NCBI GenBank assembly: GCA_029252405.1
Contig: JAQXBM010000027.1
Location: forward strand, 1 to 64,000
Source of the DNA: Crocinitomicaceae bacterium
GTDB lineage: Bacteria > Bacteroidota > Bacteroidia > Flavobacteriales_D > Crocinitomicaceae
Direction of reading: 5' to 3'
Length of the DNA stretch: 64,000 nucleotides
Shown here piece after piece: positions 1 through 64,000 of the stretch. Each line of letters begins with the position of its first letter. The first letter of the stretch is position 1. Position numbers and translations under genes: made by a program. The notes beneath the pieces were generated by a model, which saw nothing but the letters and a program-made list of their open reading frames with translations, had not been told where the DNA came from and did not search any database.

Positions 1-3000
1 ATCAATGCAGGTACAGGGACAATTGATGTTTCGACATCAACACCTGGATCGTACACGGTAACATATACAACTACTGGATCATGTCCAAACAGTTCAAATG
101 TTAGTGTAACGATTAATGCCCTTGACGATGCTTCGTTTAGTTACTCAGCATCCTCTTACTGTTCAGCAGATGCTGATCCAACCCCAACCATTACTGGTTT
201 AGGTGGAGGATCATTCTCATCGACAGCAGGTTTATCAATTAACGCAGGTACAGGTGCAATAGATTTATCGGCAAGTACACCAGGAACATACACAGTTACG
301 TATACAACTACTGGAGCTTGTCCAAATAGTTCAAACGTTAGTGTAACTGTTACAGCATTAGACGATGCTTCATTCAGCTATTCAGCTTCAGCATACTGTT
401 CAAATGAAACGGATCCAACACCTACGATTACAGGTGTAGCTGGAGGAACATTCTCAAGTACAGCAGGATTAACACTCAATACTGCGACAGGAGAAATTGA
501 CTTATCAACTTCAACACTTGGAACGTACACAGTGACTTACACTACTGTAGGATCTTGTGCTAACAGTTCAGTGCAAAATGTTACAATAAATGCACAGCCA
601 TCTGCACCAACACCAGTTACGCCAATTACAGTTTGTCCTGGAGACGATGTGATTCTTTCGGCAACAGGTTCTGGAACAGGAAGCATTGTATTCTACGACA
701 ATACAATGACGCAACTCGCTTCTGTAGCTATGCCGCCGGCGACAGCGACTTATAACGATGGGGCTTTAGCAAATGGTACTTATACTTACTCGGTAGCGGA
801 AGACAACGGAGCTTGTGAGTCTGCACCAGTTGCGATTAGCGTATTGGTTGGAGATGCAACAAATCCAATTGCAGTTTGCCAGGATATTAATCTTTACCTA
901 GACGGTGCTGGTACAGCTTCAATTGTTGCTGCTGACATCGATGGAGGTTCTTCAGACAACTGCGGAACTGTTACATTGGCTGCGTCGCAATCATCATTTG
1001 ATTGTACAGATATTGGTGGTTCAGCTGCTGGAATATTGATTATTACTGGTGCATATGACGGTCCTTTAACAGGAGGAACTCCAAAAGGAGTTGAGTTGTA
1101 CGTAGCAAACGATATTGCCGATCTTTCTCAATACGGATTGGGATCAGCAAATAATGGTGGAGGAACGGACGGTGAGGAATTCACTTTCCCTGCTGTAAGT
1201 GCAACAGCTGGAACATACATTTATGTTTCTTCTGAAGCAACTCAGTTTACAAATTTCTTCGGGTTTGCTCCTGATTACACTACTTCTTCAATGGGAATCA
1301 ATGGTGATGATGCCGTTGAGTTATTCCACATGGGAAGTGTAATTGATGTCTTTGGTGACATTAATTTAGATGGATCTGGTCAACCATGGGATTACCTTGA
1401 TGGATGGGCATCTAGAAATAACGGAACAGGACCTGATGGTACAACGTTCACTCTAGGTAATTGGTCATTCTCAGGTATTAACGTGTATGATGGTCAAACA
1501 ACAAACGCGACGTCACCAACGCCAATGCCAATTGGAACATTTACACCTGCTTCAAGTGGATCTACAGCGGTTACCTTAACGGTTACTGATGGTTCAGGAA
1601 ACATGGCAACATGTACAGCAAATGTTACTGTATTGGATACAGTTTCACCTACTATTTCTTGCCCAATTGATCAGACTGTATCACTTGACGCATCATGTCA
1701 ATTCACGCTTATTGATTACACATCATTGGCAACAGCCTCTGATAACTGTGGAATGAGTTCATTAACACAATCACCTGCTGCAGGAACAGTAATTACAGCT
1801 GATCAAGTTGTAACCTTAACTGCGACAGACGTGAATGGAAATACATCTACATGTACATTCAACGTAATAGTATCTGATGTTACGCCTCCAACAGCAGTTT
1901 GTCAGAACATCAATGTATTCCTTGATGGAGCAGGAAACGCTACAATTGTAGCTGCAGACGTTGATGGTGGTTCTTCAGACAATTGTGGGGCGGTTACATT
2001 TAGTGCAACACCAACGGCCTTTACATGTGCGAATGTTGGAGCAAACACTGTAACCCTTACTGTTACGGATGGAAACTTCAACACAGCGACTTGTACAGCA
2101 ACTGTAACAGTAGTAGACACGATTTCTCCAGTTTTAACATGTCCAGGAGACCAAACGGAAACAGCAAGCCCAATATGTGACTTAATCCTACCAGACTATA
2201 CTGCGTTAGGATCTGCTACAGACAACTGTGCAGGTTCATCTAATATTACTCAGTCTCCAGCAGCTGGAACATTAATTACGGGTAACACGACGATTACCTT
2301 AACCGCAGACGATGGAAATGGAAACACTACAACATGTACATTCCAAGTTATTCTGGATGTATCTGGATGTGCTGGAACGGAATGTTCTAACGCAATCGTT
2401 GTTGGACCGCATGATCCATGTGGTGAAACATCTGTTCTCTCAGGAAGTACAGTGGGTGGAACACCATCAACTGAATCATTCTGTGGAACGAGCTTAGGAT
2501 CTGGCGGTGCTAACTGGTACACATTTACTGGAGACGGTGCTAATTGGACAGCCTCAACAGTAAGTGGTGGAACAAACTACGATACGAAGATCTGGGTATA
2601 CGAAGGAACTTGTGGTTCTTTACTCTGTGTGACTGGAAACGATGACTTCTCTGGAGTTCAATCGCAAGTGTCATTCTTAACTACACTTGGTACAACTTAC
2701 TATGTAGTTGTTGGTGGGTTCTCAGCAAATGAAGGAAACTACGACTTAACATTGACGAACGTGGAAGTTATTCCACCGACATTGTCATGTCCTGGTGACC
2801 AAACAGAATCAGTGAGTCCTACTTGTGATTTCACACTACCAGATTATACTGGACTTGCAACAGCTACAGATAACTGTGATCCGAACCCAGTGGTGACGCA
2901 ATCACCAGCTGCAGGAACGGTAATCACGGCTGATCAATTAATTACAATAACAGCGCAAGATGCTGACGGGAACACTTCTACATGTACGTTCAATGTTATT

Positions 3001-4404
3001 TTAACAGGCGCCGTTCCTCCAGTAGCAGTTTGTCAAGATGTAACACTATTCTTGGATGCTTCAGGAAACGCTTCGATCGTTGCGGCTGATATCGATGGTG
3101 GTTCTTCTTCAACGTGTGGAACACCAACATTGAGTGCTTCAACTACATCGTTTACATGTGCTGACATCGGAACTAACACGGTTACCTTGACGGTTACTGA
3201 TGCATTAGGAAATACGGATGATTGTATCGCTACAGTTACTGTCTCGGATTCAACTTCACCAACACCTGATGCGGCATCTTTGGCTGATATAATCGAAGGA
3301 TGTGCTGTAACAGTATTGGTTGATCCTTCTGGGTCAGACAACTGTGGAACGGTAACGGTAACGAACGATGCAACGCTTCCAATCTCAACTCAAGGAATTA
3401 CATTAGTTACTTGGACTTACGATGACGGAAACGGAAACACAACTACACAGACACAGAACGTTGTGATTAACGATGTTTCTTCTCCATTGCCGACGGCAGC
3501 TCCGCTTCCAGATGTAACGGGAGAATGTTCAGTAGATGTTATGCCAACAGCGCCAACAGCAGTTGATGCTTGTGCAGGAACGATTACAGGTGTTGAGACT
3601 TCGGGAACTACTTTCCCAGTTACAGCGCAAGGAACAACAATCCTTGTTTGGGAATTTGATGACGGAAACGGAAACATTGCTACGCAGACACAGAATATCG
3701 TTGTGAATGATGTTACAGGACCAGCACCGGATTCGCCAACTTTGGCTGATCTTACTGGAGACTGTTCAATTGATGCTCCAACGGCACCAACTGCAACGGA
3801 CAACTGTACTGGAACAATCACTGGTACAACAACGACTACCTTCCCAATCACTGCGATTGGAACGACAACAATCGTTTGGGAGTTCGCTGATGGTAATGGT
3901 AATGTTACAACGCAAACGCAAGATGCGATCAACTCTGGAATAGACGCTTCAGCTGCGCTGGAGGCAGACGGTGTTACAATCACTGCGAACACTGCAGGAG
4001 CGACATACGCATGGGTTAACTGTGATTTCAACACGACTATCTCAGGTGAAACTGGTCAAAGCTTCACTCCATCAGCAAATGGTAACTACGCAGTTATCGT
4101 AACGGTTGGAGCTTGTTCAGATACTTCAGCTTGTGAGAATATCACATCTGTTGGAATCGACGCATTAGCAATTGATCAATTGTCAGTGTACCCGAACCCA
4201 TCAGAAAGTGGTTTCTTCACTGTGAGCTACGATGGAAATATTGAAGCTATTGAGGTTGTGGATATGTTAGGAAGAGAAATTGTTCTTCCAACGGATCTTA
4301 CAACTGGATTGGTAGACGGATCAGAATTGGCTTACGGTCGATACATGGTTCGAGTAACTACTGAAAATTCAGTGTTAACTACTGAGATTGTTATCGCACG
4401 ATAA
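1..4404 (+). CDS. Giant secreted HYR-repeat adhesin with T9SS sorting domain (5' end outside window)
   Basis: The reading frame is open from base 1 without a stop, so this is the C-terminal ~1467 residues of a larger protein; the first in-frame ATG at 532 lies inside a repeat and is not the start. It begins with a 79-residue module (DDASFSYSAS..., nt 121 and 358), then HYR/Ig-like blocks with the recurring words VAADIDGGSSDNCG and TVTLTVTDG. A lamin-tail-like domain (about nt 1027-1548) and a PPC-like beta domain (about nt 2352-2760) are inserted between them. The last ~75 residues (VYPNPSESGFFTVSYDG to the end) are a type A T9SS C-terminal sorting domain. Many Asp and paired Cys suggest Ca2+-stabilised, disulfide-bonded extracellular domains. 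A role in adhesion or matrix is inferred; the ligand is unknown. Confidence 0.9.
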   Translation: MNAGTGTIDVSTSTPGSYTVTYTTTGSCPNSSNVSVTINALDDASFSYSASSYCSADADPTPTITGLGGGSFSSTAGLSINAGTGAIDLSASTPGTYTVTYTTTGACPNSSNVSVTVTALDDASFSYSASAYCSNETDPTPTITGVAGGTFSSTAGLTLNTATGEIDLSTSTLGTYTVTYTTVGSCANSSVQNVTINAQPSAPTPVTPITVCPGDDVILSATGSGTGSIVFYDNTMTQLASVAMPPATATYNDGALANGTYTYSVAEDNGACESAPVAISVLVGDATNPIAVCQDINLYLDGAGTASIVAADIDGGSSDNCGTVTLAASQSSFDCTDIGGSAAGILIITGAYDGPLTGGTPKGVELYVANDIADLSQYGLGSANNGGGTDGEEFTFPAVSATAGTYIYVSSEATQFTNFFGFAPDYTTSSMGINGDDAVELFHMGSVIDVFGDINLDGSGQPWDYLDGWASRNNGTGPDGTTFTLGNWSFSGINVYDGQTTNATSPTPMPIGTFTPASSGSTAVTLTVTDGSGNMATCTANVTVLDTVSPTISCPIDQTVSLDASCQFTLIDYTSLATASDNCGMSSLTQSPAAGTVITADQVVTLTATDVNGNTSTCTFNVIVSDVTPPTAVCQNINVFLDGAGNATIVAADVDGGSSDNCGAVTFSATPTAFTCANVGANTVTLTVTDGNFNTATCTATVTVVDTISPVLTCPGDQTETASPICDLILPDYTALGSATDNCAGSSNITQSPAAGTLITGNTTITLTADDGNGNTTTCTFQVILDVSGCAGTECSNAIVVGPHDPCGETSVLSGSTVGGTPSTESFCGTSLGSGGANWYTFTGDGANWTASTVSGGTNYDTKIWVYEGTCGSLLCVTGNDDFSGVQSQVSFLTTLGTTYYVVVGGFSANEGNYDLTLTNVEVIPPTLSCPGDQTESVSPTCDFTLPDYTGLATATDNCDPNPVVTQSPAAGTVITADQLITITAQDADGNTSTCTFNVILTGAVPPVAVCQDVTLFLDASGNASIVAADIDGGSSSTCGTPTLSASTTSFTCADIGTNTVTLTVTDALGNTDDCIATVTVSDSTSPTPDAASLADIIEGCAVTVLVDPSGSDNCGTVTVTNDATLPISTQGITLVTWTYDDGNGNTTTQTQNVVINDVSSPLPTAAPLPDVTGECSVDVMPTAPTAVDACAGTITGVETSGTTFPVTAQGTTILVWEFDDGNGNIATQTQNIVVNDVTGPAPDSPTLADLTGDCSIDAPTAPTATDNCTGTITGTTTTTFPITAIGTTTIVWEFADGNGNVTTQTQDAINSGIDASAALEADGVTITANTAGATYAWVNCDFNTTISGETGQSFTPSANGNYAVIVTVGACSDTSACENITSVGIDALAIDQLSVYPNPSESGFFTVSYDGNIEAIEVVDMLGREIVLPTDLTTGLVDGSELAYGRYMVRVTTENSVLTTEIVIAR
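121..594 (+). repeat. Tandem 237-bp coding repeats in the adhesin
   Basis: The 79-codon module beginning LDDASFSYSAS recurs at nt 121 and 358, and the window's first 120 bases are the end of a preceding copy (INAGTG.IDVSTSTPGSYTV matches INAGTGAIDLSASTPGTYTV). Copies differ mostly by synonymous or conservative changes. The array extends beyond the left edge, so its copy number is unknown. Confidence 0.85.
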
Positions 4405-4425
4405 TAGATATCTATGAAAATAGGG

Positions 4426-4460
4426 AAGAGGTCATTCGGAAGGATGACCTCTTTTCATTT
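4426..4460 (+). terminator. Rho-independent-like terminator after the adhesin
   Basis: A 10-bp perfect stem, AAGAGGTCAT (4426-4435) with ATGACCTCTT (4444-4453), closes an 8-nt loop and runs into TTTTC. It lies 22 bases after the adhesin stop codon. Confidence 0.8.
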
Positions 4461-4504
4461 GTGAAAGTTCCATTTAACTGAAACCGAATTGAATTCTATG
4501 CGTA

Positions 4505-5308
4505 ATGGTATACATGCGTGAGAAGCTTCACAATGTAATTTTCGGGACAACATCAAAGTCAGGTCGTAATTTTGACCTTATATTATTGGTGCTCATTCTG
4601 CTTTCTGTACTTATCGTAATGATAGAGAGTGTGAAGGTTTGGGGGGAAGAATACCCACTTTTCTTCTACTACGCAGAATGGGGATTTACGATCTTTTTCA
4701 CGGTTGAATATGTCCTAAGAATATCGGTTTCTCATAAACCCTTGAAATATATTGTTAGTTCATGGGGAATCATAGACCTGCTCTCCATTCTACCGACGTA
4801 TTTAGCGCCGTTTATTAGTGGATATGCATCTTTACGTGCAATTCGGGCGTTGAGGCTTTTAAGGGTGTTTAGAATCCTTAAATTGAATCGATTTACTTCA
4901 GAGTCTCAAGCCTTATTCCATTCTTTGCGGGCATCCTACTACAAAATAATGGTGTTCTTCTTTTTCGTGTTCATGATTATGATCCTTACGGGGACGTTGA
5001 TGTATGTGATTGAAGGAGGTGAACACGGTTTTGATAGTATTCCTGATAGTATTTATTGGGCAATTGTTACGACTACCACAGTTGGATATGGAGATGTGGT
5101 TCCTACAACGGAAGTCGGTAAGATGTTGGCTTCGCTAATGATGATCACGGGTTATGTAATTATCGCTGTTCCCACGGGCTTGATAACCGTCGGTATGGCT
5201 CGATACAAAGATGATGGCAAAAAGGACAACTTGTGCGAGTTCTGTGAGCATGACAACCCGTTTGGGTCAGTTTACTGCAACCAATGCGGTCATGAGATGA
5301 TCAATTGA
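4505..5308 (+). CDS. Voltage-gated K+ channel with C-terminal zinc ribbon
   Basis: A 267-aa six-helix ion channel of the Kv type in the inner membrane. S1-S3 occupy about residues 24-105. S4 carries regularly spaced arginines (RAIRALRLLRVFRILKLNR), the voltage-sensor pattern. S5 is followed by the pore helix and the selectivity filter TTVGYGD, then S6. After S6 there is a short cytoplasmic tail ending in a CX2C-X11-CX2C zinc ribbon (CEFCEHDNPFGSVYCNQCG). ATG 4505 or the ATG nine bases further in (4514) could be the start. The channel assignment is firm; the role of the ribbon (assembly or sensing) is not known. The next gene follows after 80 bases on the same strand. Confidence 0.92.
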   Translation: MVYMREKLHNVIFGTTSKSGRNFDLILLVLILLSVLIVMIESVKVWGEEYPLFFYYAEWGFTIFFTVEYVLRISVSHKPLKYIVSSWGIIDLLSILPTYLAPFISGYASLRAIRALRLLRVFRILKLNRFTSESQALFHSLRASYYKIMVFFFFVFMIMILTGTLMYVIEGGEHGFDSIPDSIYWAIVTTTTVGYGDVVPTTEVGKMLASLMMITGYVIIAVPTGLITVGMARYKDDGKKDNLCEFCEHDNPFGSVYCNQCGHEMIN

Positions 5309-5388
5309 TCCATGATTTTCTTTTTTGGTGTGTTAATCAACATCCAATAACATGTAACCTCTTTCAATTTCTTCCTTATTTTGGTGAT

Positions 5389-5943
5389 ATGAAACGCTTT
5401 GTATTTCTTTTCGTTGTTTTCATGCCCTTGATTGGGTATTCGCAGATCGAGAAGCGATACTTAGATTCGTTGGATTCTGTTCCTCATCGTCCAATGGTAA
5501 ATAACCCTGTAGTGAACTTGCGTTATTCGCTTGGTGTATTCCCAGAAATTCAAATGATCAATAGTCCTGTAATTGGAGTAAGTGTGTCCTATGCCCGCCT
5601 GTTAGATGTTGAATGGTCTGCATTTGGAAGAGGAGTCAATCTCTGTTTTGAATTCGATCCACTTGAAAAGTTTTACGGGCCTAAGCTCACCGTTTGGAGT
5701 GCTATGTTTGCTTTGATTGTAGGAGGAAACCTCAGCATGAGCGCCATGTACTATTTTCAGGATAGCAGAAGTGGTTTGTATCTGCGACCTGAAATTGGAA
5801 TCGGAATTCCATGCATTCACTTGAAATACGGATACGGTTTTCGAGTTGTTGGAGATGAGATGACTGGAATTCAACGACACTCTCTCTCCTTGGGAGCGCA
5901 CATTCCAATCTTCAAGTATGATAAAAGAGCCAAAAAACCCTGA
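5389..5943 (+). CDS. Unknown outer-membrane-like protein with signal peptide
   Basis: A 184-aa protein of unrecognised family. The frame is open upstream to a TTG at 5305, but the ATG at 5389 starts a clean signal peptide (MKRFVFLFVVFMPLIGYSQ) with a signal peptidase I-like site after YSQ, so I chose it. The rest alternates short polar and aromatic/glycine-rich stretches (for example GLYLRPEIGIGIP, LKYGYGF), as in small outer-membrane beta-barrels. The stop codon lies in the left arm of a terminator hairpin. No function can be assigned. Confidence 0.6.
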   Translation: MKRFVFLFVVFMPLIGYSQIEKRYLDSLDSVPHRPMVNNPVVNLRYSLGVFPEIQMINSPVIGVSVSYARLLDVEWSAFGRGVNLCFEFDPLEKFYGPKLTVWSAMFALIVGGNLSMSAMYYFQDSRSGLYLRPEIGIGIPCIHLKYGYGFRVVGDEMTGIQRHSLSLGAHIPIFKYDKRAKKP

Positions 5944-5964
5944 CACTCTTACGAACATCAGGGT
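5931..5964. terminator. Hairpin between convergent genes, T-tract on the minus strand
   Basis: ACCCTGA (5937-5943) pairs with TCAGGGT (5958-5964). Read on the minus strand the stem is followed by GGTTTTTTGG, so it works best as a second terminator for groEL. On the plus strand it contains the TGA stop of the small envelope protein. Confidence 0.6.
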
Positions 5965-6009
5965 CTATATATAGTCGTTCTAGCTATCCGATCGAGTCGG
6001 GAAGATAGA

Positions 6010-6044
6010 AACGGAAAAAGGACCGAACAAGAGCTCAGTCCTTT
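6010..6044 (-). terminator. groEL terminator
   Basis: On the minus strand AAAGGAC (6044-6038) pairs with GTCCTTT (6023-6017) and runs into a T-tract (TTTTTCC). It lies 15 bases past the groEL stop codon. Confidence 0.75.
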
Positions 6045-6058
6045 ATGCTCTTTGATGA

Positions 6059-7702
<1,644 letters not shown>

Positions 7703-7766
7703 CTAGTCTATTAATGTTAGTTTTTTGTCTTCAACATACGCCGAGCGTCCTTGAAGTTTAATCTGT

Positions 7767-8042
7767 TTATAAAATCCCGTAAATATCTGCTTCACGCATG
7801 ATCATATACGTTGTTCCGTCTAATTTGATTTCCGTTCCAGAATACTGTCCGAAAAGTACTTCGTCTCCGACTTTTACCGTCATTGGCTCGTCTGGTTTTC
7901 CAGCCCCTGCAGCGACGATTTTTCCTTTAAGAGGTTTCTCCTTCGCTGAGTCAGGAATGATGATTCCGCTCGCTGTTTTTTGTTCAGCTGCAGCAGGCTC
8001 AATCAAAACTCTGTCTGCTAATGGTTTGAATGAAGTTGACAT
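7767..8042 (-). CDS. groES: Co-chaperonin GroES (Hsp10)
   Basis: A 91-aa GroES of normal length. It has the N-terminal strand [12 protein letters not shown], a mobile loop around residues 17-32 ([16 protein letters not shown]), and the conserved [19 protein letters not shown]. It forms the heptameric lid of the GroEL chamber. It is first in the groESL operon. About 45 bases upstream is a sigma-54-like promoter, and about 100 bases upstream a long palindrome, so transcription is likely controlled separately from the secG operon before it. Confidence 0.98.
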
Positions 8043-8086
8043 ATTTATTAGTTAAATGATTATTAATTTTTGATCAGTTTCCTACT

Positions 8087-8102
8087 GACGAATTTTGTGC
8101 CA
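8087..8102 (-). promoter_or_regulatory. Putative sigma-54 promoter of groESL
   Basis: Minus strand TGGCACAAAATTCGTC: the -24 box TGGCAC is perfect, the -12 box is weaker (TTCGT against consensus TTGCW). Spacing fits a start near 8076 and a leader of about 34 nt. The same TGGCACAAAAT word occurs before the DUF4836 gene at 32850. A sigma-54 activator is encoded 2.3 kb upstream in the adjoining operon. Confidence 0.45.
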
Positions 8103-8141
8103 TCCTTGATTGTCCGACAAACTTTCAGAGTTAAACAAAAA

Positions 8142-8171
8142 AAATGTCAGTATGCTGACATACTGACATTT
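8142..8171. promoter_or_regulatory. Perfect 13-bp-arm palindrome between secG and groES (operator and/or terminator)
   Basis: AAATGTCAGTATG (8142-8154), loop CTGA, then CATACTGACATTT (8159-8171). Read on the minus strand it is followed by eight T, so it is a good terminator for the secG operon. It also lies 40-70 bases upstream of the groES -24 box, where sigma-54 activators bind, and contains CTGACATACTGACA, near-identical to CTGACATTTTGACA in the miaB promoter (13092-13105). Both roles may apply. Confidence 0.6.
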
Positions 8172-8196
8172 CAAAATGTGTTTAAAGAACAAGTGA

Positions 8197-8472
8197 TTAG
8201 TTCACTGGAGCCTCTTCAGTCGGAGCTTCTTCTGGAGCTTCTGGCGCTGATTCACTAAAGCGAATTGTCAATACGATACTTAGAACTGCAACCACTGCTG
8301 CTAATCCCCAAGTCGTCTTGTCGATAAAATCGTTTGTCTTTTGAACACCACCAATTTGTTGTGCTGCACCGAAGTCAGAACTCAATCCACCACCTTTTGG
8401 GTTTTGGATAAATACCACTCCTACCAATAGGATACTTGATACTACAATGATGATTGAAAATAACGTGTCCAT
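8197..8472 (-). CDS. secG: Preprotein translocase subunit SecG
   Basis: A 91-aa inner-membrane subunit of the SecYEG channel. Two hydrophobic helices (about residues 3-23 and 53-71) flank the conserved cytoplasmic loop FIQNPKGGGLSSDFG. The C-terminal tail is acidic and proline-rich (APEAPEEAPTEEAPV), as is common in this phylum. It is the last gene of the miaB-to-secG operon, separated by four bases from the upstream acidic TPR protein; the palindrome at 8142-8171 follows it. Confidence 0.95.
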   Translation of the reverse strand: MDTLFSIIIVVSSILLVGVVFIQNPKGGGLSSDFGAAQQIGGVQKTNDFIDKTTWGLAAVVAVLSIVLTIRFSESAPEAPEEAPTEEAPVN

Positions 8473-8476
8473 TCTA

Positions 8477-9805
8477 TTATGTATTTAATTTTGTCTTTAA
8501 ATCTTCAATTAGGCTTGCAAAGAAACTCTTTTTTTCTGGAATTGTCAACATTAATTGCTCATAAGCTACAATTGCCTTCGGATAATTCCCTTGCATGGCA
8601 TATACTTTTGCCAAAGTTTCACTTACAGGAACCGTTTCTTCGGTCAAACTTTTCTTGGCTTTTTTAGGGGCTGAGAAGAATTCTTGCTTTGGTCGCTCTT
8701 GCTCACCAAATAAGGGGTTTGAAGGATCGAAGTCGGAAAATTCAGGGACTACCTTTGCTGTAACTACTTCCTCTTCAGGCTCAACATAGTTGTCGTTTGC
8801 TTGAAGCCAGCTTGTGAAAGATAAATCTTCTTCTATCTGATCATTATCGGATTCGATTTTTCCTGTTTCTGTCGTTTCTTTCCGATTCTGAGCCTCTTTT
8901 TCCTTCAGTTTGCGCTCTTCTTCAGGGCTTAAACCGTCAAGTTGATAATTGGCGGCATAGATGTGATGCTCGATCGTTTGATCTAATTGATCTTTCACGT
9001 CCGCTTCAACTTCTGGCTCATCTTTGAATGCTTCTTCAACAGAATAAAGTTCTTCCTTTTCAGGCTCTTTTTCTGAGACGATTTCAGTCGTTTCTGATTC
9101 TTCAATTACATCTTCAGTAATCTGTGTTTCCTCAACAACTGGCTCTGATTCGCTTGAATCAACAACCGTTTCTTCAACCTCGGGGACTTCTGAAATAGGT
9201 TCAGTCCAAGCGGATACTGTTTCCTTTATTTCGTTACTCTCTGGTTCAATTTCAGGTTCATCAACCACCAGTTCAGGCTCGTTCGGCACAATTTCCTCTT
9301 TTTCCAACTTGGGAGGGCTGAGCGGAGTCGAGGTCTGGCTTTCTTCAACAATCCGATTGCTATCGGATTCTTCCTCATCTTTGGTTTCAGCTACGGGTGC
9401 AACGACTTCTTTTTCTTCTTCTTGATCTTGAGTTTCTTCGTTTTCCGCCTTACGAGGGCTGAGCGGAGCCGATGCCTGGCTTTCTTCCTCTACCGTTTCT
9501 ATGATCTCCTCAACTATTTCTTCGACTTTTTCTTCCTCAACAACTGTTGCAGGCTCAGCTGAAACTGAATGCGCTGATTCAATCAAATTGAAAAGCTGCG
9601 CACGATCAGTAATTCGAAACGAGTGCTTTTTGAGTTCATCTTCAAAATGAATATCACCAGCCTGTTTGAGTGATTGAAGGTAAAGAATTGAGAATAGCTG
9701 CGTGTACGGATATTTCTCCGCCAATTGTTTCAGATCTTCAGAATCTTGAGCCTTGGTGATCGAAGGATTCTCAATTCGAGACGCTATTTCGTTCACATTC
9801 AACAT
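8477..9805 (-). CDS. Acidic low-complexity protein with C-terminal TPR motif
   Basis: A 442-aa protein of unknown function found between lptE and secG. The ATG at 9805 overlaps the lptE stop by one base (TAATG), supporting it over the upstream TTG. Residues 1-90 are helical, residues ~90-330 are Glu/Val/Ser-rich low complexity, and the C-terminus (ETLAKVYAMQGNYPKAIVAYEQLM) is one TPR-like hairpin. Two similar segments, SQTSTPLSPPKLEKEE and SQASAPLSPRKAENEE, break the acidic stretch and come from a genomic palindromic repeat (see 9308 and 9449). No signal peptide or membrane helix is seen, so it is probably cytoplasmic. Its place in a conserved envelope operon suggests a scaffolding role, but this is inference. 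Confidence 0.8.
   Translation of the reverse strand: MLNVNEIASRIENPSITKAQDSEDLKQLAEKYPYTQLFSILYLQSLKQAGDIHFEDELKKHSFRITDRAQLFNLIESAHSVSAEPATVVEEEKVEEIVEEIIETVEEESQASAPLSPRKAENEETQDQEEEKEVVAPVAETKDEEESDSNRIVEESQTSTPLSPPKLEKEEIVPNEPELVVDEPEIEPESNEIKETVSAWTEPISEVPEVEETVVDSSESEPVVEETQITEDVIEESETTEIVSEKEPEKEELYSVEEAFKDEPEVEADVKDQLDQTIEHHIYAANYQLDGLSPEEERKLKEKEAQNRKETTETGKIESDNDQIEEDLSFTSWLQANDNYVEPEEEVVTAKVVPEFSDFDPSNPLFGEQERPKQEFFSAPKKAKKSLTEETVPVSETLAKVYAMQGNYPKAIVAYEQLMLTIPEKKSFFASLIEDLKTKLNT
9308..9346. repeat. REP-like palindromic repeat inside coding sequence, copy A
   Basis: Contains GGGAGGGCTGAGCGGAGTCG, of the same family as the intergenic inverted repeat at 24797-24870: the minus-strand word CTCAGCCCTCCCAAG is identical in both. 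It encodes SQTSTPLSPPKL in frame. Confidence 0.7.
9449..9487. repeat. REP-like palindromic repeat inside coding sequence, copy B
   Basis: Contains GAGGGCTGAGCGGAGCCGAT followed by the same CTGGCTTTCTTC flank as copy A. It encodes SQASAPLSPRK in frame. Confidence 0.7.
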
Positions 9806-10314
9806 TACCAATTCGAGAATAATTGATTAATTATGTCTTGAACAATTTGCGTGTTCACTTCTTCTAAAAGCGTCGATTCAACAATTCCCAAATCAGTGTT
9901 TGAGTCATAATCCACAAAGCGATTACTGTTCACAACCATTTGATCTTCTTCAGGTTCTTTGATGTAAATCGTGAATGTTGCCGAAACCGAAAGTCTATTC
10001 TTCGCGGCTTGATCTCCATCTTGCAGGGCAACGGGCGTAATCGAATAATTGTTGATGACACCTTCAATTTCCAGTTGAGTTGAATCCTCTGGTGAACCCG
10101 AAAGATTCAGGCTTGTGTTGTTCTGAATGGCGTCTTTTACATTTTCGGTCAGTGTAGCTGAGTAACTCAGCGGCGTATTTGTTGCGTTATTCTCAAATGT
10201 TTTCACGGAAAAAACTTTCCATTCTTCAGGGAAGCTAATGTCCTGAAATGCAACTCGTGTCGGCCAGCAACTCGAGAAGAGAAATAATCCCATGAAGAAA
10301 ATGAGGTAACGCAT
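9805..10314 (-). CDS. lptE: LptE-family lipoprotein for LPS transport
   Basis: A 169-aa outer-membrane lipoprotein. The signal MRYLIFFMGLFLFSSC ends in a lipobox-like SSC, with Cys16 as the probable lipidated residue. The mature part has the LptE pattern: strand-helix-strand core, SLNLSGSPEDSTQLEIEGVINNY, and a C-terminal amphipathic helix (IVQDIINQLFSNW). In other bacteria LptE plugs the LptD barrel that delivers LPS to the cell surface. Start and stop each overlap a neighbour by one base (TAATG junctions), so it is translationally coupled to the sigma-54 activator before it. The identification rests on pattern and on the Bacteroidetes gene order miaB-activator-lptE-secG known to me. Confidence 0.8.
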   Translation of the reverse strand: MRYLIFFMGLFLFSSCWPTRVAFQDISFPEEWKVFSVKTFENNATNTPLSYSATLTENVKDAIQNNTSLNLSGSPEDSTQLEIEGVINNYSITPVALQDGDQAAKNRLSVSATFTIYIKEPEEDQMVVNSNRFVDYDSNTDLGIVESTLLEEVNTQIVQDIINQLFSNW

Positions 10315-11561
10315 TATTCGCTTAAATTATATTCTTTGATCTTACGATACAAGGTTCTTTCGCTAATTCCTAATTCAGAAGCAGCATATTTACGTTTTCC
10401 TTTGTGCTTTTGAAGTGCCTTTTGGATCAATTCTTTTTCGCGATCTTCCAATGAAAGTGATTCTTCCACCTCCTCGTGCGTTTCAAACGATTCTTCTACC
10501 GGATTATTTTGGTATTCGAATGATTCTTGAACAGGAGCTGCTGGAGGAAGGATGCGCGGACTGCTAACTGTTGGCGTTTCAATATCGCGGTATAAGCGGT
10601 TTACTACGCTCACTTGATCCTTGCTCAAATCAACACTTCCGTCTTTCGGCAGAATGTCGATGACCAACTTTTTCAACTCCGTCAAATCCTTTTTCATATC
10701 GAACAGGAATTTGTACATCAACTCACGTTCGTTAATGCTATCTGTTGATTCTTTGTTGATGATTGCTGGGCTGTTTTCACGCTCCAACGGCAGGTAGTTT
10801 CTCAAGATCACACCATCTATTTCACGCGCTGTCTCGATCACTGAAATTTGCTCCACCAAATTCTTCAACTGACGGATGTTTCCAGGCCACGAATAGTTGA
10901 TCAACATATCAACTGCTTCAGGCGTTAACTTGATCGCAGGCATGCGGTATTTATCCCCGAAATCACTAGCGAATTTTCTAAATAGAAGGTGAATGTCGTC
11001 TCCACGTTTGCTCAATGCTGGCAACGAAATTGGAACAGTACTCAAACGGTAAAATAAATCTTCTCGGAACTTTCCAGAAGAGATCGCTTGCATCATGTTT
11101 TCATTCGTAGCGGCAACTACACGAACGTTCGTTTTAATCGGTTTTGATGATCCCACACGAATGAATTCTCCCGTTTCCAAAACACGCAATAATCTTACTT
11201 GAGTTTGCATTGGAAGTTCGGCAACTTCATCTAGGAAAATCGTACCTCCGTCGGCCACTTCAAAGTATCCTTTTCTGCTTCCGCTGGCTCCAGTAAATGC
11301 TCCTTTTTCGTGTCCGAATAATTCAGAATCTATCGTCCCCTCTGGAATCGCACCACAGTTCACCGCAATGTACTCACCATGCTTACGCGAACTCAGTTGG
11401 TGGATGACTTGAGGAATGATTTCCTTTCCAGTTCCACTTTCTCCAGTAACGAGTACTGAAATATCAGTTGGTGCCACTTGCGTAGCAACTTCCAAAGCGC
11501 GGTTCAAAAGAACAGCATTTCCAATTATTCCAAAACGTTGTTTAACCTGTTGAATGTTCAT
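10314..11561 (-). CDS. Sigma-54-dependent transcriptional activator (AAA+, no receiver domain)
   Basis: A 415-aa bacterial enhancer-binding protein. I start at ATG 11561 (MNIQQVKQRF), four bases past the miaB stop, and not at 11633 inside miaB. The AAA+ domain has Walker A GESGTGKE (residues 40-47), the sigma-54 contact loop GAFTGA (87-92) and Walker B GGTIFLDE (105-112). A linker of ~100 residues precedes a Fis-type helix-turn-helix at the C-terminus (RKYAASELGISERTLYRKI). There is no N-terminal receiver, PAS or GAF domain, so activity is probably controlled by level, a partner, or the linker. It may act on the sigma-54-like promoters at 8087 and 32850; this is inference. Confidence 0.93.
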   Translation of the reverse strand: MNIQQVKQRFGIIGNAVLLNRALEVATQVAPTDISVLVTGESGTGKEIIPQVIHQLSSRKHGEYIAVNCGAIPEGTIDSELFGHEKGAFTGASGSRKGYFEVADGGTIFLDEVAELPMQTQVRLLRVLETGEFIRVGSSKPIKTNVRVVAATNENMMQAISSGKFREDLFYRLSTVPISLPALSKRGDDIHLLFRKFASDFGDKYRMPAIKLTPEAVDMLINYSWPGNIRQLKNLVEQISVIETAREIDGVILRNYLPLERENSPAIINKESTDSINERELMYKFLFDMKKDLTELKKLVIDILPKDGSVDLSKDQVSVVNRLYRDIETPTVSSPRILPPAAPVQESFEYQNNPVEESFETHEEVEESLSLEDREKELIQKALQKHKGKRKYAASELGISERTLYRKIKEYNLSE

Positions 11562-11565
11562 ATTC

Positions 11566-13029
11566 TCAGTTCGTTTTTGCTGGTGGAAGGACTTCGACAA
11601 CCTCTCCCAAAAGAGTGGCAGTTGTGCAATCATTGATCTTTACCAACACGTAAGTTCCTTTGTCGAAATCGCCTTTAGGAAAAACGGTCATGGAATTGTT
11701 ATCAGCACGTCCTGACATAAACAAATCAGGCTGCTTTTTTGCTGGTCCTTCAACCAATACTTTTTGAATAGAGCCGACCATGTCTTTGTGTCTCATTTTT
11801 GAGTGCTCTTGCTGTAAGTTGATGATTTCCGTCAAGCGTGCGCTTTTCACTTCTTCTGGAACATTGTCCTCAAATCGTCTTTCAGCAAGCGTTTTTGGTC
11901 GCTCTGAATATTTATACATGTATGCAAATTCCCACTTCACGATATTCATCATTGAAATAGTATCAGCGTGTTCTTCTTCTGTTTCGTCGCAGAATCCAGT
12001 GATCAAATCTGTTGAGATTGAGCAAACTGGCAGAATTCTACGAATCGCGTCAATTCTATCCAAATACCACTCGCGAGAGTACCCACGATTCATGCGTTTT
12101 AGCATCTCTGTATTTCCTGATTGAACAGGCAGGTGAATGTATTTGCAAATATTTTCGTGCTTCGCCATGACTTCCAAAACATCATCGCCCATATCTTTCG
12201 GGTGAGAAGTGGAAAAGCGTACGCGTAGGTCAGGTGAGACTTGCGCTACCATGTCCATTAATTCCGCAAAATTTGTCGTTGGTTTATCCGCATCTTTGAT
12301 TTCACCTTTGGACGTCATGTTCCAGCGATACGAATCAACATTCTGACCGAGTAAAGTCACTTCGCGGTATCCTTGTTCGAACAAGTCGCGGCATTCCTGA
12401 ACAATTGTTTCTGGATCACGAGACCGCTCACGTCCTCTCGTAAATGGTACCACGCAGAACGAACACATGTTGTCACATCCTCTGGTAATTGAAACGAAAC
12501 TCGAAACTCCTCCAGTATCTAACTTGACAGGCGAAATATCAGCGTAAGTTTCCTCACGAGACAACAATACATTGACCGCCTTTTGACCTGTTCCAACTTC
12601 TTCGATCAGGTTAGGTAAATCGCGATATGCGTCCGGACCAGCTACTAAATCGACGAGTTTTTCTTCTTCAAGCAGATCTTTTTTCAGACGTTCGGCCATG
12701 CAGCCCAAAATTCCAACCACCAAACTCGGTTGATGAACTTTACGTTTTTTGAAGTTTGTCAAACGTCTTCGAACGCGTTGTTCAGCATTTTCACGAATGG
12801 AACATGTGTTAATGAGAACGACATCTGCTTCCTCAACATCACGAGTAGTGCTGTATCCGTCTTTCGCCATAATGGAAGCAACAACCTCACTGTCAGCGAA
12901 GTTCATTGCGCAACCATAGCTTTCAACGTAGAGCTTCTTTCCATGCGTACGATGTTCAGGTGCTACCATTGTAGCTTCACCCTGACGTGCTTCGTCGATT
13001 TCTTTATCCAATTTGATCGTTTTGTCCAT
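11566..13029 (-). CDS. miaB: tRNA methylthiotransferase MiaB
   Basis: A 487-aa radical SAM enzyme that adds a methylthio group to i6A37 of tRNA. The N-terminal UPF0004 domain supplies the auxiliary 4Fe-4S cysteines ([30 protein letters not shown]), the central domain the radical SAM motif [18 protein letters not shown], and the C-terminus a TRAM domain. The frame opens at 13080, but the -10-like promoter box at 13068-13075 lies inside that extension, so the ATG at 13029 (MDKTIKL) must be the start. It is first in an operon with the activator, lptE, the TPR protein and secG. Confidence 0.97.
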
Positions 13030-13067
13030 ATTCTTTTTCGTCTGAAACCTATCGGAGATAGGGCGCA

Positions 13068-13098
13068 CAAAATTAGTCAAAAAGGATAGTGTGTCAAA
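13068..13098 (-). promoter_or_regulatory. Bacteroidetes-type promoter of the miaB operon
   Basis: On the minus strand TTTG (13098-13095), exactly 19 bases, then TAATTTTG (13075-13068). This matches the published Bacteroidetes consensus TTTG-N19-TAnnTTTG without a mismatch. It decides the miaB start codon. Confidence 0.8.
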
Positions 13099-13105
13099 AT
13101 GTCAG
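13092..13105 (-). promoter_or_regulatory. CTGACA-N3-TGACA element over the miaB -33 box
   Basis: Minus-strand CTGACATTTTGACA matches CTGACATACTGACA in the groES upstream palindrome at 12 of 14 positions. It overlaps the -33 box, so a bound protein would be expected to repress the operon that encodes the sigma-54 activator. Confidence 0.45.
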
Positions 13106-13353
13106 TCTGCTTTTTAAATTTAATTAACGCGAACTTTTTCAATTTTCATGCGTAATCTTGATTGGCGATAAATGATTCTTCAAAATTGATTTTCACCCAT
13201 TAACCATAGGTTAAAGAAGAGTCGTAAATAGGAAATCTCACATTTTGTTATTCCATTTTATTGCTTATTGAATTTAAAACCTCTTATTTTGCAGGCGCTT
13301 AGAGCCCTCATTTTTGGAGGACTTTGAGATTTTTTTGAAAAGACGAGATAGAT
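13106..13353. other. Divergent intergenic region miaB/topA
   Basis: Apart from the miaB promoter elements at its left edge, this AT-rich 248-base region shows a TATTTTG box about 55 bases before topA, with a TTG 21 bases further upstream, as a possible weak topA promoter. No RNA gene or ORF was found. Confidence 0.4.
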
Positions 13354-15864
13354 ATGGCAAAGAACTTAGTAATAGTTGAGTCACCCGCGAAAGCGAAGAC
13401 GATAGAAGGATATTTAGGAAAAGACTTTGTTGTAAAATCTAGTTTCGGACACGTTCGTGACCTAGCGAAAAAAGGTGTTTCCGTAGATGTCGAAAACAAC
13501 TTTGCCCCCAATTACGAGATTTCTGCCGACAAAACGAAACTGGTTGCCGAACTGAGAGCATTAGTAAAGAAATCTGAGGTTGTATGGCTAGCGACCGATG
13601 AGGACCGTGAGGGAGAAGCAATATCATGGCACTTATACGAAACACTTGGTCTTGACAAAAAAGAAACGAAAAGAATCACATTCAACGAGATCACGAAATC
13701 AGCGATCTTAAAATCAATTGAATCTCCTAGAGAAATAAATACAGCATTAGTTGATGCGCAGCAGGCAAGAAGAATTCTCGACCGTTTGGTTGGTTTCGAA
13801 TTGTCACCAGTATTGTGGAGAAAGATTCGTCCAAGCTTATCTGCAGGTCGTGTTCAGTCGGTTGCTGTTCGTTTGATTGTTGAACGCGAACGCCAAATTC
13901 AAGCATTTAATTCTGAAGGATACTATAAAGTAGTCGGGACGTTCAAAACGGATAAGGGAACGATTAAATCAGAAGTTTCTAAAAAGATTACGACAGAAGA
14001 AAATGTTAAAGAATTATTGGAGTCTTGTACAGATGCGAATTTCAGTGTTGCAGAGGTGACACAGAAACCAGCAACGAAGAAACCAACGGCTCCGTTTACG
14101 ACATCAACCTTACAACAAGAGGCAAGTTTGAAACTCGGATTTACGGTTTCTCGAACGATGCAGGTTGCTCAACGTTTGTATGAGTCTGGAAAGATCACTT
14201 ACATGAGAACGGATTCGGTGAACTTATCGGATACTGCTCTCAAAGCTGCGAAAGCAGAAATTGAAAAAGCATATGGCTCGAATTATTCGATGACCAGAAA
14301 ATATACAACCAAATCAAACAGCGCTCAGGAAGCTCACGAGGCAATTCGTCCTACGGAATTTTCAACTCACTCGATTACGGGAGAGCGCGATCAAGAGAAA
14401 CTCTACGATTTGATTTGGAAACGAGCAATCTCATCTCAAATGTCGGATGCGAAACTCGAAAGAACAAACATCAAAATGACTGCTCCAACGGTAAAAGAAA
14501 CGTTTACTGCAAAAGGAGAGGTGATTAAATTTGATGGGTTCTTGAAAGTATACCTCGAAAGTTCTATGGACGATGATGAGGATGACACCGCACCAGAAGG
14601 ATTGCTTCCAGCAGTTGCTGTTGGAGATGCTGTTGATGCGAAAGAAATCATGGCGACACAACGTTTCTCTCGACCACCTTCGCGTTATGCTGAGGCATCT
14701 TTGGTGAAGGAAATGGAAGGTTTAGGAATCGGACGTCCATCAACTTATGCACCAACAATTTCAACCATCCAGAAACGTGGGTATGTTGAGAAACCGGACA
14801 ACGAAGGACGTGAGCGTAATTACGACCAGTGGCGAATGAAAGATGGAGAGGTTGCAATGAAAACCTTAACTGAAATCACAGGTCGCGAGAAGAATAAATT
14901 GGCTCCAACCGATATCGGAATGCTTGTAACTGATTTCTTGGTTGAGCACTTCGGAAAGATTTTGGATTACAATTTCACAGCGAAGGTTGAACAAGAGTTT
15001 GATGAAATCGCGAATGGATTGGTAGAATGGACGGCAATGATCCAAGAGTTCTACACACCGTTCCACGATAGAGTGGAGGATACACTTGAGAATTCAGAGC
15101 GTGTTACAGGTGAGCGTGAATTAGGAATGCATCCAGAGAACGGTCGTCGCATCATTGCACGTATCGGGAAATTTGGACCAATGGTCCAGTTGGGTGATGA
15201 GCAGGTTGATGGTGAGAAAGCAGAATTTGCTTCTTTGAGAAAAGACCAATCAATTAACTCAATCACGTTAGATGAAGCATTAGAGTTATTCCAATTCCCG
15301 AAAACTGTTGGAGAATACGAGGACATGGAAGTTGTCGTTGCCGAAGGTAGATTTGGACCATATGTCAGATTCAATGAAGCATTTGTTTCAATACCAAAAG
15401 GTGAAGCGATCACATCAGTTGATTTAGCTCGCGCCATTGAGTTGATCGAAGAAAAGCGTGAAGCGGATGCTCCAATTGCGATGTATGAAGAGTTGCCAGT
15501 TCAAAAAGGAACAGGTCGTTTTGGACCTTTCATCAAATGGAACGGAATGTTCATCAACGTAAACAAGAAATACGATTTTGATAACCTGACGAACGATGAC
15601 ATCGTGGAATTGATTGAAGTCAAGAAGCAAAAGGAAATCGATAAGATGATCCACAATTGGGAAGATGAAGGTATTTCTGTTCAGAAAGCTCGTTGGGGTC
15701 GATTCAATATCATCAAGGGCAAAGTCAAAATTGAAATGCCGAAGACGACAGATGCTGAAGCGTTGACGTTGGAAGAAGTGAAAGCGATCATCGAAGAAAA
15801 AGCACCGAAAAAGAAAACAAGAGCAAAAGCTAAGCCGAAGGCTAAGGCAAAAGCGAAGAAATAA
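13354..15864 (+). CDS. topA: DNA topoisomerase I
   Basis: An 836-aa type IA topoisomerase that relaxes negative supercoils. The Toprim domain starts the protein (NLVIVESPAKAKTIEGYLG, ATDEDREGEAISWHL). The active-site tyrosine is in SGKITYMRTDSVNLS (about residue 285). The C-terminal part has no CX2C zinc fingers. It carries several GRFGP-type repeats (GRFGPYVRFN, GRFGPFIKWN, ARWGRFNIIKGKVKIEMP) and a basic tail of Lys/Ala repeats (KAKPKAKAKAKK), typical for this phylum. Length is normal. The arginase-fold gene follows after 86 bases. Confidence 0.98.
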   Translation: MAKNLVIVESPAKAKTIEGYLGKDFVVKSSFGHVRDLAKKGVSVDVENNFAPNYEISADKTKLVAELRALVKKSEVVWLATDEDREGEAISWHLYETLGLDKKETKRITFNEITKSAILKSIESPREINTALVDAQQARRILDRLVGFELSPVLWRKIRPSLSAGRVQSVAVRLIVERERQIQAFNSEGYYKVVGTFKTDKGTIKSEVSKKITTEENVKELLESCTDANFSVAEVTQKPATKKPTAPFTTSTLQQEASLKLGFTVSRTMQVAQRLYESGKITYMRTDSVNLSDTALKAAKAEIEKAYGSNYSMTRKYTTKSNSAQEAHEAIRPTEFSTHSITGERDQEKLYDLIWKRAISSQMSDAKLERTNIKMTAPTVKETFTAKGEVIKFDGFLKVYLESSMDDDEDDTAPEGLLPAVAVGDAVDAKEIMATQRFSRPPSRYAEASLVKEMEGLGIGRPSTYAPTISTIQKRGYVEKPDNEGRERNYDQWRMKDGEVAMKTLTEITGREKNKLAPTDIGMLVTDFLVEHFGKILDYNFTAKVEQEFDEIANGLVEWTAMIQEFYTPFHDRVEDTLENSERVTGERELGMHPENGRRIIARIGKFGPMVQLGDEQVDGEKAEFASLRKDQSINSITLDEALELFQFPKTVGEYEDMEVVVAEGRFGPYVRFNEAFVSIPKGEAITSVDLARAIELIEEKREADAPIAMYEELPVQKGTGRFGPFIKWNGMFINVNKKYDFDNLTNDDIVELIEVKKQKEIDKMIHNWEDEGISVQKARWGRFNIIKGKVKIEMPKTTDAEALTLEEVKAIIEEKAPKKKTRAKAKPKAKAKAKK

Positions 15865-15950
15865 GTTTTCAACGTTCCTGCTTTCAAAGATTTGAATTGA
15901 ATTCGTCTAAATGATCTTCAACAAGGCTATTTTTGTTGAAACAGTCGATC

Positions 15951-17102
15951 ATGAAAGACATTTCTATCTACTTTTCACCAGTCGATGGTGATATCTCCAT
16001 AAAGGAAGAATCTTTGGGCGGATCAATTCGTATTCACACCGAATCAGGTTTTCCTGAAATCGATGATGCGGGTATTGCCGTGATATACGTTCCAGAGTTT
16101 CGTAATTCGCAAGAGGCTCATTCGAATACCAACGAATCATTCAGGCAACACCTTTACGATTTCAGCAGAGGAGACGCGTGGGGAATGACACTGTATGATC
16201 TCGGAAATGTTTTACCAGGTAACTCGATTGAGGATACGTGGTTTGCCTTGGGTCAGGTGGTAACTGAATTGGTCAAAAAAGACATTATCCCTTTGGTGAT
16301 TGGTGGAGGACAAGATTTGACCGTTGCCTGTTACAAAGGATTTGAAAACCTCGAGCGCCTTATCAATATTTGTTCGATCGACTCATCATTGGATATTGGA
16401 GAACCTAACGAACCAATCAAAGCGGATGGATTCGTGAGTCATCTCTTGATGCAGCGTCCGTGCTACCTTTTCAATTTTGCCAACATCGGACTTCAGCGAT
16501 TATTGGCTTCCCAACGTGAAATTGACCTGTTCGAAAGCCTTTATTTTGACATTTGTCGATTGGGAGAATTCAATCAGAACTTTAAAAAGGCTGAGCCCTA
16601 TTTGCGTAATTCAGATCTTATCTCACTGGACTTTGAAAGTGTGCGCAGCAGTGATTCAGACGCACGAAATTATACTAATCCAAATGGGTTTTACGCCGAG
16701 CAGCTTTGTCAATTGGCGAAGTACAGCGGCTTGAGTGATAAGTTGAGTTGCTTTGGAGTGTTCAACGTAAACCCGAATCAAGGAGAGGTTGCCTCGAATC
16801 TTCTAGCCCAATTGATTTGGTACTTTGCAGATGGAGTAGCGAACCGATATGGGGATTTCCCGATTGGAAACAAATTGAAATACACCAAATTTCATGTGCA
16901 TCTCGAGGATTTCGAAGATGACCTCGTGTTTTACAAGAGTGACAAGTCAAACCGTTGGTGGATGGAAGTGAAATACCCTGCTAGTGAGGGGAGTAAATAT
17001 GATCGACATCAGCTAGTTCCTTGTGACCGCGATGACTACGATGGTGCTATCAATAATACGATTCCAAACCTGTGGTGGAAAACCCTGCAGAAGCTGTCAT
17101 AG
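15951..17102 (+). CDS. Arginase/formimidoylglutamase-fold protein with degenerate metal site
   Basis: A 383-aa protein starting at ATG 15951 (MKDISIYF); a TTG at 15933 is the only upstream alternative. The ureohydrolase fold is recognisable from three motifs, but metal ligands are changed: the GGDHS-type motif reads GGGQD, the DAHxD motif reads DSSLD, and SxDxD reads SLDFE. Both metal-binding histidines are therefore missing, and Mn2+-dependent hydrolysis is unlikely. In other Bacteroidetes a similar gene sits next to gldK-N, as here, so a structural or regulatory role related to T9SS is possible but unproven. There is no signal peptide. Confidence 0.75.
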   Translation: MKDISIYFSPVDGDISIKEESLGGSIRIHTESGFPEIDDAGIAVIYVPEFRNSQEAHSNTNESFRQHLYDFSRGDAWGMTLYDLGNVLPGNSIEDTWFALGQVVTELVKKDIIPLVIGGGQDLTVACYKGFENLERLINICSIDSSLDIGEPNEPIKADGFVSHLLMQRPCYLFNFANIGLQRLLASQREIDLFESLYFDICRLGEFNQNFKKAEPYLRNSDLISLDFESVRSSDSDARNYTNPNGFYAEQLCQLAKYSGLSDKLSCFGVFNVNPNQGEVASNLLAQLIWYFADGVANRYGDFPIGNKLKYTKFHVHLEDFEDDLVFYKSDKSNRWWMEVKYPASEGSKYDRHQLVPCDRDDYDGAINNTIPNLWWKTLQKLS

Positions 17103-17245
17103 TCTATTGTATTCCTTTTTTGTGATTTTTTTAACATTGCGCAAAAAATATGGGTGTTATCAAGAAAATTTCTTAACTTGCACGCTTGGTAGGTTTGTCT
17201 ATTGTCGATGTGGCCTATACTAACACTAGGAAAACTATTTTTTTT

Positions 17246-18229
17246 ATGAAAAGCAGACTTTTAGTTTTTTCAACACTTTTTCTACTTGCCTCTGGAGCAT
17301 CTTATGCACAGCAGGACAAGCTTGTTACGCATTTTATCTTTGATAAGATGAGTATCAACCCAGGAGCTACTGGTATTGATGATGGCTTCTGTGGCACGAC
17401 AATTTACCGTAATCAATGGGATCGGGTAAATGGAGCGCCAAACTCAGCAATTTTAAATGTGCAAGGAGCTTTGGATCGTTGGGCGCCAGTTGGTGTCGGG
17501 ATTTCATTTTACCATGACGCGATCGGTTTTTCTAGACAAAACTCAGTTACTTTAAATGGATCTTATAAGCTTTCTACGAGCTGGGGTACATTAGGTATTG
17601 GTGTTGGACTTGGAATTCTCAATGTTGGAATGAACCCTGATTGGGTTGCTCCAGTAACGAACAATGATCCATCACTCCCAACTGGTTTCGCAGACACTAA
17701 ATTTGATATGAACGCTGGTTTATATTGGAAAGGTGCTGGCGATTATTACGTTGGTGCTTCTGCAACACATTTAACGGTTCCAGTTCTTGGAGATAGCTCA
17801 GGATTGAACCCTGCAGGTTTTCCAGCAACTGTAACATATAACTCTGCTCGCCATTATTACTTAATGGGAGGTAAGAAGTTTGTTGATTTATTCAATCCAG
17901 GTTGGCACCTTGATGTGAATGTTTTATTAAGAACTGATATGGTGAAGCTCTCTTCAGATATCAATGCACGATTCATGTATGAGGATCTTGCTTACGGAGG
18001 GTTAACTTTCCGAACTTCAGACGCTATCGCTTTAATGGCGGGTGCACGTCCATTTAAATTGGTGAACCCTGGTACTCCGATGGATAATTTATTAATTGGA
18101 TACTCTTACGACATTACAATTAATAAATTAGCTGGTGTTTCACGTGGCTCTCACGAGATGATGGTGAAATACTGTTATTACCTTCCGCCTGTTCCGATTC
18201 AGAAATCGAAGCACCCAAGATGGTTGTAA
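17246..18229 (+). CDS. Type IX secretion membrane protein PorP/SprF
   Basis: A 327-aa outer-membrane beta-barrel protein. ATG 17246 gives a signal peptide (MKSRLLVFSTLFLLASGASYAQQ); the longer frame back to 17186 has no signal and is rejected. The family features are the N-terminal FDKMSINPGATGI, YRNQWDRVNGAP, repeated Gly-rich barrel strands, and the near-terminal SHEMMVKYCYY. PorP/SprF proteins help attach or export T9SS cargo such as SprB and associate with the motor complex. It heads the gldKLMN cluster, with gldK starting 118 bases later. Confidence 0.93.
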   Translation: MKSRLLVFSTLFLLASGASYAQQDKLVTHFIFDKMSINPGATGIDDGFCGTTIYRNQWDRVNGAPNSAILNVQGALDRWAPVGVGISFYHDAIGFSRQNSVTLNGSYKLSTSWGTLGIGVGLGILNVGMNPDWVAPVTNNDPSLPTGFADTKFDMNAGLYWKGAGDYYVGASATHLTVPVLGDSSGLNPAGFPATVTYNSARHYYLMGGKKFVDLFNPGWHLDVNVLLRTDMVKLSSDINARFMYEDLAYGGLTFRTSDAIALMAGARPFKLVNPGTPMDNLLIGYSYDITINKLAGVSRGSHEMMVKYCYYLPPVPIQKSKHPRWL

Positions 18230-18347
18230 ATTTGAATAATTTTTAAAATATTTGTAACCATTTCTAGGAAGGTTCCGTTATATCCAAGAATAAGATTGAT
18301 CCTGTAAGTTGTTAATTGAGATATCCGGAAGATAAAAAAGAGGTAGA

Positions 18348-19895
18348 ATGAAGAAACTTTTGTTATTTGCTTTAGTTAGTGTAGTGTTGGCGTCATGTAC
18401 GTCAAGAACTGGTCACTTAACGGGTTCTCTAGGTAGACGTGTCTACCAACCGCAAATCCCACTAGGAATGGTGTATATTCCGTCAGGAGCATACCAAATG
18501 GGGGAAAACGATGGAGATGTGCCGTTCTTGCACCAGACGAGACCACGTACAGTGTCTGTTCAGGCATTTTACATGGATCAAACAGAGATCAGTAATAATG
18601 AGTACCGCCAATTCGTAGAATGGGTGCGTGATTCAATAGCTCGTGAAAAAATTTACGAAGGACTTGAAGAAGACGAAGATGCTGAACGTTACATCAATTA
18701 CCAAGATCGCTACTTCGATGAGGGGGCACTTGAGTACGTTGATTACGATCCATCCGATCGTCAGTTAAATCGCGAAGTGTTCTCTTTGAACTGGGATCGT
18801 AGAATTGACTATCGTGATGAATTAGTTGTTCCGTTATTGGCGGATATGTACTACCCTCAGCCACAACGTTACTACAAACGTCGTGAAATTGACACGCGTA
18901 AATTAATGTTCCGTTACTTCTGGATCGATTACGTTGAAGCTGCTCGTAGAGGTAGAATCAATATCACTCCAAACGGATACGATAATCAAAACAATAAAAT
19001 TGTTGATGAGCACCGTGAGTTAGAAACTCCTCCTCATCCATTTACTGAGGAGCCACAAGGTCAAGACCTTGATCTTAGCAATGGTATCAACAAGATTGGT
19101 CAAAGCAATGCAATTCGTGGACATGCAAACCGTCAACGATTCATTATTGATGAGATTATTAATGTTTACCCAGATACATTGTGTTGGGTACGTGACTTCA
19201 CGTATTCATTCCATGATCCAATGACAAACATGTACTTCTGGCATCCAGCTTACGACAACTACCCAGTAGTTGGTGTGACTTGGGTGCAGGCAAAAGCATT
19301 CTCTGTTTGGAGAACTCAACTTTTGAACTCATGGTTAGTGTCAATGGGAGACTTATTCGTGAATGATTTCCGTTTGCCAACTGAGGCAGAGTGGGAGAGA
19401 GCTTCACGTGGAGATTTAAACATGTCGCAATACCCTTGGGGTGGACCTTACATCAGAAATGAGTCAGGATGTTTCCTTGGAAACTTCAAACCAATGCGTG
19501 GACGTTACTTTGAGGATGGAGGTTTCCATACCGTAAAAGTATACTCTTACAACCCGAACGGATGGGGGTTATACTGTATGGCTGGAAACGTAGCTGAGTG
19601 GTGTGAAACTGCTTACGACGAGTCGATGTACGAATTCTCTCACGATTTGAACACAGAATACAGATACAATGCAATGGATTGGGATCCACCATCGATGAAA
19701 CGAAAAGTGATTCGTGGAGGTTCATGGAAGGATATTGGGTATTACCTGCGAAACTCAACTAGAACTTTTGAATACCAAGACACTGCAAAGTCTTATGTAG
19801 GATATAGAAACGTAATGACACACCTTGGACGTGGAGGTAAGGATTTCACTCAAGAAGGTGGCGAAGAAATTCGAAGCGATATTCAACTTCGCTAG
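18348..19895 (+). CDS. gldK: Gliding motility lipoprotein GldK
   Basis: A 515-aa outer-membrane lipoprotein of the T9SS core. The signal peptide ends in a lipobox (LVSVVLASC), giving lipidation at Cys16. The body is a formylglycine-generating-enzyme (FGE-sulfatase) fold: GMVYIPSGAYQMGENDGD, VQAFYMDQTEISNNEYRQFV, DFRLPTEAEWERASRG, MAGNVAEWCETAY and VIRGGSWKD. GldK with GldN forms a large ring beneath the outer membrane; in this family the fold is structural and not enzymatic. It is followed by gldL after 50 bases. Confidence 0.96.
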   Translation: MKKLLLFALVSVVLASCTSRTGHLTGSLGRRVYQPQIPLGMVYIPSGAYQMGENDGDVPFLHQTRPRTVSVQAFYMDQTEISNNEYRQFVEWVRDSIAREKIYEGLEEDEDAERYINYQDRYFDEGALEYVDYDPSDRQLNREVFSLNWDRRIDYRDELVVPLLADMYYPQPQRYYKRREIDTRKLMFRYFWIDYVEAARRGRINITPNGYDNQNNKIVDEHRELETPPHPFTEEPQGQDLDLSNGINKIGQSNAIRGHANRQRFIIDEIINVYPDTLCWVRDFTYSFHDPMTNMYFWHPAYDNYPVVGVTWVQAKAFSVWRTQLLNSWLVSMGDLFVNDFRLPTEAEWERASRGDLNMSQYPWGGPYIRNESGCFLGNFKPMRGRYFEDGGFHTVKVYSYNPNGWGLYCMAGNVAEWCETAYDESMYEFSHDLNTEYRYNAMDWDPPSMKRKVIRGGSWKDIGYYLRNSTRTFEYQDTAKSYVGYRNVMTHLGRGGKDFTQEGGEEIRSDIQLR

Positions 19896-19945
19896 AATAA
19901 ACGACAACAACAAACAATAAATTAAACCTAAAACAAGGAAAAACT

Positions 19946-20755
19946 ATGAAACCAGGAAGTAAAGGATGGAAAAAGTTTATGGCGAAGCTGTACGGAATTG
20001 GAGCAGCGATCGTTATTATGGGAGCATTATTTAAGATTATGCACTGGCCATTTGCAGGGCCGATGCTTGTAGTAGGTCTTAGTACTGAGGCAGTAATCTT
20101 CTTGTTCTCTGCATTCGAACCAATTCACGAAGATCCGAATTGGGAATTAGTATACCCAGAGTTGGCATTAGGTCACACAGATGACTTAGATCACAACAAT
20201 CTTCCAGCTGGTAGCAGCCGAGGAGGTAATGGAATTACTGACCAACTTGATAAAATGTTGGAAGAGGCGAAAATCGATGGTGAATTGCTGGAACGTCTTG
20301 GGGACGGAATGCGTCACTTAGGTGAAAACGCAGCACAATTGAAAGGTGTTACATCGGCAGCAGCAGCTACTGATTCGTATGTTGATAGCCTTCAAGCAGC
20401 ATCTGATAAAGTATCTTCATTGTCTGAAGCTTACGAGAAAGCGTCTGTTTCTATCTCAGGAATGACTTCTTCTCAAGCAGAAGGTGAATCATTTGGAGAG
20501 CAAATGCAAAAAGTTTCTAAGAACTTATCTGCATTGAACAATGTTTACGAATTGCAATTGAAAGGTTCTTCAGCTCATTTAGAAGCAACTGAGAAATTCC
20601 AAGGACAAGTAACTGAAATGATGCAGAATCTTTCTGACTCAGCTGAAGATACACGTCTTTACAAAGAAAACATGGCAGCGTTGTCTAAGAACTTGACTGA
20701 TTTGAATTCGGTTTACGGTAACATGTTGAAAGCGATGACAATTACCCGAGGATAA
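19946..20755 (+). CDS. gldL: Gliding motility protein GldL (T9SS motor stator)
   Basis: A 269-aa inner-membrane protein with two N-terminal helices (residues ~14-33 and 39-57). The first ends in ALFKIMHWPFAGP and the second carries the conserved membrane glutamate (VGLSTEAVIFLFSAFEP), used for proton flow in the GldLM motor. The long cytoplasmic part is helical and coiled-coil-like, with Ser/Ala-rich heptads. Five GldL copies surround two GldM in known structures. The gene lies 50 bases after gldK and 77 before gldM. Confidence 0.96.
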   Translation: MKPGSKGWKKFMAKLYGIGAAIVIMGALFKIMHWPFAGPMLVVGLSTEAVIFLFSAFEPIHEDPNWELVYPELALGHTDDLDHNNLPAGSSRGGNGITDQLDKMLEEAKIDGELLERLGDGMRHLGENAAQLKGVTSAAAATDSYVDSLQAASDKVSSLSEAYEKASVSISGMTSSQAEGESFGEQMQKVSKNLSALNNVYELQLKGSSAHLEATEKFQGQVTEMMQNLSDSAEDTRLYKENMAALSKNLTDLNSVYGNMLKAMTITRG

Positions 20756-20832
20756 TTTTTTTCTCGGATAAGTGTTACTTATCGTTTTTTTAGAATTAAC
20801 ATAGTTATTAACCCAATGAAAATTAATTAATC

Positions 20833-22596
20833 ATGGCAGGAGGAAAAGAAACCCCCAGACAGAAAATGATCGGTATGATGTACTTGGTACTCACCGCTCT
20901 ACTTGCCCTAAATGTTTCGAAATCGATTCTCGATGCATTCGTAGCGATTGAGGAAAACATGCAACAGGCCAACTTAACTGAGCTTGCTCGTGGAGACGAG
21001 AAAGAAGCAGCTTTGGTCGAGGTTAGCACGGACAAATCAAATCAAGTAGCAATGGCGAAAGCGCAGAAGCTTCTTGAAGCAGTTAAGCAGATTAACGATC
21101 TCGCTGCAGCAGAAATCAAGAGAATCGATGACTTGAAATTCGAGATTCTTGAAGCTACAGGTGAGGATATGAAGACAGTTGGTAAAGCAGAGTCTATCGT
21201 AACAATTGCTTACGACAAGAAAAGACCGTTAAAGCCAACAAGAATGAACCTTGAGTTCGTTTCAGGTAAAGATAAGTATGATGATCCAATGAGAATTATG
21301 ATTGGAACAGATACCGATATCAAAAAACCAAAAGGTAAAGGAATGGACCTGTTCAATGGTCTTAAAACTTACCGTGACAAAGTAGTAGAAGTGTTAGCTG
21401 GTTCTCAAGTAGCTACTGATACTTCAGGAAATGTTACAATTTTGAAGAAATTCAAATTTGATTCTCCGGACATCACAAAATACAAGGACCAAACGGAACT
21501 TGGAGTTTTGGTTCGTAAGGAAATCGACAAACAAGGTACTGTGAACGAAGATGATATCGACGATATCATTGAAATTTACAGAGGTTTGACAAAAATTGAA
21601 TACTCAGAAGTACACGGAGAAAAAGGTGTACACTGGATTGGAAAGACATTCGATCACTCACCATCGGTTGCCGCGATCGCATCGTTAACTTCTTTGCAAA
21701 AAGACGTTTTGGCTGCAAGAGCAAGAGCCGTAAACCGCATTAGAGCGCGTGTTGGTGGAGGAGAGTACTCTTTCAATAAAGTAATGGAGCTTGCATATGG
21801 TCCGGAAGTTGTAAATCAAAATGAAGAATTTACAGTGGAAGTATTAATGGCAGCGTTCGATACTGATAAACAACCAGAAGTTACATACAACGGTGAGAAA
21901 ATCTCTGATGTACGTGACGGTAAGGGATATGTTAAGTTGAAAGCAGGTTCGTCTAATATGACTCTTTCTGGAACAGTTGCTATTCGTAAGAAGAATGGTG
22001 ATTTGACAAAGAGAGATTGGTCGAAGGAAATTACTGTGATGAAACCATCTGGTTCTATCGAGCTTCCTGAAATGAACATGCTTTATAGAGGATATCCTAA
22101 TAAAGTGAATGCAACAGCATCTGGTTACCCAACAACAAACTTATCTGCTTCTGGTGCGTCTGTAAGCAAATCAGGAGAAGGATGGATTGTTAAACCTGCG
22201 GGACGTGGAAAAACGGCAACATTGTCGGTTTCTGGTAAAACTGCAGACGGTAAATCAGTTACTTTGAAATCGATGCAGTTCCGTTGTTCAAACTTGCCAG
22301 ATCCAGAATTGTACTGGGGAGCAGTTAAGAGCGGAGGTAAAGGTTCAAAAGCTGAAACGCGAATTTTCGCAAAGTATCCACCTGAAATTCCATTGAACGC
22401 TACTTTTAATATCGTACAATGGGAGGTTTCTTTCCCTGGAATTAAAGGGCGTCCACCATCGGGATCTGGTAACAATATCGGTTCTGCTAGTGGTCTTATG
22501 AGAGCTATTAAGCCTGGTGGACAAGTTAGTTTTATGTGTACAGTAGTTGGTCCAGACGGAGTGCGCCGTAAAAAAGCGGGAGCATTTAAAGTATAA
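20833..22596 (+). CDS. gldM: Gliding motility protein GldM (T9SS motor rotor)
   Basis: A 587-aa protein with a short cytoplasmic N-terminus (MAGGKETPRQKMIGMMYLVLTALLALNVS) whose single membrane helix inserts into the GldL ring. A long periplasmic part follows, with N-terminal helical bundle and successive Ig-like beta domains (for example NMLYRGYPNKVNATASG, the fourth-domain start). GldM couples proton-driven rotation to the GldKN ring at the outer membrane. It is somewhat longer than the ~510-530 aa usual in Flavobacterium; the extra length appears spread over the middle domains. gldN starts 19 bases later. Confidence 0.96.
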   Translation: MAGGKETPRQKMIGMMYLVLTALLALNVSKSILDAFVAIEENMQQANLTELARGDEKEAALVEVSTDKSNQVAMAKAQKLLEAVKQINDLAAAEIKRIDDLKFEILEATGEDMKTVGKAESIVTIAYDKKRPLKPTRMNLEFVSGKDKYDDPMRIMIGTDTDIKKPKGKGMDLFNGLKTYRDKVVEVLAGSQVATDTSGNVTILKKFKFDSPDITKYKDQTELGVLVRKEIDKQGTVNEDDIDDIIEIYRGLTKIEYSEVHGEKGVHWIGKTFDHSPSVAAIASLTSLQKDVLAARARAVNRIRARVGGGEYSFNKVMELAYGPEVVNQNEEFTVEVLMAAFDTDKQPEVTYNGEKISDVRDGKGYVKLKAGSSNMTLSGTVAIRKKNGDLTKRDWSKEITVMKPSGSIELPEMNMLYRGYPNKVNATASGYPTTNLSASGASVSKSGEGWIVKPAGRGKTATLSVSGKTADGKSVTLKSMQFRCSNLPDPELYWGAVKSGGKGSKAETRIFAKYPPEIPLNATFNIVQWEVSFPGIKGRPPSGSGNNIGSASGLMRAIKPGGQVSFMCTVVGPDGVRRKKAGAFKV

Positions 22597-22614
22597 CATT
22601 AAAAATTGAGGAGT

Positions 22615-23643
22615 ATGAAAAGTCTATTCATGAGTGCAGTTGGTGTCTTCCTATTCGTAGGAACGACGTTGGGACAAATTGAGGGAATCAATGGAGGACC
22701 AGTCAACGTGCCTACGGAAGGAATTATTGATGGGGTGTTCATTCAAGAACACATTCCAACTAAACGAATGATCCCTTACACGAACGTTCGAGAGGCAGAT
22801 GCCATCTGGAGCAGACGTGTGTGGCAGTACATAGACTTGCGTGAGAAAATCAATCAGCCGATGTATTACCCATTGGATGAAGTTACTCCATATGCATGGG
22901 TACGTAACGCATCTCGTTGGAGTCTTTGGACAATCATCAGACAACACGTGATGAATGCTGACTTGAGAGTTTTTCTACCATACAACCCTTTGAGTTTCGG
23001 AGCAGGTGCCATGGATGGAGATCAATTGAAATATCCAATGGATCCTCAAACTGGAATGAACTTCTTTACAGATTCAATATTCGCAGGAGATTTAGTTCTT
23101 TACGAATGTCTAGGTAAACTTGGACCTGAGAGCGATGTGCCACTTACAGATGAGTACGGTGATCCTTTGGAAAGAGTAATGGACGACGGATCTATTGAGT
23201 ACGTTTACCCACCTCGTGATACAGTTTGGTACAACTCAGCTGATATTGTTCAGTACAGAATCAAAGAAGATTGGTTCCTAGACAAGCAACGATCAGTTTT
23301 GGATCAAAGAATCATCGCGTTGGCTCCGGTTATTTATGAGATCGAAGAAGATGCAAACGGAAATAAGAACGTTCGAGGATTAACCGAATTGTTCTGGTTA
23401 TATTTCCCACACTGTCGCTTCGTATTCAATAACTACTTTGTTTACAACGAGCACAATGATGCACAATGGATGAGCTTCGATGACCTTTTCTGGAAACGTC
23501 GCTTTAGTTCAGTGATCTACAAAGAGAGCAATGTTCACGATCGTGAGATTGATAGCTACCGCTCTGGATTGGATGCATTGCATGAATCTGAAAACATCAA
23601 AAACGAAATTAGAAACATCGAACACGATATTTGGTCTTTCTAG
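22615..23643 (+). CDS. gldN: Gliding motility protein GldN (first copy)
   Basis: A 342-aa periplasmic/outer-membrane-ring protein. ATG 22615 is preceded by GAGGAG, a rare good Shine-Dalgarno, and starts the signal peptide MKSLFMSAVGVFLFVGTTLGQ; the TTG at 22606 is rejected. Family signatures include IWSRRVWQYIDLREKINQPM, NASRWSLWTIIRQHVMNAD, FWLYFPHCRFVFNNYF and MSFDDLFWKRRFSS. GldN partners GldK in the T9SS ring. A terminator follows, separating it from the second copy. Confidence 0.96.
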   Translation: MKSLFMSAVGVFLFVGTTLGQIEGINGGPVNVPTEGIIDGVFIQEHIPTKRMIPYTNVREADAIWSRRVWQYIDLREKINQPMYYPLDEVTPYAWVRNASRWSLWTIIRQHVMNADLRVFLPYNPLSFGAGAMDGDQLKYPMDPQTGMNFFTDSIFAGDLVLYECLGKLGPESDVPLTDEYGDPLERVMDDGSIEYVYPPRDTVWYNSADIVQYRIKEDWFLDKQRSVLDQRIIALAPVIYEIEEDANGNKNVRGLTELFWLYFPHCRFVFNNYFVYNEHNDAQWMSFDDLFWKRRFSSVIYKESNVHDREIDSYRSGLDALHESENIKNEIRNIEHDIWSF

Positions 23644-23660
23644 TCTCTACATAATTACTG

Positions 23661-23697
23661 AATCCCCCGACTTAATTGTTGGGGGATTTCTTGTTTT
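23661..23697 (+). terminator. Terminator after first gldN
   Basis: AATCCCCCGAC (23661-23671) pairs with GTTGGGGGATT (23678-23688), one G-U pair, followed by TCTTGTTTT. It suggests the second gldN copy is transcribed separately or at a lower level. Confidence 0.75.
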
Positions 23698-23785
23698 AAG
23701 GGGTTTGAGTTCTCTCACGCTCAACTCTCGGAGGTAACTTTTTTCACGTCACGGGTTATGTAGTAAACAACATAAACCTAGAACG

Positions 23786-24778
23786 ATGAAATACTTTCTC
23801 TCCATTTTCTTGATTCTACCATTCATTAGTGCTGCTCAAGGACCTATCCCTGAGCTAAATGGCATTCCTAATGGTACTTGGATGAATACCCACATCCCAA
23901 CGAAGCGATTAATTCAATACCCACCTGTTGCAGAACGCGATGTCCTTTGGAGCAAACGGGTTTGGCGCGCTATAGATATGCGCGAAAGAATCAATCAGCC
24001 GATGTACTATCCTTTGGATGAAGTGACCGAGGTTGAATGGATCACAAATGCTTCTCGTTGGAGTTTATGGACAATTATTCGAAAGCACGTAATGAACGGC
24101 GATTTACGCGTTTTCTCACCGTATAACCCGGCGAGTTATGGACTTGGCGCTTGGGATGGCGATCAATTGAAGTACCCAATAGATCCGCCGATCGGACAAA
24201 ATTATTACACGGACGCTAATTTCCGATCAGACTTGTTATACTATTTGGGGCGTTTGGCACCTCAGAGTGATATTCCTTTGGTTGGAGATGATGGAGAGGC
24301 GCTTGTGGAAATTGGCGCAAACGGTGTAATGTCGCAGGTATACGCAGACCCTGATACACTTTGGTACCAATCGGAAGATATTGTGGAGTACCGTTTAAAG
24401 GAAGATTGGTTCTTCGATAAACAGCGCGGAGAAATGGATGTGCGTATCATTGCAATCGCTCCAGTAATTTATGAAACAGAAATGGGAGTCGATGGTGAAA
24501 TACAAATCACAGGGAAGAAGGAACTCTTCTGGCTCTATTTTCCGCACTGCAGGTATGTTTTCAATAACTACTTCACGTACAACGATAGAAATGACTCACA
24601 ATGGATGAGCTTCGATGATCTATTCTGGAAACGACGGTTTAGCAGTTACATTTATAAGGAAAGCAGCGTTTCAGACAGACCAATTGATTCCTACGCTCAC
24701 GGAGTTGACGCTTTGTACGAATCAGAGCGAATCATAAACGAAATGAGAAATTTTGAGCACGATCTATGGTCCTATTAG
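23786..24778 (+). CDS. Second GldN paralogue (GldO-like)
   Basis: A 330-aa paralogue of the preceding GldN, with a signal peptide (MKYFLSIFLILPFISAAQ). Both proteins share long blocks such as REDRINQPMYYPLDEV-type, NASRWSLWTIIRKHVMN, GDQLKYPIDP and FWLYFPHCRYVFNNYFTYN, and end in E(M/I)RN.EHD.WS. Flavobacterium johnsoniae also has tandem gldN and gldO, with partly redundant function. The 142-base gap holds a terminator and TAGTAAACAACATAAACC before the ATG, so it may have its own promoter. Confidence 0.9.
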   Translation: MKYFLSIFLILPFISAAQGPIPELNGIPNGTWMNTHIPTKRLIQYPPVAERDVLWSKRVWRAIDMRERINQPMYYPLDEVTEVEWITNASRWSLWTIIRKHVMNGDLRVFSPYNPASYGLGAWDGDQLKYPIDPPIGQNYYTDANFRSDLLYYLGRLAPQSDIPLVGDDGEALVEIGANGVMSQVYADPDTLWYQSEDIVEYRLKEDWFFDKQRGEMDVRIIAIAPVIYETEMGVDGEIQITGKKELFWLYFPHCRYVFNNYFTYNDRNDSQWMSFDDLFWKRRFSSYIYKESSVSDRPIDSYAHGVDALYESERIINEMRNFEHDLWSY

Positions 24779-24796
24779 AAACTGAGTAAAATAAAA

Positions 24797-24870
24797 CGGG
24801 CTTCGAGTGCCTCAGCCCTCCCAAGAAATCCAATAAGGAAATCACTGAGGGCTGAGGCACTCGAAGCCCG
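24797..24870. repeat. Long perfect inverted repeat (REP-like) between convergent genes
   Basis: Two 24-bp arms are perfectly complementary: 24797-24820 (CGGGCTTCGAGTGCCTCAGC...) and 24847-24870, around a 26-base spacer. Position between convergent genes allows it to terminate both. The arm shares CTCAGCCCTCCCAAG with the repeats inside the coding sequence at 9308-9346, so it belongs to a dispersed family. Confidence 0.85.
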
Positions 24871-24911
24871 ACTTAATTCTTAATTGAATAATTCTGCATT
24901 CTTAATTTGAA

Positions 24912-25937
24912 TCACTTATTCAAATCCCAAGAGTACTCCTGGTAAGTGATTTTCTGCTTATCAAGTTGCTCAGTTCTATATTTGTTAATGAAATCAAAGA
25001 CTGTTTTTCCACCTTTCGTGAAATCTTCACCGTACCAATCGAAGATTTTAGAGATCTGAACCTCTTTATCACCAAAGGTATTCTTCGATTTGTCATTCAA
25101 GAAGCGTTTGGTCTGAGCCGTCATCTTTCCGTAAACCGTTCCTGGCGTGTAGGCTTTGTTCAATAGAACCGGACATGACTTACTCGCACAGTTTAAAGCG
25201 AAGTGAATTCTAGGCTCATTAAATCGCTTACGAATAATTTCGTTTTCAATCTGATTCAAAGAGTACGTCGAACCATTCAACTTAATGAATTTCTTGTGCC
25301 AAGGCTTTGCTGTGATTTTGGTGATTGAAGTCGTTGGGTAGTTGTCAACGATCAATTTAATCGTGTAAAGATTGTATGCATTGATCCAAAACGTCAGTTT
25401 TTGCGCCGAACTCCAGTCCGAACCTGGGAAGTTCGATTCAAACTCTTTGATGATATCATCCAATTTCGACTTGTTCGATTTGATTCCTGAGTAATTCACA
25501 TTTCCCGCATATGAAACATAAGTTGAGAGCAGTGAGTTCAACTTTTCGTAAGCGTGAAAGTCGTAAGTATCTTCTTCCTCAATGGGATCAGTTGTGCCCG
25601 CTTCTGTGGAATTACCTCCGTCAGTAAGCTTCGTTTCTTCCAATAATTCACCCTTTTCCACGATTTCGCGAATCTCTTCGGCAGTCGCTTCAACGGTTGT
25701 TTTCACTTGTGTTCCATCCTCCTTAGTTTCGATTTTGGTCACCATTTGATTTCCTTCTTCGTCCGTTGTGATCACCGTTTCGATGTTCTTGTCCGTTTCA
25801 GAATCAACGGTTTCTTTGAGCTCTTCAGCTATTTTGTCAACTTCATTTTTAACGGATGCTTCAGGGTCAGCGTCTCCGCAAGAAGTGATTGCAAGAGCTG
25901 CCAGTAAAAGGATTGAGAAAAGATATAATTTGTTCAT
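24912..25937 (-). CDS. DUF547 lipoprotein
   Basis: A 341-aa lipoprotein: signal with lipobox (LLLAALAITSC, Cys20). Residues ~25-125 are a Glu/Thr-rich linker (for example KVKNEVDKIAEELKETVDSE-like heptads). The C-terminal ~210 residues are a DUF547 domain, with KLTFWINAYNLYTIKLIVDNYP, the short NEPRIHFALNCASKSCPVL motif and a near-terminal WYGEDF. DUF547 contains conserved Cys/His reminiscent of papain-like folds, but no activity is established. The acidic linker probably spaces the domain from the outer membrane. It is monocistronic, bounded by the inverted repeat. Confidence 0.85.
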   Translation of the reverse strand: MNKLYLFSILLLAALAITSCGDADPEASVKNEVDKIAEELKETVDSETDKNIETVITTDEEGNQMVTKIETKEDGTQVKTTVEATAEEIREIVEKGELLEETKLTDGGNSTEAGTTDPIEEEDTYDFHAYEKLNSLLSTYVSYAGNVNYSGIKSNKSKLDDIIKEFESNFPGSDWSSAQKLTFWINAYNLYTIKLIVDNYPTTSITKITAKPWHKKFIKLNGSTYSLNQIENEIIRKRFNEPRIHFALNCASKSCPVLLNKAYTPGTVYGKMTAQTKRFLNDKSKNTFGDKEVQISKIFDWYGEDFTKGGKTVFDFINKYRTEQLDKQKITYQEYSWDLNK

Positions 25938-26011
25938 AGTCAGTAGGACGGTTAAAGAATTTAAAACTTACGCAAACCTAGATGATATTCTAGTGCTCGC
26001 TCTTGCTAAAG

Positions 26012-26566
26012 TTAATTCAATGATTTGTAATTCGCAATCCAATCTGGATCGGTTACGTCTTTTAGTAGCATCCAGAAGCTAGTATCAAGGAAGAAATCCC
26101 CATCGATGTGCTTGATTCCGTAACGATTTCCCAGATATTTTTCCTGCAGTAGCGAGGGCTTATGGTACTTATTGCTCCAGCCAACATCGTTCCTGTTTCG
26201 AAACGGGTACACGGAATAACGAATCTTCCAAAGTGAATCAAAAGGAACACACGACGGAATATCTTTGAGCGTGATACTATCCTTGATAACATTACAGCTC
26301 AAGCCATTCTCATCAAAAAGGTTCTCCCGCTTGGGATTGTAGATGCTGGGCCAATGCCCTGAAACGATTTTAATGAAAGTCTCCCGATCGCAAACACGCT
26401 TGTGAGTGAGGTTGCGTCCCGTGTTAATGTAGCACACGTAAGTCGTCAACATCGAATTCGCTCCAATCGAAACCCGAACCCCAAAAACTGGTCGAGGTTG
26501 ATTCGTAGAAGGAATAATAGAGACCGAAATCCCCCAAATGACAAGTGCTACAAAGCGCCAACGCAT
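26012..26566 (-). CDS. Unknown secreted or membrane-anchored protein
   Basis: A 184-aa protein of no family I recognise. The N-terminus (RFVALVIWGISVSIIP) is one hydrophobic segment that could be a signal peptide or anchor. The rest is Cys-poor and aromatic-rich (SLWKIRYSVYPFRN, GWSNKYHKPSLLQEKYLG, SFWMLLKDVTDPDWIANYK). Its start codon is followed upstream by 400 bases of non-coding repeat sequence; the DUF547 gene lies 74 bases downstream. The codon use looks like the neighbours. Confidence 0.55.
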   Translation of the reverse strand: MRWRFVALVIWGISVSIIPSTNQPRPVFGVRVSIGANSMLTTYVCYINTGRNLTHKRVCDRETFIKIVSGHWPSIYNPKRENLFDENGLSCNVIKDSITLKDIPSCVPFDSLWKIRYSVYPFRNRNDVGWSNKYHKPSLLQEKYLGNRYGIKHIDGDFFLDTSFWMLLKDVTDPDWIANYKSLN

Positions 26567-26589
26567 GTTCTAAATTAATGAAAATCATT

Positions 26590-26970
26590 CATATGGATCA
26601 AAAATGAGACCACAGTGAGCTTCTTGGGCGTTCGAGCGGGCTAACGTTTCAAGTCCAAACATCCTCCGGAGTGTATGGAGCTTTCCACTCATATCCCTAA
26701 CGCTTCCGATTTTCTCGTTCGGCGTTGCGGTCTTCGGAAACGGTGTTTCCTATTCTAACGTATACAAAAGTATATCAGTCAAAAGGACAAAAGAGGATGA
26801 CTAGTCAGGAGTGCGAGTTGTAGAGTGAGTGTGAGGGAAAGTGTGAGAGCGAGGGGTAATCGAAGTTTCAGAGCTGTAACCTACGATGAGCATCAGTCCA
26901 ACAAGCGCGAGCCGCATCTAAAAATCCAAGAGCGCAGCGAGTCTAATAAGCGCCAGCGGAGTCCAACCAG
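26590..26970. repeat. Non-coding repeat-rich stretch
   Basis: No supported gene. From about 26615 to 26720 the sequence (GGGCGTTCGAGCGGGCTAAC and CTTTCCACTCATATCCCTAA) resembles a dispersed non-coding repeat that I recall from many Bacteroidetes intergenic regions. From about 26890 to 26965 there are three degenerate copies of an approximately 24-base unit: AACAAGCGCGAGCCGCATCT, AAGAGCGCAGCGAGTCT and AAGCGCCAGCGGAGTCC. A purine-rich GAGTG/GTGAGAG run lies between them. Confidence 0.6.
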
Positions 26971-27537
26971 CTAAAATCGAAAAATCTTATTCGGAGTAAT
27001 ACAAGCGTTCAACTTGATATCATGAAACTCAATCCCATCAATCTTATCAACCAACTCATCGAAATGATTCAAGCCAATAAATGTACAGCGCGGTGAGCAC
27101 TTCTTTAAAAAACGATCGTAGAATCCCTTTCCATATCCCACACGATTGCCCTGCTTATCAACAGCAAGCAAAGGAACAAATACATAATCGAAATGTTCCG
27201 CAGCGACAACTCTACCTTTCTTCGGTTCAGGGATACCGTACTCAGAAACCTCTAGCTGCTCTTCATTCTCGAAAATCACCTGCTTCATTTCATTTGTCTT
27301 GAAATTGGCTTTTGGAATCGCTACTTGGGCACCAAAGGACTTGGCCTTCTCCCAAATCTTATATGTGTTGATTTCCTTGTTGCGCTCAATCGGGAGAAAA
27401 ATACTGATCTTTTTGCCTTCTAATTGGTACTTACTGAATACCATGTGACAAACAGCCTCGGAAATTTCTTCGAGCTGGCGCGGCGATAACGCTTTACGCT
27501 TCGCAATATAGGCTTCACGGACTTCTTGTTTTGTCAT
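26971..27537 (-). CDS. 5-formyltetrahydrofolate cyclo-ligase
   Basis: A 188-aa enzyme converting 5-formyl-THF to 5,10-methenyl-THF with ATP. The real start is ATG 27537 (MTKQEVREAYIAKRKALS), two bases after the ybaB stop; the frame runs back to 27633 only inside ybaB. Key family motifs are KISIFLPIERNKEINTY, YGIPEPKKGR, FVPLLAVDKQGNRVGYGKGFYDRFL (Mg/ATP site) and the C-terminal HDIKLNACITP. It is coupled to ybaB in a two-gene minus-strand operon. Confidence 0.93.
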   Translation of the reverse strand: MTKQEVREAYIAKRKALSPRQLEEISEAVCHMVFSKYQLEGKKISIFLPIERNKEINTYKIWEKAKSFGAQVAIPKANFKTNEMKQVIFENEEQLEVSEYGIPEPKKGRVVAAEHFDYVFVPLLAVDKQGNRVGYGKGFYDRFLKKCSPRCTFIGLNHFDELVDKIDGIEFHDIKLNACITPNKIFRF

Positions 27538-27539
27538 AA

Positions 27540-27839
27540 TTACATGCCAGAAAATAACGACTGAGCCGAAGACATTACTTCCTGCTCGTTTAATTCGTTG
27601 ACTTTGTCTAATGCACGATTGAAGGCGACGCAAATTAAATCTTCCAAATCTTCGTTTTCAAACTGACTTACATCAGCGTTGATTTTAACAGATTTCAGCT
27701 CTCGGTTACCATTCATCGAGACGCGAACCAAACCATTACCTGCTTCCTCGGAAATTTCCAATTCGGCCAAGCGTGTTTTACTATCCTCAGATTGACGCTT
27801 GAGGTCCTGCAGTTTGTTGATTAAATCGTTATTCAGCAT
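27540..27839 (-). CDS. YbaB/EbfC family nucleoid-associated protein
   Basis: A 99-aa DNA-binding protein. It shows the YbaB pattern: N-terminal coiled coil (LINKLQDLKRQSEDSKTRLAEL), central beta hairpin (GNGLVRVSMNGNRELKSVKINAD), and a C-terminal helix that ends in AFNRALDKVNELNEQEVM. Family members bind DNA as dimers shaped like tweezers. In many genomes ybaB neighbours recR or dnaX; here it is followed by the folate cyclo-ligase. Confidence 0.9.
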   Translation of the reverse strand: MLNNDLINKLQDLKRQSEDSKTRLAELEISEEAGNGLVRVSMNGNRELKSVKINADVSQFENEDLEDLICVAFNRALDKVNELNEQEVMSSAQSLFSGM

Positions 27840-27879
27840 GCCTTTTGTTTATTGAAGTTAAATATAGTAAATTCGGAGG

Positions 27880-27921
27880 ATAGAGGGTAGAACCTCTATT
27901 TATTTTGTATGTTTACATACA
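27880..27921. promoter_or_regulatory. Hairpin and 16-bp palindrome in the ybaB/cytochrome divergent region
   Basis: ATAGAGG (27880-27886) pairs with CCTCTAT (27893-27899). Directly after it is the palindrome TGTATGT-TT-ACATACA (27906-27921), 37 bases before the cytochrome start, an operator-like site. Overlapping it is a TATTTTG box that could belong to a promoter of the plus-strand genes. Confidence 0.45.
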
Positions 27922-27958
27922 GCAACCTAGATCATAATTTTCAACAACTGATAGTATT

Positions 27959-28996
27959 TTGTACAAAAAAATTCTACTTTCTTTCACGCTCATTGCCACT
28001 GTAGCTTTAGTTACTTCGTTGAGTACTAGAAGCAATCAAGCAAAAATTGATCAGATTGATCCAAACACGTATTCCATTGAACAAGTGTTGAATATGCTCG
28101 GAGAAGAGCCCATGATTCATTCTATTCCACAAGTAGATTTAGCGAAAGCGAAAGTCGGGGAAGATCTCATTTTTAAAGGGTATACTGTTCGAGATGGAAA
28201 GAAGTCCAAGCGAATTTCTAATTACTTCGTGTGTACAGACTGTCACAACATGACAAGTGAGTTTGCCGATATCTCGAGCCAAGACGCATCGGAACGATTA
28301 CACTACGCAAAAGAAAACGGATTACCATTTCTTCCTGGATCAACGTTATGGGGGATCTACAACAGAACATCATTCTACAACGATGATTACGTAAGAAAGT
28401 ACGGTGACCTTGTGACAAATGCACGCGATACACTCGCAAATGCGGTTCAACTTTGTTCTAAGTATTGTGCTTCAGGTCGATACATTGAAGATTGGGAACT
28501 TGAGTCGATCATGCATTATTTCAAGAAGAATGAATTGCATGTAAGCGACATCAACATTCCAGACAAAGACAAATATGCGCTGATCAATGGTACATTGACG
28601 GAGGATCAAAAAGTGAATCTTGCTAAATCCATCAAAGAAGCATATGTCCAAGGATATGGCGCAACGTTCTTAGAAACAATGCCGCGCAATGAGCGACCAT
28701 ACGGAAAAGGCGGCAACGTCGGAAATGGCAAACTGATCTATGAAAAGGCATGCATGTTTTGTCATGAAAATAAACGTGTGACGTATTTGCACTTAGATGA
28801 TGGAAAGCTCTCTGCTCGTTTCCTTTGGAGAAATAGAAAGAAATATACTGACCAATCGATTTATCAAATAGTAAGACACGGCACCTACTCAAAAGTAGGA
28901 AGGAAACAATACATGCCGCACTTCACGAAAGAAAAAATGAGTGACGCCCAACTGAATGATTTGGTCGCTTATATCAAACAAATTGCCAAGAGATGA
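27959..28996 (+). CDS. Dihaem-type c-type cytochrome, exported
   Basis: A 345-aa periplasmic or membrane-tethered cytochrome. An in-frame TAA at 27935 leaves no ATG before the signal peptide, so the start is a TTG at 27959 (MYKKILLSFTLIATVALVTSL). Two CXXCH haem sites are visible: CTDCH near residue 98 and CMFCH near residue 266, with methionines (for example QYMPHF) as candidate distal ligands. The middle has YCASGRYIEDWELESIMHYF, typical of a cytochrome c domain. The next gene overlaps it by four bases (ATGA). Electron-transfer partner is unknown. Confidence 0.85.
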   Translation: MYKKILLSFTLIATVALVTSLSTRSNQAKIDQIDPNTYSIEQVLNMLGEEPMIHSIPQVDLAKAKVGEDLIFKGYTVRDGKKSKRISNYFVCTDCHNMTSEFADISSQDASERLHYAKENGLPFLPGSTLWGIYNRTSFYNDDYVRKYGDLVTNARDTLANAVQLCSKYCASGRYIEDWELESIMHYFKKNELHVSDINIPDKDKYALINGTLTEDQKVNLAKSIKEAYVQGYGATFLETMPRNERPYGKGGNVGNGKLIYEKACMFCHENKRVTYLHLDDGKLSARFLWRNRKKYTDQSIYQIVRHGTYSKVGRKQYMPHFTKEKMSDAQLNDLVAYIKQIAKR

Positions 28997-29847
28997 TGAA
29001 AAAAGTACTCATTCTATGTAGCCTCGCACTTGCTTTTGGTGCAAACGCGCAAAACGTAGAAGAAACATTTACAGGGACACGTGTAATCAACGGACATTCT
29101 GTTGAAACACTTAAAAAACGCATTCTTGAATTCAGAATTGAGCACCGTTTTGGTGATATCGCTGGAGCGCAAGGAGGTGTGCAACAGTTTTTTGGTTTTG
29201 ATCAAGCCGCAGATATCCGATTCGCTTTTGAATATGGAATTTCAGACAACTGGATGATCGGTGTTGGAAGATCAAAAGGAACAGGTGCACCATATAGTTC
29301 ACTGGTTGATGGATTTACGAAATACCGTTTCTTGACACAGCAAAAAGACGGAACACCTTTAAGCCTTGCCGTGATGGGATCAGCAATGATTACGTATGCG
29401 ACGGCCTCAGCGGATTTGACTCAAGTAACAAGTTACCCGAAGTTTTCTCACCGAATGGCTTATAGCGCGCAGGTGATTGCCGCTAGAAAGTTTGGAGAAC
29501 ATTTCAGCGCTCAAATCATGCCGACCTTCGTACACAGAAACTTGGTGGACATTGATGATGTAAATAGCCTGTTCTCATTGGGTGGTGCATTGAACTACAA
29601 AATCAACAAGAACTATGGTTTGATCGTTGAATACTATCACAACTTCAACCCTTCTGGATTCAGAGAAGATATGAAAAACAGTTTGGGCGTTGCGTTTGAG
29701 TGGACGACAAATGGACATAACTTTAAAATGAACTTTACTAACTCTCGCGGATTTGGAGAAACACAATTCATCCCGTATACAACGTCAGATTGGCTAGCAG
29801 GAGAATTCCGATTCGGATTTAGTATCTCAAGAAAATTTAAACTATGA
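28993..29847 (+). CDS. DUF5777-family outer-membrane beta-barrel protein
   Basis: A 284-aa protein with signal peptide (MKKVLILCSLALAFGANAQ); either of two adjacent ATGs can start it. ETLKKRILEFRIEHRFGDIAG followed by FEYGISDNWMIGVGRSKG is the DUF5777 pattern, and the alternating strands ending in FRFGFSISRKFKL fit a beta-barrel. In related bacteria this family lies beside cytochromes and YceI-like proteins, as here. It overlaps both neighbours by four bases, so these genes are one transcript. Function unknown. Confidence 0.8.
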   Translation: MMKKVLILCSLALAFGANAQNVEETFTGTRVINGHSVETLKKRILEFRIEHRFGDIAGAQGGVQQFFGFDQAADIRFAFEYGISDNWMIGVGRSKGTGAPYSSLVDGFTKYRFLTQQKDGTPLSLAVMGSAMITYATASADLTQVTSYPKFSHRMAYSAQVIAARKFGEHFSAQIMPTFVHRNLVDIDDVNSLFSLGGALNYKINKNYGLIVEYYHNFNPSGFREDMKNSLGVAFEWTTNGHNFKMNFTNSRGFGETQFIPYTTSDWLAGEFRFGFSISRKFKL

Positions 29848-30218
29848 AAGGACTAAGTTACTTTTTGCTGAGTGCAGCGGTACTCGCGTTTATTTCAATG
29901 ACAATCCCTTCTTGTAACAAAGATAAAACAGGGGAGATTGTTCTAAACGAATGTGCTGACACTGTTTCATTTGCGACGACCATCGAACCATTGATCCAAT
30001 CAAACTGTTCTACAAGTGGCTGTCACGATGCGGCATCTTCGGCTTCAGGGTATAATCTGGAAGGATATTCTAACATCTCAGCCAACGCAAACATTATTTT
30101 AACCGTCATAAGACATGAAAGTGGGGTAGTACCAATGCCTTACTTCCAACCAAAGTTAAATGATAGCATCATCAAAGATGTAGGATGCTGGATAAATCAA
30201 GGAACTTTGAATAATTAA
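29844..30218 (+). CDS. Small cytochrome-c-like lipoprotein with CX4CH motif
   Basis: A 124-aa lipoprotein: MKGLSYFLLSAAVLAFISMTIPSC, lipidation at Cys24. The mature part has NCSTSGCHDAASSASGYNL, where the haem motif is CX4CH in place of CXXCH. The spacing is seen in other Bacteroidetes lipoproteins annotated as cytochromes. Whether haem is attached needs a test; a distal methionine may be the one in VVPMPYFQPKL. It belongs to the same transcript as the preceding cytochrome and DUF5777 barrel. Confidence 0.75.
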   Translation: MKGLSYFLLSAAVLAFISMTIPSCNKDKTGEIVLNECADTVSFATTIEPLIQSNCSTSGCHDAASSASGYNLEGYSNISANANIILTVIRHESGVVPMPYFQPKLNDSIIKDVGCWINQGTLNN

Positions 30219-30256
30219 ATAAAATCTTATATCTTAACAGCTCAAAACTAACAATT

Positions 30257-31129
30257 ATGAAAAAAAGTTACATTTTATCTTCTCTGGCATTAGCTTCCTT
30301 GGGATTCTTTGCATTTCAGCAAACGACTGTGGAATCTAGCGTTGTAGAGAAGTTTACTCAAGAACATCTCTTCTCCGGAGGTGGACAATCTGGTTTAACT
30401 GGTGCGCCAGGTGAAGCGAATTGTACACAATGTCACTCTGGAACTACTCAAGATGGTACAACTGAAAACTCTTTTGCTTTGTTGCAAGGAACTACACCAG
30501 TTGCTGCTTATGTTCCTGGAACAACTTACACAGCGACACTTCAACAAACATCAACTCCAACAAAATCTGGATTCTCGTCAACAACGCTTGATGGAACGGA
30601 TGCAATGGCTGGTAACTTAATTGGTGCAGGAATCGGAGGAACACAGAACTTCTCTTCTGGGGGACGTGATTACGTTTCGCATACTGCTACAAGTAGCACT
30701 GGTTCAGGTCAATTTGCTTGGTCTTGGATTGCTCCAGCAACAGATGTTGGCCCTGTTACTTTCTACATCTCTTCGAATATCTCTAACGATGACGGTTCAA
30801 CTGCAGGAGATATCATTTACTTGTCTACGCATGTAATTCCTTCTACCGCTTCAATTGATGAAGAGGTAGCAAATGATTTGAAGTTCACTGCAGGGTACAA
30901 CGCAGCAACAAACAAATTGGTTCTTGACTTTGATTATTTAGCAATTGGAGAAATGAACTTGAACTTGCTTGATATGAACGGACGTTCTGTATTCACATAC
31001 GACCTAGGTCAATCAGAAATTGGAGAAAATCACGAAACACTTGCACTTCCAGAATTGAAAGATGGAATGTACGTAGTTCACTTCTTCGTAGGAAACAAAG
31101 CAATGTCTGCTAACATTCTTGTGAAGTAA
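30257..31129 (+). CDS. Choice-of-anchor V/Reelin-like domain protein with CXXCH and T9SS tail
   Basis: A 290-aa secreted protein. After the signal (ILSSLALASLGFFAFQ) there is GAPGEANCTQCHSGTTQDG, a CXXCH site in the loop that starts the Reelin-like beta-sandwich (residues ~45-195; YVPGTTYTATL, GQFAWSWIAPATDVGPVTFYISSN). The last ~75 residues (NLLDMNGRSVFTYDL, LPELKDGMYVVHFFVGNKAMSANILVK) are a T9SS type A sorting domain, so the protein is displayed on the surface or released. It is fourth in the haem-protein group and is followed by a strong terminator. Confidence 0.82.
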   Translation: MKKSYILSSLALASLGFFAFQQTTVESSVVEKFTQEHLFSGGGQSGLTGAPGEANCTQCHSGTTQDGTTENSFALLQGTTPVAAYVPGTTYTATLQQTSTPTKSGFSSTTLDGTDAMAGNLIGAGIGGTQNFSSGGRDYVSHTATSSTGSGQFAWSWIAPATDVGPVTFYISSNISNDDGSTAGDIIYLSTHVIPSTASIDEEVANDLKFTAGYNAATNKLVLDFDYLAIGEMNLNLLDMNGRSVFTYDLGQSEIGENHETLALPELKDGMYVVHFFVGNKAMSANILVK

Positions 31130-31149
31130 TAAGCATACTAATTTTATTG

Positions 31150-31190
31150 AATCCCGACATGAGTCTTTGACTTATCGTCGGGATTTTTTT
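31150..31190 (+). terminator. Strong terminator at the end of the cytochrome operon
   Basis: AATCCCGAC (31150-31158) pairs with GTCGGGATT (31177-31185) and is followed by a run of seven T. It overlaps the last codon of the convergent SRPBCC gene. Confidence 0.85.
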
Positions 31191-31611
31191 ATGCCTTTTC
31201 CGCAAGTTCCTTTAACTTCTCATTCATGGATTCGAAACCCTCTTTGACATCCGTATTCAGCTTCTTCTTCATGAATGGAACCAGTATACCACTAAATTTT
31301 TCTCCATGAATTAAGGTTGTCGTTCCATCTTCGTTCTCACTGAATGTGAAGGAATGTCGACCATCGAAGATACCCGGAATGAACAATCGTCCTAACCAAG
31401 TGAGTTCTTCCTCTTGAATGTACACTTTAACCGTTGGCTTGAATGTAAACGTGCCAATTTCGGCTTCAAATCGCTCTCCAACTTTGATCTCTCCTTTTAT
31501 TGATTTGATGAATGGATTCCAGTTTGGGTAATTTTCAAAATCTGAAAAAATAGACCAAACGGTTTTTAAATCTGCGTTAATCGTAATCTCTGTATGCAAT
31601 TGATGTTTCAT
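31189..31611 (-). CDS. SRPBCC-family (START-like) protein
   Basis: A 140-aa cytoplasmic protein of the polyketide cyclase/Bet v1-like fold. HTEITINADLKTVWSIFSDFENYPNWNPFIKSIKG is the family N-terminal signature, and LVPFMKKKLNTDVKEGFESMNEKLKELAEKA is the long C-terminal helix that closes the hydrophobic cavity. The ligand is unknown. It lies 60 bases after a Crp/Fnr regulator on the same strand and may be in its operon or regulon. Confidence 0.85.
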   Translation of the reverse strand: MKHQLHTEITINADLKTVWSIFSDFENYPNWNPFIKSIKGEIKVGERFEAEIGTFTFKPTVKVYIQEEELTWLGRLFIPGIFDGRHSFTFSENEDGTTTLIHGEKFSGILVPFMKKKLNTDVKEGFESMNEKLKELAEKA

Positions 31612-31671
31612 GGTGTCTTTGTTTTGTGTTACAAAGATTCATCAAAGTGATCACCTGACTCTTGACATTTG

Positions 31672-32241
31672 TCAAGAAACGATCTTCTTACGAATTCGGC
31701 TCAATGTTTCTGGTGTCATTCCTAACATTGAAGCGATGTATTGAAGTGGTATGTGCTGCAGGAGTTCTGGCTTAGCTTGACTCAGGTATTCGTAGCGTTC
31801 TTCCGTAGACATTGATAAGAAACTAAAAATGCGATCCTCTATCGTCACAAAGCATTTCGCAATGAAGAGCTTCTCAATTTCGGCCCAGTTCTCAATCTTG
31901 TGCTTGATGTTTTTGTAGTCATGATAATCGAGCGTATAGATCTCACAATCCGTTAATGCTTGAATATTCCAGCGTGCTGTTTGATCAAACATCAGAGAGT
32001 TCAAATCGGTGGTGAATTCACCTGGAGATGAAATCCATTGCGTCACTTCCTTTTTATCAGCTTGTCGGTAAATTCGAAGAAAACCTGACTTGACAAAACT
32101 CAACTTTCCAAAGCGACTGCCAATTTCGGTATGAAACTCATTTCGGCTCAACTTTTCTTCCGTGAACAAATCAGCAATATCATTGGATCGATCCAATTCA
32201 GTATCAAAATAGGCACTAATAGATTGCGTTAATTCATTCAT
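31672..32241 (-). CDS. Crp/Fnr-family transcriptional regulator
   Basis: A 189-aa regulator. Residues 1-~120 are a cyclic-nucleotide-binding-type beta-barrel (FGKLSFVKSGFLRIYRQADKKEVTQWISSPGEFTTDLNSL). The C-terminus holds the winged HTH recognition helix LQYIASMLGMTPETLSRIRKK. The cAMP-contact RS.A pattern and Fnr iron-sulfur cysteines are absent, as usual in this phylum, so the signal is unknown. It lies between an unknown gene (12 bases upstream) and the SRPBCC gene, probably one operon. Confidence 0.9.
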   Translation of the reverse strand: MNELTQSISAYFDTELDRSNDIADLFTEEKLSRNEFHTEIGSRFGKLSFVKSGFLRIYRQADKKEVTQWISSPGEFTTDLNSLMFDQTARWNIQALTDCEIYTLDYHDYKNIKHKIENWAEIEKLFIAKCFVTIEDRIFSFLSMSTEERYEYLSQAKPELLQHIPLQYIASMLGMTPETLSRIRKKIVS

Positions 32242-32253
32242 TCTGGTATCAAT

Positions 32254-32820
32254 TTATGCGATTCGTTTTTGCACGATGGTGTCAATCCGCTTGAACAATT
32301 GTTCAGGTAGATGCGTTCGCCACTCAATCTCTTCCATTTTACCACCCATTACTACGTAATGATCGATCCCAGTTTGGCGCATTTCTTCCAAAACGTGCTC
32401 ATGGAAGTTGATAAATGCAATCCAACCATCTTCGACATCTTCGAACCATTCTTCGTAATAACAATCATCTGACGCATGAAAATTCAGAACGTTTTCTCCA
32501 ATCATTAAGAATTTATCAATCCCTTGAGGAACAAGTTCATCGATCAAATCGCGCTTCAAAGTCATGACATCATTCTCAATTGCATCGTTCCATTCTCCAA
32601 TCAACTCAATGATGCAATAGCCTTGATCATGATCAACAAAGAGAATTTTTAAAAACAGTGTTGGCGACTCAATTGAATCCCACTGCGGATGGATGTAATA
32701 GTTATATATTTTGTCTTGAAATTCGAATTCATTATACTCACGACCATAAAAAGGAGAGTTGGGATCTTCCGAAGCGACGTAATAATTTCGCCAAAGATAA
32801 TATGGTTCGATCATGTGCAT
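32254..32820 (-). CDS. Conserved protein of unknown function
   Basis: An acidic ~188-aa cytoplasmic protein with no signal peptide. The frame runs back to a TTG at 32841, but ATG 32820 or 32814 (MIEPYYLWRNYYV) is the better start. Segments such as KILFVDHDQGYCIIELIGEWNDAIENDVMTLKRDLID and WIAFINFHEHVLEEMRQTGIDHYVVMGGKMEEIEWR suggest an alpha/beta fold. I recall similar hypothetical proteins in Flavobacteriales but no function. It is 12 bases from the Crp/Fnr gene, and shares a 92-base divergent region with the DUF4836 gene. Confidence 0.65.
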   Translation of the reverse strand: MHMIEPYYLWRNYYVASEDPNSPFYGREYNEFEFQDKIYNYYIHPQWDSIESPTLFLKILFVDHDQGYCIIELIGEWNDAIENDVMTLKRDLIDELVPQGIDKFLMIGENVLNFHASDDCYYEEWFEDVEDGWIAFINFHEHVLEEMRQTGIDHYVVMGGKMEEIEWRTHLPEQLFKRIDTIVQKRIA

Positions 32821-32849
32821 AAACAAAGGTACGATTTGCAAACAACGCT

Positions 32850-32865
32850 TGGCACAAAATATGCT
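32850..32865 (+). promoter_or_regulatory. Putative sigma-54 promoter of the DUF4836 gene
   Basis: TGGCACAAAATATGCT (32850-32865) matches -24/-12 consensus TGGCAC-N5-TTGCW with GG and GC ten bases apart; only one T of the -12 box differs. A start near 32876 gives a ~37-nt leader before ATG 32913. TAAATTTG at 32876-32883 resembles a Bacteroidetes -7 box, but no TTG lies 19 bases before it. Confidence 0.55.
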
Positions 32866-32912
32866 ACATTAATCGTAAATTTGAACAACAATAAATCAAC
32901 TCCAAAACCAAT

Positions 32913-34385
32913 ATGAGTTTTAAAAACATCACCATTGCACTATTCGCACTTCTTTTCTTAGCCGCTTGTTCTAAAAGCGAGGAAAAGAGAGAAATGAATG
33001 AATACTTCTCAGCTTATTTGAACGACAACGAAGAGGTTGTTGCGTTTGGTAAAGCACATGTCAACACAATTTTGGAAAAAGCCGATTACTCGAGTGTTGG
33101 AATGTTAAACATGATCGTAGGCTCTGAAATAGAAAAGTATGATGCTTTTATTGATGCAAAAGGACCTGTTTATTATGCAGCTCACGGTCCATTGAAAAAG
33201 GATGGTGCTCCAGAGAAAGTCGTTTTGTTCTTGCGCGTAAAGGATCAGGGCGGACTGAAGAGCTACCTTCAATCAGAAATGAGTTTTGACTTAAATGAAG
33301 CCGACGGTTTCGAATACACGTCTGATGGCGATATGGTTCTTGGGTTTAGAGAGCATTTGGCTGTGATCGTTTTGGAATCGAATAGCAACAAGGAATTGGC
33401 GACTATTACAGATGTATTTAAACGCGCAGAAGGAAAAGTAAGCACAGGAAAAGTGGCCGAATTGATTGACTCAGACGAAGGCGATATTCAAATGGGGGTC
33501 AGCCTTGCGAATCTATACGGAACAGCTTCAGGTGATTTGAAAAATCAACCAAAATCGGATCAAAAAGACCTCGAAGAAATGTTGAACGATGGTTACGTGA
33601 AATCATCTGTGAAATTTGAAAACGGACAAGCTGTAATCGAAATGAAGAATATGTTCGGCAAAGAGTTGAAGTCAAAGATGTTCTTAGCGGGAGACGACAA
33701 AGCACCAATCTTGAAGGAATTAGGTTCTGGAACGCCTCGAATGGGATTCAGCATCAACATGGACGTAAAGAAAATGGAAGATCTTGCGAATCAGTTGTCA
33801 CCAGATGCTTTGAATAAAGGACTTGGAGGTCAATACCTCCTAGTGCGAATGGCAACAGGTTCTAGAGAGTTAAATGAGTTGTGGGACGGAAAAATGGGTG
33901 TTCTAATGTTCGGGGATCCAGATGAAAGTGGAGCTTTCACACCTGAGTTCAACGCCTATCTTGGGGTCAGTCAAAAAGGACGTGATAAACTCAAGGAAAT
34001 GGAAGGAATGGGAATCAGTACTAGTCAAATCCCTGGGATTCCACCTTTCACAATTGAAGAAAATGGAATTTCCGTAATGTCAAACACTTCTGATGCGAGT
34101 GGAAAATTGAACTTACCCAAAGGCGCTGAGAATTTCGGTAAATCTGGAATTAGCTTCTTTTTGAACTTGGAAGGTTTGGAGCCGGATGAAATGGCCGAGA
34201 TGTTGGATATGGAAGAGCTAGCAATCGTGTTAAAAGTAGCGAAATTTGTATCTTTTGAGTTCAATAACGAAGGAGGGAAAATTATCATCACCGCTAAGGA
34301 CGGAAAAGAGAATGTGCTCAAACAAGCCTTGACCGAAGTGATGAAAGAAGTTTCCGGAAACATGGGCAATAACTTTATGTTTTAA
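32913..34385 (+). CDS. DUF4836 lipoprotein
   Basis: A 490-aa lipoprotein: [22 protein letters not shown], lipidation at Cys19. The body matches the DUF4836 pattern known only from Bacteroidetes: [21 protein letters not shown] at the N-terminus, repeated alpha/beta units with [16 protein letters not shown] and [15 protein letters not shown], and a symmetric C-terminal half. No activity is known. The only gene in the window with a near-consensus sigma-54 site directly upstream. msrB follows three bases later, in one transcript. Confidence 0.78.
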
Positions 34386-34387
34386 TT

Positions 34388-34765
34388 ATGACTTTAGATA
34401 AAGAAAACTGGAATCAGCTAAACGAGGAGGAGCAACGCGTAATCTTGCGTAAAGGAACCGAAATGCCGTTTACTGGTGAGTTCAATAAACACAAAGCGAC
34501 TGGAATGTATGTCTGTCGTCAGTGTGAAGCACCTTTGTATCACTCACAGGATAAATTCAATTCTGGATGTGGTTGGCCTTCTTTTGATGATGAAATTGAA
34601 GGTGCTGTGCGTCATGAAACAGACGCCGATGGTCGTAGAACAGAAATCTTATGCATGAACTGCAATGGGCACCTTGGACATGTTTTCGTAGGTGAGCAAT
34701 TCACTGAAAAGAACACGCGTCACTGTGTGAATTCAATTTCGTTAAAATTCGTGGAGGGCGCTTAA
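34388..34765 (+). CDS. msrB: Peptide-methionine (R)-S-oxide reductase MsrB
   Basis: A 125-aa repair enzyme that reduces methionine-R-sulfoxide in proteins. Two CXXC pairs (CRQC at ~38, CMNC at ~84) form the structural zinc site; [10 protein letters not shown] holds the usual resolving-region Cys; the catalytic Cys113 is in [10 protein letters not shown], where many homologues have RYCINS. It has no signal peptide, so is cytoplasmic. It is three bases after DUF4836 and converges on the following T9SS gene with a gap of only seven bases. Confidence 0.96.
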
Positions 34766-34772
34766 TTCAGCC

Positions 34773-36191
34773 TTACTTGACGACGAACTTCTGTTGTTGA
34801 AACCCTTCGAATTGGATGAAATAGATTCCAGGAGTTAACTCCTGAACATTTACCTCGTTTCCAGAACCGTTAAGGACAAGCCTGCCTTGAGCGTTCAAAA
34901 CAGAATACGCTTGGCTGTTATCAATTCCATCAATCGTTAATACTTCGCGCACTGGATTCGGGTGCACTTGAATCGTTTCCAATCCAATTTTGTCCACACC
35001 AACAGAGCTCCAAGAACCTTTGGTGTACATGATCTTATCGAGCTCAGCGTCGTGATAAACCAAATGAATCGATCCATCCGTTCCAATAACAACATCTGGC
35101 TTTGTTTGAATACCGTTTAACTCAAAAACCGAGGCTGCATTCGTTGATTGCCAGTTGCTCATTCCTGCAGTTGAGAAATTGTACCAAATATCCGTTTCAC
35201 CTTGATCTGTGTGTTCCCAAACCAAAAGGACTGAATCACCATAATTACTCAAATGTGGATGATTCATGGTCATCGTTGTGCCCAATTCTGCTGCCTGTAA
35301 TTCGGTGTAAATAATCGAATCAGAGAGGTCATCCGCTACTAAGTAGATCATTTCATCGCCGATACCTTTACTCATGTACGTTGAATACAATTGTGATCCA
35401 TTTAAGACCAAATCTCCTCCTGTTGCGGGACACGAAGCAAACCACCAACTGTGATCATCCAAGCTAATCTGCGTATCGAAGCTCATTCCACCGTTTGTGG
35501 ATACTCCAGCCTTCATGTCACGAATGTTATTTTCATCGTTTCGAAAAGACATGACCTGATAATCTGAATTCCCAACTATTGCAGGAGGACAGCAGTAGCA
35601 TGCTTCTTCACCGAAATCGGCACTAACACTCGCAGCAGTAGCTGAAAAAGTCTGGCCGCCATCAGTTGAGCGACGAACGATGTACTGTGGATTACTACCA
35701 CCAGAACCGTGGGTCATGTAGGTTACCAAGACCATGTTTCCGTCGTAAGCTTCTACGCTTGGGTACATGGCGAGTTCATTAGCTTGTTCCACTTGGATCT
35801 TTGGTTCCCAAGTCAAACCTCCATCAACAGATCGACGAATAAACACTTTTCCCGAAGTGACGTCTCCCGTTTTGTAAACTGTGTACAATGTGTTTCCGTC
35901 CGCCACGATATCCGTTCCACCCCAATCGTAGGAGAGAACATTCGCATCATTCAAAATGACTGGAGATAAGAATGCTGTTCCATCCCATTTGGAGAAGAAA
36001 TAATCTTTGTTCGAAGTTCCTGTAAATTGAGCCCAAATCAAAACGGGGGTGTTATCCGCGAGCACATCAATTCTTGGTCGATGAGCATTGGTAGATCCGG
36101 TTACTTCAACTGGCGGAGACCAAACGATGGCACTCTGAGAATAACCGAAAAACGAAGCACAGATAATCAGGAATAGTGTTAGAGATTTCAT
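34773..36191 (-). CDS. Secreted Asp-box (BNR/sialidase-like) protein with T9SS sorting domain
   Basis: A 472-aa surface or secreted protein. The signal peptide is MKSLTLFLIICASFFGYSQ. Several Asp-box motifs (SVDGGLTWEP, STDGGQTFSA, STNGGMSFDT) mark a beta-propeller of the BNR/sialidase-like type; there is no clear catalytic Arg triad or Tyr, so hydrolase activity is uncertain. The C-terminus (VHPNPVREVLTIDG, ELTPGIYFIQFEGFQQQKFVVK) is a type A T9SS sorting domain. It is probably monocistronic. Confidence 0.85.
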   Translation of the reverse strand: MKSLTLFLIICASFFGYSQSAIVWSPPVEVTGSTNAHRPRIDVLADNTPVLIWAQFTGTSNKDYFFSKWDGTAFLSPVILNDANVLSYDWGGTDIVADGNTLYTVYKTGDVTSGKVFIRRSVDGGLTWEPKIQVEQANELAMYPSVEAYDGNMVLVTYMTHGSGGSNPQYIVRRSTDGGQTFSATAASVSADFGEEACYCCPPAIVGNSDYQVMSFRNDENNIRDMKAGVSTNGGMSFDTQISLDDHSWWFASCPATGGDLVLNGSQLYSTYMSKGIGDEMIYLVADDLSDSIIYTELQAAELGTTMTMNHPHLSNYGDSVLLVWEHTDQGETDIWYNFSTAGMSNWQSTNAASVFELNGIQTKPDVVIGTDGSIHLVYHDAELDKIMYTKGSWSSVGVDKIGLETIQVHPNPVREVLTIDGIDNSQAYSVLNAQGRLVLNGSGNEVNVQELTPGIYFIQFEGFQQQKFVVK

Positions 36192-36606
36192 TATTGATAG
36201 GTTTTAGGTAAAGATCATCAAAATTCTCGAAAAAATGTGGCGTTTTTGCTGGTTAGATTTCCAACTGTTGTAATAGACCTGTAGATTTTTTTATCCAAAT
36301 AACTGATCTAACGACGATGTTAAATGGCTTGTATGCTTGTGTTTACAAGTGAAATGTATTTAAGGCAAATTGGGCGTCAACGTCTACTTTGATTAGGCTA
36401 AAAACCCGTAAAGTTGAATTCAACATTTATTCGATTTAAACGGGGGAATTCCTCAAAAAGTAAGCGACTCATTCTTATCTGAAATCATTTTAAATACCAT
36501 CATTAGTTTCTGTTTACATTGGATAAAATTTCTTTAATCCGTATCTTACTATAACAAGTAAAGAGAGAATGGACCAATCAATTTTAAAACCTAACATAGT
36601 TAAAAT
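36192..36606. other. 415-base intergenic region before ppk2
   Basis: AT-rich and without coding potential. It holds a perfect 12-bp palindrome GTTGAATTCAAC (36413-36424) inside a wider CCCGT...ACGGG pairing (36405-36409 with 36440-36444). TTG-N20-TATCTTAC (TATCTTAC at 36542-36549) is a candidate promoter for the PPK2 pair, about 55 bases before its start. TAAAAACCC (36399) followed by AAAGTTGA also occurs upstream of the peptide cassette (38366). Confidence 0.45.
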
Positions 36607-37455
36607 ATGGGCTTAACATCAGAGCAGCTAACCTCGGTAAGGACGAGGAATGAACTCATTGGTATTGCTGAAGAAAATGGGATCAATGTTGACAAAACCC
36701 TGAGGAAATTAAAGTACGAAGCAGAACTCGCCATGCTTCAGGCGGAATTTGTAAACCTTCAAAAGTGGATCGCGCAAAAGAAGATGCGTGTTGCATTGAT
36801 TTTTGAGGGACGTGATGCCGCGGGAAAGGGAGGTTCGATCAAACGATTCAAAGAACACCTTAACCCTCGATCTTCTCGAGTAGTGGCTTTGTCAAGACCA
36901 ACAGAGGTGGAAACAGGACAATGGTACTTCAGACGATACATCAAAGAATTACCAAATCCTGGAGAGATTGTCTTGTTTGATCGTAGCTGGTACAACCGCG
37001 CAGTAGTCGAACCAGTGATGGGATTTTGCACCAAAGCGCAATACGATCAATTCATGATTCAAGTTCCAGAATTCGAGCACTTACTCTACGAGGATAACTT
37101 GAAAATCATCAAATTTTGGTTTTCCATCTCAAAAAAGGAGCAGAACAAGCGTTTCGAGGCACGACTCAATAACCCGTTGAAGCGCTGGAAATTCAGTCCT
37201 GTGGATAAGAAAGGACAGGAATTGTGGGATAAATACACGCACTACAAAGAAGAAATGTTCAGTAAGACGCACACGAACTTCAGTCCATGGATCATTGTGA
37301 AAACCAATGATAAGAGACAAGCGAGGCTTGAGAGCATGCGCTATGTGCTTTCACAATTTGATTACGAAGGGAAGGGGGAATCGAAGGTGTCCCTCACGCC
37401 CGATCCAAATGTGATCATGAGGTACCACAGAAGTGCAGTTCAAATCGATATTTAA
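36607..37455 (+). CDS. Polyphosphate kinase 2 (first copy)
   Basis: A 282-aa PPK2 enzyme, which transfers phosphate between polyphosphate and nucleotides. Walker A is in FEGRDAAGKGGSIKRF (about residues 63-78) and Walker B in LFDRSWYNRAVVEPVMGF (about 123-140), with the conserved ERF/LNNPLKRWKFSPVD lid region. The length fits one-domain PPK2 class I enzymes that use nucleoside diphosphates. A six-base gap to the second copy shows co-transcription. Confidence 0.94.
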   Translation: MGLTSEQLTSVRTRNELIGIAEENGINVDKTLRKLKYEAELAMLQAEFVNLQKWIAQKKMRVALIFEGRDAAGKGGSIKRFKEHLNPRSSRVVALSRPTEVETGQWYFRRYIKELPNPGEIVLFDRSWYNRAVVEPVMGFCTKAQYDQFMIQVPEFEHLLYEDNLKIIKFWFSISKKEQNKRFEARLNNPLKRWKFSPVDKKGQELWDKYTHYKEEMFSKTHTNFSPWIIVKTNDKRQARLESMRYVLSQFDYEGKGESKVSLTPDPNVIMRYHRSAVQIDI

Positions 37456-37460
37456 GGAAA

Positions 37461-38243
37461 ATGATAAAAGAAGAAGTACAATTAAGCGCCGAAGATGTTG
37501 AGTTGTTGAACTCAAAGGATGGTTTACACGCGCTATTAAGAAATAAGAAAGTCGATTGCCGAAAAGCCTTGAATGAGATAAAGTACATTACCGAACTGCG
37601 AGCGTATCAGGAAGAACTGATCAAGCTTCAAAATTGGGTAATCGAAAATGGCAAAAAGGTTGTAATTATTTTTGAAGGACTCGATGCCGCTGGAAAAGGT
37701 GGAGCGATTCGAAGAATTACTGAGTACATCAATCCGCGACATTTTAAAATTGTTGCCTTGGATATTCCCACAGAGGATGAAAGCAAGCAATGGTTTTTCC
37801 AACGATACATCAATCGTCTACCTAAGCCGGGTGAGATCGTTTTCTTTGATAGAAGTTGGTACAATAGAGCAGTCGTGGAGCCCGTAAATGGTTTTTGCAC
37901 GCAAAAGGAGTACGAAGTGTTTATGGATCAAGTGAACAACTTCGAGCAAATGTTGGTTCAGTCGGATACCCACCTGTTGAAGATTTATTTCTCCATTTCG
38001 AAAGAGGAACAGGCGAAGCGTTTTAAGGACATCAAAAACAATCCTTTGAAGCGTTGGAAAATTACACCTGTTGACGAGAAAGCACAAGAGTTGTGGGATG
38101 AATACACCGATTACAAAGACAAAATGTTCGAGTCAACAACAACAGATCACGCTCCATGGAAAATCATCCGTGCGAACAAGAAGTCGCATGCTCGTTTGGA
38201 GGCAATTAAATACATTATTGAGAATATTCCATACAAGGAGTAA
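37461..38243 (+). CDS. Polyphosphate kinase 2 (second copy)
   Basis: A 260-aa paralogue of the preceding kinase, with Walker A FEGLDAAGKGGAIRRI, Walker B FFDRSWYNRAVVEPVNGF and the lid KNNPLKRWKITPVD intact. It differs enough through its N-terminal helical part (residues 1-50) that the pair is an old duplication or a heteromer. Substrate preference (ADP, GDP or AMP) cannot be read reliably from the sequence. A strong terminator follows. Confidence 0.94.
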   Translation: MIKEEVQLSAEDVELLNSKDGLHALLRNKKVDCRKALNEIKYITELRAYQEELIKLQNWVIENGKKVVIIFEGLDAAGKGGAIRRITEYINPRHFKIVALDIPTEDESKQWFFQRYINRLPKPGEIVFFDRSWYNRAVVEPVNGFCTQKEYEVFMDQVNNFEQMLVQSDTHLLKIYFSISKEEQAKRFKDIKNNPLKRWKITPVDEKAQELWDEYTDYKDKMFESTTTDHAPWKIIRANKKSHARLEAIKYIIENIPYKE

Positions 38244-38267
38244 TGTTATCCCAGAATAGGAATTGTA

Positions 38268-38297
38268 GGGCGGATCCATTGGGTTCGCCCTTTTTCG
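38268..38297 (+). terminator. Terminator after the PPK2 pair
   Basis: AGGGCGGA (38268-38275) pairs with TTCGCCCT (38285-38292), one G-U, followed by TTTTTCG. It separates the kinases from the peptide cassette. Confidence 0.8.
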
Positions 38298-38336
38298 TTG
38301 ACAAATATGCGCGGTAGGTAAAGGAAAAACGTATGG

Positions 38337-38375
38337 GGGTTTTTACGCGGTTTATAAATCCACGTAAAAACCCCT
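38337..38375. promoter_or_regulatory. 39-bp palindrome upstream of the DUF1843-peptide cassette
   Basis: Arms GGGGTTTTTACG (38337-38348) and CGTAAAAACCCC (38364-38375) are perfectly complementary, and the centre contains a second palindrome (TTTATAAA at 38352-38359). It ends 55 bases before the first peptide ATG and has no T-tract, so it is more likely an operator or a 5' leader structure than a terminator. Confidence 0.65.
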
Positions 38376-38430
38376 AGATGAGAAAGTTGAGGGATACATA
38401 TCTTAATTGCGAACATTTAAAAACCTAACT

Positions 38431-38598
38431 ATGGGAGTCACAACAATGTATGCAGCGAGCATTCGAAAAGCCGTTGCGTCAAATGACATCAATCAAATGA
38501 AAGCCGTTTTAGAACAGGCGAAAAAGCAGGTACGTGAACAAAAAGATCTTGCAGTAGCCCTTGTGGAATTGCAGGAAGCGATCGACCGAATGAAGTAA
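38431..38598 (+). CDS. DUF1843-like peptide 1 (candidate RiPP precursor)
   Basis: A 55-aa protein starting MGVTTMYAASIRKAVASND. I use ATG 38431; the frame back to 38407 starts with TTG and adds nothing conserved. It is alpha-helical and charged: IRKAVASND, QMKAVLEQAKKQ, DLAVALVELQEAIDRMK. It resembles the DUF1843 family (PYGxAIxxAIxSGDxxxMK...), though the first PYG and SGD motifs read MYA and SND. There is no Cys and no signal peptide. It shares a 23-base identical run (38497-38519) with peptide 2. Its place before a radical SAM/SPASM gene suggests it is modified after translation. Confidence 0.75.
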   Translation: MGVTTMYAASIRKAVASNDINQMKAVLEQAKKQVREQKDLAVALVELQEAIDRMK

Positions 38599-38617
38599 TC
38601 ACTAAAAACTAACAATT

Positions 38618-38785
38618 ATGGGAGCACATCCACTGCACGCAGCCACCATGCGTGAAGCAATTGCAAGCAATGACCTTGCAAAAATGAAAGCCGTTTTAGA
38701 ACAGGCCAAAGGCACAATTCGAGAACAAGCTGACTTATTAGTTGCGCTTGTTGAACTCGAAGAAGCAATTCAAAAACTCAAGTAA
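38618..38785 (+). CDS. DUF1843-like peptide 2 (candidate RiPP precursor)
   Basis: A 55-aa protein, MGAHPLHAATMREAIASNDL, 19 bases after peptide 1. The core IASNDLAKMKAVLEQAK and the tail LVALVELEEAIQKLK align without gaps to the other two peptides, so this is a real gene. The variable positions cluster in the first 12 residues and around residues 31-38. That contrast, conserved scaffold with variable ends, is what one expects of a family of modified peptides, but could also fit a helical partner protein. Confidence 0.75.
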   Translation: MGAHPLHAATMREAIASNDLAKMKAVLEQAKGTIREQADLLVALVELEEAIQKLK

Positions 38786-38795
38786 ATCAAGAATT

Positions 38796-38966
38796 ATGTC
38801 GGGTATTTTACCGTATGGCACAGCCATCAGAAAAGCAATCGCGAGCAGAAATGTTGATCAGATGAAAGCAACGCTTGATCAAACGAAACAGTTCGTGAAA
38901 GAACAAGGAGACATCGCAGTAGCTCTCGTAGAGCTGCAGGAGGCAATCGAAAAACTTGAAAAGTAA
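38796..38966 (+). CDS. DUF1843-like peptide 3 (candidate RiPP precursor)
   Basis: A 56-aa protein starting at ATG 38796, ten bases after peptide 2; the frame extends upstream into peptide 2 but that part is a shadow. It is the copy closest to DUF1843: MSGILPYGTAIRKAIASRN keeps PYG, and EQGDIAVALVELQEAI keeps a GD(I/L) motif that peptide 1 (KDL) and 2 (ADL) have lost. There is no Cys. A terminator hairpin follows nine bases after the stop, before the radical SAM gene. Confidence 0.8.
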   Translation: MSGILPYGTAIRKAIASRNVDQMKATLDQTKQFVKEQGDIAVALVELQEAIEKLEK

Positions 38967-38974
38967 TTAACAAC

Positions 38975-39002
38975 AGGGGTGAGCTCAAGCTTGCCCCTTT
39001 TC
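38975..39002 (+). terminator. Partial terminator between peptides and maturase
   Basis: AGGGGTGAGC (38975-38984), loop TCAA, GCTTGCCCCT (38989-38998), ten pairs including two wobble pairs, followed by TTTT. Readthrough would give far more peptide mRNA than maturase mRNA, a usual RiPP arrangement. Confidence 0.75.
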
Positions 39003-39017
39003 TAACCACACTATTCT

Positions 39018-40466
39018 ATGACTGAATTATCATCAAACCGATATCGAGTTAAGAGCGATTACGAGAAAACCGTTCCTGTTCACGTTGTTTGGGAAATTAC
39101 TCTTGCCTGTAATTTGAAATGTACGCACTGTGGATCACGCGCGGGCAAGGTGCGTCCTGGAGAGCTCACGACCGAACAGTGTTTTGAAATTATTGATCAA
39201 CTCGAAAAGTTAGGAACGCGCGAAATAACAATTATTGGTGGTGAAGCCTTCTTAAGAAAAGATTGGTTGGACATTATTAGAAGAATTGATAAAGCAGGAA
39301 TAGAATGCTCGATGCAATCCGGAGCTTACAATTTGAATGAAAAGCGCATCCTTCAGGCAAAAGATGCCGGAATAAAGAATATCGGGATCTCTGTTGATGG
39401 TCTTCCTGAAGTGCACAACAAAATTCGGGGGAGAGCAGATTCTTATGATCACGCGATGCGAGGTCTGGATCTTCTGAAAAAGAATGGGATTGTCTCAAGT
39501 GTAAATACAGTCATCACAAAAGAAAATCAATTTCAACTTGACGAGATGTTGGATGATTTCATTGCTCGCGGAATTAAAAACTGGCAAATTCAATTGGTCG
39601 TGGCCATGGGAAATGCTGTTGAAAACGACAATCACATCATTCAGCCCTACGAATTGATTGATCTTTACGATAGGTTAATCAAAGTGTATCAACGTGCACT
39701 GGCGAATGGAATTCTCATTCAAGCTGGGAACAACATTGGTTACTACGGGCCGTATGAGCACATCTGGCGACAAGGAAAAGAAGCACATTGGTCAGGTTGT
39801 CAAGCAGGACATACTTCTATCGGAATTGAAGCTGATGGAGTTATCAAAGGTTGTCCATCATTGCCAACAACCGACTATACGGGTGGAAACATCAAAGAAA
39901 TGAGCCTGGAAGATATTTGGAACCACAGCGAGCAGATGAAGTTTACACGTCACCGAAATGAAGACGAACTATGGGGTAATTGCAAAACGTGTTATTATTC
40001 TTCCGTATGCATGTCTGGATGTACCTGGACGAGCCACGTTTTATTTGGTAAAAGAGGAAACAATCCATTCTGCCATTACCGCGCGCTGAAATTGCACGAA
40101 GAAGGAAAAATTGAGCACGTTCGTAAAGTACAGGAAGCTGAAGGAAAGCCGTTCGATCATGGTCTGTTCGAAATTGTCATGACAGATTTCAACGGAAACG
40201 TACTGGAGGTTCAGAACCCACTGACCGATACCAACGATACATCCGCTCCAATGCAAGAAGATCTGCGCAAACCAAAAGGACTCGAGCTTTGTCACGGATG
40301 CAAGCAGCATGTTCATCTAGAGACAGAAACGTGCCCTCACTGTGGAGACAATGTTCCCGAGGAAAAAAGACGTCACGAAGAAGGTATGATCGAGGTGCGC
40401 GAAGCATACGAGAAAGTGCTGAATCTTTTGAATAAGGAAAATGTGATGATCGATGAAGGGGGGTGA
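39018..40466 (+). CDS. Radical SAM/SPASM maturase with C-terminal zinc ribbon
   Basis: A 482-aa radical SAM enzyme. CX3CX2C is at Cys31-35-38 (ACNLKCTHCGSRAG), and the TIM-barrel glycine motif is TIIGGEAFLRKDW. The SPASM domain is complete for two auxiliary 4Fe-4S clusters: GCQAGHTSIGIEADGVIKGC, then CKTCYYSSVCMSGC (CX2CX5CX3C) and FCHY. Beyond the SPASM end there is a ~65-residue tail with a zinc ribbon (LCHGCKQHVHLETETCPHCG) and a terminal helix, an addition not standard for SPASM enzymes. Such enzymes cross-link or epimerise peptides. The three tandem peptides before it are its most likely substrates; I recall a maturase family associated with GDL-motif peptides, which should be checked. 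Confidence 0.92.
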   Translation: MTELSSNRYRVKSDYEKTVPVHVVWEITLACNLKCTHCGSRAGKVRPGELTTEQCFEIIDQLEKLGTREITIIGGEAFLRKDWLDIIRRIDKAGIECSMQSGAYNLNEKRILQAKDAGIKNIGISVDGLPEVHNKIRGRADSYDHAMRGLDLLKKNGIVSSVNTVITKENQFQLDEMLDDFIARGIKNWQIQLVVAMGNAVENDNHIIQPYELIDLYDRLIKVYQRALANGILIQAGNNIGYYGPYEHIWRQGKEAHWSGCQAGHTSIGIEADGVIKGCPSLPTTDYTGGNIKEMSLEDIWNHSEQMKFTRHRNEDELWGNCKTCYYSSVCMSGCTWTSHVLFGKRGNNPFCHYRALKLHEEGKIEHVRKVQEAEGKPFDHGLFEIVMTDFNGNVLEVQNPLTDTNDTSAPMQEDLRKPKGLELCHGCKQHVHLETETCPHCGDNVPEEKRRHEEGMIEVREAYEKVLNLLNKENVMIDEGG

Positions 40467-41016
40467 AAAAGTAGAGGGTATTATTCAGACAATTGAGGAT
40501 AATATGGACTTAGGAGAGATTAGCGTTCGGCACGGAATCCACTCATTTAAGTACGGTACTTCTGAGTTTTTGAAGGAAATTTTTGAGCTTGTAAACCCCA
40601 GTACCGATGATGTTTTTTATGATTTGGGCAGCGGCTATGGAATCGTGTTATTCTATGGTGCTGAACATTATCCTGAAGCACAATTCAAAGGAATAGAAAT
40701 TCTCGATGAGCGTTTTGATATGAGCGCATCATTGCTGGAAGAAAATGGACTGAAGAACATTGAACTCTTCAATGAGGACATGTTTGACTGTGATTTTTCA
40801 GACGGGACCATCTTTTATATTTACAATCCTCTTTATGCAGAGTTTTATCCGAAATTGCTGCAACGCCTTTGCGAAGTGCAAAAGAAACATCCAATTACAG
40901 TAATTGCAGAATCCAGATGCAGGGTTTTCGACGAAACGGATTGGTTAATTAAATACGATGCAATTTCTATTGATGTGGTTCGACAAATTCACTTCTACCG
41001 AAGCCAGTCCGCTTAA
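40453..41016 (+). CDS. SAM-dependent methyltransferase in the peptide cassette
   Basis: A 187-aa class I methyltransferase, without the usual C-terminal extra domains. SAM motif I is FYDLGSGYGIVLFYGA (about residues 60-75), the acidic loop after strand 2 is FKGIEILDERFD, and motif IV is FYIYNPLYAEFYP. Substrate is unclear; Dot1-like or RMT-type enzymes look similar at this size. The ATG lies inside the radical SAM gene (14-base overlap), so the two are translated together, and a role in finishing the modified peptide is likely. Its stop overlaps that of the convergent transglycosylase. Confidence 0.88.
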   Translation: MKGGEKVEGIIQTIEDNMDLGEISVRHGIHSFKYGTSEFLKEIFELVNPSTDDVFYDLGSGYGIVLFYGAEHYPEAQFKGIEILDERFDMSASLLEENGLKNIELFNEDMFDCDFSDGTIFYIYNPLYAEFYPKLLQRLCEVQKKHPITVIAESRCRVFDETDWLIKYDAISIDVVRQIHFYRSQSA

Positions 41017-41960
41017 TCTTCCACAGAGCAACGTAAGATATAGTCACACTCTGCATGAACCATCTCATCTAAAATCAATTGTGAGGCAAGTGCCAGCTGA
41101 GTATAATTCTGAGAATTGTTCCCAAATTGCGCCGCACTGTTCACCCACATTGCTTGAATCAGGCTTTGTCCTCCCTTTTCTGGATTGATTTTATTGACTA
41201 CCGCCGCCACATTCATCGATCCAGCGTGATATACGTGCAATACGAATAATCGGAACCACAAATCATTCTCATTGAATTCTAAATTGTGTGCGTTCAAAAT
41301 GCGCTTTGCCTCAGGAATACAGACACGGCTAATCAATCGCGATGCTCCGTAAGCGCTTCTATCAAAATCACTGCGCTCGTCCTTGTAACGATTAACGGTC
41401 AAACCTTGTGCTCTCGCGACTCTCGGCATCAATTGAAATGGACCGTAGGCTCCCGATCGAGATTTCTTAAGCTGTCCAGGACTCTCAATCAACAAAATGG
41501 CTTGTGCATACCAAGGATCCACGTTGTAACGTTCGAAAGCTTCAACGCCCAATTGCAAATCAGGGTAGACCACTTGAAACTTATAGAAATCATTTTTTCC
41601 GGTCGTGACGAAGATTCGTGCTTCTTCATCCAAAGAAAGCATGGTGCGAATGCTATCACGGTAAGCACCCTTTTCATCATCTGATTGTGCGTTCCAATCT
41701 CTCAAACTCATTCTAGCGACAATATTTCTTGTCGCAGCTACATTGATCAAACACGAGTCTGGTGACAACTGCATGATTTGTTTCCAAAATTTTGGCTGCG
41801 CTAAATCTGCCCATCCTTCAGAATAAAGAACCGAAGCACTCAAAATCGTATTCTGAGTCATGCCTTTTTTGACCTCAATTTTCTCTTCGTCCCACGAATT
41901 GGAAGGTTGAGAAAAAGCTAAAAATGGTGTAAAAGAGAGGAGAAAAAGGAGATAACGCAT
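41013..41960 (-). CDS. Secreted lytic transglycosylase (SLT domain)
   Basis: A 315-aa murein hydrolase. ATG 41960 begins the signal peptide MRYLLFLLSFTPFLAFSQ; the frame back to 42032 is rejected because no signal follows there. The goose-lysozyme-like SLT domain contains the catalytic glutamate in AILLIESPGQLKKS and the downstream GAYGPFQLMPRVARAQGL. These enzymes cleave between MurNAc and GlcNAc to form 1,6-anhydro ends. It is convergent with the methyltransferase, four bases shared. Confidence 0.87.
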   Translation of the reverse strand: MRYLLFLLSFTPFLAFSQPSNSWDEEKIEVKKGMTQNTILSASVLYSEGWADLAQPKFWKQIMQLSPDSCLINVAATRNIVARMSLRDWNAQSDDEKGAYRDSIRTMLSLDEEARIFVTTGKNDFYKFQVVYPDLQLGVEAFERYNVDPWYAQAILLIESPGQLKKSRSGAYGPFQLMPRVARAQGLTVNRYKDERSDFDRSAYGASRLISRVCIPEAKRILNAHNLEFNENDLWFRLFVLHVYHAGSMNVAAVVNKINPEKGGQSLIQAMWVNSAAQFGNNSQNYTQLALASQLILDEMVHAECDYILRCSVED

Positions 41961-42074
41961 AAATTGGTATTGAAGTTGTACTATAAAAATAACGTGTTTA
42001 GGTGTGCGTTTGTTACGTTTTTCTGTTAACAATGCACAACGCTTCGTTAAAAATGAATTATTTTGTACTCGAAG

Positions 42075-42317
42075 ATGAAGATTTTAAGAGCGATTGTTGG
42101 GTTTCCTGTGATTTTTTTGGTAAAAATATACCAATGGATTATTAGCCCGATTCTTCCTCAATCATGCAGATATTCACCGACGTGTTCAAATTACATGATT
42201 GAAGCGGTGAAAGTTTGGGGGCCGTTTAAAGGCACTTGGCTCGGATTAAAACGTATCGGCTCATGTCACCCTTGGGGTGGAGATGGCTACGACCCAGTTC
42301 CCAAACGCGAAAAGTAA
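42075..42317 (+). CDS. yidD: Membrane protein insertion efficiency factor YidD
   Basis: An 80-aa YidD. ATG 42075 ([11 protein letters not shown]) is preferred to a TTG 12 bases before it. It has the amphipathic N-terminal helix [16 protein letters not shown] and the invariant [15 protein letters not shown] and [20 protein letters not shown] motifs. It helps YidC-mediated insertion at the inner membrane. It usually lies next to rnpA and yidC; here it is isolated, five bases before the glycosidase-like gene. Confidence 0.96.
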
Positions 42318-42321
42318 ATAA

Positions 42322-44610
42322 ATGAAACAGTTAATACTCCTAATAATACTCCTCATCTCTGCTGGGACAGGATTTTCACAATCCCATCGAGCGGGCAGCC
42401 CCATTTACATGAATGATTTCGTCATCAACGAAACTTCTGAGAAAGGAAGTTTGGCGTGGTTTTATCCGCGACATACTCCCAAAACTGCTCAGCAATTGGA
42501 AAAAGTGGAGTTCGGGATCTCCTTACCTAAAACTGTTATGGAAAAGGTCAATGCCTTTCTCTCTGCCGAAGGAGTAACCGATATGGGATTGAATCCATTT
42601 GATAGAAATGATATTGACATCGAAGCAACGTTCACGCACAACGGTAAAATTGTCAAACGAAACGAAGCATTTTACTTCACGGAATTTAGACGCGACCTTG
42701 GAAACAATCGCTGGTGGCAAGATACCACTTCATACAATTTTCGAATTAGGCATGCGCCCGAATTTACGGGTGAGTACAAGGTTGATGTAAGAATCGATAT
42801 TCGGGGATTGGAAACGATTTCTGTCAACTCGGAATTCGTTGTTCAAGCTTCTGACAACCCCGGATTTTTGGAGTCAGGGAAGTACAAAAAGCACATGCGT
42901 TTTTCTAAAACGAAAGAGACATTCGTTGGTGTTGGACAGGTGATTCCATGGGTGTTTGACAATTCTGGTCAACTCGATGAGGCAGCAGGTCCAGTAAGTT
43001 TTATGGTGATGTACAATTCTTTTCGAAAACTGAAGCAATCGGGAGGGAATTTTACGCGAATGGTCGCAGCGCCTTGGTTTCTGCAGTTGGAATGGGAGTC
43101 CTTAGGGAATTACGAACCAAAAATGGGGCAAGCTTGGGAATTTGACCGAATGAACGACAAGTTGCAAGAACTTGATGTTTACTTCATTTTTTGTGCGCTG
43201 CTGCATTCTCCATTCGAAAGCCACCCTGGAGAAGGAGCTCCGAATCAGGAAATTTCATGGGAGTCATATTGCTACAATCAAATGGATCTAACGAAATCGG
43301 AAACAGCATGTGAACCTGATGTGTTGTGTACGGAACCCGTAGATTTTTTCGACAACGAAGTGGCCTTGAATCATCAGAAGAACTACTTCCGATATTTTGT
43401 CGCTCGATGGGGCTACAGTACATCCGTCGCTGGCTGGCAGTTGATTAGTGAAACAGATCAATTGCATAACTATCGCGATGAAAGAGTCGAGGACGGAACG
43501 ATGATTGATCATTCTGAGAATCGCGCGAAAGTCAATAAGTGGGTGGATGAAATTTCCAGTTTCATGGCTTCGGAATGCGATGATCAACACTTGAAGAGTA
43601 CTTCGCTTATCACTGGAAGAAACTATTCAAGCTACATGTGGGATCCTGCTCTTTTTGAATTGGAACACATCAATTTTGTTGGCCAGCACGATTATGTATT
43701 CGAAATGGAACCTTCGCAGCAGAATGTGCGCAACAGGAACCTATTGAGGCGATACAATTCTGTCAATAACCTCGGGATTGGTTTGGAGCAGGGAGAAATT
43801 ACACATCCAAAGTATCAGAAGAACATGTTCATTTACGATGAATTTGGTCATGTTCCCGTTATTCCCAGAGCTTATCCAGAGGATAAAGATGACGATCCAG
43901 TGGTTGCCTTCAATTCATGCGCTGATTTTTCCTTTAAACAGGACCTGTGGTTCACATTTGCCAGTGGCTGCGCAGTTGCAGGACTTGATTGGTGGAATGA
44001 GCACGATAGAAACCGACATGCTATGTGGAAACGATATTTCCCTGGAATGAATAAGTTCAAAGAGGATATTGATTTTGAAACGGTCAATTACACCAAAGTA
44101 CGCGAAGCCAAAGGTGAGACCTACATCGCTCAGCGTTGGCCACTCAGAAGGAAGGATATTACGCGAAGCAACAACGATTCGTACAGAAAGTCGGATTTGT
44201 TAGAGGCATACATTCAAGTTGATTCATTGGATCAACAAGGATTTGGTTGGATGATGAATCGATCTTTCCATTGGGGGAATTTGGTCGATAGCCTTTCGTG
44301 TATTTCTGATTTGGCGAAAGGAGAAGGTGAGTTTGCTCGACCTTATTTGTACAATCCAATGGATGACGATGAGGTAGCGAAACCCATCACAATTGAAGAA
44401 AATGAAGCGTTTATTCGTGTTTACAAAGTCAAGCCGAGAACAGAATTTACCATCGATTTTTACGACACTGAATCTGGTGAAATCATCAAAACTGTGGAAA
44501 CGAGATCTTCCTTATTTGGGACACTGAAAATAGTTTCTCCCGAGATGAAACCATCCGAGCGATACGACCTTGCGTTCAAATTCTACGACTCAGGATTGGG
44601 TTGGCGATAG
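42322..44610 (+). CDS. Large exported protein, DUF5060-like plus glycosidase-like barrel
   Basis: A 762-aa protein with signal peptide MKQLILLIILLISAGTGFSQ. Residues ~70-180 (IDIEATFTHNGKIVKRNEAFYF, GEYKVDVRIDIRGLETISVNSEFVVQ) form a beta-sandwich like DUF5060, a domain that precedes glycoside-hydrolase barrels. The middle (residues ~190-580) resembles a TIM-barrel hydrolase: YIF-type strands, NFVGQHDYVFEM, and FIYDEFGHVPVIP, in which Asp/Glu could be catalytic. A final beta domain ends at the C-terminus. There is no T9SS tail. I cannot assign the sugar substrate. The 3' end overlaps the convergent glycosyltransferase by 28 bases. Confidence 0.7.
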   Translation: MKQLILLIILLISAGTGFSQSHRAGSPIYMNDFVINETSEKGSLAWFYPRHTPKTAQQLEKVEFGISLPKTVMEKVNAFLSAEGVTDMGLNPFDRNDIDIEATFTHNGKIVKRNEAFYFTEFRRDLGNNRWWQDTTSYNFRIRHAPEFTGEYKVDVRIDIRGLETISVNSEFVVQASDNPGFLESGKYKKHMRFSKTKETFVGVGQVIPWVFDNSGQLDEAAGPVSFMVMYNSFRKLKQSGGNFTRMVAAPWFLQLEWESLGNYEPKMGQAWEFDRMNDKLQELDVYFIFCALLHSPFESHPGEGAPNQEISWESYCYNQMDLTKSETACEPDVLCTEPVDFFDNEVALNHQKNYFRYFVARWGYSTSVAGWQLISETDQLHNYRDERVEDGTMIDHSENRAKVNKWVDEISSFMASECDDQHLKSTSLITGRNYSSYMWDPALFELEHINFVGQHDYVFEMEPSQQNVRNRNLLRRYNSVNNLGIGLEQGEITHPKYQKNMFIYDEFGHVPVIPRAYPEDKDDDPVVAFNSCADFSFKQDLWFTFASGCAVAGLDWWNEHDRNRHAMWKRYFPGMNKFKEDIDFETVNYTKVREAKGETYIAQRWPLRRKDITRSNNDSYRKSDLLEAYIQVDSLDQQGFGWMMNRSFHWGNLVDSLSCISDLAKGEGEFARPYLYNPMDDDEVAKPITIEENEAFIRVYKVKPRTEFTIDFYDTESGEIIKTVETRSSLFGTLKIVSPEMKPSERYDLAFKFYDSGLGWR

Positions 44611-45953
44611 TAGTCGATTCGTAAGAAACTAAATGGGCTTCCGCCTTTTCTCCACTCATAAATGAAATAGCTGAGCAGTAGGATATACTCAATATTGGTG
44701 ACCAATCTTGCTTCAAATGAGTGCCAATATCCTGTTAAATAGGAGATGTAGGAGAAGAAAATCAAGAAGCTCCAAACCGTTGCAAAGGCGTAGTTCGTGA
44801 AAAGAGATAAGCCAAGTAGTGGAATTACATACCACGGATGAAGCGTTGCACCCATAATTAGGTAAATGAAAAAGGCGAACAGCATCCGTCTCAGCAAGAC
44901 CTTCCAATCTGGACTATGTTTCCAAAGCGCAATGAAAAGAATGGTAACCATAACTACGAATGACATGATCGGACCAGTAAACGCGAGAGGATTATAGAAG
45001 GTAAAATACTGAACGATTTCGTTGTAATAATCGAACAGGAAAGCGTTGAATCCAAAATCTTGAAAATAGAGCCTGAGGCTGCTGAGGAAGTGGTAAATGT
45101 TTTCTGAGTTCAATTGCGTGAGTCCAAGTCCAATAACTGTCGCGCCAATCACGAAGTACATCAAAAAGGCTTTTTTCCAAGGGAAATAGCGCAAGAAAAA
45201 CGGCAGTAAGATCAGGGGAACCAATTTAATCTGAACAGCGAGTGCAAAAATGACCGCTCCCAAAATCAAGCGGGAAGTGAATAGAAAATACAAAGCGATA
45301 AACAGTAAGGACAGCATCACTCCTTCGAAATGAACGTTTCCTGTACATTCGATAATCAACAATGGATTCAAGTAGACCAACCATAAGCGTTTTGGATCGA
45401 CTTTGAAGTGAATTAGGAGTTTACGGAGGTAATAGATCCCTGCCAATTCGGTAAGTACAACTAGCAACTTCATCACGAAGGTATTCACCGCAATCGAGTT
45501 GGAAAACAAGCTGGGAATGATAAAATAAACTTGATTCACCGGAGGATAACACGAATAGTGCTTTCGCGATAAGTCTGAAATCTCAGCGTAAACATCAGTC
45601 AAGTATTGCTTATCAACCAAATCACTGCGATCAATGAGCTCATTAGGGGTAAAATCGAAGGGATTGATTCCTTGAAAGGTGATTTTTCCATCCCACAGAA
45701 ATCGGAAATAATCCTCCGACAAGTTTGGAAGGAAAATCATGGATGCTACTTGTGCACCTAGAGCAATGAAAATAAGGTGTTTGAAGGAGAAGTAATTCTC
45801 GCGTAAGATCAACAGATAGGCAAGAAATGCAAATGAATACGCTGATCCAATGAAGAGTAAATTCTCACGATCAGACTCCCAATTGACAAGAAAAATGGAA
45901 CAAATGAAGACCAGGATAATCCCAACTCGCCATATCGCTCCGTAACTTTTCAA
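44583..45953 (-). CDS. Polytopic membrane mannosyltransferase-like protein
   Basis: A 456-aa integral inner-membrane protein with about ten to twelve helices. It resembles GT-C/GT87-type mannosyltransferases that use a polyprenyl-phosphate sugar donor: the first periplasmic loop holds the acidic motif DYFRFLWDGKITFQGINPFD, followed by CYPPVNQVYFIIP and NPLLIIECTGNVHFEG. Its ATG touches the stop of the preceding glycosyltransferase directly (45953/45954), so they are co-transcribed. It probably builds a surface glycan or lipid-linked oligosaccharide; which one is unknown. Confidence 0.8.
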   Translation of the reverse strand: MKSYGAIWRVGIILVFICSIFLVNWESDRENLLFIGSAYSFAFLAYLLILRENYFSFKHLIFIALGAQVASMIFLPNLSEDYFRFLWDGKITFQGINPFDFTPNELIDRSDLVDKQYLTDVYAEISDLSRKHYSCYPPVNQVYFIIPSLFSNSIAVNTFVMKLLVVLTELAGIYYLRKLLIHFKVDPKRLWLVYLNPLLIIECTGNVHFEGVMLSLLFIALYFLFTSRLILGAVIFALAVQIKLVPLILLPFFLRYFPWKKAFLMYFVIGATVIGLGLTQLNSENIYHFLSSLRLYFQDFGFNAFLFDYYNEIVQYFTFYNPLAFTGPIMSFVVMVTILFIALWKHSPDWKVLLRRMLFAFFIYLIMGATLHPWYVIPLLGLSLFTNYAFATVWSFLIFFSYISYLTGYWHSFEARLVTNIEYILLLSYFIYEWRKGGSPFSFLRIDYYRQPNPES

Positions 45954-47840
45954 TTACGCTGCTCCTTTGTTTGCGTGACGAATTTCAGCTACAGAATAAA
46001 AGAAAACTAATCCGTAACCAATCGTCAACATTAAGTGAAATGGTACCATTCCGATGTCTCCGTAAATCGCACGATTTACAGCAGTGTATCCAAATAGCAA
46101 GAACAAGAATCCTTCACCTAGGTTGAGGATAGATAATCGTTTTTTGTCGTACTTGTTTCCTTTGAATTCACTTTTCTTATTCACGTTGAATTTTGGTGTT
46201 CGAACGAACGAACTCTTAATTCCCAAGTATCCTTCAAGAACGGCAACCGTATTATTCAATGCCAATCCCATCGAAACGATCAAGAACATTAAGAAGCGAC
46301 CTATGAAGACGAAGAATGACATTTTTTCTTTCTTGTCTCGGTAAGAGTGCCAATAGTAATAAGCTAAGAAAACGGTACTGATCAAGGCGAATGCACCATA
46401 TTGAAGCCAGTTATTCAAATCTGAGAAACTATCCTTGATATGTAAAATTGGCAATGTCAATAAGGATAAGAACAAAATGAAAACGAATACTGACGAATTG
46501 AATAAGTGAGACAAACCGTGAACACGATCTCCCATTTTTACTCCTTTTGTCGTAGCAATGCGTTTCCACATTTTGATGAAACACTCAGCTCCACCTTTCA
46601 TCCAACGGTGTTGTTGCGATTTCAAGGCAGACATGGTGATTGGTAATTCTGCTGGGGCGATTACATGCTCCAAGTATCTAAATTGCCATCCTTTCAATTG
46701 GGCGCGGTAACTCAAATCCAAATCTTCTGTGAGTGTATCGTGCTCCCATCCACCAGCATCAGCAATACATTTCTTTCTCCATACACCGCCAGTTCCATTA
46801 AAGTTGATGAAGTGTCCAGAGGCGTTTCGTCCTCCTTGCTCGATGGCAAAGTGTCCGTTCAAACCAAATGCTTGAAGCTCTGTAAGTATCGAGTAATTTT
46901 TGTTGATATGTCCCCAACGCGTTTGAACTACACCTACGTTATCATCGTCGAAATGAGGCATTGTTTTTTGAAGGAAATCTGGGTCAGGAATAAAGTCAGC
47001 ATCAAAAATCGCGATGAATTCTCCTTCCACTTGATCCATTGCATCGTCCAAAGCGCCCGCTTTGTATCCAGTACGATCAACACGGTGAATGTGCTGAATG
47101 TTCACTCCGCGAGCCTGAACTTCTGCAACTTTCTTCGCGATCAAATCTTTGGTTTCATCCGTAGAATCATCCAATACTTGAATTTGAAGTTTATCCGCCG
47201 GATAATCGAATGCAGCAATCGTTTCAATGATTCGATCAGCAACATACAACTCGTTGAACATCGGTAATTGAATCGTTACTTTCGGTGTGTTATTAGGATC
47301 GTATTTAGGTTGTGTTTCAATTGCCGCTTTCTTGTTCTTGCGATTTCGAACATAGGCGATCGCCAATGAAAGTTGGAGAATACTGTAGAATAAGATCAAC
47401 ACCAAACAAGCGAAATAAAAGATCATGATGATTTTCGCTACGAAGTGAGACCAGTAATGCTCTTGCTCTCCGCTATCTCCCCAGTTCCACATCCACGAAA
47501 CTTTTGGGCTAATCGCGAAATCCAAATTTGGTTTGTGTGTTGCTGTTACTTCAAAATCGAATGGATCTTTGACGTAATCTTTATCTGTAACCGCGAGCGT
47601 GTAAAATCCTACAGGAGCTTTCGAAAAACGGAATTTACCATCATCGTTTGTTTCTGTAACGTAAGATTTTCCAGTTTCTTTGTGTGTAATAGTGACTTCA
47701 ACCTCGCTTTGCTCGTTTTGGGTTTTTTCATCAATAATGAGTCCACCGAAAGTCTGCGTTTGAGCAAACATTTGTAGAGGTAGTAAAATCAATCCGATCA
47801 GGGTCAATATACGCATGCGTCGCTTTTGAGTTTGTTTCAA
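45954..47840 (-). CDS. Cellulose-synthase-like GT2 fused to an N-terminal beta-sandwich
   Basis: A 628-aa membrane protein. After a signal (LTLIGLILLPLQMFAQ; ATG 47840, or 47816) residues ~30-115 form a carboxypeptidase-regulatory-like beta-sandwich (TQTFGGLIIDEKTQNEQSEVEVTI... KAPVGFYTLAVTDKDY). One membrane helix (~135-165) follows, then a GT2 catalytic domain: VTIQLPMFNELYV, LDDSTDETKD, IFDADFIPDPDF, the acceptor-site DTLTEDLDLS and QQHRW, as in cellulose/mannan synthases. At least four C-terminal helices end it. The outward-facing beta-sandwich fused to an inward-facing transferase is an uncommon arrangement. Confidence 0.9.
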   Translation of the reverse strand: MKQTQKRRMRILTLIGLILLPLQMFAQTQTFGGLIIDEKTQNEQSEVEVTITHKETGKSYVTETNDDGKFRFSKAPVGFYTLAVTDKDYVKDPFDFEVTATHKPNLDFAISPKVSWMWNWGDSGEQEHYWSHFVAKIIMIFYFACLVLILFYSILQLSLAIAYVRNRKNKKAAIETQPKYDPNNTPKVTIQLPMFNELYVADRIIETIAAFDYPADKLQIQVLDDSTDETKDLIAKKVAEVQARGVNIQHIHRVDRTGYKAGALDDAMDQVEGEFIAIFDADFIPDPDFLQKTMPHFDDDNVGVVQTRWGHINKNYSILTELQAFGLNGHFAIEQGGRNASGHFINFNGTGGVWRKKCIADAGGWEHDTLTEDLDLSYRAQLKGWQFRYLEHVIAPAELPITMSALKSQQHRWMKGGAECFIKMWKRIATTKGVKMGDRVHGLSHLFNSSVFVFILFLSLLTLPILHIKDSFSDLNNWLQYGAFALISTVFLAYYYWHSYRDKKEKMSFFVFIGRFLMFLIVSMGLALNNTVAVLEGYLGIKSSFVRTPKFNVNKKSEFKGNKYDKKRLSILNLGEGFLFLLFGYTAVNRAIYGDIGMVPFHLMLTIGYGLVFFYSVAEIRHANKGAA

Positions 47841-47852
47841 TTTGGTTTCAAG

Positions 47853-48542
47853 CTAAAATCGGTACTTGAAAACGGCAAATATAATCTTTATTCCCGCAAG
47901 TACAGTACCTTTTACAGTACCACTTACTTTTGAAACACCAATGCGCTTCTTGTAATTTACAGGTACTTCGCAAAATTTCATTTTGTGCTTAGCCGCTTTG
48001 ATTTGCATTTCGATGGTCCAACCGTAGGTTTTGTCGGCCATTTTCAGCTTTTCCAAGGCGTCTGATTTAATGGCGCGAAATGGTCCCAAATCAGTGAATT
48101 TAGCCCGATAAAACAGGCGAATCAGCTTTGTCGCTAACCAATTTCCGAATACTTGTTGAGGGGTTAGTGATCCTTTTTCTCGCTTTCCTAATACACGCGA
48201 TCCAATGACCATGTCCATGTCCGTTTCAAATATCGGAGCAAGGACGTCTGGGATTTCCTCTGGGTAATCCGAATAATCACCGTCTAAGAAAACCACAATT
48301 TCCGTCTTCAGCGTTTTGCTATGCTCGATGCCTTTCAAACAGGCCCATCCGTAACCTTTTCTTGACTCATCCAGCACAATAGCTCCAGCATTTTTCGCTA
48401 CTTCAACAGTATTGTCGTTCGAATTATTGTTGACAACGATGACGTGATCCACAATATTCCGTGGAATATCATTGACAACCTTTCCAATGGATTGTTCTTC
48501 GTTGAAAGCAGGAATTATAACCGAGATAAGAGGTTTCGACAT
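47853..48542 (-). CDS. GT2 glycosyltransferase (dolichol/polyprenyl-phosphate sugar synthase-like)
   Basis: A 229-aa cytoplasmic-face glycosyltransferase of the DPM1/WcaA type. VIIPAFNEEQSIGKVV is the nucleotide-binding start, FLDGDYSDYP the DxD metal motif, TDLGPFRAIKSDAL the acceptor-side signature, and CEVPVNYKKRIGVSKVSGTVKG the C-terminal conserved block. It may supply the polyprenyl-phosphate sugar used by the membrane transferase at 44583. The three genes are adjacent (12 and 0 base gaps) and co-directional. Confidence 0.88.
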   Translation of the reverse strand: MSKPLISVIIPAFNEEQSIGKVVNDIPRNIVDHVIVVNNNSNDNTVEVAKNAGAIVLDESRKGYGWACLKGIEHSKTLKTEIVVFLDGDYSDYPEEIPDVLAPIFETDMDMVIGSRVLGKREKGSLTPQQVFGNWLATKLIRLFYRAKFTDLGPFRAIKSDALEKLKMADKTYGWTIEMQIKAAKHKMKFCEVPVNYKKRIGVSKVSGTVKGTVLAGIKIIFAVFKYRF

Positions 48543-48564
48543 TTGAAATTATTGGTCTGCGAAA

Positions 48565-50574
48565 TTACATATTCAATTTCACACCATCCTTCGAAACGAT
48601 CAACGGATTTCCATCCAAACGTCCATCTTCAGGTCCATTCTCTAATTTCAATACTCCGCGAGGACAAACTGATGAACAAACACCGCATCCAACGCAACTC
48701 GCACGGACAATGTTTTCTCCTTTTTGGGCGTATGCACGAACATCAATTCCTTGCTCGCAGTAAGTCGAACAGTTTCCACAAGAAATACATTGGGCTCCGT
48801 TCGTTGTAATTCTGAATTTCGATTTGAATCGTTGAACAATTCCCATATATCCAGCCATTGGACATCCAAATCGGCACCAAACGCGATTACCGAGAATAGG
48901 GTAGAAGCCAACACCAATTACTCCTGAGAAGGCTGCTCCAACAAAGAATCCATATGCTTTTTTGATGGATGTACTTTTGATCACAAATACCTCTTTTCCA
49001 CCTGAGAAATAAGCAATAGTCAAGAGCAAGAAAACCGCTGAAAAGATGATTCCACCGATGAGTAAGAACTTATTCTTCTTGAATCGTGTGGCTCTCAAAT
49101 AGAACAATACTGCTGCTCCTGCAACCAAAATCACAGATACAAAAGCGTAAAAACTATTCTTGTTGATTGATCCAAATCCAATGGCGTATTCCTTTTTCGT
49201 TAAGTACGGGAACAGTGCTGCTATCGTACTGATCAGTATGAAAACCATTACAGAGTGCAAGACCCAGCGTTCGATGTTCCACGCTTTTACAGTTTTGTTT
49301 GAAAGATGTCTGAAGCTATCTCCAGCAGTTTCGGCCAATCCACCACATCCACAGAACCATGAGCAATACCAGCGTTTTCCTACGAAGTAAGTCACAACGG
49401 GTGTAACCACTAGGAACAACAGAATTCCCCAAAATAAATAGGCCAATCCCACAGGTTGATATGCTTCCTGAGTATACGCACGGAGATGAGCATCTGAAAA
49501 AGCATCTTTGTTCAACGGCCAGCTGTTAATCGGGTTTGCACTATAATACCCTCCATATTGTTTCTGACCTTCGACAAGCACATCTGCGCTATTGTAGCTA
49601 AGCGACTCCATGATGTAAGGGATGAAGTAAGCCAAGATCAATTGAGACAAAATCACCACAATCGTTCGTATCAAATGATAACGGCTGTGGCGGTATTTGT
49701 AAATAAACTTGATTCCCAAGAAGAGAATGACAACTGTGTACAAAGTCCCGTATAAGAACCATTGATCGGCTTCTTTTCCTCTCAACAATTGCGATAGAGG
49801 GTCGAATAAATCAATGGCGTTCGCAAGTGGTGCTGCATGCCAGTAGAGTTGAACATAAAATACGGTCAACACAATTCCAACGATCCAGCCAATTGCTCCT
49901 CTGCTTGAGAGTGAATTGAACATCACGTAGTTATTCTTAATTCCCTTGGTGTGTCCAGCGTAAGATCCGAAGGTGTAAAGCAGAATTCCGCCTCCCATGG
50001 CAACAATGGAGATCGTCAAAAAGATCGCAGCGTTGTTCGGGAAGACCATGAGGAAATCATAAATAGCGCTTGTTTGTCCTTCGGCTGGTTCAAATGCACT
50101 TGAAATCCAACTCAAGGCAATGATACTGAACCCAGCCATAGCGATAAAGGTCCCCAACTTTTGAGTCATATTGATGTTCTTCACATATTGAGATCCGAAA
50201 TAGTTCTTCTTCGAAGGGTCGTAAGTGAAAAATCCTGCTGCGATGAGCATTAATGCAAAAGCCCCCATCAGCGCGTAATACCGATCATCTCCTCCTTCAG
50301 TATAACCGTAGTACATGCCGATCAACCCAGCGGTAAAGAGTGCGCTCCCTACATTTTGATACCAGAATTTGTATTCGAAAAGTCCAACTCCCACGAAAAT
50401 GGCAGTAAATCCTGCTAGTTTTTGATACGAAAACGCGGTCTTTTCATCGTAAATTCCCCAAAGAACCAACAGAATACCAATAGCAATTAGCCCAAGGTTG
50501 ATTTTCTTGCGAGTACTAAGTGCTTGAGATGCATCACCTGCAACTGATAAATTTGAATCAATAATTTCGCTCAT
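48565..50574 (-). CDS. Membrane-bound FixG/NosR-like polyferredoxin
   Basis: A 669-aa protein. ATG 50574 (MSEIIDSNLSV) overlaps the previous stop as ATGA; the earlier frame start at 50598 is rejected. It has about twelve membrane helices. Cytoplasmic cysteine clusters occur in WYCSWFCGCGGLAET, in WCRFGCPMAGYMG, and in two bacterial ferredoxin motifs: CISCGNCSTYCEQGIDV and CVGCGVCSSVCPRGVLKLE. Similar proteins (NosR, CcoG, RnfC-like) transfer electrons across or along the membrane. The final partner is not in this window. It is encoded with an FAD oxidoreductase. Confidence 0.85.
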   Translation of the reverse strand: MSEIIDSNLSVAGDASQALSTRKKINLGLIAIGILLVLWGIYDEKTAFSYQKLAGFTAIFVGVGLFEYKFWYQNVGSALFTAGLIGMYYGYTEGGDDRYYALMGAFALMLIAAGFFTYDPSKKNYFGSQYVKNINMTQKLGTFIAMAGFSIIALSWISSAFEPAEGQTSAIYDFLMVFPNNAAIFLTISIVAMGGGILLYTFGSYAGHTKGIKNNYVMFNSLSSRGAIGWIVGIVLTVFYVQLYWHAAPLANAIDLFDPLSQLLRGKEADQWFLYGTLYTVVILFLGIKFIYKYRHSRYHLIRTIVVILSQLILAYFIPYIMESLSYNSADVLVEGQKQYGGYYSANPINSWPLNKDAFSDAHLRAYTQEAYQPVGLAYLFWGILLFLVVTPVVTYFVGKRWYCSWFCGCGGLAETAGDSFRHLSNKTVKAWNIERWVLHSVMVFILISTIAALFPYLTKKEYAIGFGSINKNSFYAFVSVILVAGAAVLFYLRATRFKKNKFLLIGGIIFSAVFLLLTIAYFSGGKEVFVIKSTSIKKAYGFFVGAAFSGVIGVGFYPILGNRVWCRFGCPMAGYMGIVQRFKSKFRITTNGAQCISCGNCSTYCEQGIDVRAYAQKGENIVRASCVGCGVCSSVCPRGVLKLENGPEDGRLDGNPLIVSKDGVKLNM

Positions 50575-51962
50575 GATGTAATTAGGTTTTGCCACCATTT
50601 GCGTTTAGCGCTGGTGATATTCGTTCCGAACTGACTGTTGAATTGATTGACAATGTCAGATTCATAAGTTGCGTAAAATTCTGGGTCGAAGTTGGCAGAT
50701 TTCAAATCTTGCAGTACTTCCTCGATTGTGGCTTCTTTGGTCAGCCATTCATTGAAAACTAGGTGCCGCAGTCGAACGCCGAAGTTGTTTATTCCAATGA
50801 AGCGATGCGATGTTGCATCAAAGACAAAGTGCAAAAGCACATCTTCTTTCGGGTGTTGGTAGATGAATTCTGCCTCACCTTCTTGCAGTTTACTGCGGAC
50901 ATCGCCGTAAGTCTGGTATTCAATATCGAAAAACTTCGCTGAGTTGAACCAGTAACCAGGTTCGTACTTCACGCGGTTTCCTGTAATGGTATGAGCAAGC
51001 GTTTCTCCCATGAATTTACCCGTATACCAAACTTGCTCAATTGGACGACGTCCAGGAACGGGCTCAGTAAATTCGGCACAATCACCAATCGCGTACACAT
51101 CTTCAACGGATGTTTCCAAATAGCGATTCACAAGGATTCCGCGGTTGGTGTCAATCTTGCTGTTTTTGATAAAGTCGATGTTTGGCGATACTCCAGCCGT
51201 TAATCCAACAAACTGACAATCGATCTTTTGACCACTTTTTGTGGTAATTCCAACGGCTCCCGTCGATTCATATACGACGTCTGTATCAAGCGACGCTGAT
51301 CCTCCTTTTTTTGACTTTCGGTTATCATATTCACCCACATGAATTTCATCGAGTTCTTCACCGTAGTGCATATGCAATCCGTGGTGATTCTCGAAATGTT
51401 TCATGATGAATTTGGAATCTTGCTCGGGAAGAACACCGCTCCAGAACGTTTTTTCACGAACCAAAAAGTGTACTTCAATTTGACGGGTGAGCAGCATCTC
51501 TGCCATTTCAATCCCAATCAATCCTCCGCCAACGACCACAGCACTTTTAATGCCTTCCGTATTGACTTCCATGCTTTCCAAATCTTGTTTGGAGTACAAT
51601 CCTTGAACGCGATTGGCGTCTTGACCTTTCCATCCAAATTTGTTCGGTTTCGAACCTGTAGCCAAAACGAGTTTGCTGTATTGAAGTTCTTCACCACCTG
51701 AGCACGACAATGTTTTCTTATCTGTGTCGATGGATTCGACATACGTTTGCTTAAGGTTGATGCGATTTTTCTCCCAAAAATGCGGTTCGTACGGTTCTGT
51801 GTGCTCAAACTTCATGTGTCCCATGTATACATACATGAGCGCGGTTCGAGAGAAAAAGTACTTAGATTCCGCAGAAATGATGGTAATTGGTTCGTCGCTT
51901 TTCTTTCGAATATTACGTGCGGCGGTTACACCGGATATTCCGTTACCAATAATAATGATCAT
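50571..51962 (-). CDS. FAD/NAD(P)-dependent oxidoreductase (NirB/rubredoxin-reductase-like)
   Basis: A 463-aa pyridine nucleotide-disulfide oxidoreductase. The FAD motif GNGISGVTAARNIR is at the N-terminus, a second Rossmann motif VVVGGGLIGIEMAEML binds NAD(P)H, and the FAD ribityl motif is EDVYAIGDCAEF. It lacks the CX4C redox pair of disulfide reductases, so it resembles the NirB/ferredoxin reductase branch. The last ~90 residues are helical. It overlaps the polyferredoxin by four bases; the pair likely moves electrons between NAD(P)H and the membrane iron-sulfur protein. Confidence 0.88.
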   Translation of the reverse strand: MIIIIGNGISGVTAARNIRKKSDEPITIISAESKYFFSRTALMYVYMGHMKFEHTEPYEPHFWEKNRINLKQTYVESIDTDKKTLSCSGGEELQYSKLVLATGSKPNKFGWKGQDANRVQGLYSKQDLESMEVNTEGIKSAVVVGGGLIGIEMAEMLLTRQIEVHFLVREKTFWSGVLPEQDSKFIMKHFENHHGLHMHYGEELDEIHVGEYDNRKSKKGGSASLDTDVVYESTGAVGITTKSGQKIDCQFVGLTAGVSPNIDFIKNSKIDTNRGILVNRYLETSVEDVYAIGDCAEFTEPVPGRRPIEQVWYTGKFMGETLAHTITGNRVKYEPGYWFNSAKFFDIEYQTYGDVRSKLQEGEAEFIYQHPKEDVLLHFVFDATSHRFIGINNFGVRLRHLVFNEWLTKEATIEEVLQDLKSANFDPEFYATYESDIVNQFNSQFGTNITSAKRKWWQNLITS

Positions 51963-52411
51963 CTGTCGTCAGTTAGTTTATCACAAGATAATCCTTTTGA
52001 CGAATAAACAGAATAAGACTTACAAATTTGTTAATTGTCACCGTTTGAAGGTCTTCATTAGCGAGTATTCATGACTCAAAAAAAGCGATTGTGCCGTCGA
52101 CCACTTTGTTTTTTCGTCTGTAAAGGGCAAATGAAACAAGTTGATTTACTTAGATTTTCACCTTTATACAATTTAACAATCGCCAGTTTCAAATTGAACC
52201 ACGAGGTTTAAAATGACGTACGCAGATCCCTTCTAATAAGCCATCTCTTTCACCCGCGCAGCATCGTTTGTTTCAAGCCTGAACTTTTATGTTTCTTTTT
52301 CATTTTCAGTCGTTTATCCATTTAGGATTAGTAAAAATGCAAATTGTACAATTCCCTAGTTTTACACATCACTGATTTTTTATTTAAACTTGTGTACTTT
52401 AAGTAACATCT
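51963..52411. other. Divergent intergenic region, oxidoreductase/modC
   Basis: A 449-base AT-rich region with no ORF above 30 codons. Near its modC end TGTGTACTTTAAGTAAC (about 52391-52407) includes a TACTTTAA box, but no TTG at the right distance. I see no palindrome of the ModE type and no riboswitch-like structure by eye. Confidence 0.4.
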
Positions 52412-53110
52412 ATGCTAAATTTATCTTTGTCCAAACTCATTCGTTCAGAAAAAGGCCAAGAGCTTCTTCAGGTCGAAGCCAGTATTGCCACTGATGGAGT
52501 TGTTTCAGGGATTTATGGTGCATCGGGTCAAGGTAAATCAACACTATTTAATATGATTGTTGGTATTACAAAACCAGATCAAGGCACGATTTCTTTTAAC
52601 GGTGTTGATTGGCACACTGATCATTCTCGACTACCAATACAAAAGCGAAATATTGGCTATATTTTCCAAGGAAACAGTTTGTTCCAGCATTTTACGGTAA
52701 AGAAAAACATCTTGTATGCTCTTTCTAAGGAGGAGCAAAAGAGTTGTGATCTAAATGGATTGTTAGAGCAATTGGGTCTGTCTAATTTGAAGGATCAATA
52801 CCCTCACCAACTTTCAGGCGGTCAATGTCAACGTGTAGCAATTGCAAGAGCGATTGCCCAAAAAGCAGAGTTAATCTTGATGGACGAGCCGTTCACAGGG
52901 TTAGATATTAAGACGAAACATCGTTTATACAAAGAGTTGAAAACCTTTAAGGACGAACACAATTTGACAATTTTAATGATTACTCATGATGTAAATGATA
53001 TTTACGCTCTATGCGATCAAGTATATGAGTTAGAGAATCATAAACTTTTGCCAGGAATTTCCGCATCAGAATTTCGAATCAAAACTGAGCGAATGATAAA
53101 TCAATTATGA
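52412..53110 (+). CDS. modC: Molybdate-type ABC transporter ATPase, ModC-like without TOBE domain
   Basis: A 232-aa ABC ATPase: Walker A GASGQGKST, Q-loop FQGNSLFQHF, signature LSGGQCQRVAIARA, Walker B LILMDEPFTGLD and the H-loop MITHD. Typical ModC is ~350 aa, with a C-terminal molybdate-sensing TOBE/MOP domain; this protein ends right after the ATPase, so Mo feedback through the domain is absent. Assignment to ModC rests on the ModA/ModB genes in the same locus (56743 and 57501), 4.4 kb downstream. Confidence 0.75.
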   Translation: MLNLSLSKLIRSEKGQELLQVEASIATDGVVSGIYGASGQGKSTLFNMIVGITKPDQGTISFNGVDWHTDHSRLPIQKRNIGYIFQGNSLFQHFTVKKNILYALSKEEQKSCDLNGLLEQLGLSNLKDQYPHQLSGGQCQRVAIARAIAQKAELILMDEPFTGLDIKTKHRLYKELKTFKDEHNLTILMITHDVNDIYALCDQVYELENHKLLPGISASEFRIKTERMINQL

Positions 53111-53412
53111 CTTCTTCAATACTACCTTCATGCATTATTCTAATGCAGCAATTCCGTAAAAGGAGATAACTCCTATTTAAGGGTATAGATAAACTTTTTA
53201 TTAACGCCGAAAAAAGTATCATCTTCGACTAGAGCGATTATTAACTGAGTTAACTATGAAGTTCGAAAAAAATAAATTTAACTTTATCGTACAATAAGGA
53301 ACTTGGTGCTTTTAATGATTCCAATAGCTAGAGAGGAAGCAAGATACATTAATGAAGCATCAAACATTGAACTTCACTTATAGGTGAAAATACAGAACAA
53401 TAAATAACACAT
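53111..53412. other. 302-base gap between modC and the storage genes
   Basis: No clear gene. It contains two very small ORFs, 13 codons (MKFEKNKFNFIVQ, from 53256) and 22 codons (MIPIAREEARYINEASNIELHL, 53315-53383), that I cannot support as genes; the second could be a leader peptide or a remnant. A regulatory leader is possible in front of the six-gene block. Confidence 0.35.
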
Positions 53413-54216
53413 ATGATAGAAGAGCTTACTAAACGTCTGTTAAATCAGAATCTTGAGGACCCAAGTCTTTTGAAAGAAACAGAAAAATTTACGCCAAAAC
53501 GATTGTTGCCTGATGCCACTGTGATTAAAATTGGTGGACAGAGCTTCATAGATCGTGGCAAAGCGGCAGTATTTCCTCTTATTCAAGAGATTAAGGAAAA
53601 TCTTCCTAATCATAAAATGATTATTGGTACAGGGGCTGGGACACGTGCTCGCCATGCTTATAGCATTGGTATTGATCAAGGAATGCCGACAGGTGTTCTT
53701 GGATTACTTGGGACATTCGTAAGTATTCAAAATGCCAAAATGATCCATTACCTCTTGACAAATGAGGGAATCCCGTACATTGAACCAGGAGGTTTTTCAC
53801 AGCTTCCACTTTACCTTAAAGAACGAAATGCCGTTGTCTTTTTTGGAATGCCTCCATATACATATTGGCAACGTAGTCCTGAAATTGGAAAAATACCTCC
53901 GTATCGAACAGACACAGGATGTTACTTGGTGAGTGAAGTATATGGGACCAAAAATATGATCTACATCAAAGATGAAGATGGGCTTTACACGAACGACCCA
54001 AAAAAGGATAAGAATGCAAAGTTCATCCCGGAAATTACAGCAGAAGAGTTGATCGAAAGAGATTTAGATGATGTTGTAGTTGAACGTGCGGTAATAGAAA
54101 TGATGAAAAACGCTAAAAACGGGCGTCAAATTCAAATCATCAATGGAATGGTTCCTGGAAATTTAACAAAAGCGTTAAACGGGGAAAAAATAGGTACGAT
54201 AATTACATCAAAGTAG
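53413..54216 (+). CDS. Molybdenum storage protein-like subunit (MosA-like)
   Basis: A 267-aa amino-acid-kinase-fold protein. An N-terminal extension of ~30 residues precedes VIKIGGQSFIDRGKAAVFPL, followed by IIGTGAGTRARHAYSIGIDQGMPTGVLG, then PPYTYWQRSPEIGKIPPYRTDTG and IYIKDEDGLYTNDPKKDKNAKFI near the end. This pattern, in place of UMP-kinase-specific residues, resembles MosA of Azotobacter vinelandii, one subunit of the ATP-driven cage that stores polyoxomolybdate or tungstate. A neighbour of the same fold (MosB-like) follows two bases later. The alternative is a UMP kinase-related protein; context favours Mo storage. Confidence 0.78.
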   Translation: MIEELTKRLLNQNLEDPSLLKETEKFTPKRLLPDATVIKIGGQSFIDRGKAAVFPLIQEIKENLPNHKMIIGTGAGTRARHAYSIGIDQGMPTGVLGLLGTFVSIQNAKMIHYLLTNEGIPYIEPGGFSQLPLYLKERNAVVFFGMPPYTYWQRSPEIGKIPPYRTDTGCYLVSEVYGTKNMIYIKDEDGLYTNDPKKDKNAKFIPEITAEELIERDLDDVVVERAVIEMMKNAKNGRQIQIINGMVPGNLTKALNGEKIGTIITSK

Positions 54217-54218
54217 CA

Positions 54219-55040
54219 ATGAAACATAACAATCATATTGATAGCCTTTTTATGAGAGAGAGTCTTCTCGATAAAGAGGTAATGAAACAAGGAGAGGAAT
54301 CGCCAACATTTAAAATGCTTCCGGATGTCCATATTGTGAAAATTGGAGCGTCATCAATTATCGATAAGGGGCGCGGAGTTACTTACCCCGTTGTGGATAA
54401 ACTGCGTGAAATTCTTAAGAATGAGCGTTTGGTCATCAGCACTGGAGGCGGGGCAAGAAGTAAGCATCTATTCTCCATCGGACTTGATTTAGAAATGCCT
54501 ACAGGAGTGCTCGCTCAATTAGCAGGAGAAGATGCACTAGGAAATGCACATATATTAGGGACATTACTCTCGCCAGAAGGAGTAATTGCAATCCCGCCAG
54601 AATCCATTGGGCATTTGTTGCCCTTGTTTTTGAAAGCTGCTCCTGGGGTTGTATACGCAGGAATGCCTCCGTATTCGCTGTGGGAGCATCCATCAGAGAA
54701 TGGAAATATTCCTTCACACCGAACAGATGCCGGCCCAGTTATACTAGCAGAAACATTTGGTTTTAAATCAGTTACATTGGTGAAAGATGTGGACGGTCTT
54801 TATGACGAGGACCCAAAACTTAATCCAAATGCTAAATTTATAGATAAAATCAACGTAACTGATTTGGAAAAGATGAACCTTGCTACATTGCCGTTTAACA
54901 GAGTGGTAATTGATATTATTAAAAGGAATAGACACTGTAACCACTTCCAAATCGTAAACGGAAATAATCCGGAATTAATTGAACGTGCAGTGAAAGGTGA
55001 GCATGTTGGTACTATTATTCACAACGATAGGTTTGAATGA
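54219..55040 (+). CDS. Molybdenum storage protein-like subunit (MosB-like)
   Basis: A 273-aa paralogue of the preceding protein, diverged to about the extent expected between alpha and beta subunits. Marked segments are VKIGASSIIDKGRGVTYPV, ISTGGGARSKHLFSIGLDLEMPTGVLAQLAGEDALGNAHI, MPPYSLWEHPSENGNIPSHRTDAG, and VKDVDGLYDEDPKLNPNAKFI. The aspartate/histidine-rich parts (SHRTDAG, NRHCNHFQ) are candidates for metal-cage positions. Tandem, co-translated (two-base gap) alpha/beta copies match the hetero-hexameric MoSto. The last codons overlap the ABC ATPase that follows. Confidence 0.78.
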   Translation: MKHNNHIDSLFMRESLLDKEVMKQGEESPTFKMLPDVHIVKIGASSIIDKGRGVTYPVVDKLREILKNERLVISTGGGARSKHLFSIGLDLEMPTGVLAQLAGEDALGNAHILGTLLSPEGVIAIPPESIGHLLPLFLKAAPGVVYAGMPPYSLWEHPSENGNIPSHRTDAGPVILAETFGFKSVTLVKDVDGLYDEDPKLNPNAKFIDKINVTDLEKMNLATLPFNRVVIDIIKRNRHCNHFQIVNGNNPELIERAVKGEHVGTIIHNDRFE

Positions 55041-55986
55041 TTTAAGGCTAAATAATATTGCCTTCGGTTATAAGGGAAAAGGAAGGATATTTGAAGGGCT
55101 AAATCTTAACTTCAAACAGGGAAGTTTCGTGTTTATTTTGGGAGAAAATGGGAGTGGTAAGAGTACCTTGTTAAAACTAATTCTTGGTGCTAATGAAGCT
55201 TCGTCGGGTTCTATAACGTATAATAACCTCCCATTAAAAGATCATTTAGAACGAGCAAAACGAATTGGATACATTCCTCAATCCAAAGGAATTGATCCAG
55301 AAATGTCTTTAAATGACATGCTCGATTTTATTGCAAAATCACATCGTTTGAATGGTTCGATTTTTCAAGAAAGAAAGAGCCAAATAATTAGTTCGCTTGG
55401 ACTTAGTGGTATATTAACGGAGCGGTCTAAGAAATTATCCGGAGGGCAACAACAACTAATCTCAATTTCTCTTGGTCTAATTCATGATCCGGAAATTGTT
55501 TTGTTGGATGAACCATTTGTTGGCTTGGACTATGGAACACGCTCCAAAATCATTGCTTTTCTGAAATCGACTGGAAAGACAATTTTGTGTGTCACGCATG
55601 ACATTGATCTGGCTCAGAACAACGCCGATAAAATACTGTTTCTTGAAAAAGGCAAACCGCAAGAATATGGGACTCCTGAGGAAATTATTGAGCAACAACC
55701 ATATTTTGTCGCGGAAGTTGATTTCGCACCAAAATTGATGGACCGATTACCAGAAATGGAAGAAGTTCAAATGATTTACCATTATCATCGTGTAACAATT
55801 ACCTGTCCCGACAGGAAAGATTTGACAGATCCAATCGACCGTTTATTAAAGCAAAGAGAAGAATCAATTTTACAATTAAAAGTCTATCGTAAAAATTTAA
55901 AATCAACCTTAATTGGTAGGTACCAACTTTCTTTCTCCGATCGAGAAGAAGGTAAAAAGAACAAAAAACGACAGAGAAAGAAATGA
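55033..55986 (+). CDS. ABC-2-type ATPase inside the molybdenum locus
   Basis: About 317 aa, from TTG 55033 (overlapping the MosB-like stop); a GTG at 54997 would add 12 residues that lack conservation. Walker A GENGSGKST, Q-loop IGYIPQSKGI, signature LSGGQQQLISIS, Walker B IVLLDEP and the H-loop CVTHD are complete. A ~100-residue C-terminal extension ends in a very basic tail (REEGKKNKKRQRKK). Together with the next gene it is an ABC-2 exporter or an auxiliary transporter; in the middle of a Mo locus its job is unclear. Confidence 0.85.
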   Translation: MNDLRLNNIAFGYKGKGRIFEGLNLNFKQGSFVFILGENGSGKSTLLKLILGANEASSGSITYNNLPLKDHLERAKRIGYIPQSKGIDPEMSLNDMLDFIAKSHRLNGSIFQERKSQIISSLGLSGILTERSKKLSGGQQQLISISLGLIHDPEIVLLDEPFVGLDYGTRSKIIAFLKSTGKTILCVTHDIDLAQNNADKILFLEKGKPQEYGTPEEIIEQQPYFVAEVDFAPKLMDRLPEMEEVQMIYHYHRVTITCPDRKDLTDPIDRLLKQREESILQLKVYRKNLKSTLIGRYQLSFSDREEGKKNKKRQRKK

Positions 55987-56750
55987 ATATGCTCTCGTAT
56001 ATATTGGTTGTTTGCAAGAGAATGTGGAAGAAATTATATTTTCGACCGATTCACCTTGTTGTTTCCTTCTTGCAACCTGTTTTTTGGTTAACAATCTTTG
56101 GGTTCCTTTTCGAAGCTAAGTTCTCTTCTTTGCAAGGTAATTATTTGTCCTATTTACTGCCGGGCGTATGCGCGATGACAGTGTTGCAATCAAGTGCACA
56201 ATCGGGTGTCTTATTCATTAAAGACTTACAAACGAATTTTTTTGGTCGTTACAATTTTGTTCAGCAATCTAAATTTTCGATTCTGATTTCCAAAATTATT
56301 GCTGACTACACGCGAATACTTTTTCAGGTGTTAATTATTCTGTTGATCGGTTTTTGCATTGGAGTACCAAATATTCAATTGACTTTCTCATCGACAGCTT
56401 CTTTAATTCTTGTGACGTTTTTGTTTACACTGTTTTACAGTTCGATTTCTTGTTTCATCGCACTAAAGACAAAAACATCGGAATTGATGGCCACCTTCAT
56501 TCATTTGTTGAATTTGCCAATTGTATTCACTAGTACTGCGCTTATTCCGAATAAAAACCTTCCCGACTGGCTTGAATTGATTGCTAAATATAATCCGCTT
56601 TCTCACTTAAGTGAACTACTGCGTGAAATGACTATTACAACACCTTTTGAATCAAGCGTATCTGGTAATAGTTGGGTCGTATTGGCTAGCCTTTCTCTTA
56701 TTTCGTTTACAACAACTTATCTTTACTTAAGAAGCATTCGGTATGCCTAG
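55983..56750 (+). CDS. ABC-2-type membrane permease
   Basis: A 255-aa inner-membrane permease with six helices (PVFWLTIFGFLF, YLLPGVCAMTVLQSS, VLIILLIGFCIG, LILVTFLFTLFYSSISCFIAL, LLNLPIVFTSTALIP, and the last near the C-terminus). PIVFTSTALIPNKNLPDWLELIAKYNPLSHLSELLREM is the ABC-2 signature. It overlaps the ATPase by four bases (ATGA) and ModA by eight bases. It does not resemble ModB and must form a second transport unit. Confidence 0.87.
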   Translation: MNMLSYILVVCKRMWKKLYFRPIHLVVSFLQPVFWLTIFGFLFEAKFSSLQGNYLSYLLPGVCAMTVLQSSAQSGVLFIKDLQTNFFGRYNFVQQSKFSILISKIIADYTRILFQVLIILLIGFCIGVPNIQLTFSSTASLILVTFLFTLFYSSISCFIALKTKTSELMATFIHLLNLPIVFTSTALIPNKNLPDWLELIAKYNPLSHLSELLREMTITTPFESSVSGNSWVVLASLSLISFTTTYLYLRSIRYA

Positions 56751-57504
56751 ATTTATTTTAACTTTCACACTATTAGTTGTTTTGAGTGCAGGTGGATGTT
56801 CACCTTCGAATGAACAAGATAAACTTACCGTAGTGGTAGCGGCAAGTGCCCAATTCGCCTTCAGAGATATTGCAGAAGAATTTTCGAAAAACAACAATGT
56901 AGCAGTGGATATTATTACAGGTTCTTCTGGAAAGTTGACTACCCAAATTTTATATGGAGCCCCTTATGACATCTTGGTTTCTGCGAATATGCATTATGTA
57001 GAAGTACTTGAAAATTCTGAAAAAACACATGGTGAACCTTTCGTTTATGGTTGTGGAGTGCCGATCGTTTGGACAATGAACGCTGAGTTTGATTTAGACT
57101 CAATTGCAAGTTATTTTTGCCTACCTGATGTTGAACGAATAGCGATAGCTGATCCCAAGAATGCGCCATATGGTGAAGTGGCGGTGAAATATCTAAAGAG
57201 TCTCGGTATTTATGAAAAAGTAAAAGGGAAATTGGTGTTTGGGGAAAGTATTTCACAGGTGAATGAATACGTACTAAACAAAACTGTGGATGTAGGGATT
57301 ACGGCGAAATCAATTGTTGCCTCTCCAAAACTCAAGGGAAAAGGATTTTATCGAGAATTAGGTGAGGATTTCTATATTGATCAGGGAATGGCACTCATAA
57401 ACACAAAGACAACTCACGATTTAAAAACTAAATTTAAAGCTTTTGTGCAATCGGAAGAAGGGGTAAACATCCTAGAATCCTATGGTTATAAATTAAGCAA
57501 ATGA
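56743..57504 (+). CDS. modA: Molybdate/tungstate-binding lipoprotein ModA
   Basis: A 253-aa periplasmic binding protein anchored by a lipobox (VLSAGGC, Cys19). VVVAASAQFAFRDIAEEF, TGSSGKLTTQILYGAPYDILVSAN, and IAIADPKNAPYGEVAVKYL are the three ModA signature segments; Ser/Ala of the ASA motif and Ser of GSSGK coordinate the oxyanion. Specificity for Mo or W cannot be told from the sequence. It overlaps both the ABC-2 permease and modB, so it is on the same transcript. Confidence 0.93.
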   Translation: MPRFILTFTLLVVLSAGGCSPSNEQDKLTVVVAASAQFAFRDIAEEFSKNNNVAVDIITGSSGKLTTQILYGAPYDILVSANMHYVEVLENSEKTHGEPFVYGCGVPIVWTMNAEFDLDSIASYFCLPDVERIAIADPKNAPYGEVAVKYLKSLGIYEKVKGKLVFGESISQVNEYVLNKTVDVGITAKSIVASPKLKGKGFYRELGEDFYIDQGMALINTKTTHDLKTKFKAFVQSEEGVNILESYGYKLSK

Positions 57505-58160
57505 TCGATTTAAGTCCCATATGGCTCTCATTAAAGTTAGCGCTGCTGACCTCCTGCTTGCTGTTGATTATTGGCTTGCCTATAGCGTATGCTTTAAGTC
57601 AATGGAAATCAAGGTTGAAAGTGGTCGTTGAGAGTTTTGTCAGTTTACCCATTATTCTTCCTCCCACCGTAATCGGTTTTTACCTACTGATCATGTTTTC
57701 TCCTGAGAATGCATTTGGAAAAATGTTAGGAGATGCTGGGATTCAGATTCCTTTTACATTTACAGGGATCTTACTTGCATCATTCATCTACAGTTTTCCA
57801 TTCATGGTTCAGCCCATTCAAAAGGGAATAGAAAGTGTACCAGACCACTACAAGAATATTTCTTACACGCTAGGGAAGTCGAAATTTGAGACCTTTATGC
57901 GAATTATTCTACCCAATATTAAGCGCTCAGTAATTACAGGTTTCGTACTTACATTTGCCCATACAATGGGAGAATTTGGCGTTATTTTGATGATCGGAGG
58001 CAATATCCCAGGAGAGACGAAAGTTGCTTCGTTGGCTATTTATAGCGATATCGAAGCGTTGAATTATAGTGCTGCTCATACATACTCCATTATTCTATTA
58101 GGGATTTCAGTTGTGATTATTATTGCTTTGAACATGCTCAATGCGAAAAAACGACGTTGA
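57501..58160 (+). CDS. modB: Molybdate ABC transporter permease ModB
   Basis: A 219-aa permease with five to six helices. VSLPIILPPTVIGFYLL is the family N-terminal motif, and the EAA loop that contacts ModC is in ISYTLGKSKFETFMRIILPNIKRS, followed by GFVLTFAHTMGEFGVILMIGGNIPGETKVASLAIY. Start overlaps the modA stop (ATGA). The likely ATPase partner is the gene at 52412, since the adjoining ATPase at 55033 pairs with the ABC-2 permease. A hairpin TTCCAG-TGTG-CTGGAA (58186-58201) follows the stop. Confidence 0.95.
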   Translation: MIDLSPIWLSLKLALLTSCLLLIIGLPIAYALSQWKSRLKVVVESFVSLPIILPPTVIGFYLLIMFSPENAFGKMLGDAGIQIPFTFTGILLASFIYSFPFMVQPIQKGIESVPDHYKNISYTLGKSKFETFMRIILPNIKRSVITGFVLTFAHTMGEFGVILMIGGNIPGETKVASLAIYSDIEALNYSAAHTYSIILLGISVVIIIALNMLNAKKRR

Positions 58161-58430
58161 ACGATGCAAATATATTTGTTTCGCATTCCAGTGTGCTGGA
58201 AATCAATCAAAAATCAATTTTCCGTATTTCTTAGCCCTCACCTAAACCAAAACCTTACGCTCTCAAGGCACAAACTATTCTGCGCTGCAAGTATGTTTAA
58301 AAGTGTATCTTGCGTGCTTTAAAATGGATACATAGAAATAAACTCAGTGGTTCTTTGATGAGTGTGATACGATAATAAAGATCGTTGCATGACAGTTGGA
58401 ATTGAGTTTGATTAAATTATAATGTGAGAT
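58161..58430. other. 270-base gap after modB
   Basis: Contains the hairpin TTCCAG-TGTG-CTGGAA at 58186-58201, which has no T-tract, and a TATAAT-like box (about 58420) just before the DUF486 gene. No gene or RNA was recognised. Confidence 0.4.
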
Positions 58431-58805
58431 ATGAGAAGAACCTGGTTAGTTCCCATAATGTTGATTCTTTCTAGTGGGATAATGGCAATGGCTTGGCTTG
58501 GGCATCTAAAATATAAAGAGGATTTAAGTTTCTTCATGGCAACTTTATTTGCTTGGTTACTTGTTCTCCCTGAATATATACTCAATGTTTCAGCAATAAG
58601 ACGTGGTGTTGGGAGGTATCAACCGAGTGAAATGGCGGCCATGAATCTTTCATCCGGTGTTGTTTTCATTGCACTAGTGTCGCATTTCTTTTTGGGCGAA
58701 GAAATAAGTATTCAGAAGTATATTGGTTTTGGACTGATGATAGTTGCGATGATTCTAATTTCAGAATCTAAACCATCTGAAAGTATAACTCAAAAGGAAC
58801 TTTAG
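58431..58805 (+). CDS. DUF486 (DMT-superfamily) membrane protein, copy 1
   Basis: A 124-aa protein with four membrane helices: LVPIMLILSSGIMAMAWLGHLKY, the ATLFAWLLVLPEYILNV segment, MAAMNLSSGVVFIALVSHFFLGE and YIGFGLMIVAMILI. MAWLGHLKY and the LPEY core match DUF486, small half-size relatives of drug/metabolite transporters. Function unknown. The next copy starts two bases after the stop, so the pair likely makes a heterodimer, as in other small DMT transporters. Confidence 0.85.
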   Translation: MRRTWLVPIMLILSSGIMAMAWLGHLKYKEDLSFFMATLFAWLLVLPEYILNVSAIRRGVGRYQPSEMAAMNLSSGVVFIALVSHFFLGEEISIQKYIGFGLMIVAMILISESKPSESITQKEL

Positions 58806-58807
58806 AG

Positions 58808-59140
58808 ATGGCAGTATACTTAGTCCCCGTAATGCTTTTTATTTCGAGTATTTTAATGGCTTTTGCTTGGCTTGGTCATATAAAATACAAACATAAAAGC
58901 TTCTTTGTAGCGCTCTTATTTAGCTGGCTATTAGTTCTTCCAGAGTATATACTCAATGTTTTCGCAATTCGTTGGGGAGTTGGAATTTATAATCCAAGTG
59001 AAATGGCAGCCATGAATTTATGTACTGGCGTAGTGTGTATTGCATTAGTTTCAAAAAAGTTTTTGGGAGAGAAATTGAGTTCCCGTAAAGTTTTTGGTTT
59101 TGTTCTAATGGGCATCAGTATCGTTCTTGTGGTGCTCTAG
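58808..59140 (+). CDS. DUF486 (DMT-superfamily) membrane protein, copy 2
   Basis: A 110-aa paralogue of the preceding protein with the same four helices (FAWLGHIKYKHKSFFVALLFSWLLVLPEYILNVFAIRWGVG; PSEMAAMNLCTGVVCIALVSKKFLGEKLS). Identity between the two is high through the PEYILNV...GV..Y.PSEMAAMNL part, so they are a tandem duplication. Copy 1 has a short polar tail that copy 2 lacks. Confidence 0.85.
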   Translation: MAVYLVPVMLFISSILMAFAWLGHIKYKHKSFFVALLFSWLLVLPEYILNVFAIRWGVGIYNPSEMAAMNLCTGVVCIALVSKKFLGEKLSSRKVFGFVLMGISIVLVVL

Positions 59141-59290
59141 GCGCTGCGAATAACAGATTACTCGAGCTTGCCGCATTTGACCATACTCAATTGGACGTTC
59201 TTGCTTCGGATGATTTATCCATTATGAAGCGAATACCATTCTTTTTCACCACCAGATGAAACAATAAAGCCGATAAATTAAGAGTAGAAA

Positions 59291-60244
59291 CTACTTCCAA
59301 ACACCTCTTTTCGAGAATGCTTCAATGCGGTTGTTGATACGATCTTCAGGAGAGATTTCTTTCAATTCAGCCAAGTGCTTTTTAATGAAGGTCTTCACTG
59401 TTTTGAATGTTTTATCCTCGTCTCTGTGCGCACCTGACATTGGTTCTTTGATGATTTCATCAACAATTCCCAATTTCTTCATGTCCGTAGAAGTCAGTTT
59501 CAATGCTTCAGCAGCCACTTCTTTGTAATCCCAAGAACGCCATAAAATAGAAGAACAAGATTCTGGAGAAATAACAGAGTACCATGTGTTTTCCAACATG
59601 ACAACTTTATCTCCAACACCTATTCCTAAAGCTCCACCGGAAGCTCCTTCACCAATAACGATACAGATTACTGGAACTTTCAATCGCATCATTTCATAGA
59701 TGTTACGAGCAATTGCTTCACCTTGTCCACGCTCCTCAGCTTCCAATCCTGGGAATGCACCTGGTGTGTCAATTAAAGTAACGATTGGCTTATTGAATTT
59801 CTCAGCTAAACGCATCAAACGAAGTGCTTTTCTATATCCTTCAGGATTTGGCATTCCAAAATTTCGGAACTGGCGCATTTTTGTGTTGACTCCTTTTTGC
59901 TGTCCAATAAACATTACTGTCTCACCATCAAGCATTCCGAATCCACCAACCATGGCTTTATCGTCGCGAACGTTTCTGTCACCGTGAAATTCTTGGAACT
60001 TTCCATCCGTCATTGCTTCGATGTACGCCAATGTGTAAGGGCGGTCTGGATGTCTCGAAAGCTGCACTTTTTGCCAAGGTGTAAGTCCAGAGAAAATCTC
60101 TTTCGTTTTCTTCTTTAGCTTCTCTTCAAGTTCTTTAATCTTGTCGGTCATATCGACCTCAGTATTCTCACCAATTTCTTTCGTTTGAAGAATTTTGTCT
60201 TCTAATTCCTTTAACGGTTCTTCGAAATCTAAATAAGTCGCCAT
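59291..60244 (-). CDS. accA: Acetyl-CoA carboxylase carboxyltransferase subunit alpha
   Basis: A 317-aa subunit that, with AccD, transfers CO2 from biotin to acetyl-CoA, the first step of fatty-acid synthesis. The N-terminal helix ([18 protein letters not shown]) precedes the crotonase-like core: [52 protein letters not shown], and [33 protein letters not shown]. Length is normal. It is divergent from ispE, with 62 bases between. Confidence 0.97.
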
Positions 60245-60306
60245 AGCTGTGCATATTTTGAGGGGCGAAAGTTACAAAAATTGTTTACTTGTTCTAACTT
60301 TGAAAG

Positions 60307-61104
60307 ATGATATTATTTCCTCCTGCAAAGATCAATCTGGGATTGAAGGTGTTAAAAAAGCGTTCTGATGGATACCATGAAATCGACACGTGCATGATGG
60401 CAATTCCACTAACGGATGTCTTGGAAATAATTCCTTCGGAAACCTTCATCTTCAAGCAAACGGGAATTACGATTGATGGAGATCAAGAATCGAATTTGTG
60501 CGTGAAGGCATTTCGCATTTTTCAAGAACGTTATGATATTCCCAATGCTTATATTCATTTGCGCAAACAATTGCCAATGGGAGCTGGATTGGGAGGAGGT
60601 TCCGCTGATGCTTCGTATGTGCTGAAAGGTCTGAATGCGATTTTTGAAAAGAGCTTGACAGATGATCAATTGCGCGACATGGCTACTGAATTGGGAAGCG
60701 ATTGTCCATTTTTCATTTCTGATGCCGTGCAGTTGGGGCGAGGACGTGGAACCGAGCTATCCGATTTTGATCTCGATTTAAACGCATATTATTTGAAAGT
60801 CATCAACCCAGAGATTCATGTCGGAACACAAGAAGCGTATGCTGGAATTAGCTTTTCCGATGATTCGAATGGAGTGGAAGAGGTGTTGCAACGACCAATT
60901 GCCAATTGGAAGGAACTGTTAAAGAATGATTTTGAGCCTTCGATATTCAAACGCTATCCAGTGATTGAAGAATTGAAAAATCAATTGTATGCAGAAGGAG
61001 CGATTTATGCTTCCATGAGCGGAAGCGGTTCGACCTTGTACGGGATTTTCGAGCAGAAACCAGAAATCACAACAGATTATTTCGAGAAGGTTCTCGAGCT
61101 ATAA
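60307..61104 (+). CDS. ispE: 4-diphosphocytidyl-2-C-methyl-D-erythritol kinase
   Basis: A 265-aa GHMP kinase of the MEP isoprenoid pathway. PAKINLGLKVLKKRSDGYHEIDT is the substrate-binding start, LPMGAGLGGGSADAS the ATP loop, and MSGSGSTLYGIF the C-terminal GHMP motif. ATG 60307 comes five bases after a TAACTTTG box (60295-60302); if this box is used the mRNA would be nearly leaderless. Nothing unusual in length. Confidence 0.97.
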   Translation: MILFPPAKINLGLKVLKKRSDGYHEIDTCMMAIPLTDVLEIIPSETFIFKQTGITIDGDQESNLCVKAFRIFQERYDIPNAYIHLRKQLPMGAGLGGGSADASYVLKGLNAIFEKSLTDDQLRDMATELGSDCPFFISDAVQLGRGRGTELSDFDLDLNAYYLKVINPEIHVGTQEAYAGISFSDDSNGVEEVLQRPIANWKELLKNDFEPSIFKRYPVIEELKNQLYAEGAIYASMSGSGSTLYGIFEQKPEITTDYFEKVLEL

Positions 61105-61120
61105 GATAATCACTCAGCAA

Positions 61121-61498
61121 TTATTTTTTATCAAACCACGTTTGTTTGATGCCACCACTGCTTCCAGATTCTGGGAGGATTCTATCGTAGTGTAATTGTT
61201 TGTTGAATGCATTTAATCGAAGCGATTCGAATTTAGGATGATTCGTCTCCAGTTCGATAGCGGTCTTATGAATTATGTTGAGATGTTCCTAGGTTAAATG
61301 TTTATTGAAGATCAGTTCGTTCCCAACTGTTAGAAGTTCGGGATAAGAATTTAGTTCTTTGTAATTCTCAAACTTCTTCCAAAGATTCGGGTATTCTGTC
61401 TTCTGTTTCTTTCGGTTCTGAAACAGCGCATATTGAATAACGATACCTGCCATAACCATTAGAGACATTGCAATTATTATGGTCCAGCCATTATCCAT
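61121..61498 (-). pseudogene. Small membrane protein gene split by an in-frame amber codon
   Basis: The first 69 codons, from ATG 61498, encode one hydrophobic helix (WTIIIAMSLMVMAGIVIQYALF) and a basic-polar tail ending NELIFNKHLT. The stop is TAG at 61289-61291, but the same frame continues for 55 more codons (EHLNIIHKTAIELETNHPKF... KQTWFDKK) up to TAA at 61121. Composition and periodicity do not change at the stop, so this is probably a nonsense mutation in a ~124-aa gene (or a sequencing error, or readthrough). The intact protein is not of a family I recognise. It lies 23 bases after the VCBS-protein stop. Confidence 0.65.
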
Positions 61499-61521
61499 AA
61501 TGCTGATTTCCGAAAATGAAT

Positions 61522-63744
61522 TTATTGCTTAATTACTTTTTTGGTAACCGTTTGCCCGTTTGATAGTTCTGCTGAAACGAAATAAATTCCAGAAGGATAA
61601 TCCTCTAAATTGATCTCAACTTTCTTGCTTGATGTTTCTTCGCTGAAGACTAATTGACTTTGTAAATTGATCAATTGGATGCGCTCAATTTGAACATCAT
61701 TGGACGAAAGCGTAATCAAGTTATTTGTTGGATTTGGGTAAACATTCAATTTCGATTGCTCGATTTCATTGATGGATACATTGCTGTTCGCATCGTGCTC
61801 GTAACGGTAAATTCCGCCCAAATCTTGACCTGCGTACAGCTCAAGATTTCCGTCAGTGTCCATATCAGAAACCCAGAACGAGCTGTATGCCTCCGTGTTG
61901 ATGCCTAAATAGTTGTTTGATTCTTTTACGAATGGTTGACCTGGGTCAAGGTTACCATCAATATCCGAAATGAAATGCATGCGTCCTGATAAATCACCAA
62001 CAAACAAACGTGTGGTGTCGTCGTATCGAAAAAAGTGTGGAGTAGCATATCCATCTGGACTGTTTGAAGAAACATTGAGATTCCCCAAGAATGAATTGTA
62101 TAAGGTGAACTCTGGCGTGTTTGCAGTACCCGTATTTTGGTAATACATCATCGTACCGTCTTTTCTCCCGAGAATTAGATCGAGTAAGCCATCATCATCA
62201 AGATCAAAAAGCTGAGGGTAACAGAAGGCATCGGCAGTAATGATCGTCCCATTATTGTCGCTGTAATTTTGAAGTACTGATGAAAATACTGATCCAGATC
62301 CAGTCGATTGATTTTCGACGTAGGCTAGCGTTCCATTCTCTAAGCCCAAAATCATGTCTTTGTCACCATCGTTGTCAAGGTCACCAAATGTTGGAACTGA
62401 GCGAAGGCCAAGTCCAAGACTGGGGAGGTTGAAGAAATTATCATCGACAAAAGTGAACACAGGATCAGTTGATGTTCCTGTGTTTTGGTAATAAGCAATA
62501 GACGCTTCTTTGTCCAAAACGGGCTTGTATCGGAAAAAATTGGAGACAATCATATCTTCGAGTCCATCTTCATTGATGTCTGTGAAAACGGGTATAGATC
62601 CGTTACCGTGATCGATCATTTCATCCTGTAAGAAATCATTTTGCGTATAGACGAAATTTGGTAACGCATTGGAACCATAATTTTTGTAGAACACAATACT
62701 TCGTTCATTTTCTGAAATAACTTTTGCATTGGCCGCAACAATCAGGTCTTTCACTCCATCAAAATCAACATCTAGGAAAAATGAAGCAGGAAAGAGATTC
62801 ATGTTCGCAGGTGTTGTGTTGGATGGGAAAGCATTGTCGGCGCTAATCATTGGAGAATCCGTGTTCGGTGCTGTTCCTCCATTAATCAATAAGGTAAGAT
62901 TTGGAAAGGCAACATCACCAAGTACTAAATCCATCACTCCTGAATTGTCGATGTCCAAAGCCAGAACAGTTGAGCCAGAATGAGCACCACTGCGACTACC
63001 ACTTTCAGGATTAGAGATGCCACCACCTACGCAAGGAGAGTTCGGATCGTTCAACACCACAAGGTTCGTTGAGAAATCTTCTCTGAATTTCCCCCAACAT
63101 TCATTCTTTTGAATGAAAATGAGTGAATCTGGAATACCGTACAGTTCCATCGATTGATTTTGGTGGTATTCCAAATGTTGACCGCCAATATGGAAGGTTA
63201 ATACGTCAATATCACCGTCGAAATCGACATCAACAATGGCGGGAATGTCAGATGAGCTCACATACAAATTTTGGTATCCGTTGGGAACGGTTGTGTAAAT
63301 AAGGTCGCTTGCTAATTCCCATTGCAATCCAGAAACCACATCCCCAATATTGCGGTATACTTTGATTCCACCAATACCATAGGTAAATAGATCTTTTCTT
63401 CCATCATTATCGTAATCCACCAAGGCGCATCTGTAGCGAAGGTCGCTTGGGAATCTGTTTTTCGCGTTGTATGAAAGTTCATAATGCTTATTGGCACCTT
63501 CTCCTTCTTGAGTATATACGCGAATGTTATTGCTTGATCGATCAAAGACAAATAAATCCAAATCACCATCAAAATCAAAGTCGAAATCGGAAAGCTGCGC
63601 ATAGTTTAAACCGCCGGCCCAAGAATTATTCAACGTATCAGCTCCAATTTTTACTGGAAGATCTTGATTGAAGTCAAATTGAAATTGTCCAAAGGAAATG
63701 TTGGATAAGGCTATCAGTAATACGGACAGAAAAGTGATGCGCAT
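61522..63744 (-). CDS. Secreted FG-GAP/VCBS-repeat protein with T9SS sorting domain
   Basis: A 740-aa surface protein with signal peptide MRITFLSVLLIALSNISFGQ. At least eight FG-GAP/VCBS Ca2+-binding loops recur: DFDFDGDLDLFVFD, DYDNDGRKDLFTYG, DVDFDGDIDVLTFH, DVDFDGVKDLIVAA, DINEDGLEDMIVSN, DLDNDGDKDMILGL, DLDDDGLLDLILGR. They form a beta-propeller. The last ~75 residues (KLNVYPNPTNNLITLSS, YPSGIYFVSAELSNGQTVTKKVIKQ) are a type A T9SS sorting domain. Binding target unknown. Confidence 0.92.
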   Translation of the reverse strand: MRITFLSVLLIALSNISFGQFQFDFNQDLPVKIGADTLNNSWAGGLNYAQLSDFDFDFDGDLDLFVFDRSSNNIRVYTQEGEGANKHYELSYNAKNRFPSDLRYRCALVDYDNDGRKDLFTYGIGGIKVYRNIGDVVSGLQWELASDLIYTTVPNGYQNLYVSSSDIPAIVDVDFDGDIDVLTFHIGGQHLEYHQNQSMELYGIPDSLIFIQKNECWGKFREDFSTNLVVLNDPNSPCVGGGISNPESGSRSGAHSGSTVLALDIDNSGVMDLVLGDVAFPNLTLLINGGTAPNTDSPMISADNAFPSNTTPANMNLFPASFFLDVDFDGVKDLIVAANAKVISENERSIVFYKNYGSNALPNFVYTQNDFLQDEMIDHGNGSIPVFTDINEDGLEDMIVSNFFRYKPVLDKEASIAYYQNTGTSTDPVFTFVDDNFFNLPSLGLGLRSVPTFGDLDNDGDKDMILGLENGTLAYVENQSTGSGSVFSSVLQNYSDNNGTIITADAFCYPQLFDLDDDGLLDLILGRKDGTMMYYQNTGTANTPEFTLYNSFLGNLNVSSNSPDGYATPHFFRYDDTTRLFVGDLSGRMHFISDIDGNLDPGQPFVKESNNYLGINTEAYSSFWVSDMDTDGNLELYAGQDLGGIYRYEHDANSNVSINEIEQSKLNVYPNPTNNLITLSSNDVQIERIQLINLQSQLVFSEETSSKKVEINLEDYPSGIYFVSAELSNGQTVTKKVIKQ

Positions 63745-63900
63745 GATGTTCCTATTTAATTATAAGACGTATAGTATATACCTCCCGTTGGCAAGTTATC
63801 AATTTTTCACAAAACCTATTGTAATCCTTGGAAATTGACAATCTTTAACCCATTTTTAAGACCGAAACTATGCTATAATGAACTCGCTAAAATACCTACC

Positions 63901-64000
63901 ATGAAACGAACTCTGATAATCAGTCTGTTAACGTTATTTGTTACGTGTTTTTCGCATTTTTCCTACTCATGTCACCTCATATCTATTACCGAAACTTCAG
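63901..64000 (+). CDS. 5' end of a secreted protein gene, cut by the window edge
   Basis: ATG 63901 starts a clear signal peptide (MKRTLIISLLTLFVTCFSHFS) followed by YSCHLISITETS; the frame is open to the last base. A TATAAT box at about 63872-63877 stands some 25 bases before the start. Too little is present to name a family. Confidence 0.6.
   Translation, partial: MKRTLIISLLTLFVTCFSHFSYSCHLISITETS

Follow-up and report, generated by a model that had tools for sequence, protein, structure and literature searches.

A putative leaderless splicease cassette with DUF1843 peptides in a Crocinitomicaceae genome

The window analysed here is a stretch of 64,000 nucleotides from a Crocinitomicaceae bacterium (contig JAQXBM010000027.1). 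It contains a cassette that, read 5' to 3', encodes three DUF1843 peptides (P1, P2, and P3), a radical SAM/SPASM enzyme, and a methyltransferase (Table 1). As described in the initial annotation, the peptide genes are reading frames of 55, 55, and 56 codons with ATG starts at 38431, 38618, and 38796, and their DUF1843 stretches align without gaps. The assignment to DUF1843 is confirmed, all three peptides scoring above the Pfam gathering score. The claimed overlap of 14 bases is also found, the methyltransferase gene starting at 40453, inside the end of the enzyme gene at 40466.

Table 1. Position and properties of the genes, protein regions, and putative RNA elements of the cassette.
Feature	Coordinates	Strand	Size	Properties
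Inverted repeat/hairpin between the PPK2 gene and P1	38335..38375	+		MFE -22.8 kcal/mol, 13-pair outer stem
Peptide 1 (P1)	38431..38598	+	55 aa	DUF1843 (PF08898), 47.6 bits, cut-off 23.3
Peptide 2 (P2)	38618..38785	+	55 aa	DUF1843 (PF08898), 37.5 bits, cut-off 23.3
Peptide 3 (P3)	38796..38966	+	56 aa	DUF1843 (PF08898), 46.2 bits, cut-off 23.3
Stem-loop between P3 and the enzyme gene	38975..38998	+		10 pairs, -16.5 kcal/mol, then TTTTC
Radical SAM/SPASM enzyme	39018..40466	+	482 aa	PF04055 and PF13186 over cut-off
C-terminal zinc ribbon of the enzyme, C425-C442	40290..40343	+		followed by a predicted long helix, residues 446-480
Class I SAM-dependent methyltransferase	40453..41016	+	187 aa	PF08123 (DOT1), 31.2 bits, cut-off 23

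Two predicted RNA structures flank the peptide genes. The upstream hairpin is possibly a leader-RNA or operator element, while the stem-loop ahead of the enzyme gene appears terminator- or attenuator-like with a short T run. The latter had been called a hairpin terminator; the stem-loop is indeed present, but it is not listed in a terminator scan because only TTTTC follows the stem, and the element is not conserved. Of 76 peptide-enzyme gaps, 11 have a similar one, against an expectation of 2.1 under simple shuffling. The set comprises the 84 peptide-bearing loci less six gaps shorter than 25 bases, which were skipped, and loci L022 (minus strand) and L070, which were unselected.

The three peptides differ at a site close to the N-terminus. 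It reads Met6-Tyr7-Ala8 in P1 (Tyr7 codon TAT at 38449-38451), Leu6-His7-Ala8 in P2 (His7 codon CAC at 38636-38638), and Pro6-Tyr7-Gly8 in P3 (Tyr7 codon TAT at 38814-38816), and Lys31 is present in all of them. P3 is predicted to form three helices (residues 6-17, 20-37, and 41-55; mean pLDDT 75.3, residues 1-4 below 50), and a Foldseek search with the peptide model gave no match at E-values up to 0.001. At 55-56 amino acids and with their Pfam match to DUF1843 rather than to Nif11, the peptides lack a Nif11 leader, and no boundary between a leader and a core was seen by eye. If the family name "GDL-peptide maturase" is interpreted as referring to columns 14-16, the literal G-D-L is absent from the window peptides, which read NDI, NDL, and RNV; among the 217 DUF1843 copies of the 86 loci compared here, column 14 is G in 153 and N in 53.

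DUF1843 peptides span Bacteroidota, Acidobacteria, cyanobacteria, and Proteobacteria, and they are found in 84 of the 86 enzyme loci, the window included. Among 199 genomes from a single Bacteroidota genus, enzyme and peptides occur together in six and neither occurs alone in any, and the cassette is therefore not a chance assembly. DUF1843 (E-values up to 1e-5) was also detected in 21 of the 25 locus genomes, each time in one cluster. This co-occurrence supports the earlier proposal that the peptides are substrates of the enzyme, which withstood a search for peptides without a radical SAM neighbor in these 199 and 25 genomes. DUF1843 matches in open reading frames of 743-782 amino acids in five Bacteroidota genomes, with one extra in G343 (E about 5e-4), were dropped as chance, since the two of these six that were inspected look like monomeric isocitrate dehydrogenases. 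After their removal DUF1843 is found in three of 395 genomes, and the cassette enzyme is encoded by one of 150 genomes of the family. The PPK2 pair is retained in three same-genus genomes (G524, G1009, and G540), but a search of the 5.4-7.0 kb around it for 11 further window genes, from both the cassette and its flanks, found none of them, nor was a clean empty site found there.

The tyrosine of the N-terminal site is conserved to a degree not seen elsewhere in the peptides. It is found in 216 of the 217 copies, within an X-Tyr-[G/A]-type motif ahead of helix 1, and the sole exception is P2 of the window. These counts come from loci that are not independent of each other, since the peptides of L018 and L058 are identical and several genera were sampled repeatedly; after clustering at 70% identity the tyrosine is retained in 67 of 68 copies. 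It is likewise retained in 209 of 212 matches to an HMM from which the motif columns were left out, although the model came from the same DUF1843 copies. With 4.21 bits its column carries more information than any other in the peptide, the next being an alanine with 3.49 bits. The residue preceding it is L in 130 copies, P in 73, M in 13, and A in one, while the residue following it is G in 130, A in 81, M in five, and D in one. All 73 Pro-Tyr copies continue with Gly, and a Pro-Tyr-Gly copy is present in 71 of 84 loci. The two enzyme loci without DUF1843 encode xYG repeat proteins immediately upstream.

The enzyme displays the CxxxCxxC motif of the radical SAM proteins (C31, C35, and C38) and cysteines at positions 261, 279, 322, 325, 331, 335, and 352 in the SPASM region, and the radical SAM/SPASM cysteines are invariant in an alignment of 31 enzymes. 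Its predicted structure (pLDDT 84.6) seems to be an ordinary SPASM fold with SkfB, PqqE, and SuiB as the best matches, and is uninformative on chemistry. The initial annotation mentioned a maturase family named for GDL peptides, and TIGR03913 is indeed the best NCBIfam model, spanning residues 7-459, but the score of 529.3 bits falls under the curated cut-off of 591.75. The same cut-off is missed by the Bacteroidota enzymes of L017 (534.9) and L022 (533.7), and by all six enzymes of the 199-genome genus, among them L017 or L022, while the enzymes of L018, L066, L071, and L086 pass it. The second model is TIGR04103 (441.1 bits, cut-off 725), and the third family reaches 168.7 bits. Like other TIGR03913 systems, the window has DUF1843 peptides directly upstream of the enzyme, the same ribbon, and one cluster per genome tested. 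It differs in the score, in the lack of a literal G-D-L, in the methyltransferase that follows, and in having no DUF1842 fusion.

A 62-row tree recovers the TIGR04103 clade as the sister group of the DUF1843-type enzymes, with moderate support (95/81) and with very long outgroup branches. Both clades are apart from NirJ, PqqE, MftC, TIGR04053, and TIGR04133. TIGR04103 is the nif11-class family (nif11-class maturase 3), which we take to be the same as IPR026482, and PlpX would thus belong to the sister clade of the enzyme. PlpX, of IPR026482, is described as excising tyramine from Xaa-Tyr-Gly (PMC11002830), and MYG and LYG are given as natural PlpXY sites (PMC10533398). All 13 TIGR04103 loci scoring over cut-off have a precursor-like open reading frame with LYG/MYG-type motifs near its end, and the three of these precursors that were run against Pfam are all Nif11. 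Among the TIGR04103 loci under cut-off, only L123 has a clear xYG repeat frame. The DUF1843 HMM gave no match in the 13 loci over cut-off (best E 0.14), and the two substrate families are thus unrelated in sequence.

The enzyme also carries a C-terminal zinc ribbon with a CxxC...CxxC pattern (C425, C428, C439, and C442), all four cysteines being invariant in the 31 aligned enzymes. This had been regarded as an extra module, yet the ribbon is fused to the enzyme in 84 of 86 DUF1843-type loci and is thus a feature that marks the DUF1843 clade; the TIGR03913 model itself includes it. In L084, L086, and L130, the last on a viral contig, a separate ribbon gene directly follows the enzyme gene and overlaps its end, which is the slot taken by PlpY in nif11-type loci. 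A PlpY-like frame is found in 14 of 19 nif11-type loci, while none was detected in the 86 DUF1843-type loci, window included (best E 0.83). Ribbon and C-terminal helix would dock the peptide substrates, and the exchange of ribbon for PlpY hints at substrate recognition without a leader. The nif11-type enzyme had no match in the phages collection; two loci are on viral contigs.

The cassette is quite likely a leaderless splicease system in which tyramine would be excised at X-Tyr-Gly/Ala, a proposal drawn from the observed gene content, co-occurrence, motif conservation, clade membership, and complementarity of ribbon and PlpY. In the proposed mechanism the enzyme would generate a 5'-deoxyadenosyl radical and remove the equivalent of tyramine (C8H9NO; mass change about -135.07 Da) at X6-Tyr7-Gly/Ala8, just before helix 1. 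The leftover carbonyl would be rejoined to residue X, giving an alpha-keto-beta-amino residue derived from Pro in P3 and from Met in P1, while P2, with its histidine, would remain unspliced by this route. The products would presumably stay small intact proteins. Tyramine excision is the most likely chemistry because the sister nif11-class clade contains PlpX and because the unrelated Nif11 precursors share the LYG/MYG motifs. The cross-linking proposed by the initial annotation is probably wrong, the nearest characterized relative being a splicease and the peptides having a single near-invariant tyrosine in X-Tyr-Gly/Ala.

The cassette shares with the PlpXY spliceotide systems the sister clade, the X-Tyr-Gly precursor sites, and a SPASM enzyme that is paired with a partner domain or a small partner protein. 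Unlike these it has neither a Nif11 leader nor PlpY, the zinc ribbon being there instead, and the DUF1843 proteins are small and helical, with the site close to their N-terminus and with frequent Tyr-Ala and Pro-Tyr-Gly variants. Several points speak against the chemistry. In 81 of 217 copies the motif is Tyr-Ala rather than X-Tyr-Gly, and in 73 of 217 X is Pro; of the window peptides only P3 (PYG) has the X-Tyr-Gly of PlpX substrates, P1 having MYA only and P2 (LHA) being unable to lose tyramine. P3 is the likeliest substrate in the window. The names TIGR03913 and TIGR04103 stand for different families, and the window enzyme falls short of both cut-offs. The sister grouping is only moderate, the enzymes of L125 and L126, which match the TIGR04103 model under cut-off, fall outside both clades, and five of the 19 nif11-type loci have no PlpY-like frame. 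Folding or a different radical reaction could also explain why the tyrosine is conserved.

When it comes to the role of the peptides, DUF1843 proteins might be structural or self-assembling subunits whose modification serves assembly rather than a secreted peptide. This is a serious but less than even possibility, and since it concerns role it is compatible with splicing, so that its likelihood overlaps with that of the main reading. PF08898 was chosen for study because operons carry it as repeated paralogs, an arrangement proposed for self-assembling proteins (PMC10994174). DUF1842 fusions and multi-repeat DUF1843 proteins are found among the 86 loci, and these resemble proteins rather than leader-core peptides. 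Furthermore, a Pfam scan of the 15 window proteins between 32.9 and 47.8 kb, one of which had no match, turned up no recognizable protease or peptide exporter. The RiPP-like interpretation given initially holds in outline. A strict RiPP architecture of leader, core, protease, and exporter was not recognized in this part of the window, and a protease or exporter may be encoded elsewhere in the genome. Against assembly, the same source describes a recombinant DUF1842-DUF1843 protein as monomeric with no higher assembly (PMC10994174), but this was made in E. coli and presumably unmodified.

The methyltransferase appears to be protein-lysine-methyltransferase-like, judged by its DOT1 match and by PDB sequence neighbors that include protein-lysine methyltransferases, the best being a putative L11 methyltransferase. 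It differs from the archaeal aKMT-like enzymes in its low score with NCBIfam NF041081 (37.3 bits, far under the cut-off of 200). Of the 25 Bacteroidota loci, 20 have it directly behind the enzyme, while none of the 61 other loci has a strong match, and it is therefore a Bacteroidota accessory rather than a core step. Column 31 is Lys in all 46 copies from methyltransferase-bearing loci and in 11 of the remaining 171, a contrast that across phyla is confounded by descent; in three Kordia loci without the methyltransferase it is Glu. No methyltransferase remnant was detected by tblastn in L026, L027, L037, L043, or L044. After splicing, the methyltransferase would probably methylate a side chain of the same peptides, with Lys31 as the best candidate, although this target is a guess.

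It is unlikely that the methyltransferase is unrelated to the peptides and hitch-hikes with the enzyme. Its absence from five of 25 Bacteroidota loci and the lack of a strong match in the 61 others would fit this, as would the two loci (L037 and L044) that keep Lys31 without it. On the other hand, within the 199 genomes of one genus it is found in five only, all of them cassette carriers with the gene adjoining that of the enzyme; the genes overlap in the window, and two cyanobacterial loci (L057 and L060) have weaker relatives behind the enzyme.

It is similarly improbable that the enzyme introduces another modification at or near the tyrosine or elsewhere, such as a C-C, C-O, or C-N cross-link or an epimerization. 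SPASM enzymes are chemically diverse, with SkfB, PqqE, and SuiB among the nearest solved structures, and a near-invariant tyrosine fits any tyrosine chemistry. In addition, a DUF1842/DUF1843 operon of Chromobacterium subtsugae is assigned, by assumption, to the maturase system XYE (PMC12114271). However, no XYE-named model is among 25 listed out of the 85 NCBIfam models that match, the splicease clade is nearest both by a wide score gap and by the tree, and unrelated precursors converge on X-Tyr-Gly. A cross-link would also need a fixed second reactive residue, and the next conserved column is only an alanine. A bacteriocin-immunity-like or toxin-like role can practically be dismissed, the weak matches of P1 and P2 to Enterocin A immunity (PF08951; 18.1 and 16.4 bits, cut-off 22.1) being under cut-off and reflecting helical likeness only, with no Foldseek match at E up to 0.001 and no toxin partner noticed.

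Both families are already named, Pfam listing DUF1843 as of "unknown function" and NCBIfam naming the enzyme only by its neighbor. Splicing of proteins has reportedly been published, and the splicease reading of the DUF1843/TIGR03913 family may have been as well; in the literature passages surveyed, no paper ties tyramine excision to DUF1843, TIGR03913, or GDL peptides. The proposal gives DUF1843 a specific and falsifiable chemistry, in which a single specified tyrosine would account for a mass loss of about 135.07 Da, with P2 as a ready-made negative control. If true, backbone-spliced small proteins bearing ketones would be common in cells, beyond the cyanobacterial natural products, and leader-free recognition might be of use in protein labeling. 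It is further conceivable, if rather improbable, that the small proteins of a DUF1843 operon form a matched set, each receiving a different electrophilic keto-beta residue, and that the ketoamides work within the cell, for instance through reversible bonds to lysines of partner paralogs; in Bacteroidota a dedicated lysine methyltransferase would tune this by guarding Lys31, and P2 would be a natural unspliced partner. Under the same reading, such sets would often have one Pro-derived keto-beta residue, the others being Leu- or Met-derived.

The DUF1843 peptides carry an X-Tyr-Z motif where helix 1 begins (217 copies). Here X is Leu (130 copies), Pro (73), Met (13) or Ala (1), the middle residue is Tyr in 216 copies and His in one, and Z is Gly (130), Ala (81), Met (5) or Asp (1). 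The sole His copy is P2, the second of the three peptides in the window. Gly follows Pro-Tyr in all 73 copies; after Leu-Tyr the residue is Ala in 75 copies, Gly in 53, and Met and Asp in one each. One or more Pro-Tyr copies are found in 71 of 84 loci and one or more xYG in 79 of them. Clustering at 70% identity leaves Tyr in 67 of 68 peptides, and its column is the most informative (4.21 bits), an Ala column being next (3.49 bits), while Tyr occupies 33 of 3227 positions elsewhere in the clustered peptides. An HMM with the X-Tyr-Z columns left out, but built from the same copies, gave Tyr in 209 of 212 matches, the remainder being Val (two) and His (one). The AlphaFold model of P3 (mean pLDDT 75.3) has helices at residues 6-17, 20-37 and 41-55, and residues 1-4 have pLDDT below 50; the motif is thus predicted to lie at the junction of a flexible end and helix 1.

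The enzyme was searched for in one genome per GTDB species, and the best 80 of the 438 relatives' loci were used. Together with L017-L019, L022 and L023 (including plasmids) and the window they form a set of 86 loci. An iterated peptide HMM found the 217 DUF1843 copies in 84 of these, with one to five per locus and three as the commonest number (43/84). In the genus of genome G343 (199 genomes) six encode the enzyme and the same six encode DUF1843, with zero discordant; the G343 enzyme clusters with Flavobacterium in the enzyme tree. DUF1843 was matched at E up to 1e-5 in 21 of the 25 genomes reached through loci, and in each of the 21 one cluster, as judged by eye, holds all the copies listed. 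The four genomes without such a match are those of L052 and L070, where copies are present but weak in the peptide HMM, and of L084 and L086 from Myxococcota, the only loci of the 86 in which the iterated HMM found no DUF1843. These two encode a two-repeat protein just upstream, with ALYGVFI/PLYGVFI or PMYGIFI/AMYGVVF. The Undibacterium-type loci (L073, L079, L082, L083, and L092) encode DUF1843-like proteins of two or three repeats on both sides of the enzyme gene, and every repeat has its own LYA, MYA, PYG or LYG site.

The best model for the window enzyme is TIGR03913, the GDL-peptide maturase (529.3 bits, cut-off 591.75). The enzymes of L017 (534.9) and L022 (533.7), from Bacteroidota, are also below this cut-off, and it is passed by L018, L066, L071, and L086; the window's branch is therefore only partly covered by the model. 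The second family is TIGR04103 (nif11-class maturase 3) at 441.1 bits, and the third reaches 168.7. We take TIGR04103 to be the same family as IPR026482, which agrees with the xYG-bearing precursors at TIGR04103 loci. A review places the splicease PlpX, a SPASM enzyme, in IPR026482 and describes its reaction as the removal of tyramine from Xaa-Tyr-Gly with an alpha-keto amide left behind (PMC11002830). Among 244 cyanobacterial genomes, 18 had matches to TIGR04103. All 13 loci over the cut-off have a precursor-like ORF with LYG/MYG-type sites near its end, and the three of these ORFs that were run all gave Nif11 in Pfam. Below the cut-off, L123 encodes a protein with five KYG repeats and L127 is a DUF1843-type locus, the same as L057; reading the ORFs of the remaining loci below it gave no clear precursor. 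In the nif11-type loci the DUF1843 HMM had no match (best E 0.14). The Nostoc C057 precursor carries a Nif11-like annotation and has the C-terminal sequence ALYGLPPELF, closely similar to the splice tags presented in PMC10533398.

In the enzyme tree the DUF1843-type enzymes are sister to the nif11-3 clade (95/81), the clades' own support being 99/99 and 100/99. NirJ, PqqE, MftC, TIGR04053 and TIGR04133 are apart from these enzymes, and L125/L126, under the TIGR04103 cut-off, belong to neither of the two clades. Very long outgroup branches leave the side of the root uncertain. The unrelated substrate families of these sister enzymes converge on X-Tyr-Gly, for which a shared chemistry would be the simplest cause. 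In the favoured reading the enzyme would thus excise tyramine at X-Tyr-Gly/Ala of the DUF1843 peptides and leave an alpha-keto-beta-amino residue.

The zinc ribbon was initially annotated as resembling an extra docking module of the enzyme. It is not an addition here; fused C-terminally in 84 of 86 enzymes, it marks the clade. Its four Cys are invariant in 31 aligned enzymes, and the enzyme model has a long helix after it. For the two enzymes without it (L084 and L086) a ribbon protein is readable immediately downstream, with a GTGA stop/start overlap, and in the viral contig L130 the ATG of a separate ribbon ORF overlaps the enzyme's end. From these cases of fusion and fission, and from where it lies, the ribbon seems to be a working partner of the enzyme. 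The C-terminal ribbon is absent from every nif11-type enzyme read. Of 19 nif11-type loci, 14 (the 13 over the cut-off and Nostoc) have an ORF downstream of the enzyme that resembles PlpY, a small partner protein, and the five loci without one are all below the TIGR04103 cut-off; the 86 DUF1843-type loci gave no such ORF (best E 0.83). This pattern makes docking a reasonable guess, and substrate docking in the stead of PlpY would be the most likely role of the ribbon. The L130 region (2640-4394) is metagenomic and has, besides the enzyme and the free-standing ribbon ORF, a DUF1843-like peptide recognised by eye, MLMYGVALNEAIARG. In a Tropicibacter plasmid relative (L021, 4692-6314) the ribbon is N-terminal, and other radical SAM and peptidase genes adjoin; no DUF1843 copy is annotated at this locus, and a 289-codon downstream frame has the xYG site VLYGAD.

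A methyltransferase gene (METHYLTRANSFERASE) is found directly 3' of the enzyme gene in 20 of 25 Bacteroidota loci, namely the window, Aureibacter, two Aquimarina, Mucilaginibacter, 13 Flavobacterium, G343, and G245. Three Kordia loci, one Flavobacterium locus (L037) and that of Segetibacter lack it. Weaker relatives in L057, L060, L054, and L101 bring the total to 24 of 86 loci. Within one genus it occurs in five of 199 genomes, all cassette carriers and each time beside the enzyme; the sixth carrier is without it. The window protein is DOT1-like in Pfam, and its nearest PDB sequences include protein-lysine methyltransferases. The residue 24 positions after the motif Tyr is Lys31 in P1, P2, and P3; all 46 copies at methyltransferase loci have Lys here, against 11 of the 171 others. 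It is Glu in Kordia, and Lys in L037 and L044, both without the methyltransferase. Lys31 might be the methylation target, a candidate we regard as rather doubtful.

NCBIfam and Pfam already have names for the enzyme family and its peptide partners, and the splicing of proteins is reportedly in print. No text in the literature searched was seen to connect DUF1843 or TIGR03913 with splicing, a weak result since most subscription papers lie outside the search. The present analysis contributes, with computed support, the near-invariant X-Tyr-Gly/Ala site and its convergence with that of nif11-type precursors, the exchange between ribbon and PlpY, the methyltransferase-bearing branch in Bacteroidota, and the window's Tyr-to-His copy.

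DUF1842/DUF1843 genes are reported to be strongly up at high density in Chromobacterium subtsugae, where the operon is assumed to be part of an 'XYE' maturase system (PMC12114271), and up towards stationary phase in Burkholderia thailandensis (PMC12322963). A recombinant DUF1842-DUF1843 protein made in E. coli is described as a monomer with its terminal domain unresolved (PMC10994174). This host presumably lacked the enzyme, and a modified form may have gone unseen. Protease inhibition is reported for spliceotide products (PMC11117315). Of the 15 window proteins searched in Pfam none was recognised as an exporter or peptide protease, and we therefore favour products that would be small intact intracellular proteins with a ketoamide.

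The three peptide ORFs, the SPASM gene and the overlapping methyltransferase gene of the initial annotation are all present in the window sequence, and the DUF1843 identity holds as well, each peptide being over the Pfam cut-off. The hairpin 5' of the enzyme gene, proposed as a terminator, exists, but its T run is short and it is not conserved among loci. The polyphosphate kinase 2 (PPK2) pair is retained in three same-genus genomes with no cassette adjoining. The inverted repeat is possibly a leader-RNA or operator element.

Features of the cassette and its surroundings in the window
Feature	Position	Length	Remarks
Secreted-looking protein	34773-36191 (- strand)		Por secretion C-terminal sorting domain (PF18962, 36.3 bits, cut-off 27)
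Two tandem PPK2 genes	36607-38243		Directly upstream of cassette; both over TIGR03707 cut-off
Inverted repeat	38335-38375		Between PPK2 terminator and first peptide; 13 pairs, -22.8 kcal/mol
DUF1843 peptides P1, P2, P3	ATG at 38431, 38618, 38796	55, 55, 56 codons	
Radical SAM/SPASM gene	39018-40466	482 codons	Both domains matched in Pfam
Methyltransferase gene	40453-41016	187 codons	14-base overlap with enzyme gene

Other genes are found near the cassette in relatives. L022 has a tyrosinase-domain gene (11170-13032); in five Flavobacterium-type loci its family is placed some 4.4-4.7 kb upstream of the enzyme. Two further L022 genes without a Pfam match (9013-9672 and 5108-5920) flank the cassette in 15 Flavobacterium-type loci, at centre-to-centre distances of about 1.5-1.9 kb on the upstream side and 1.7-3.0 kb on the downstream side. 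A DUF1842 protein is encoded near the Bacteroidota cassette of L041 (2001-2468); its cluster spans five Flavobacterium-type loci and ties these to the DUF1842-DUF1843 fusions of Proteobacteria.
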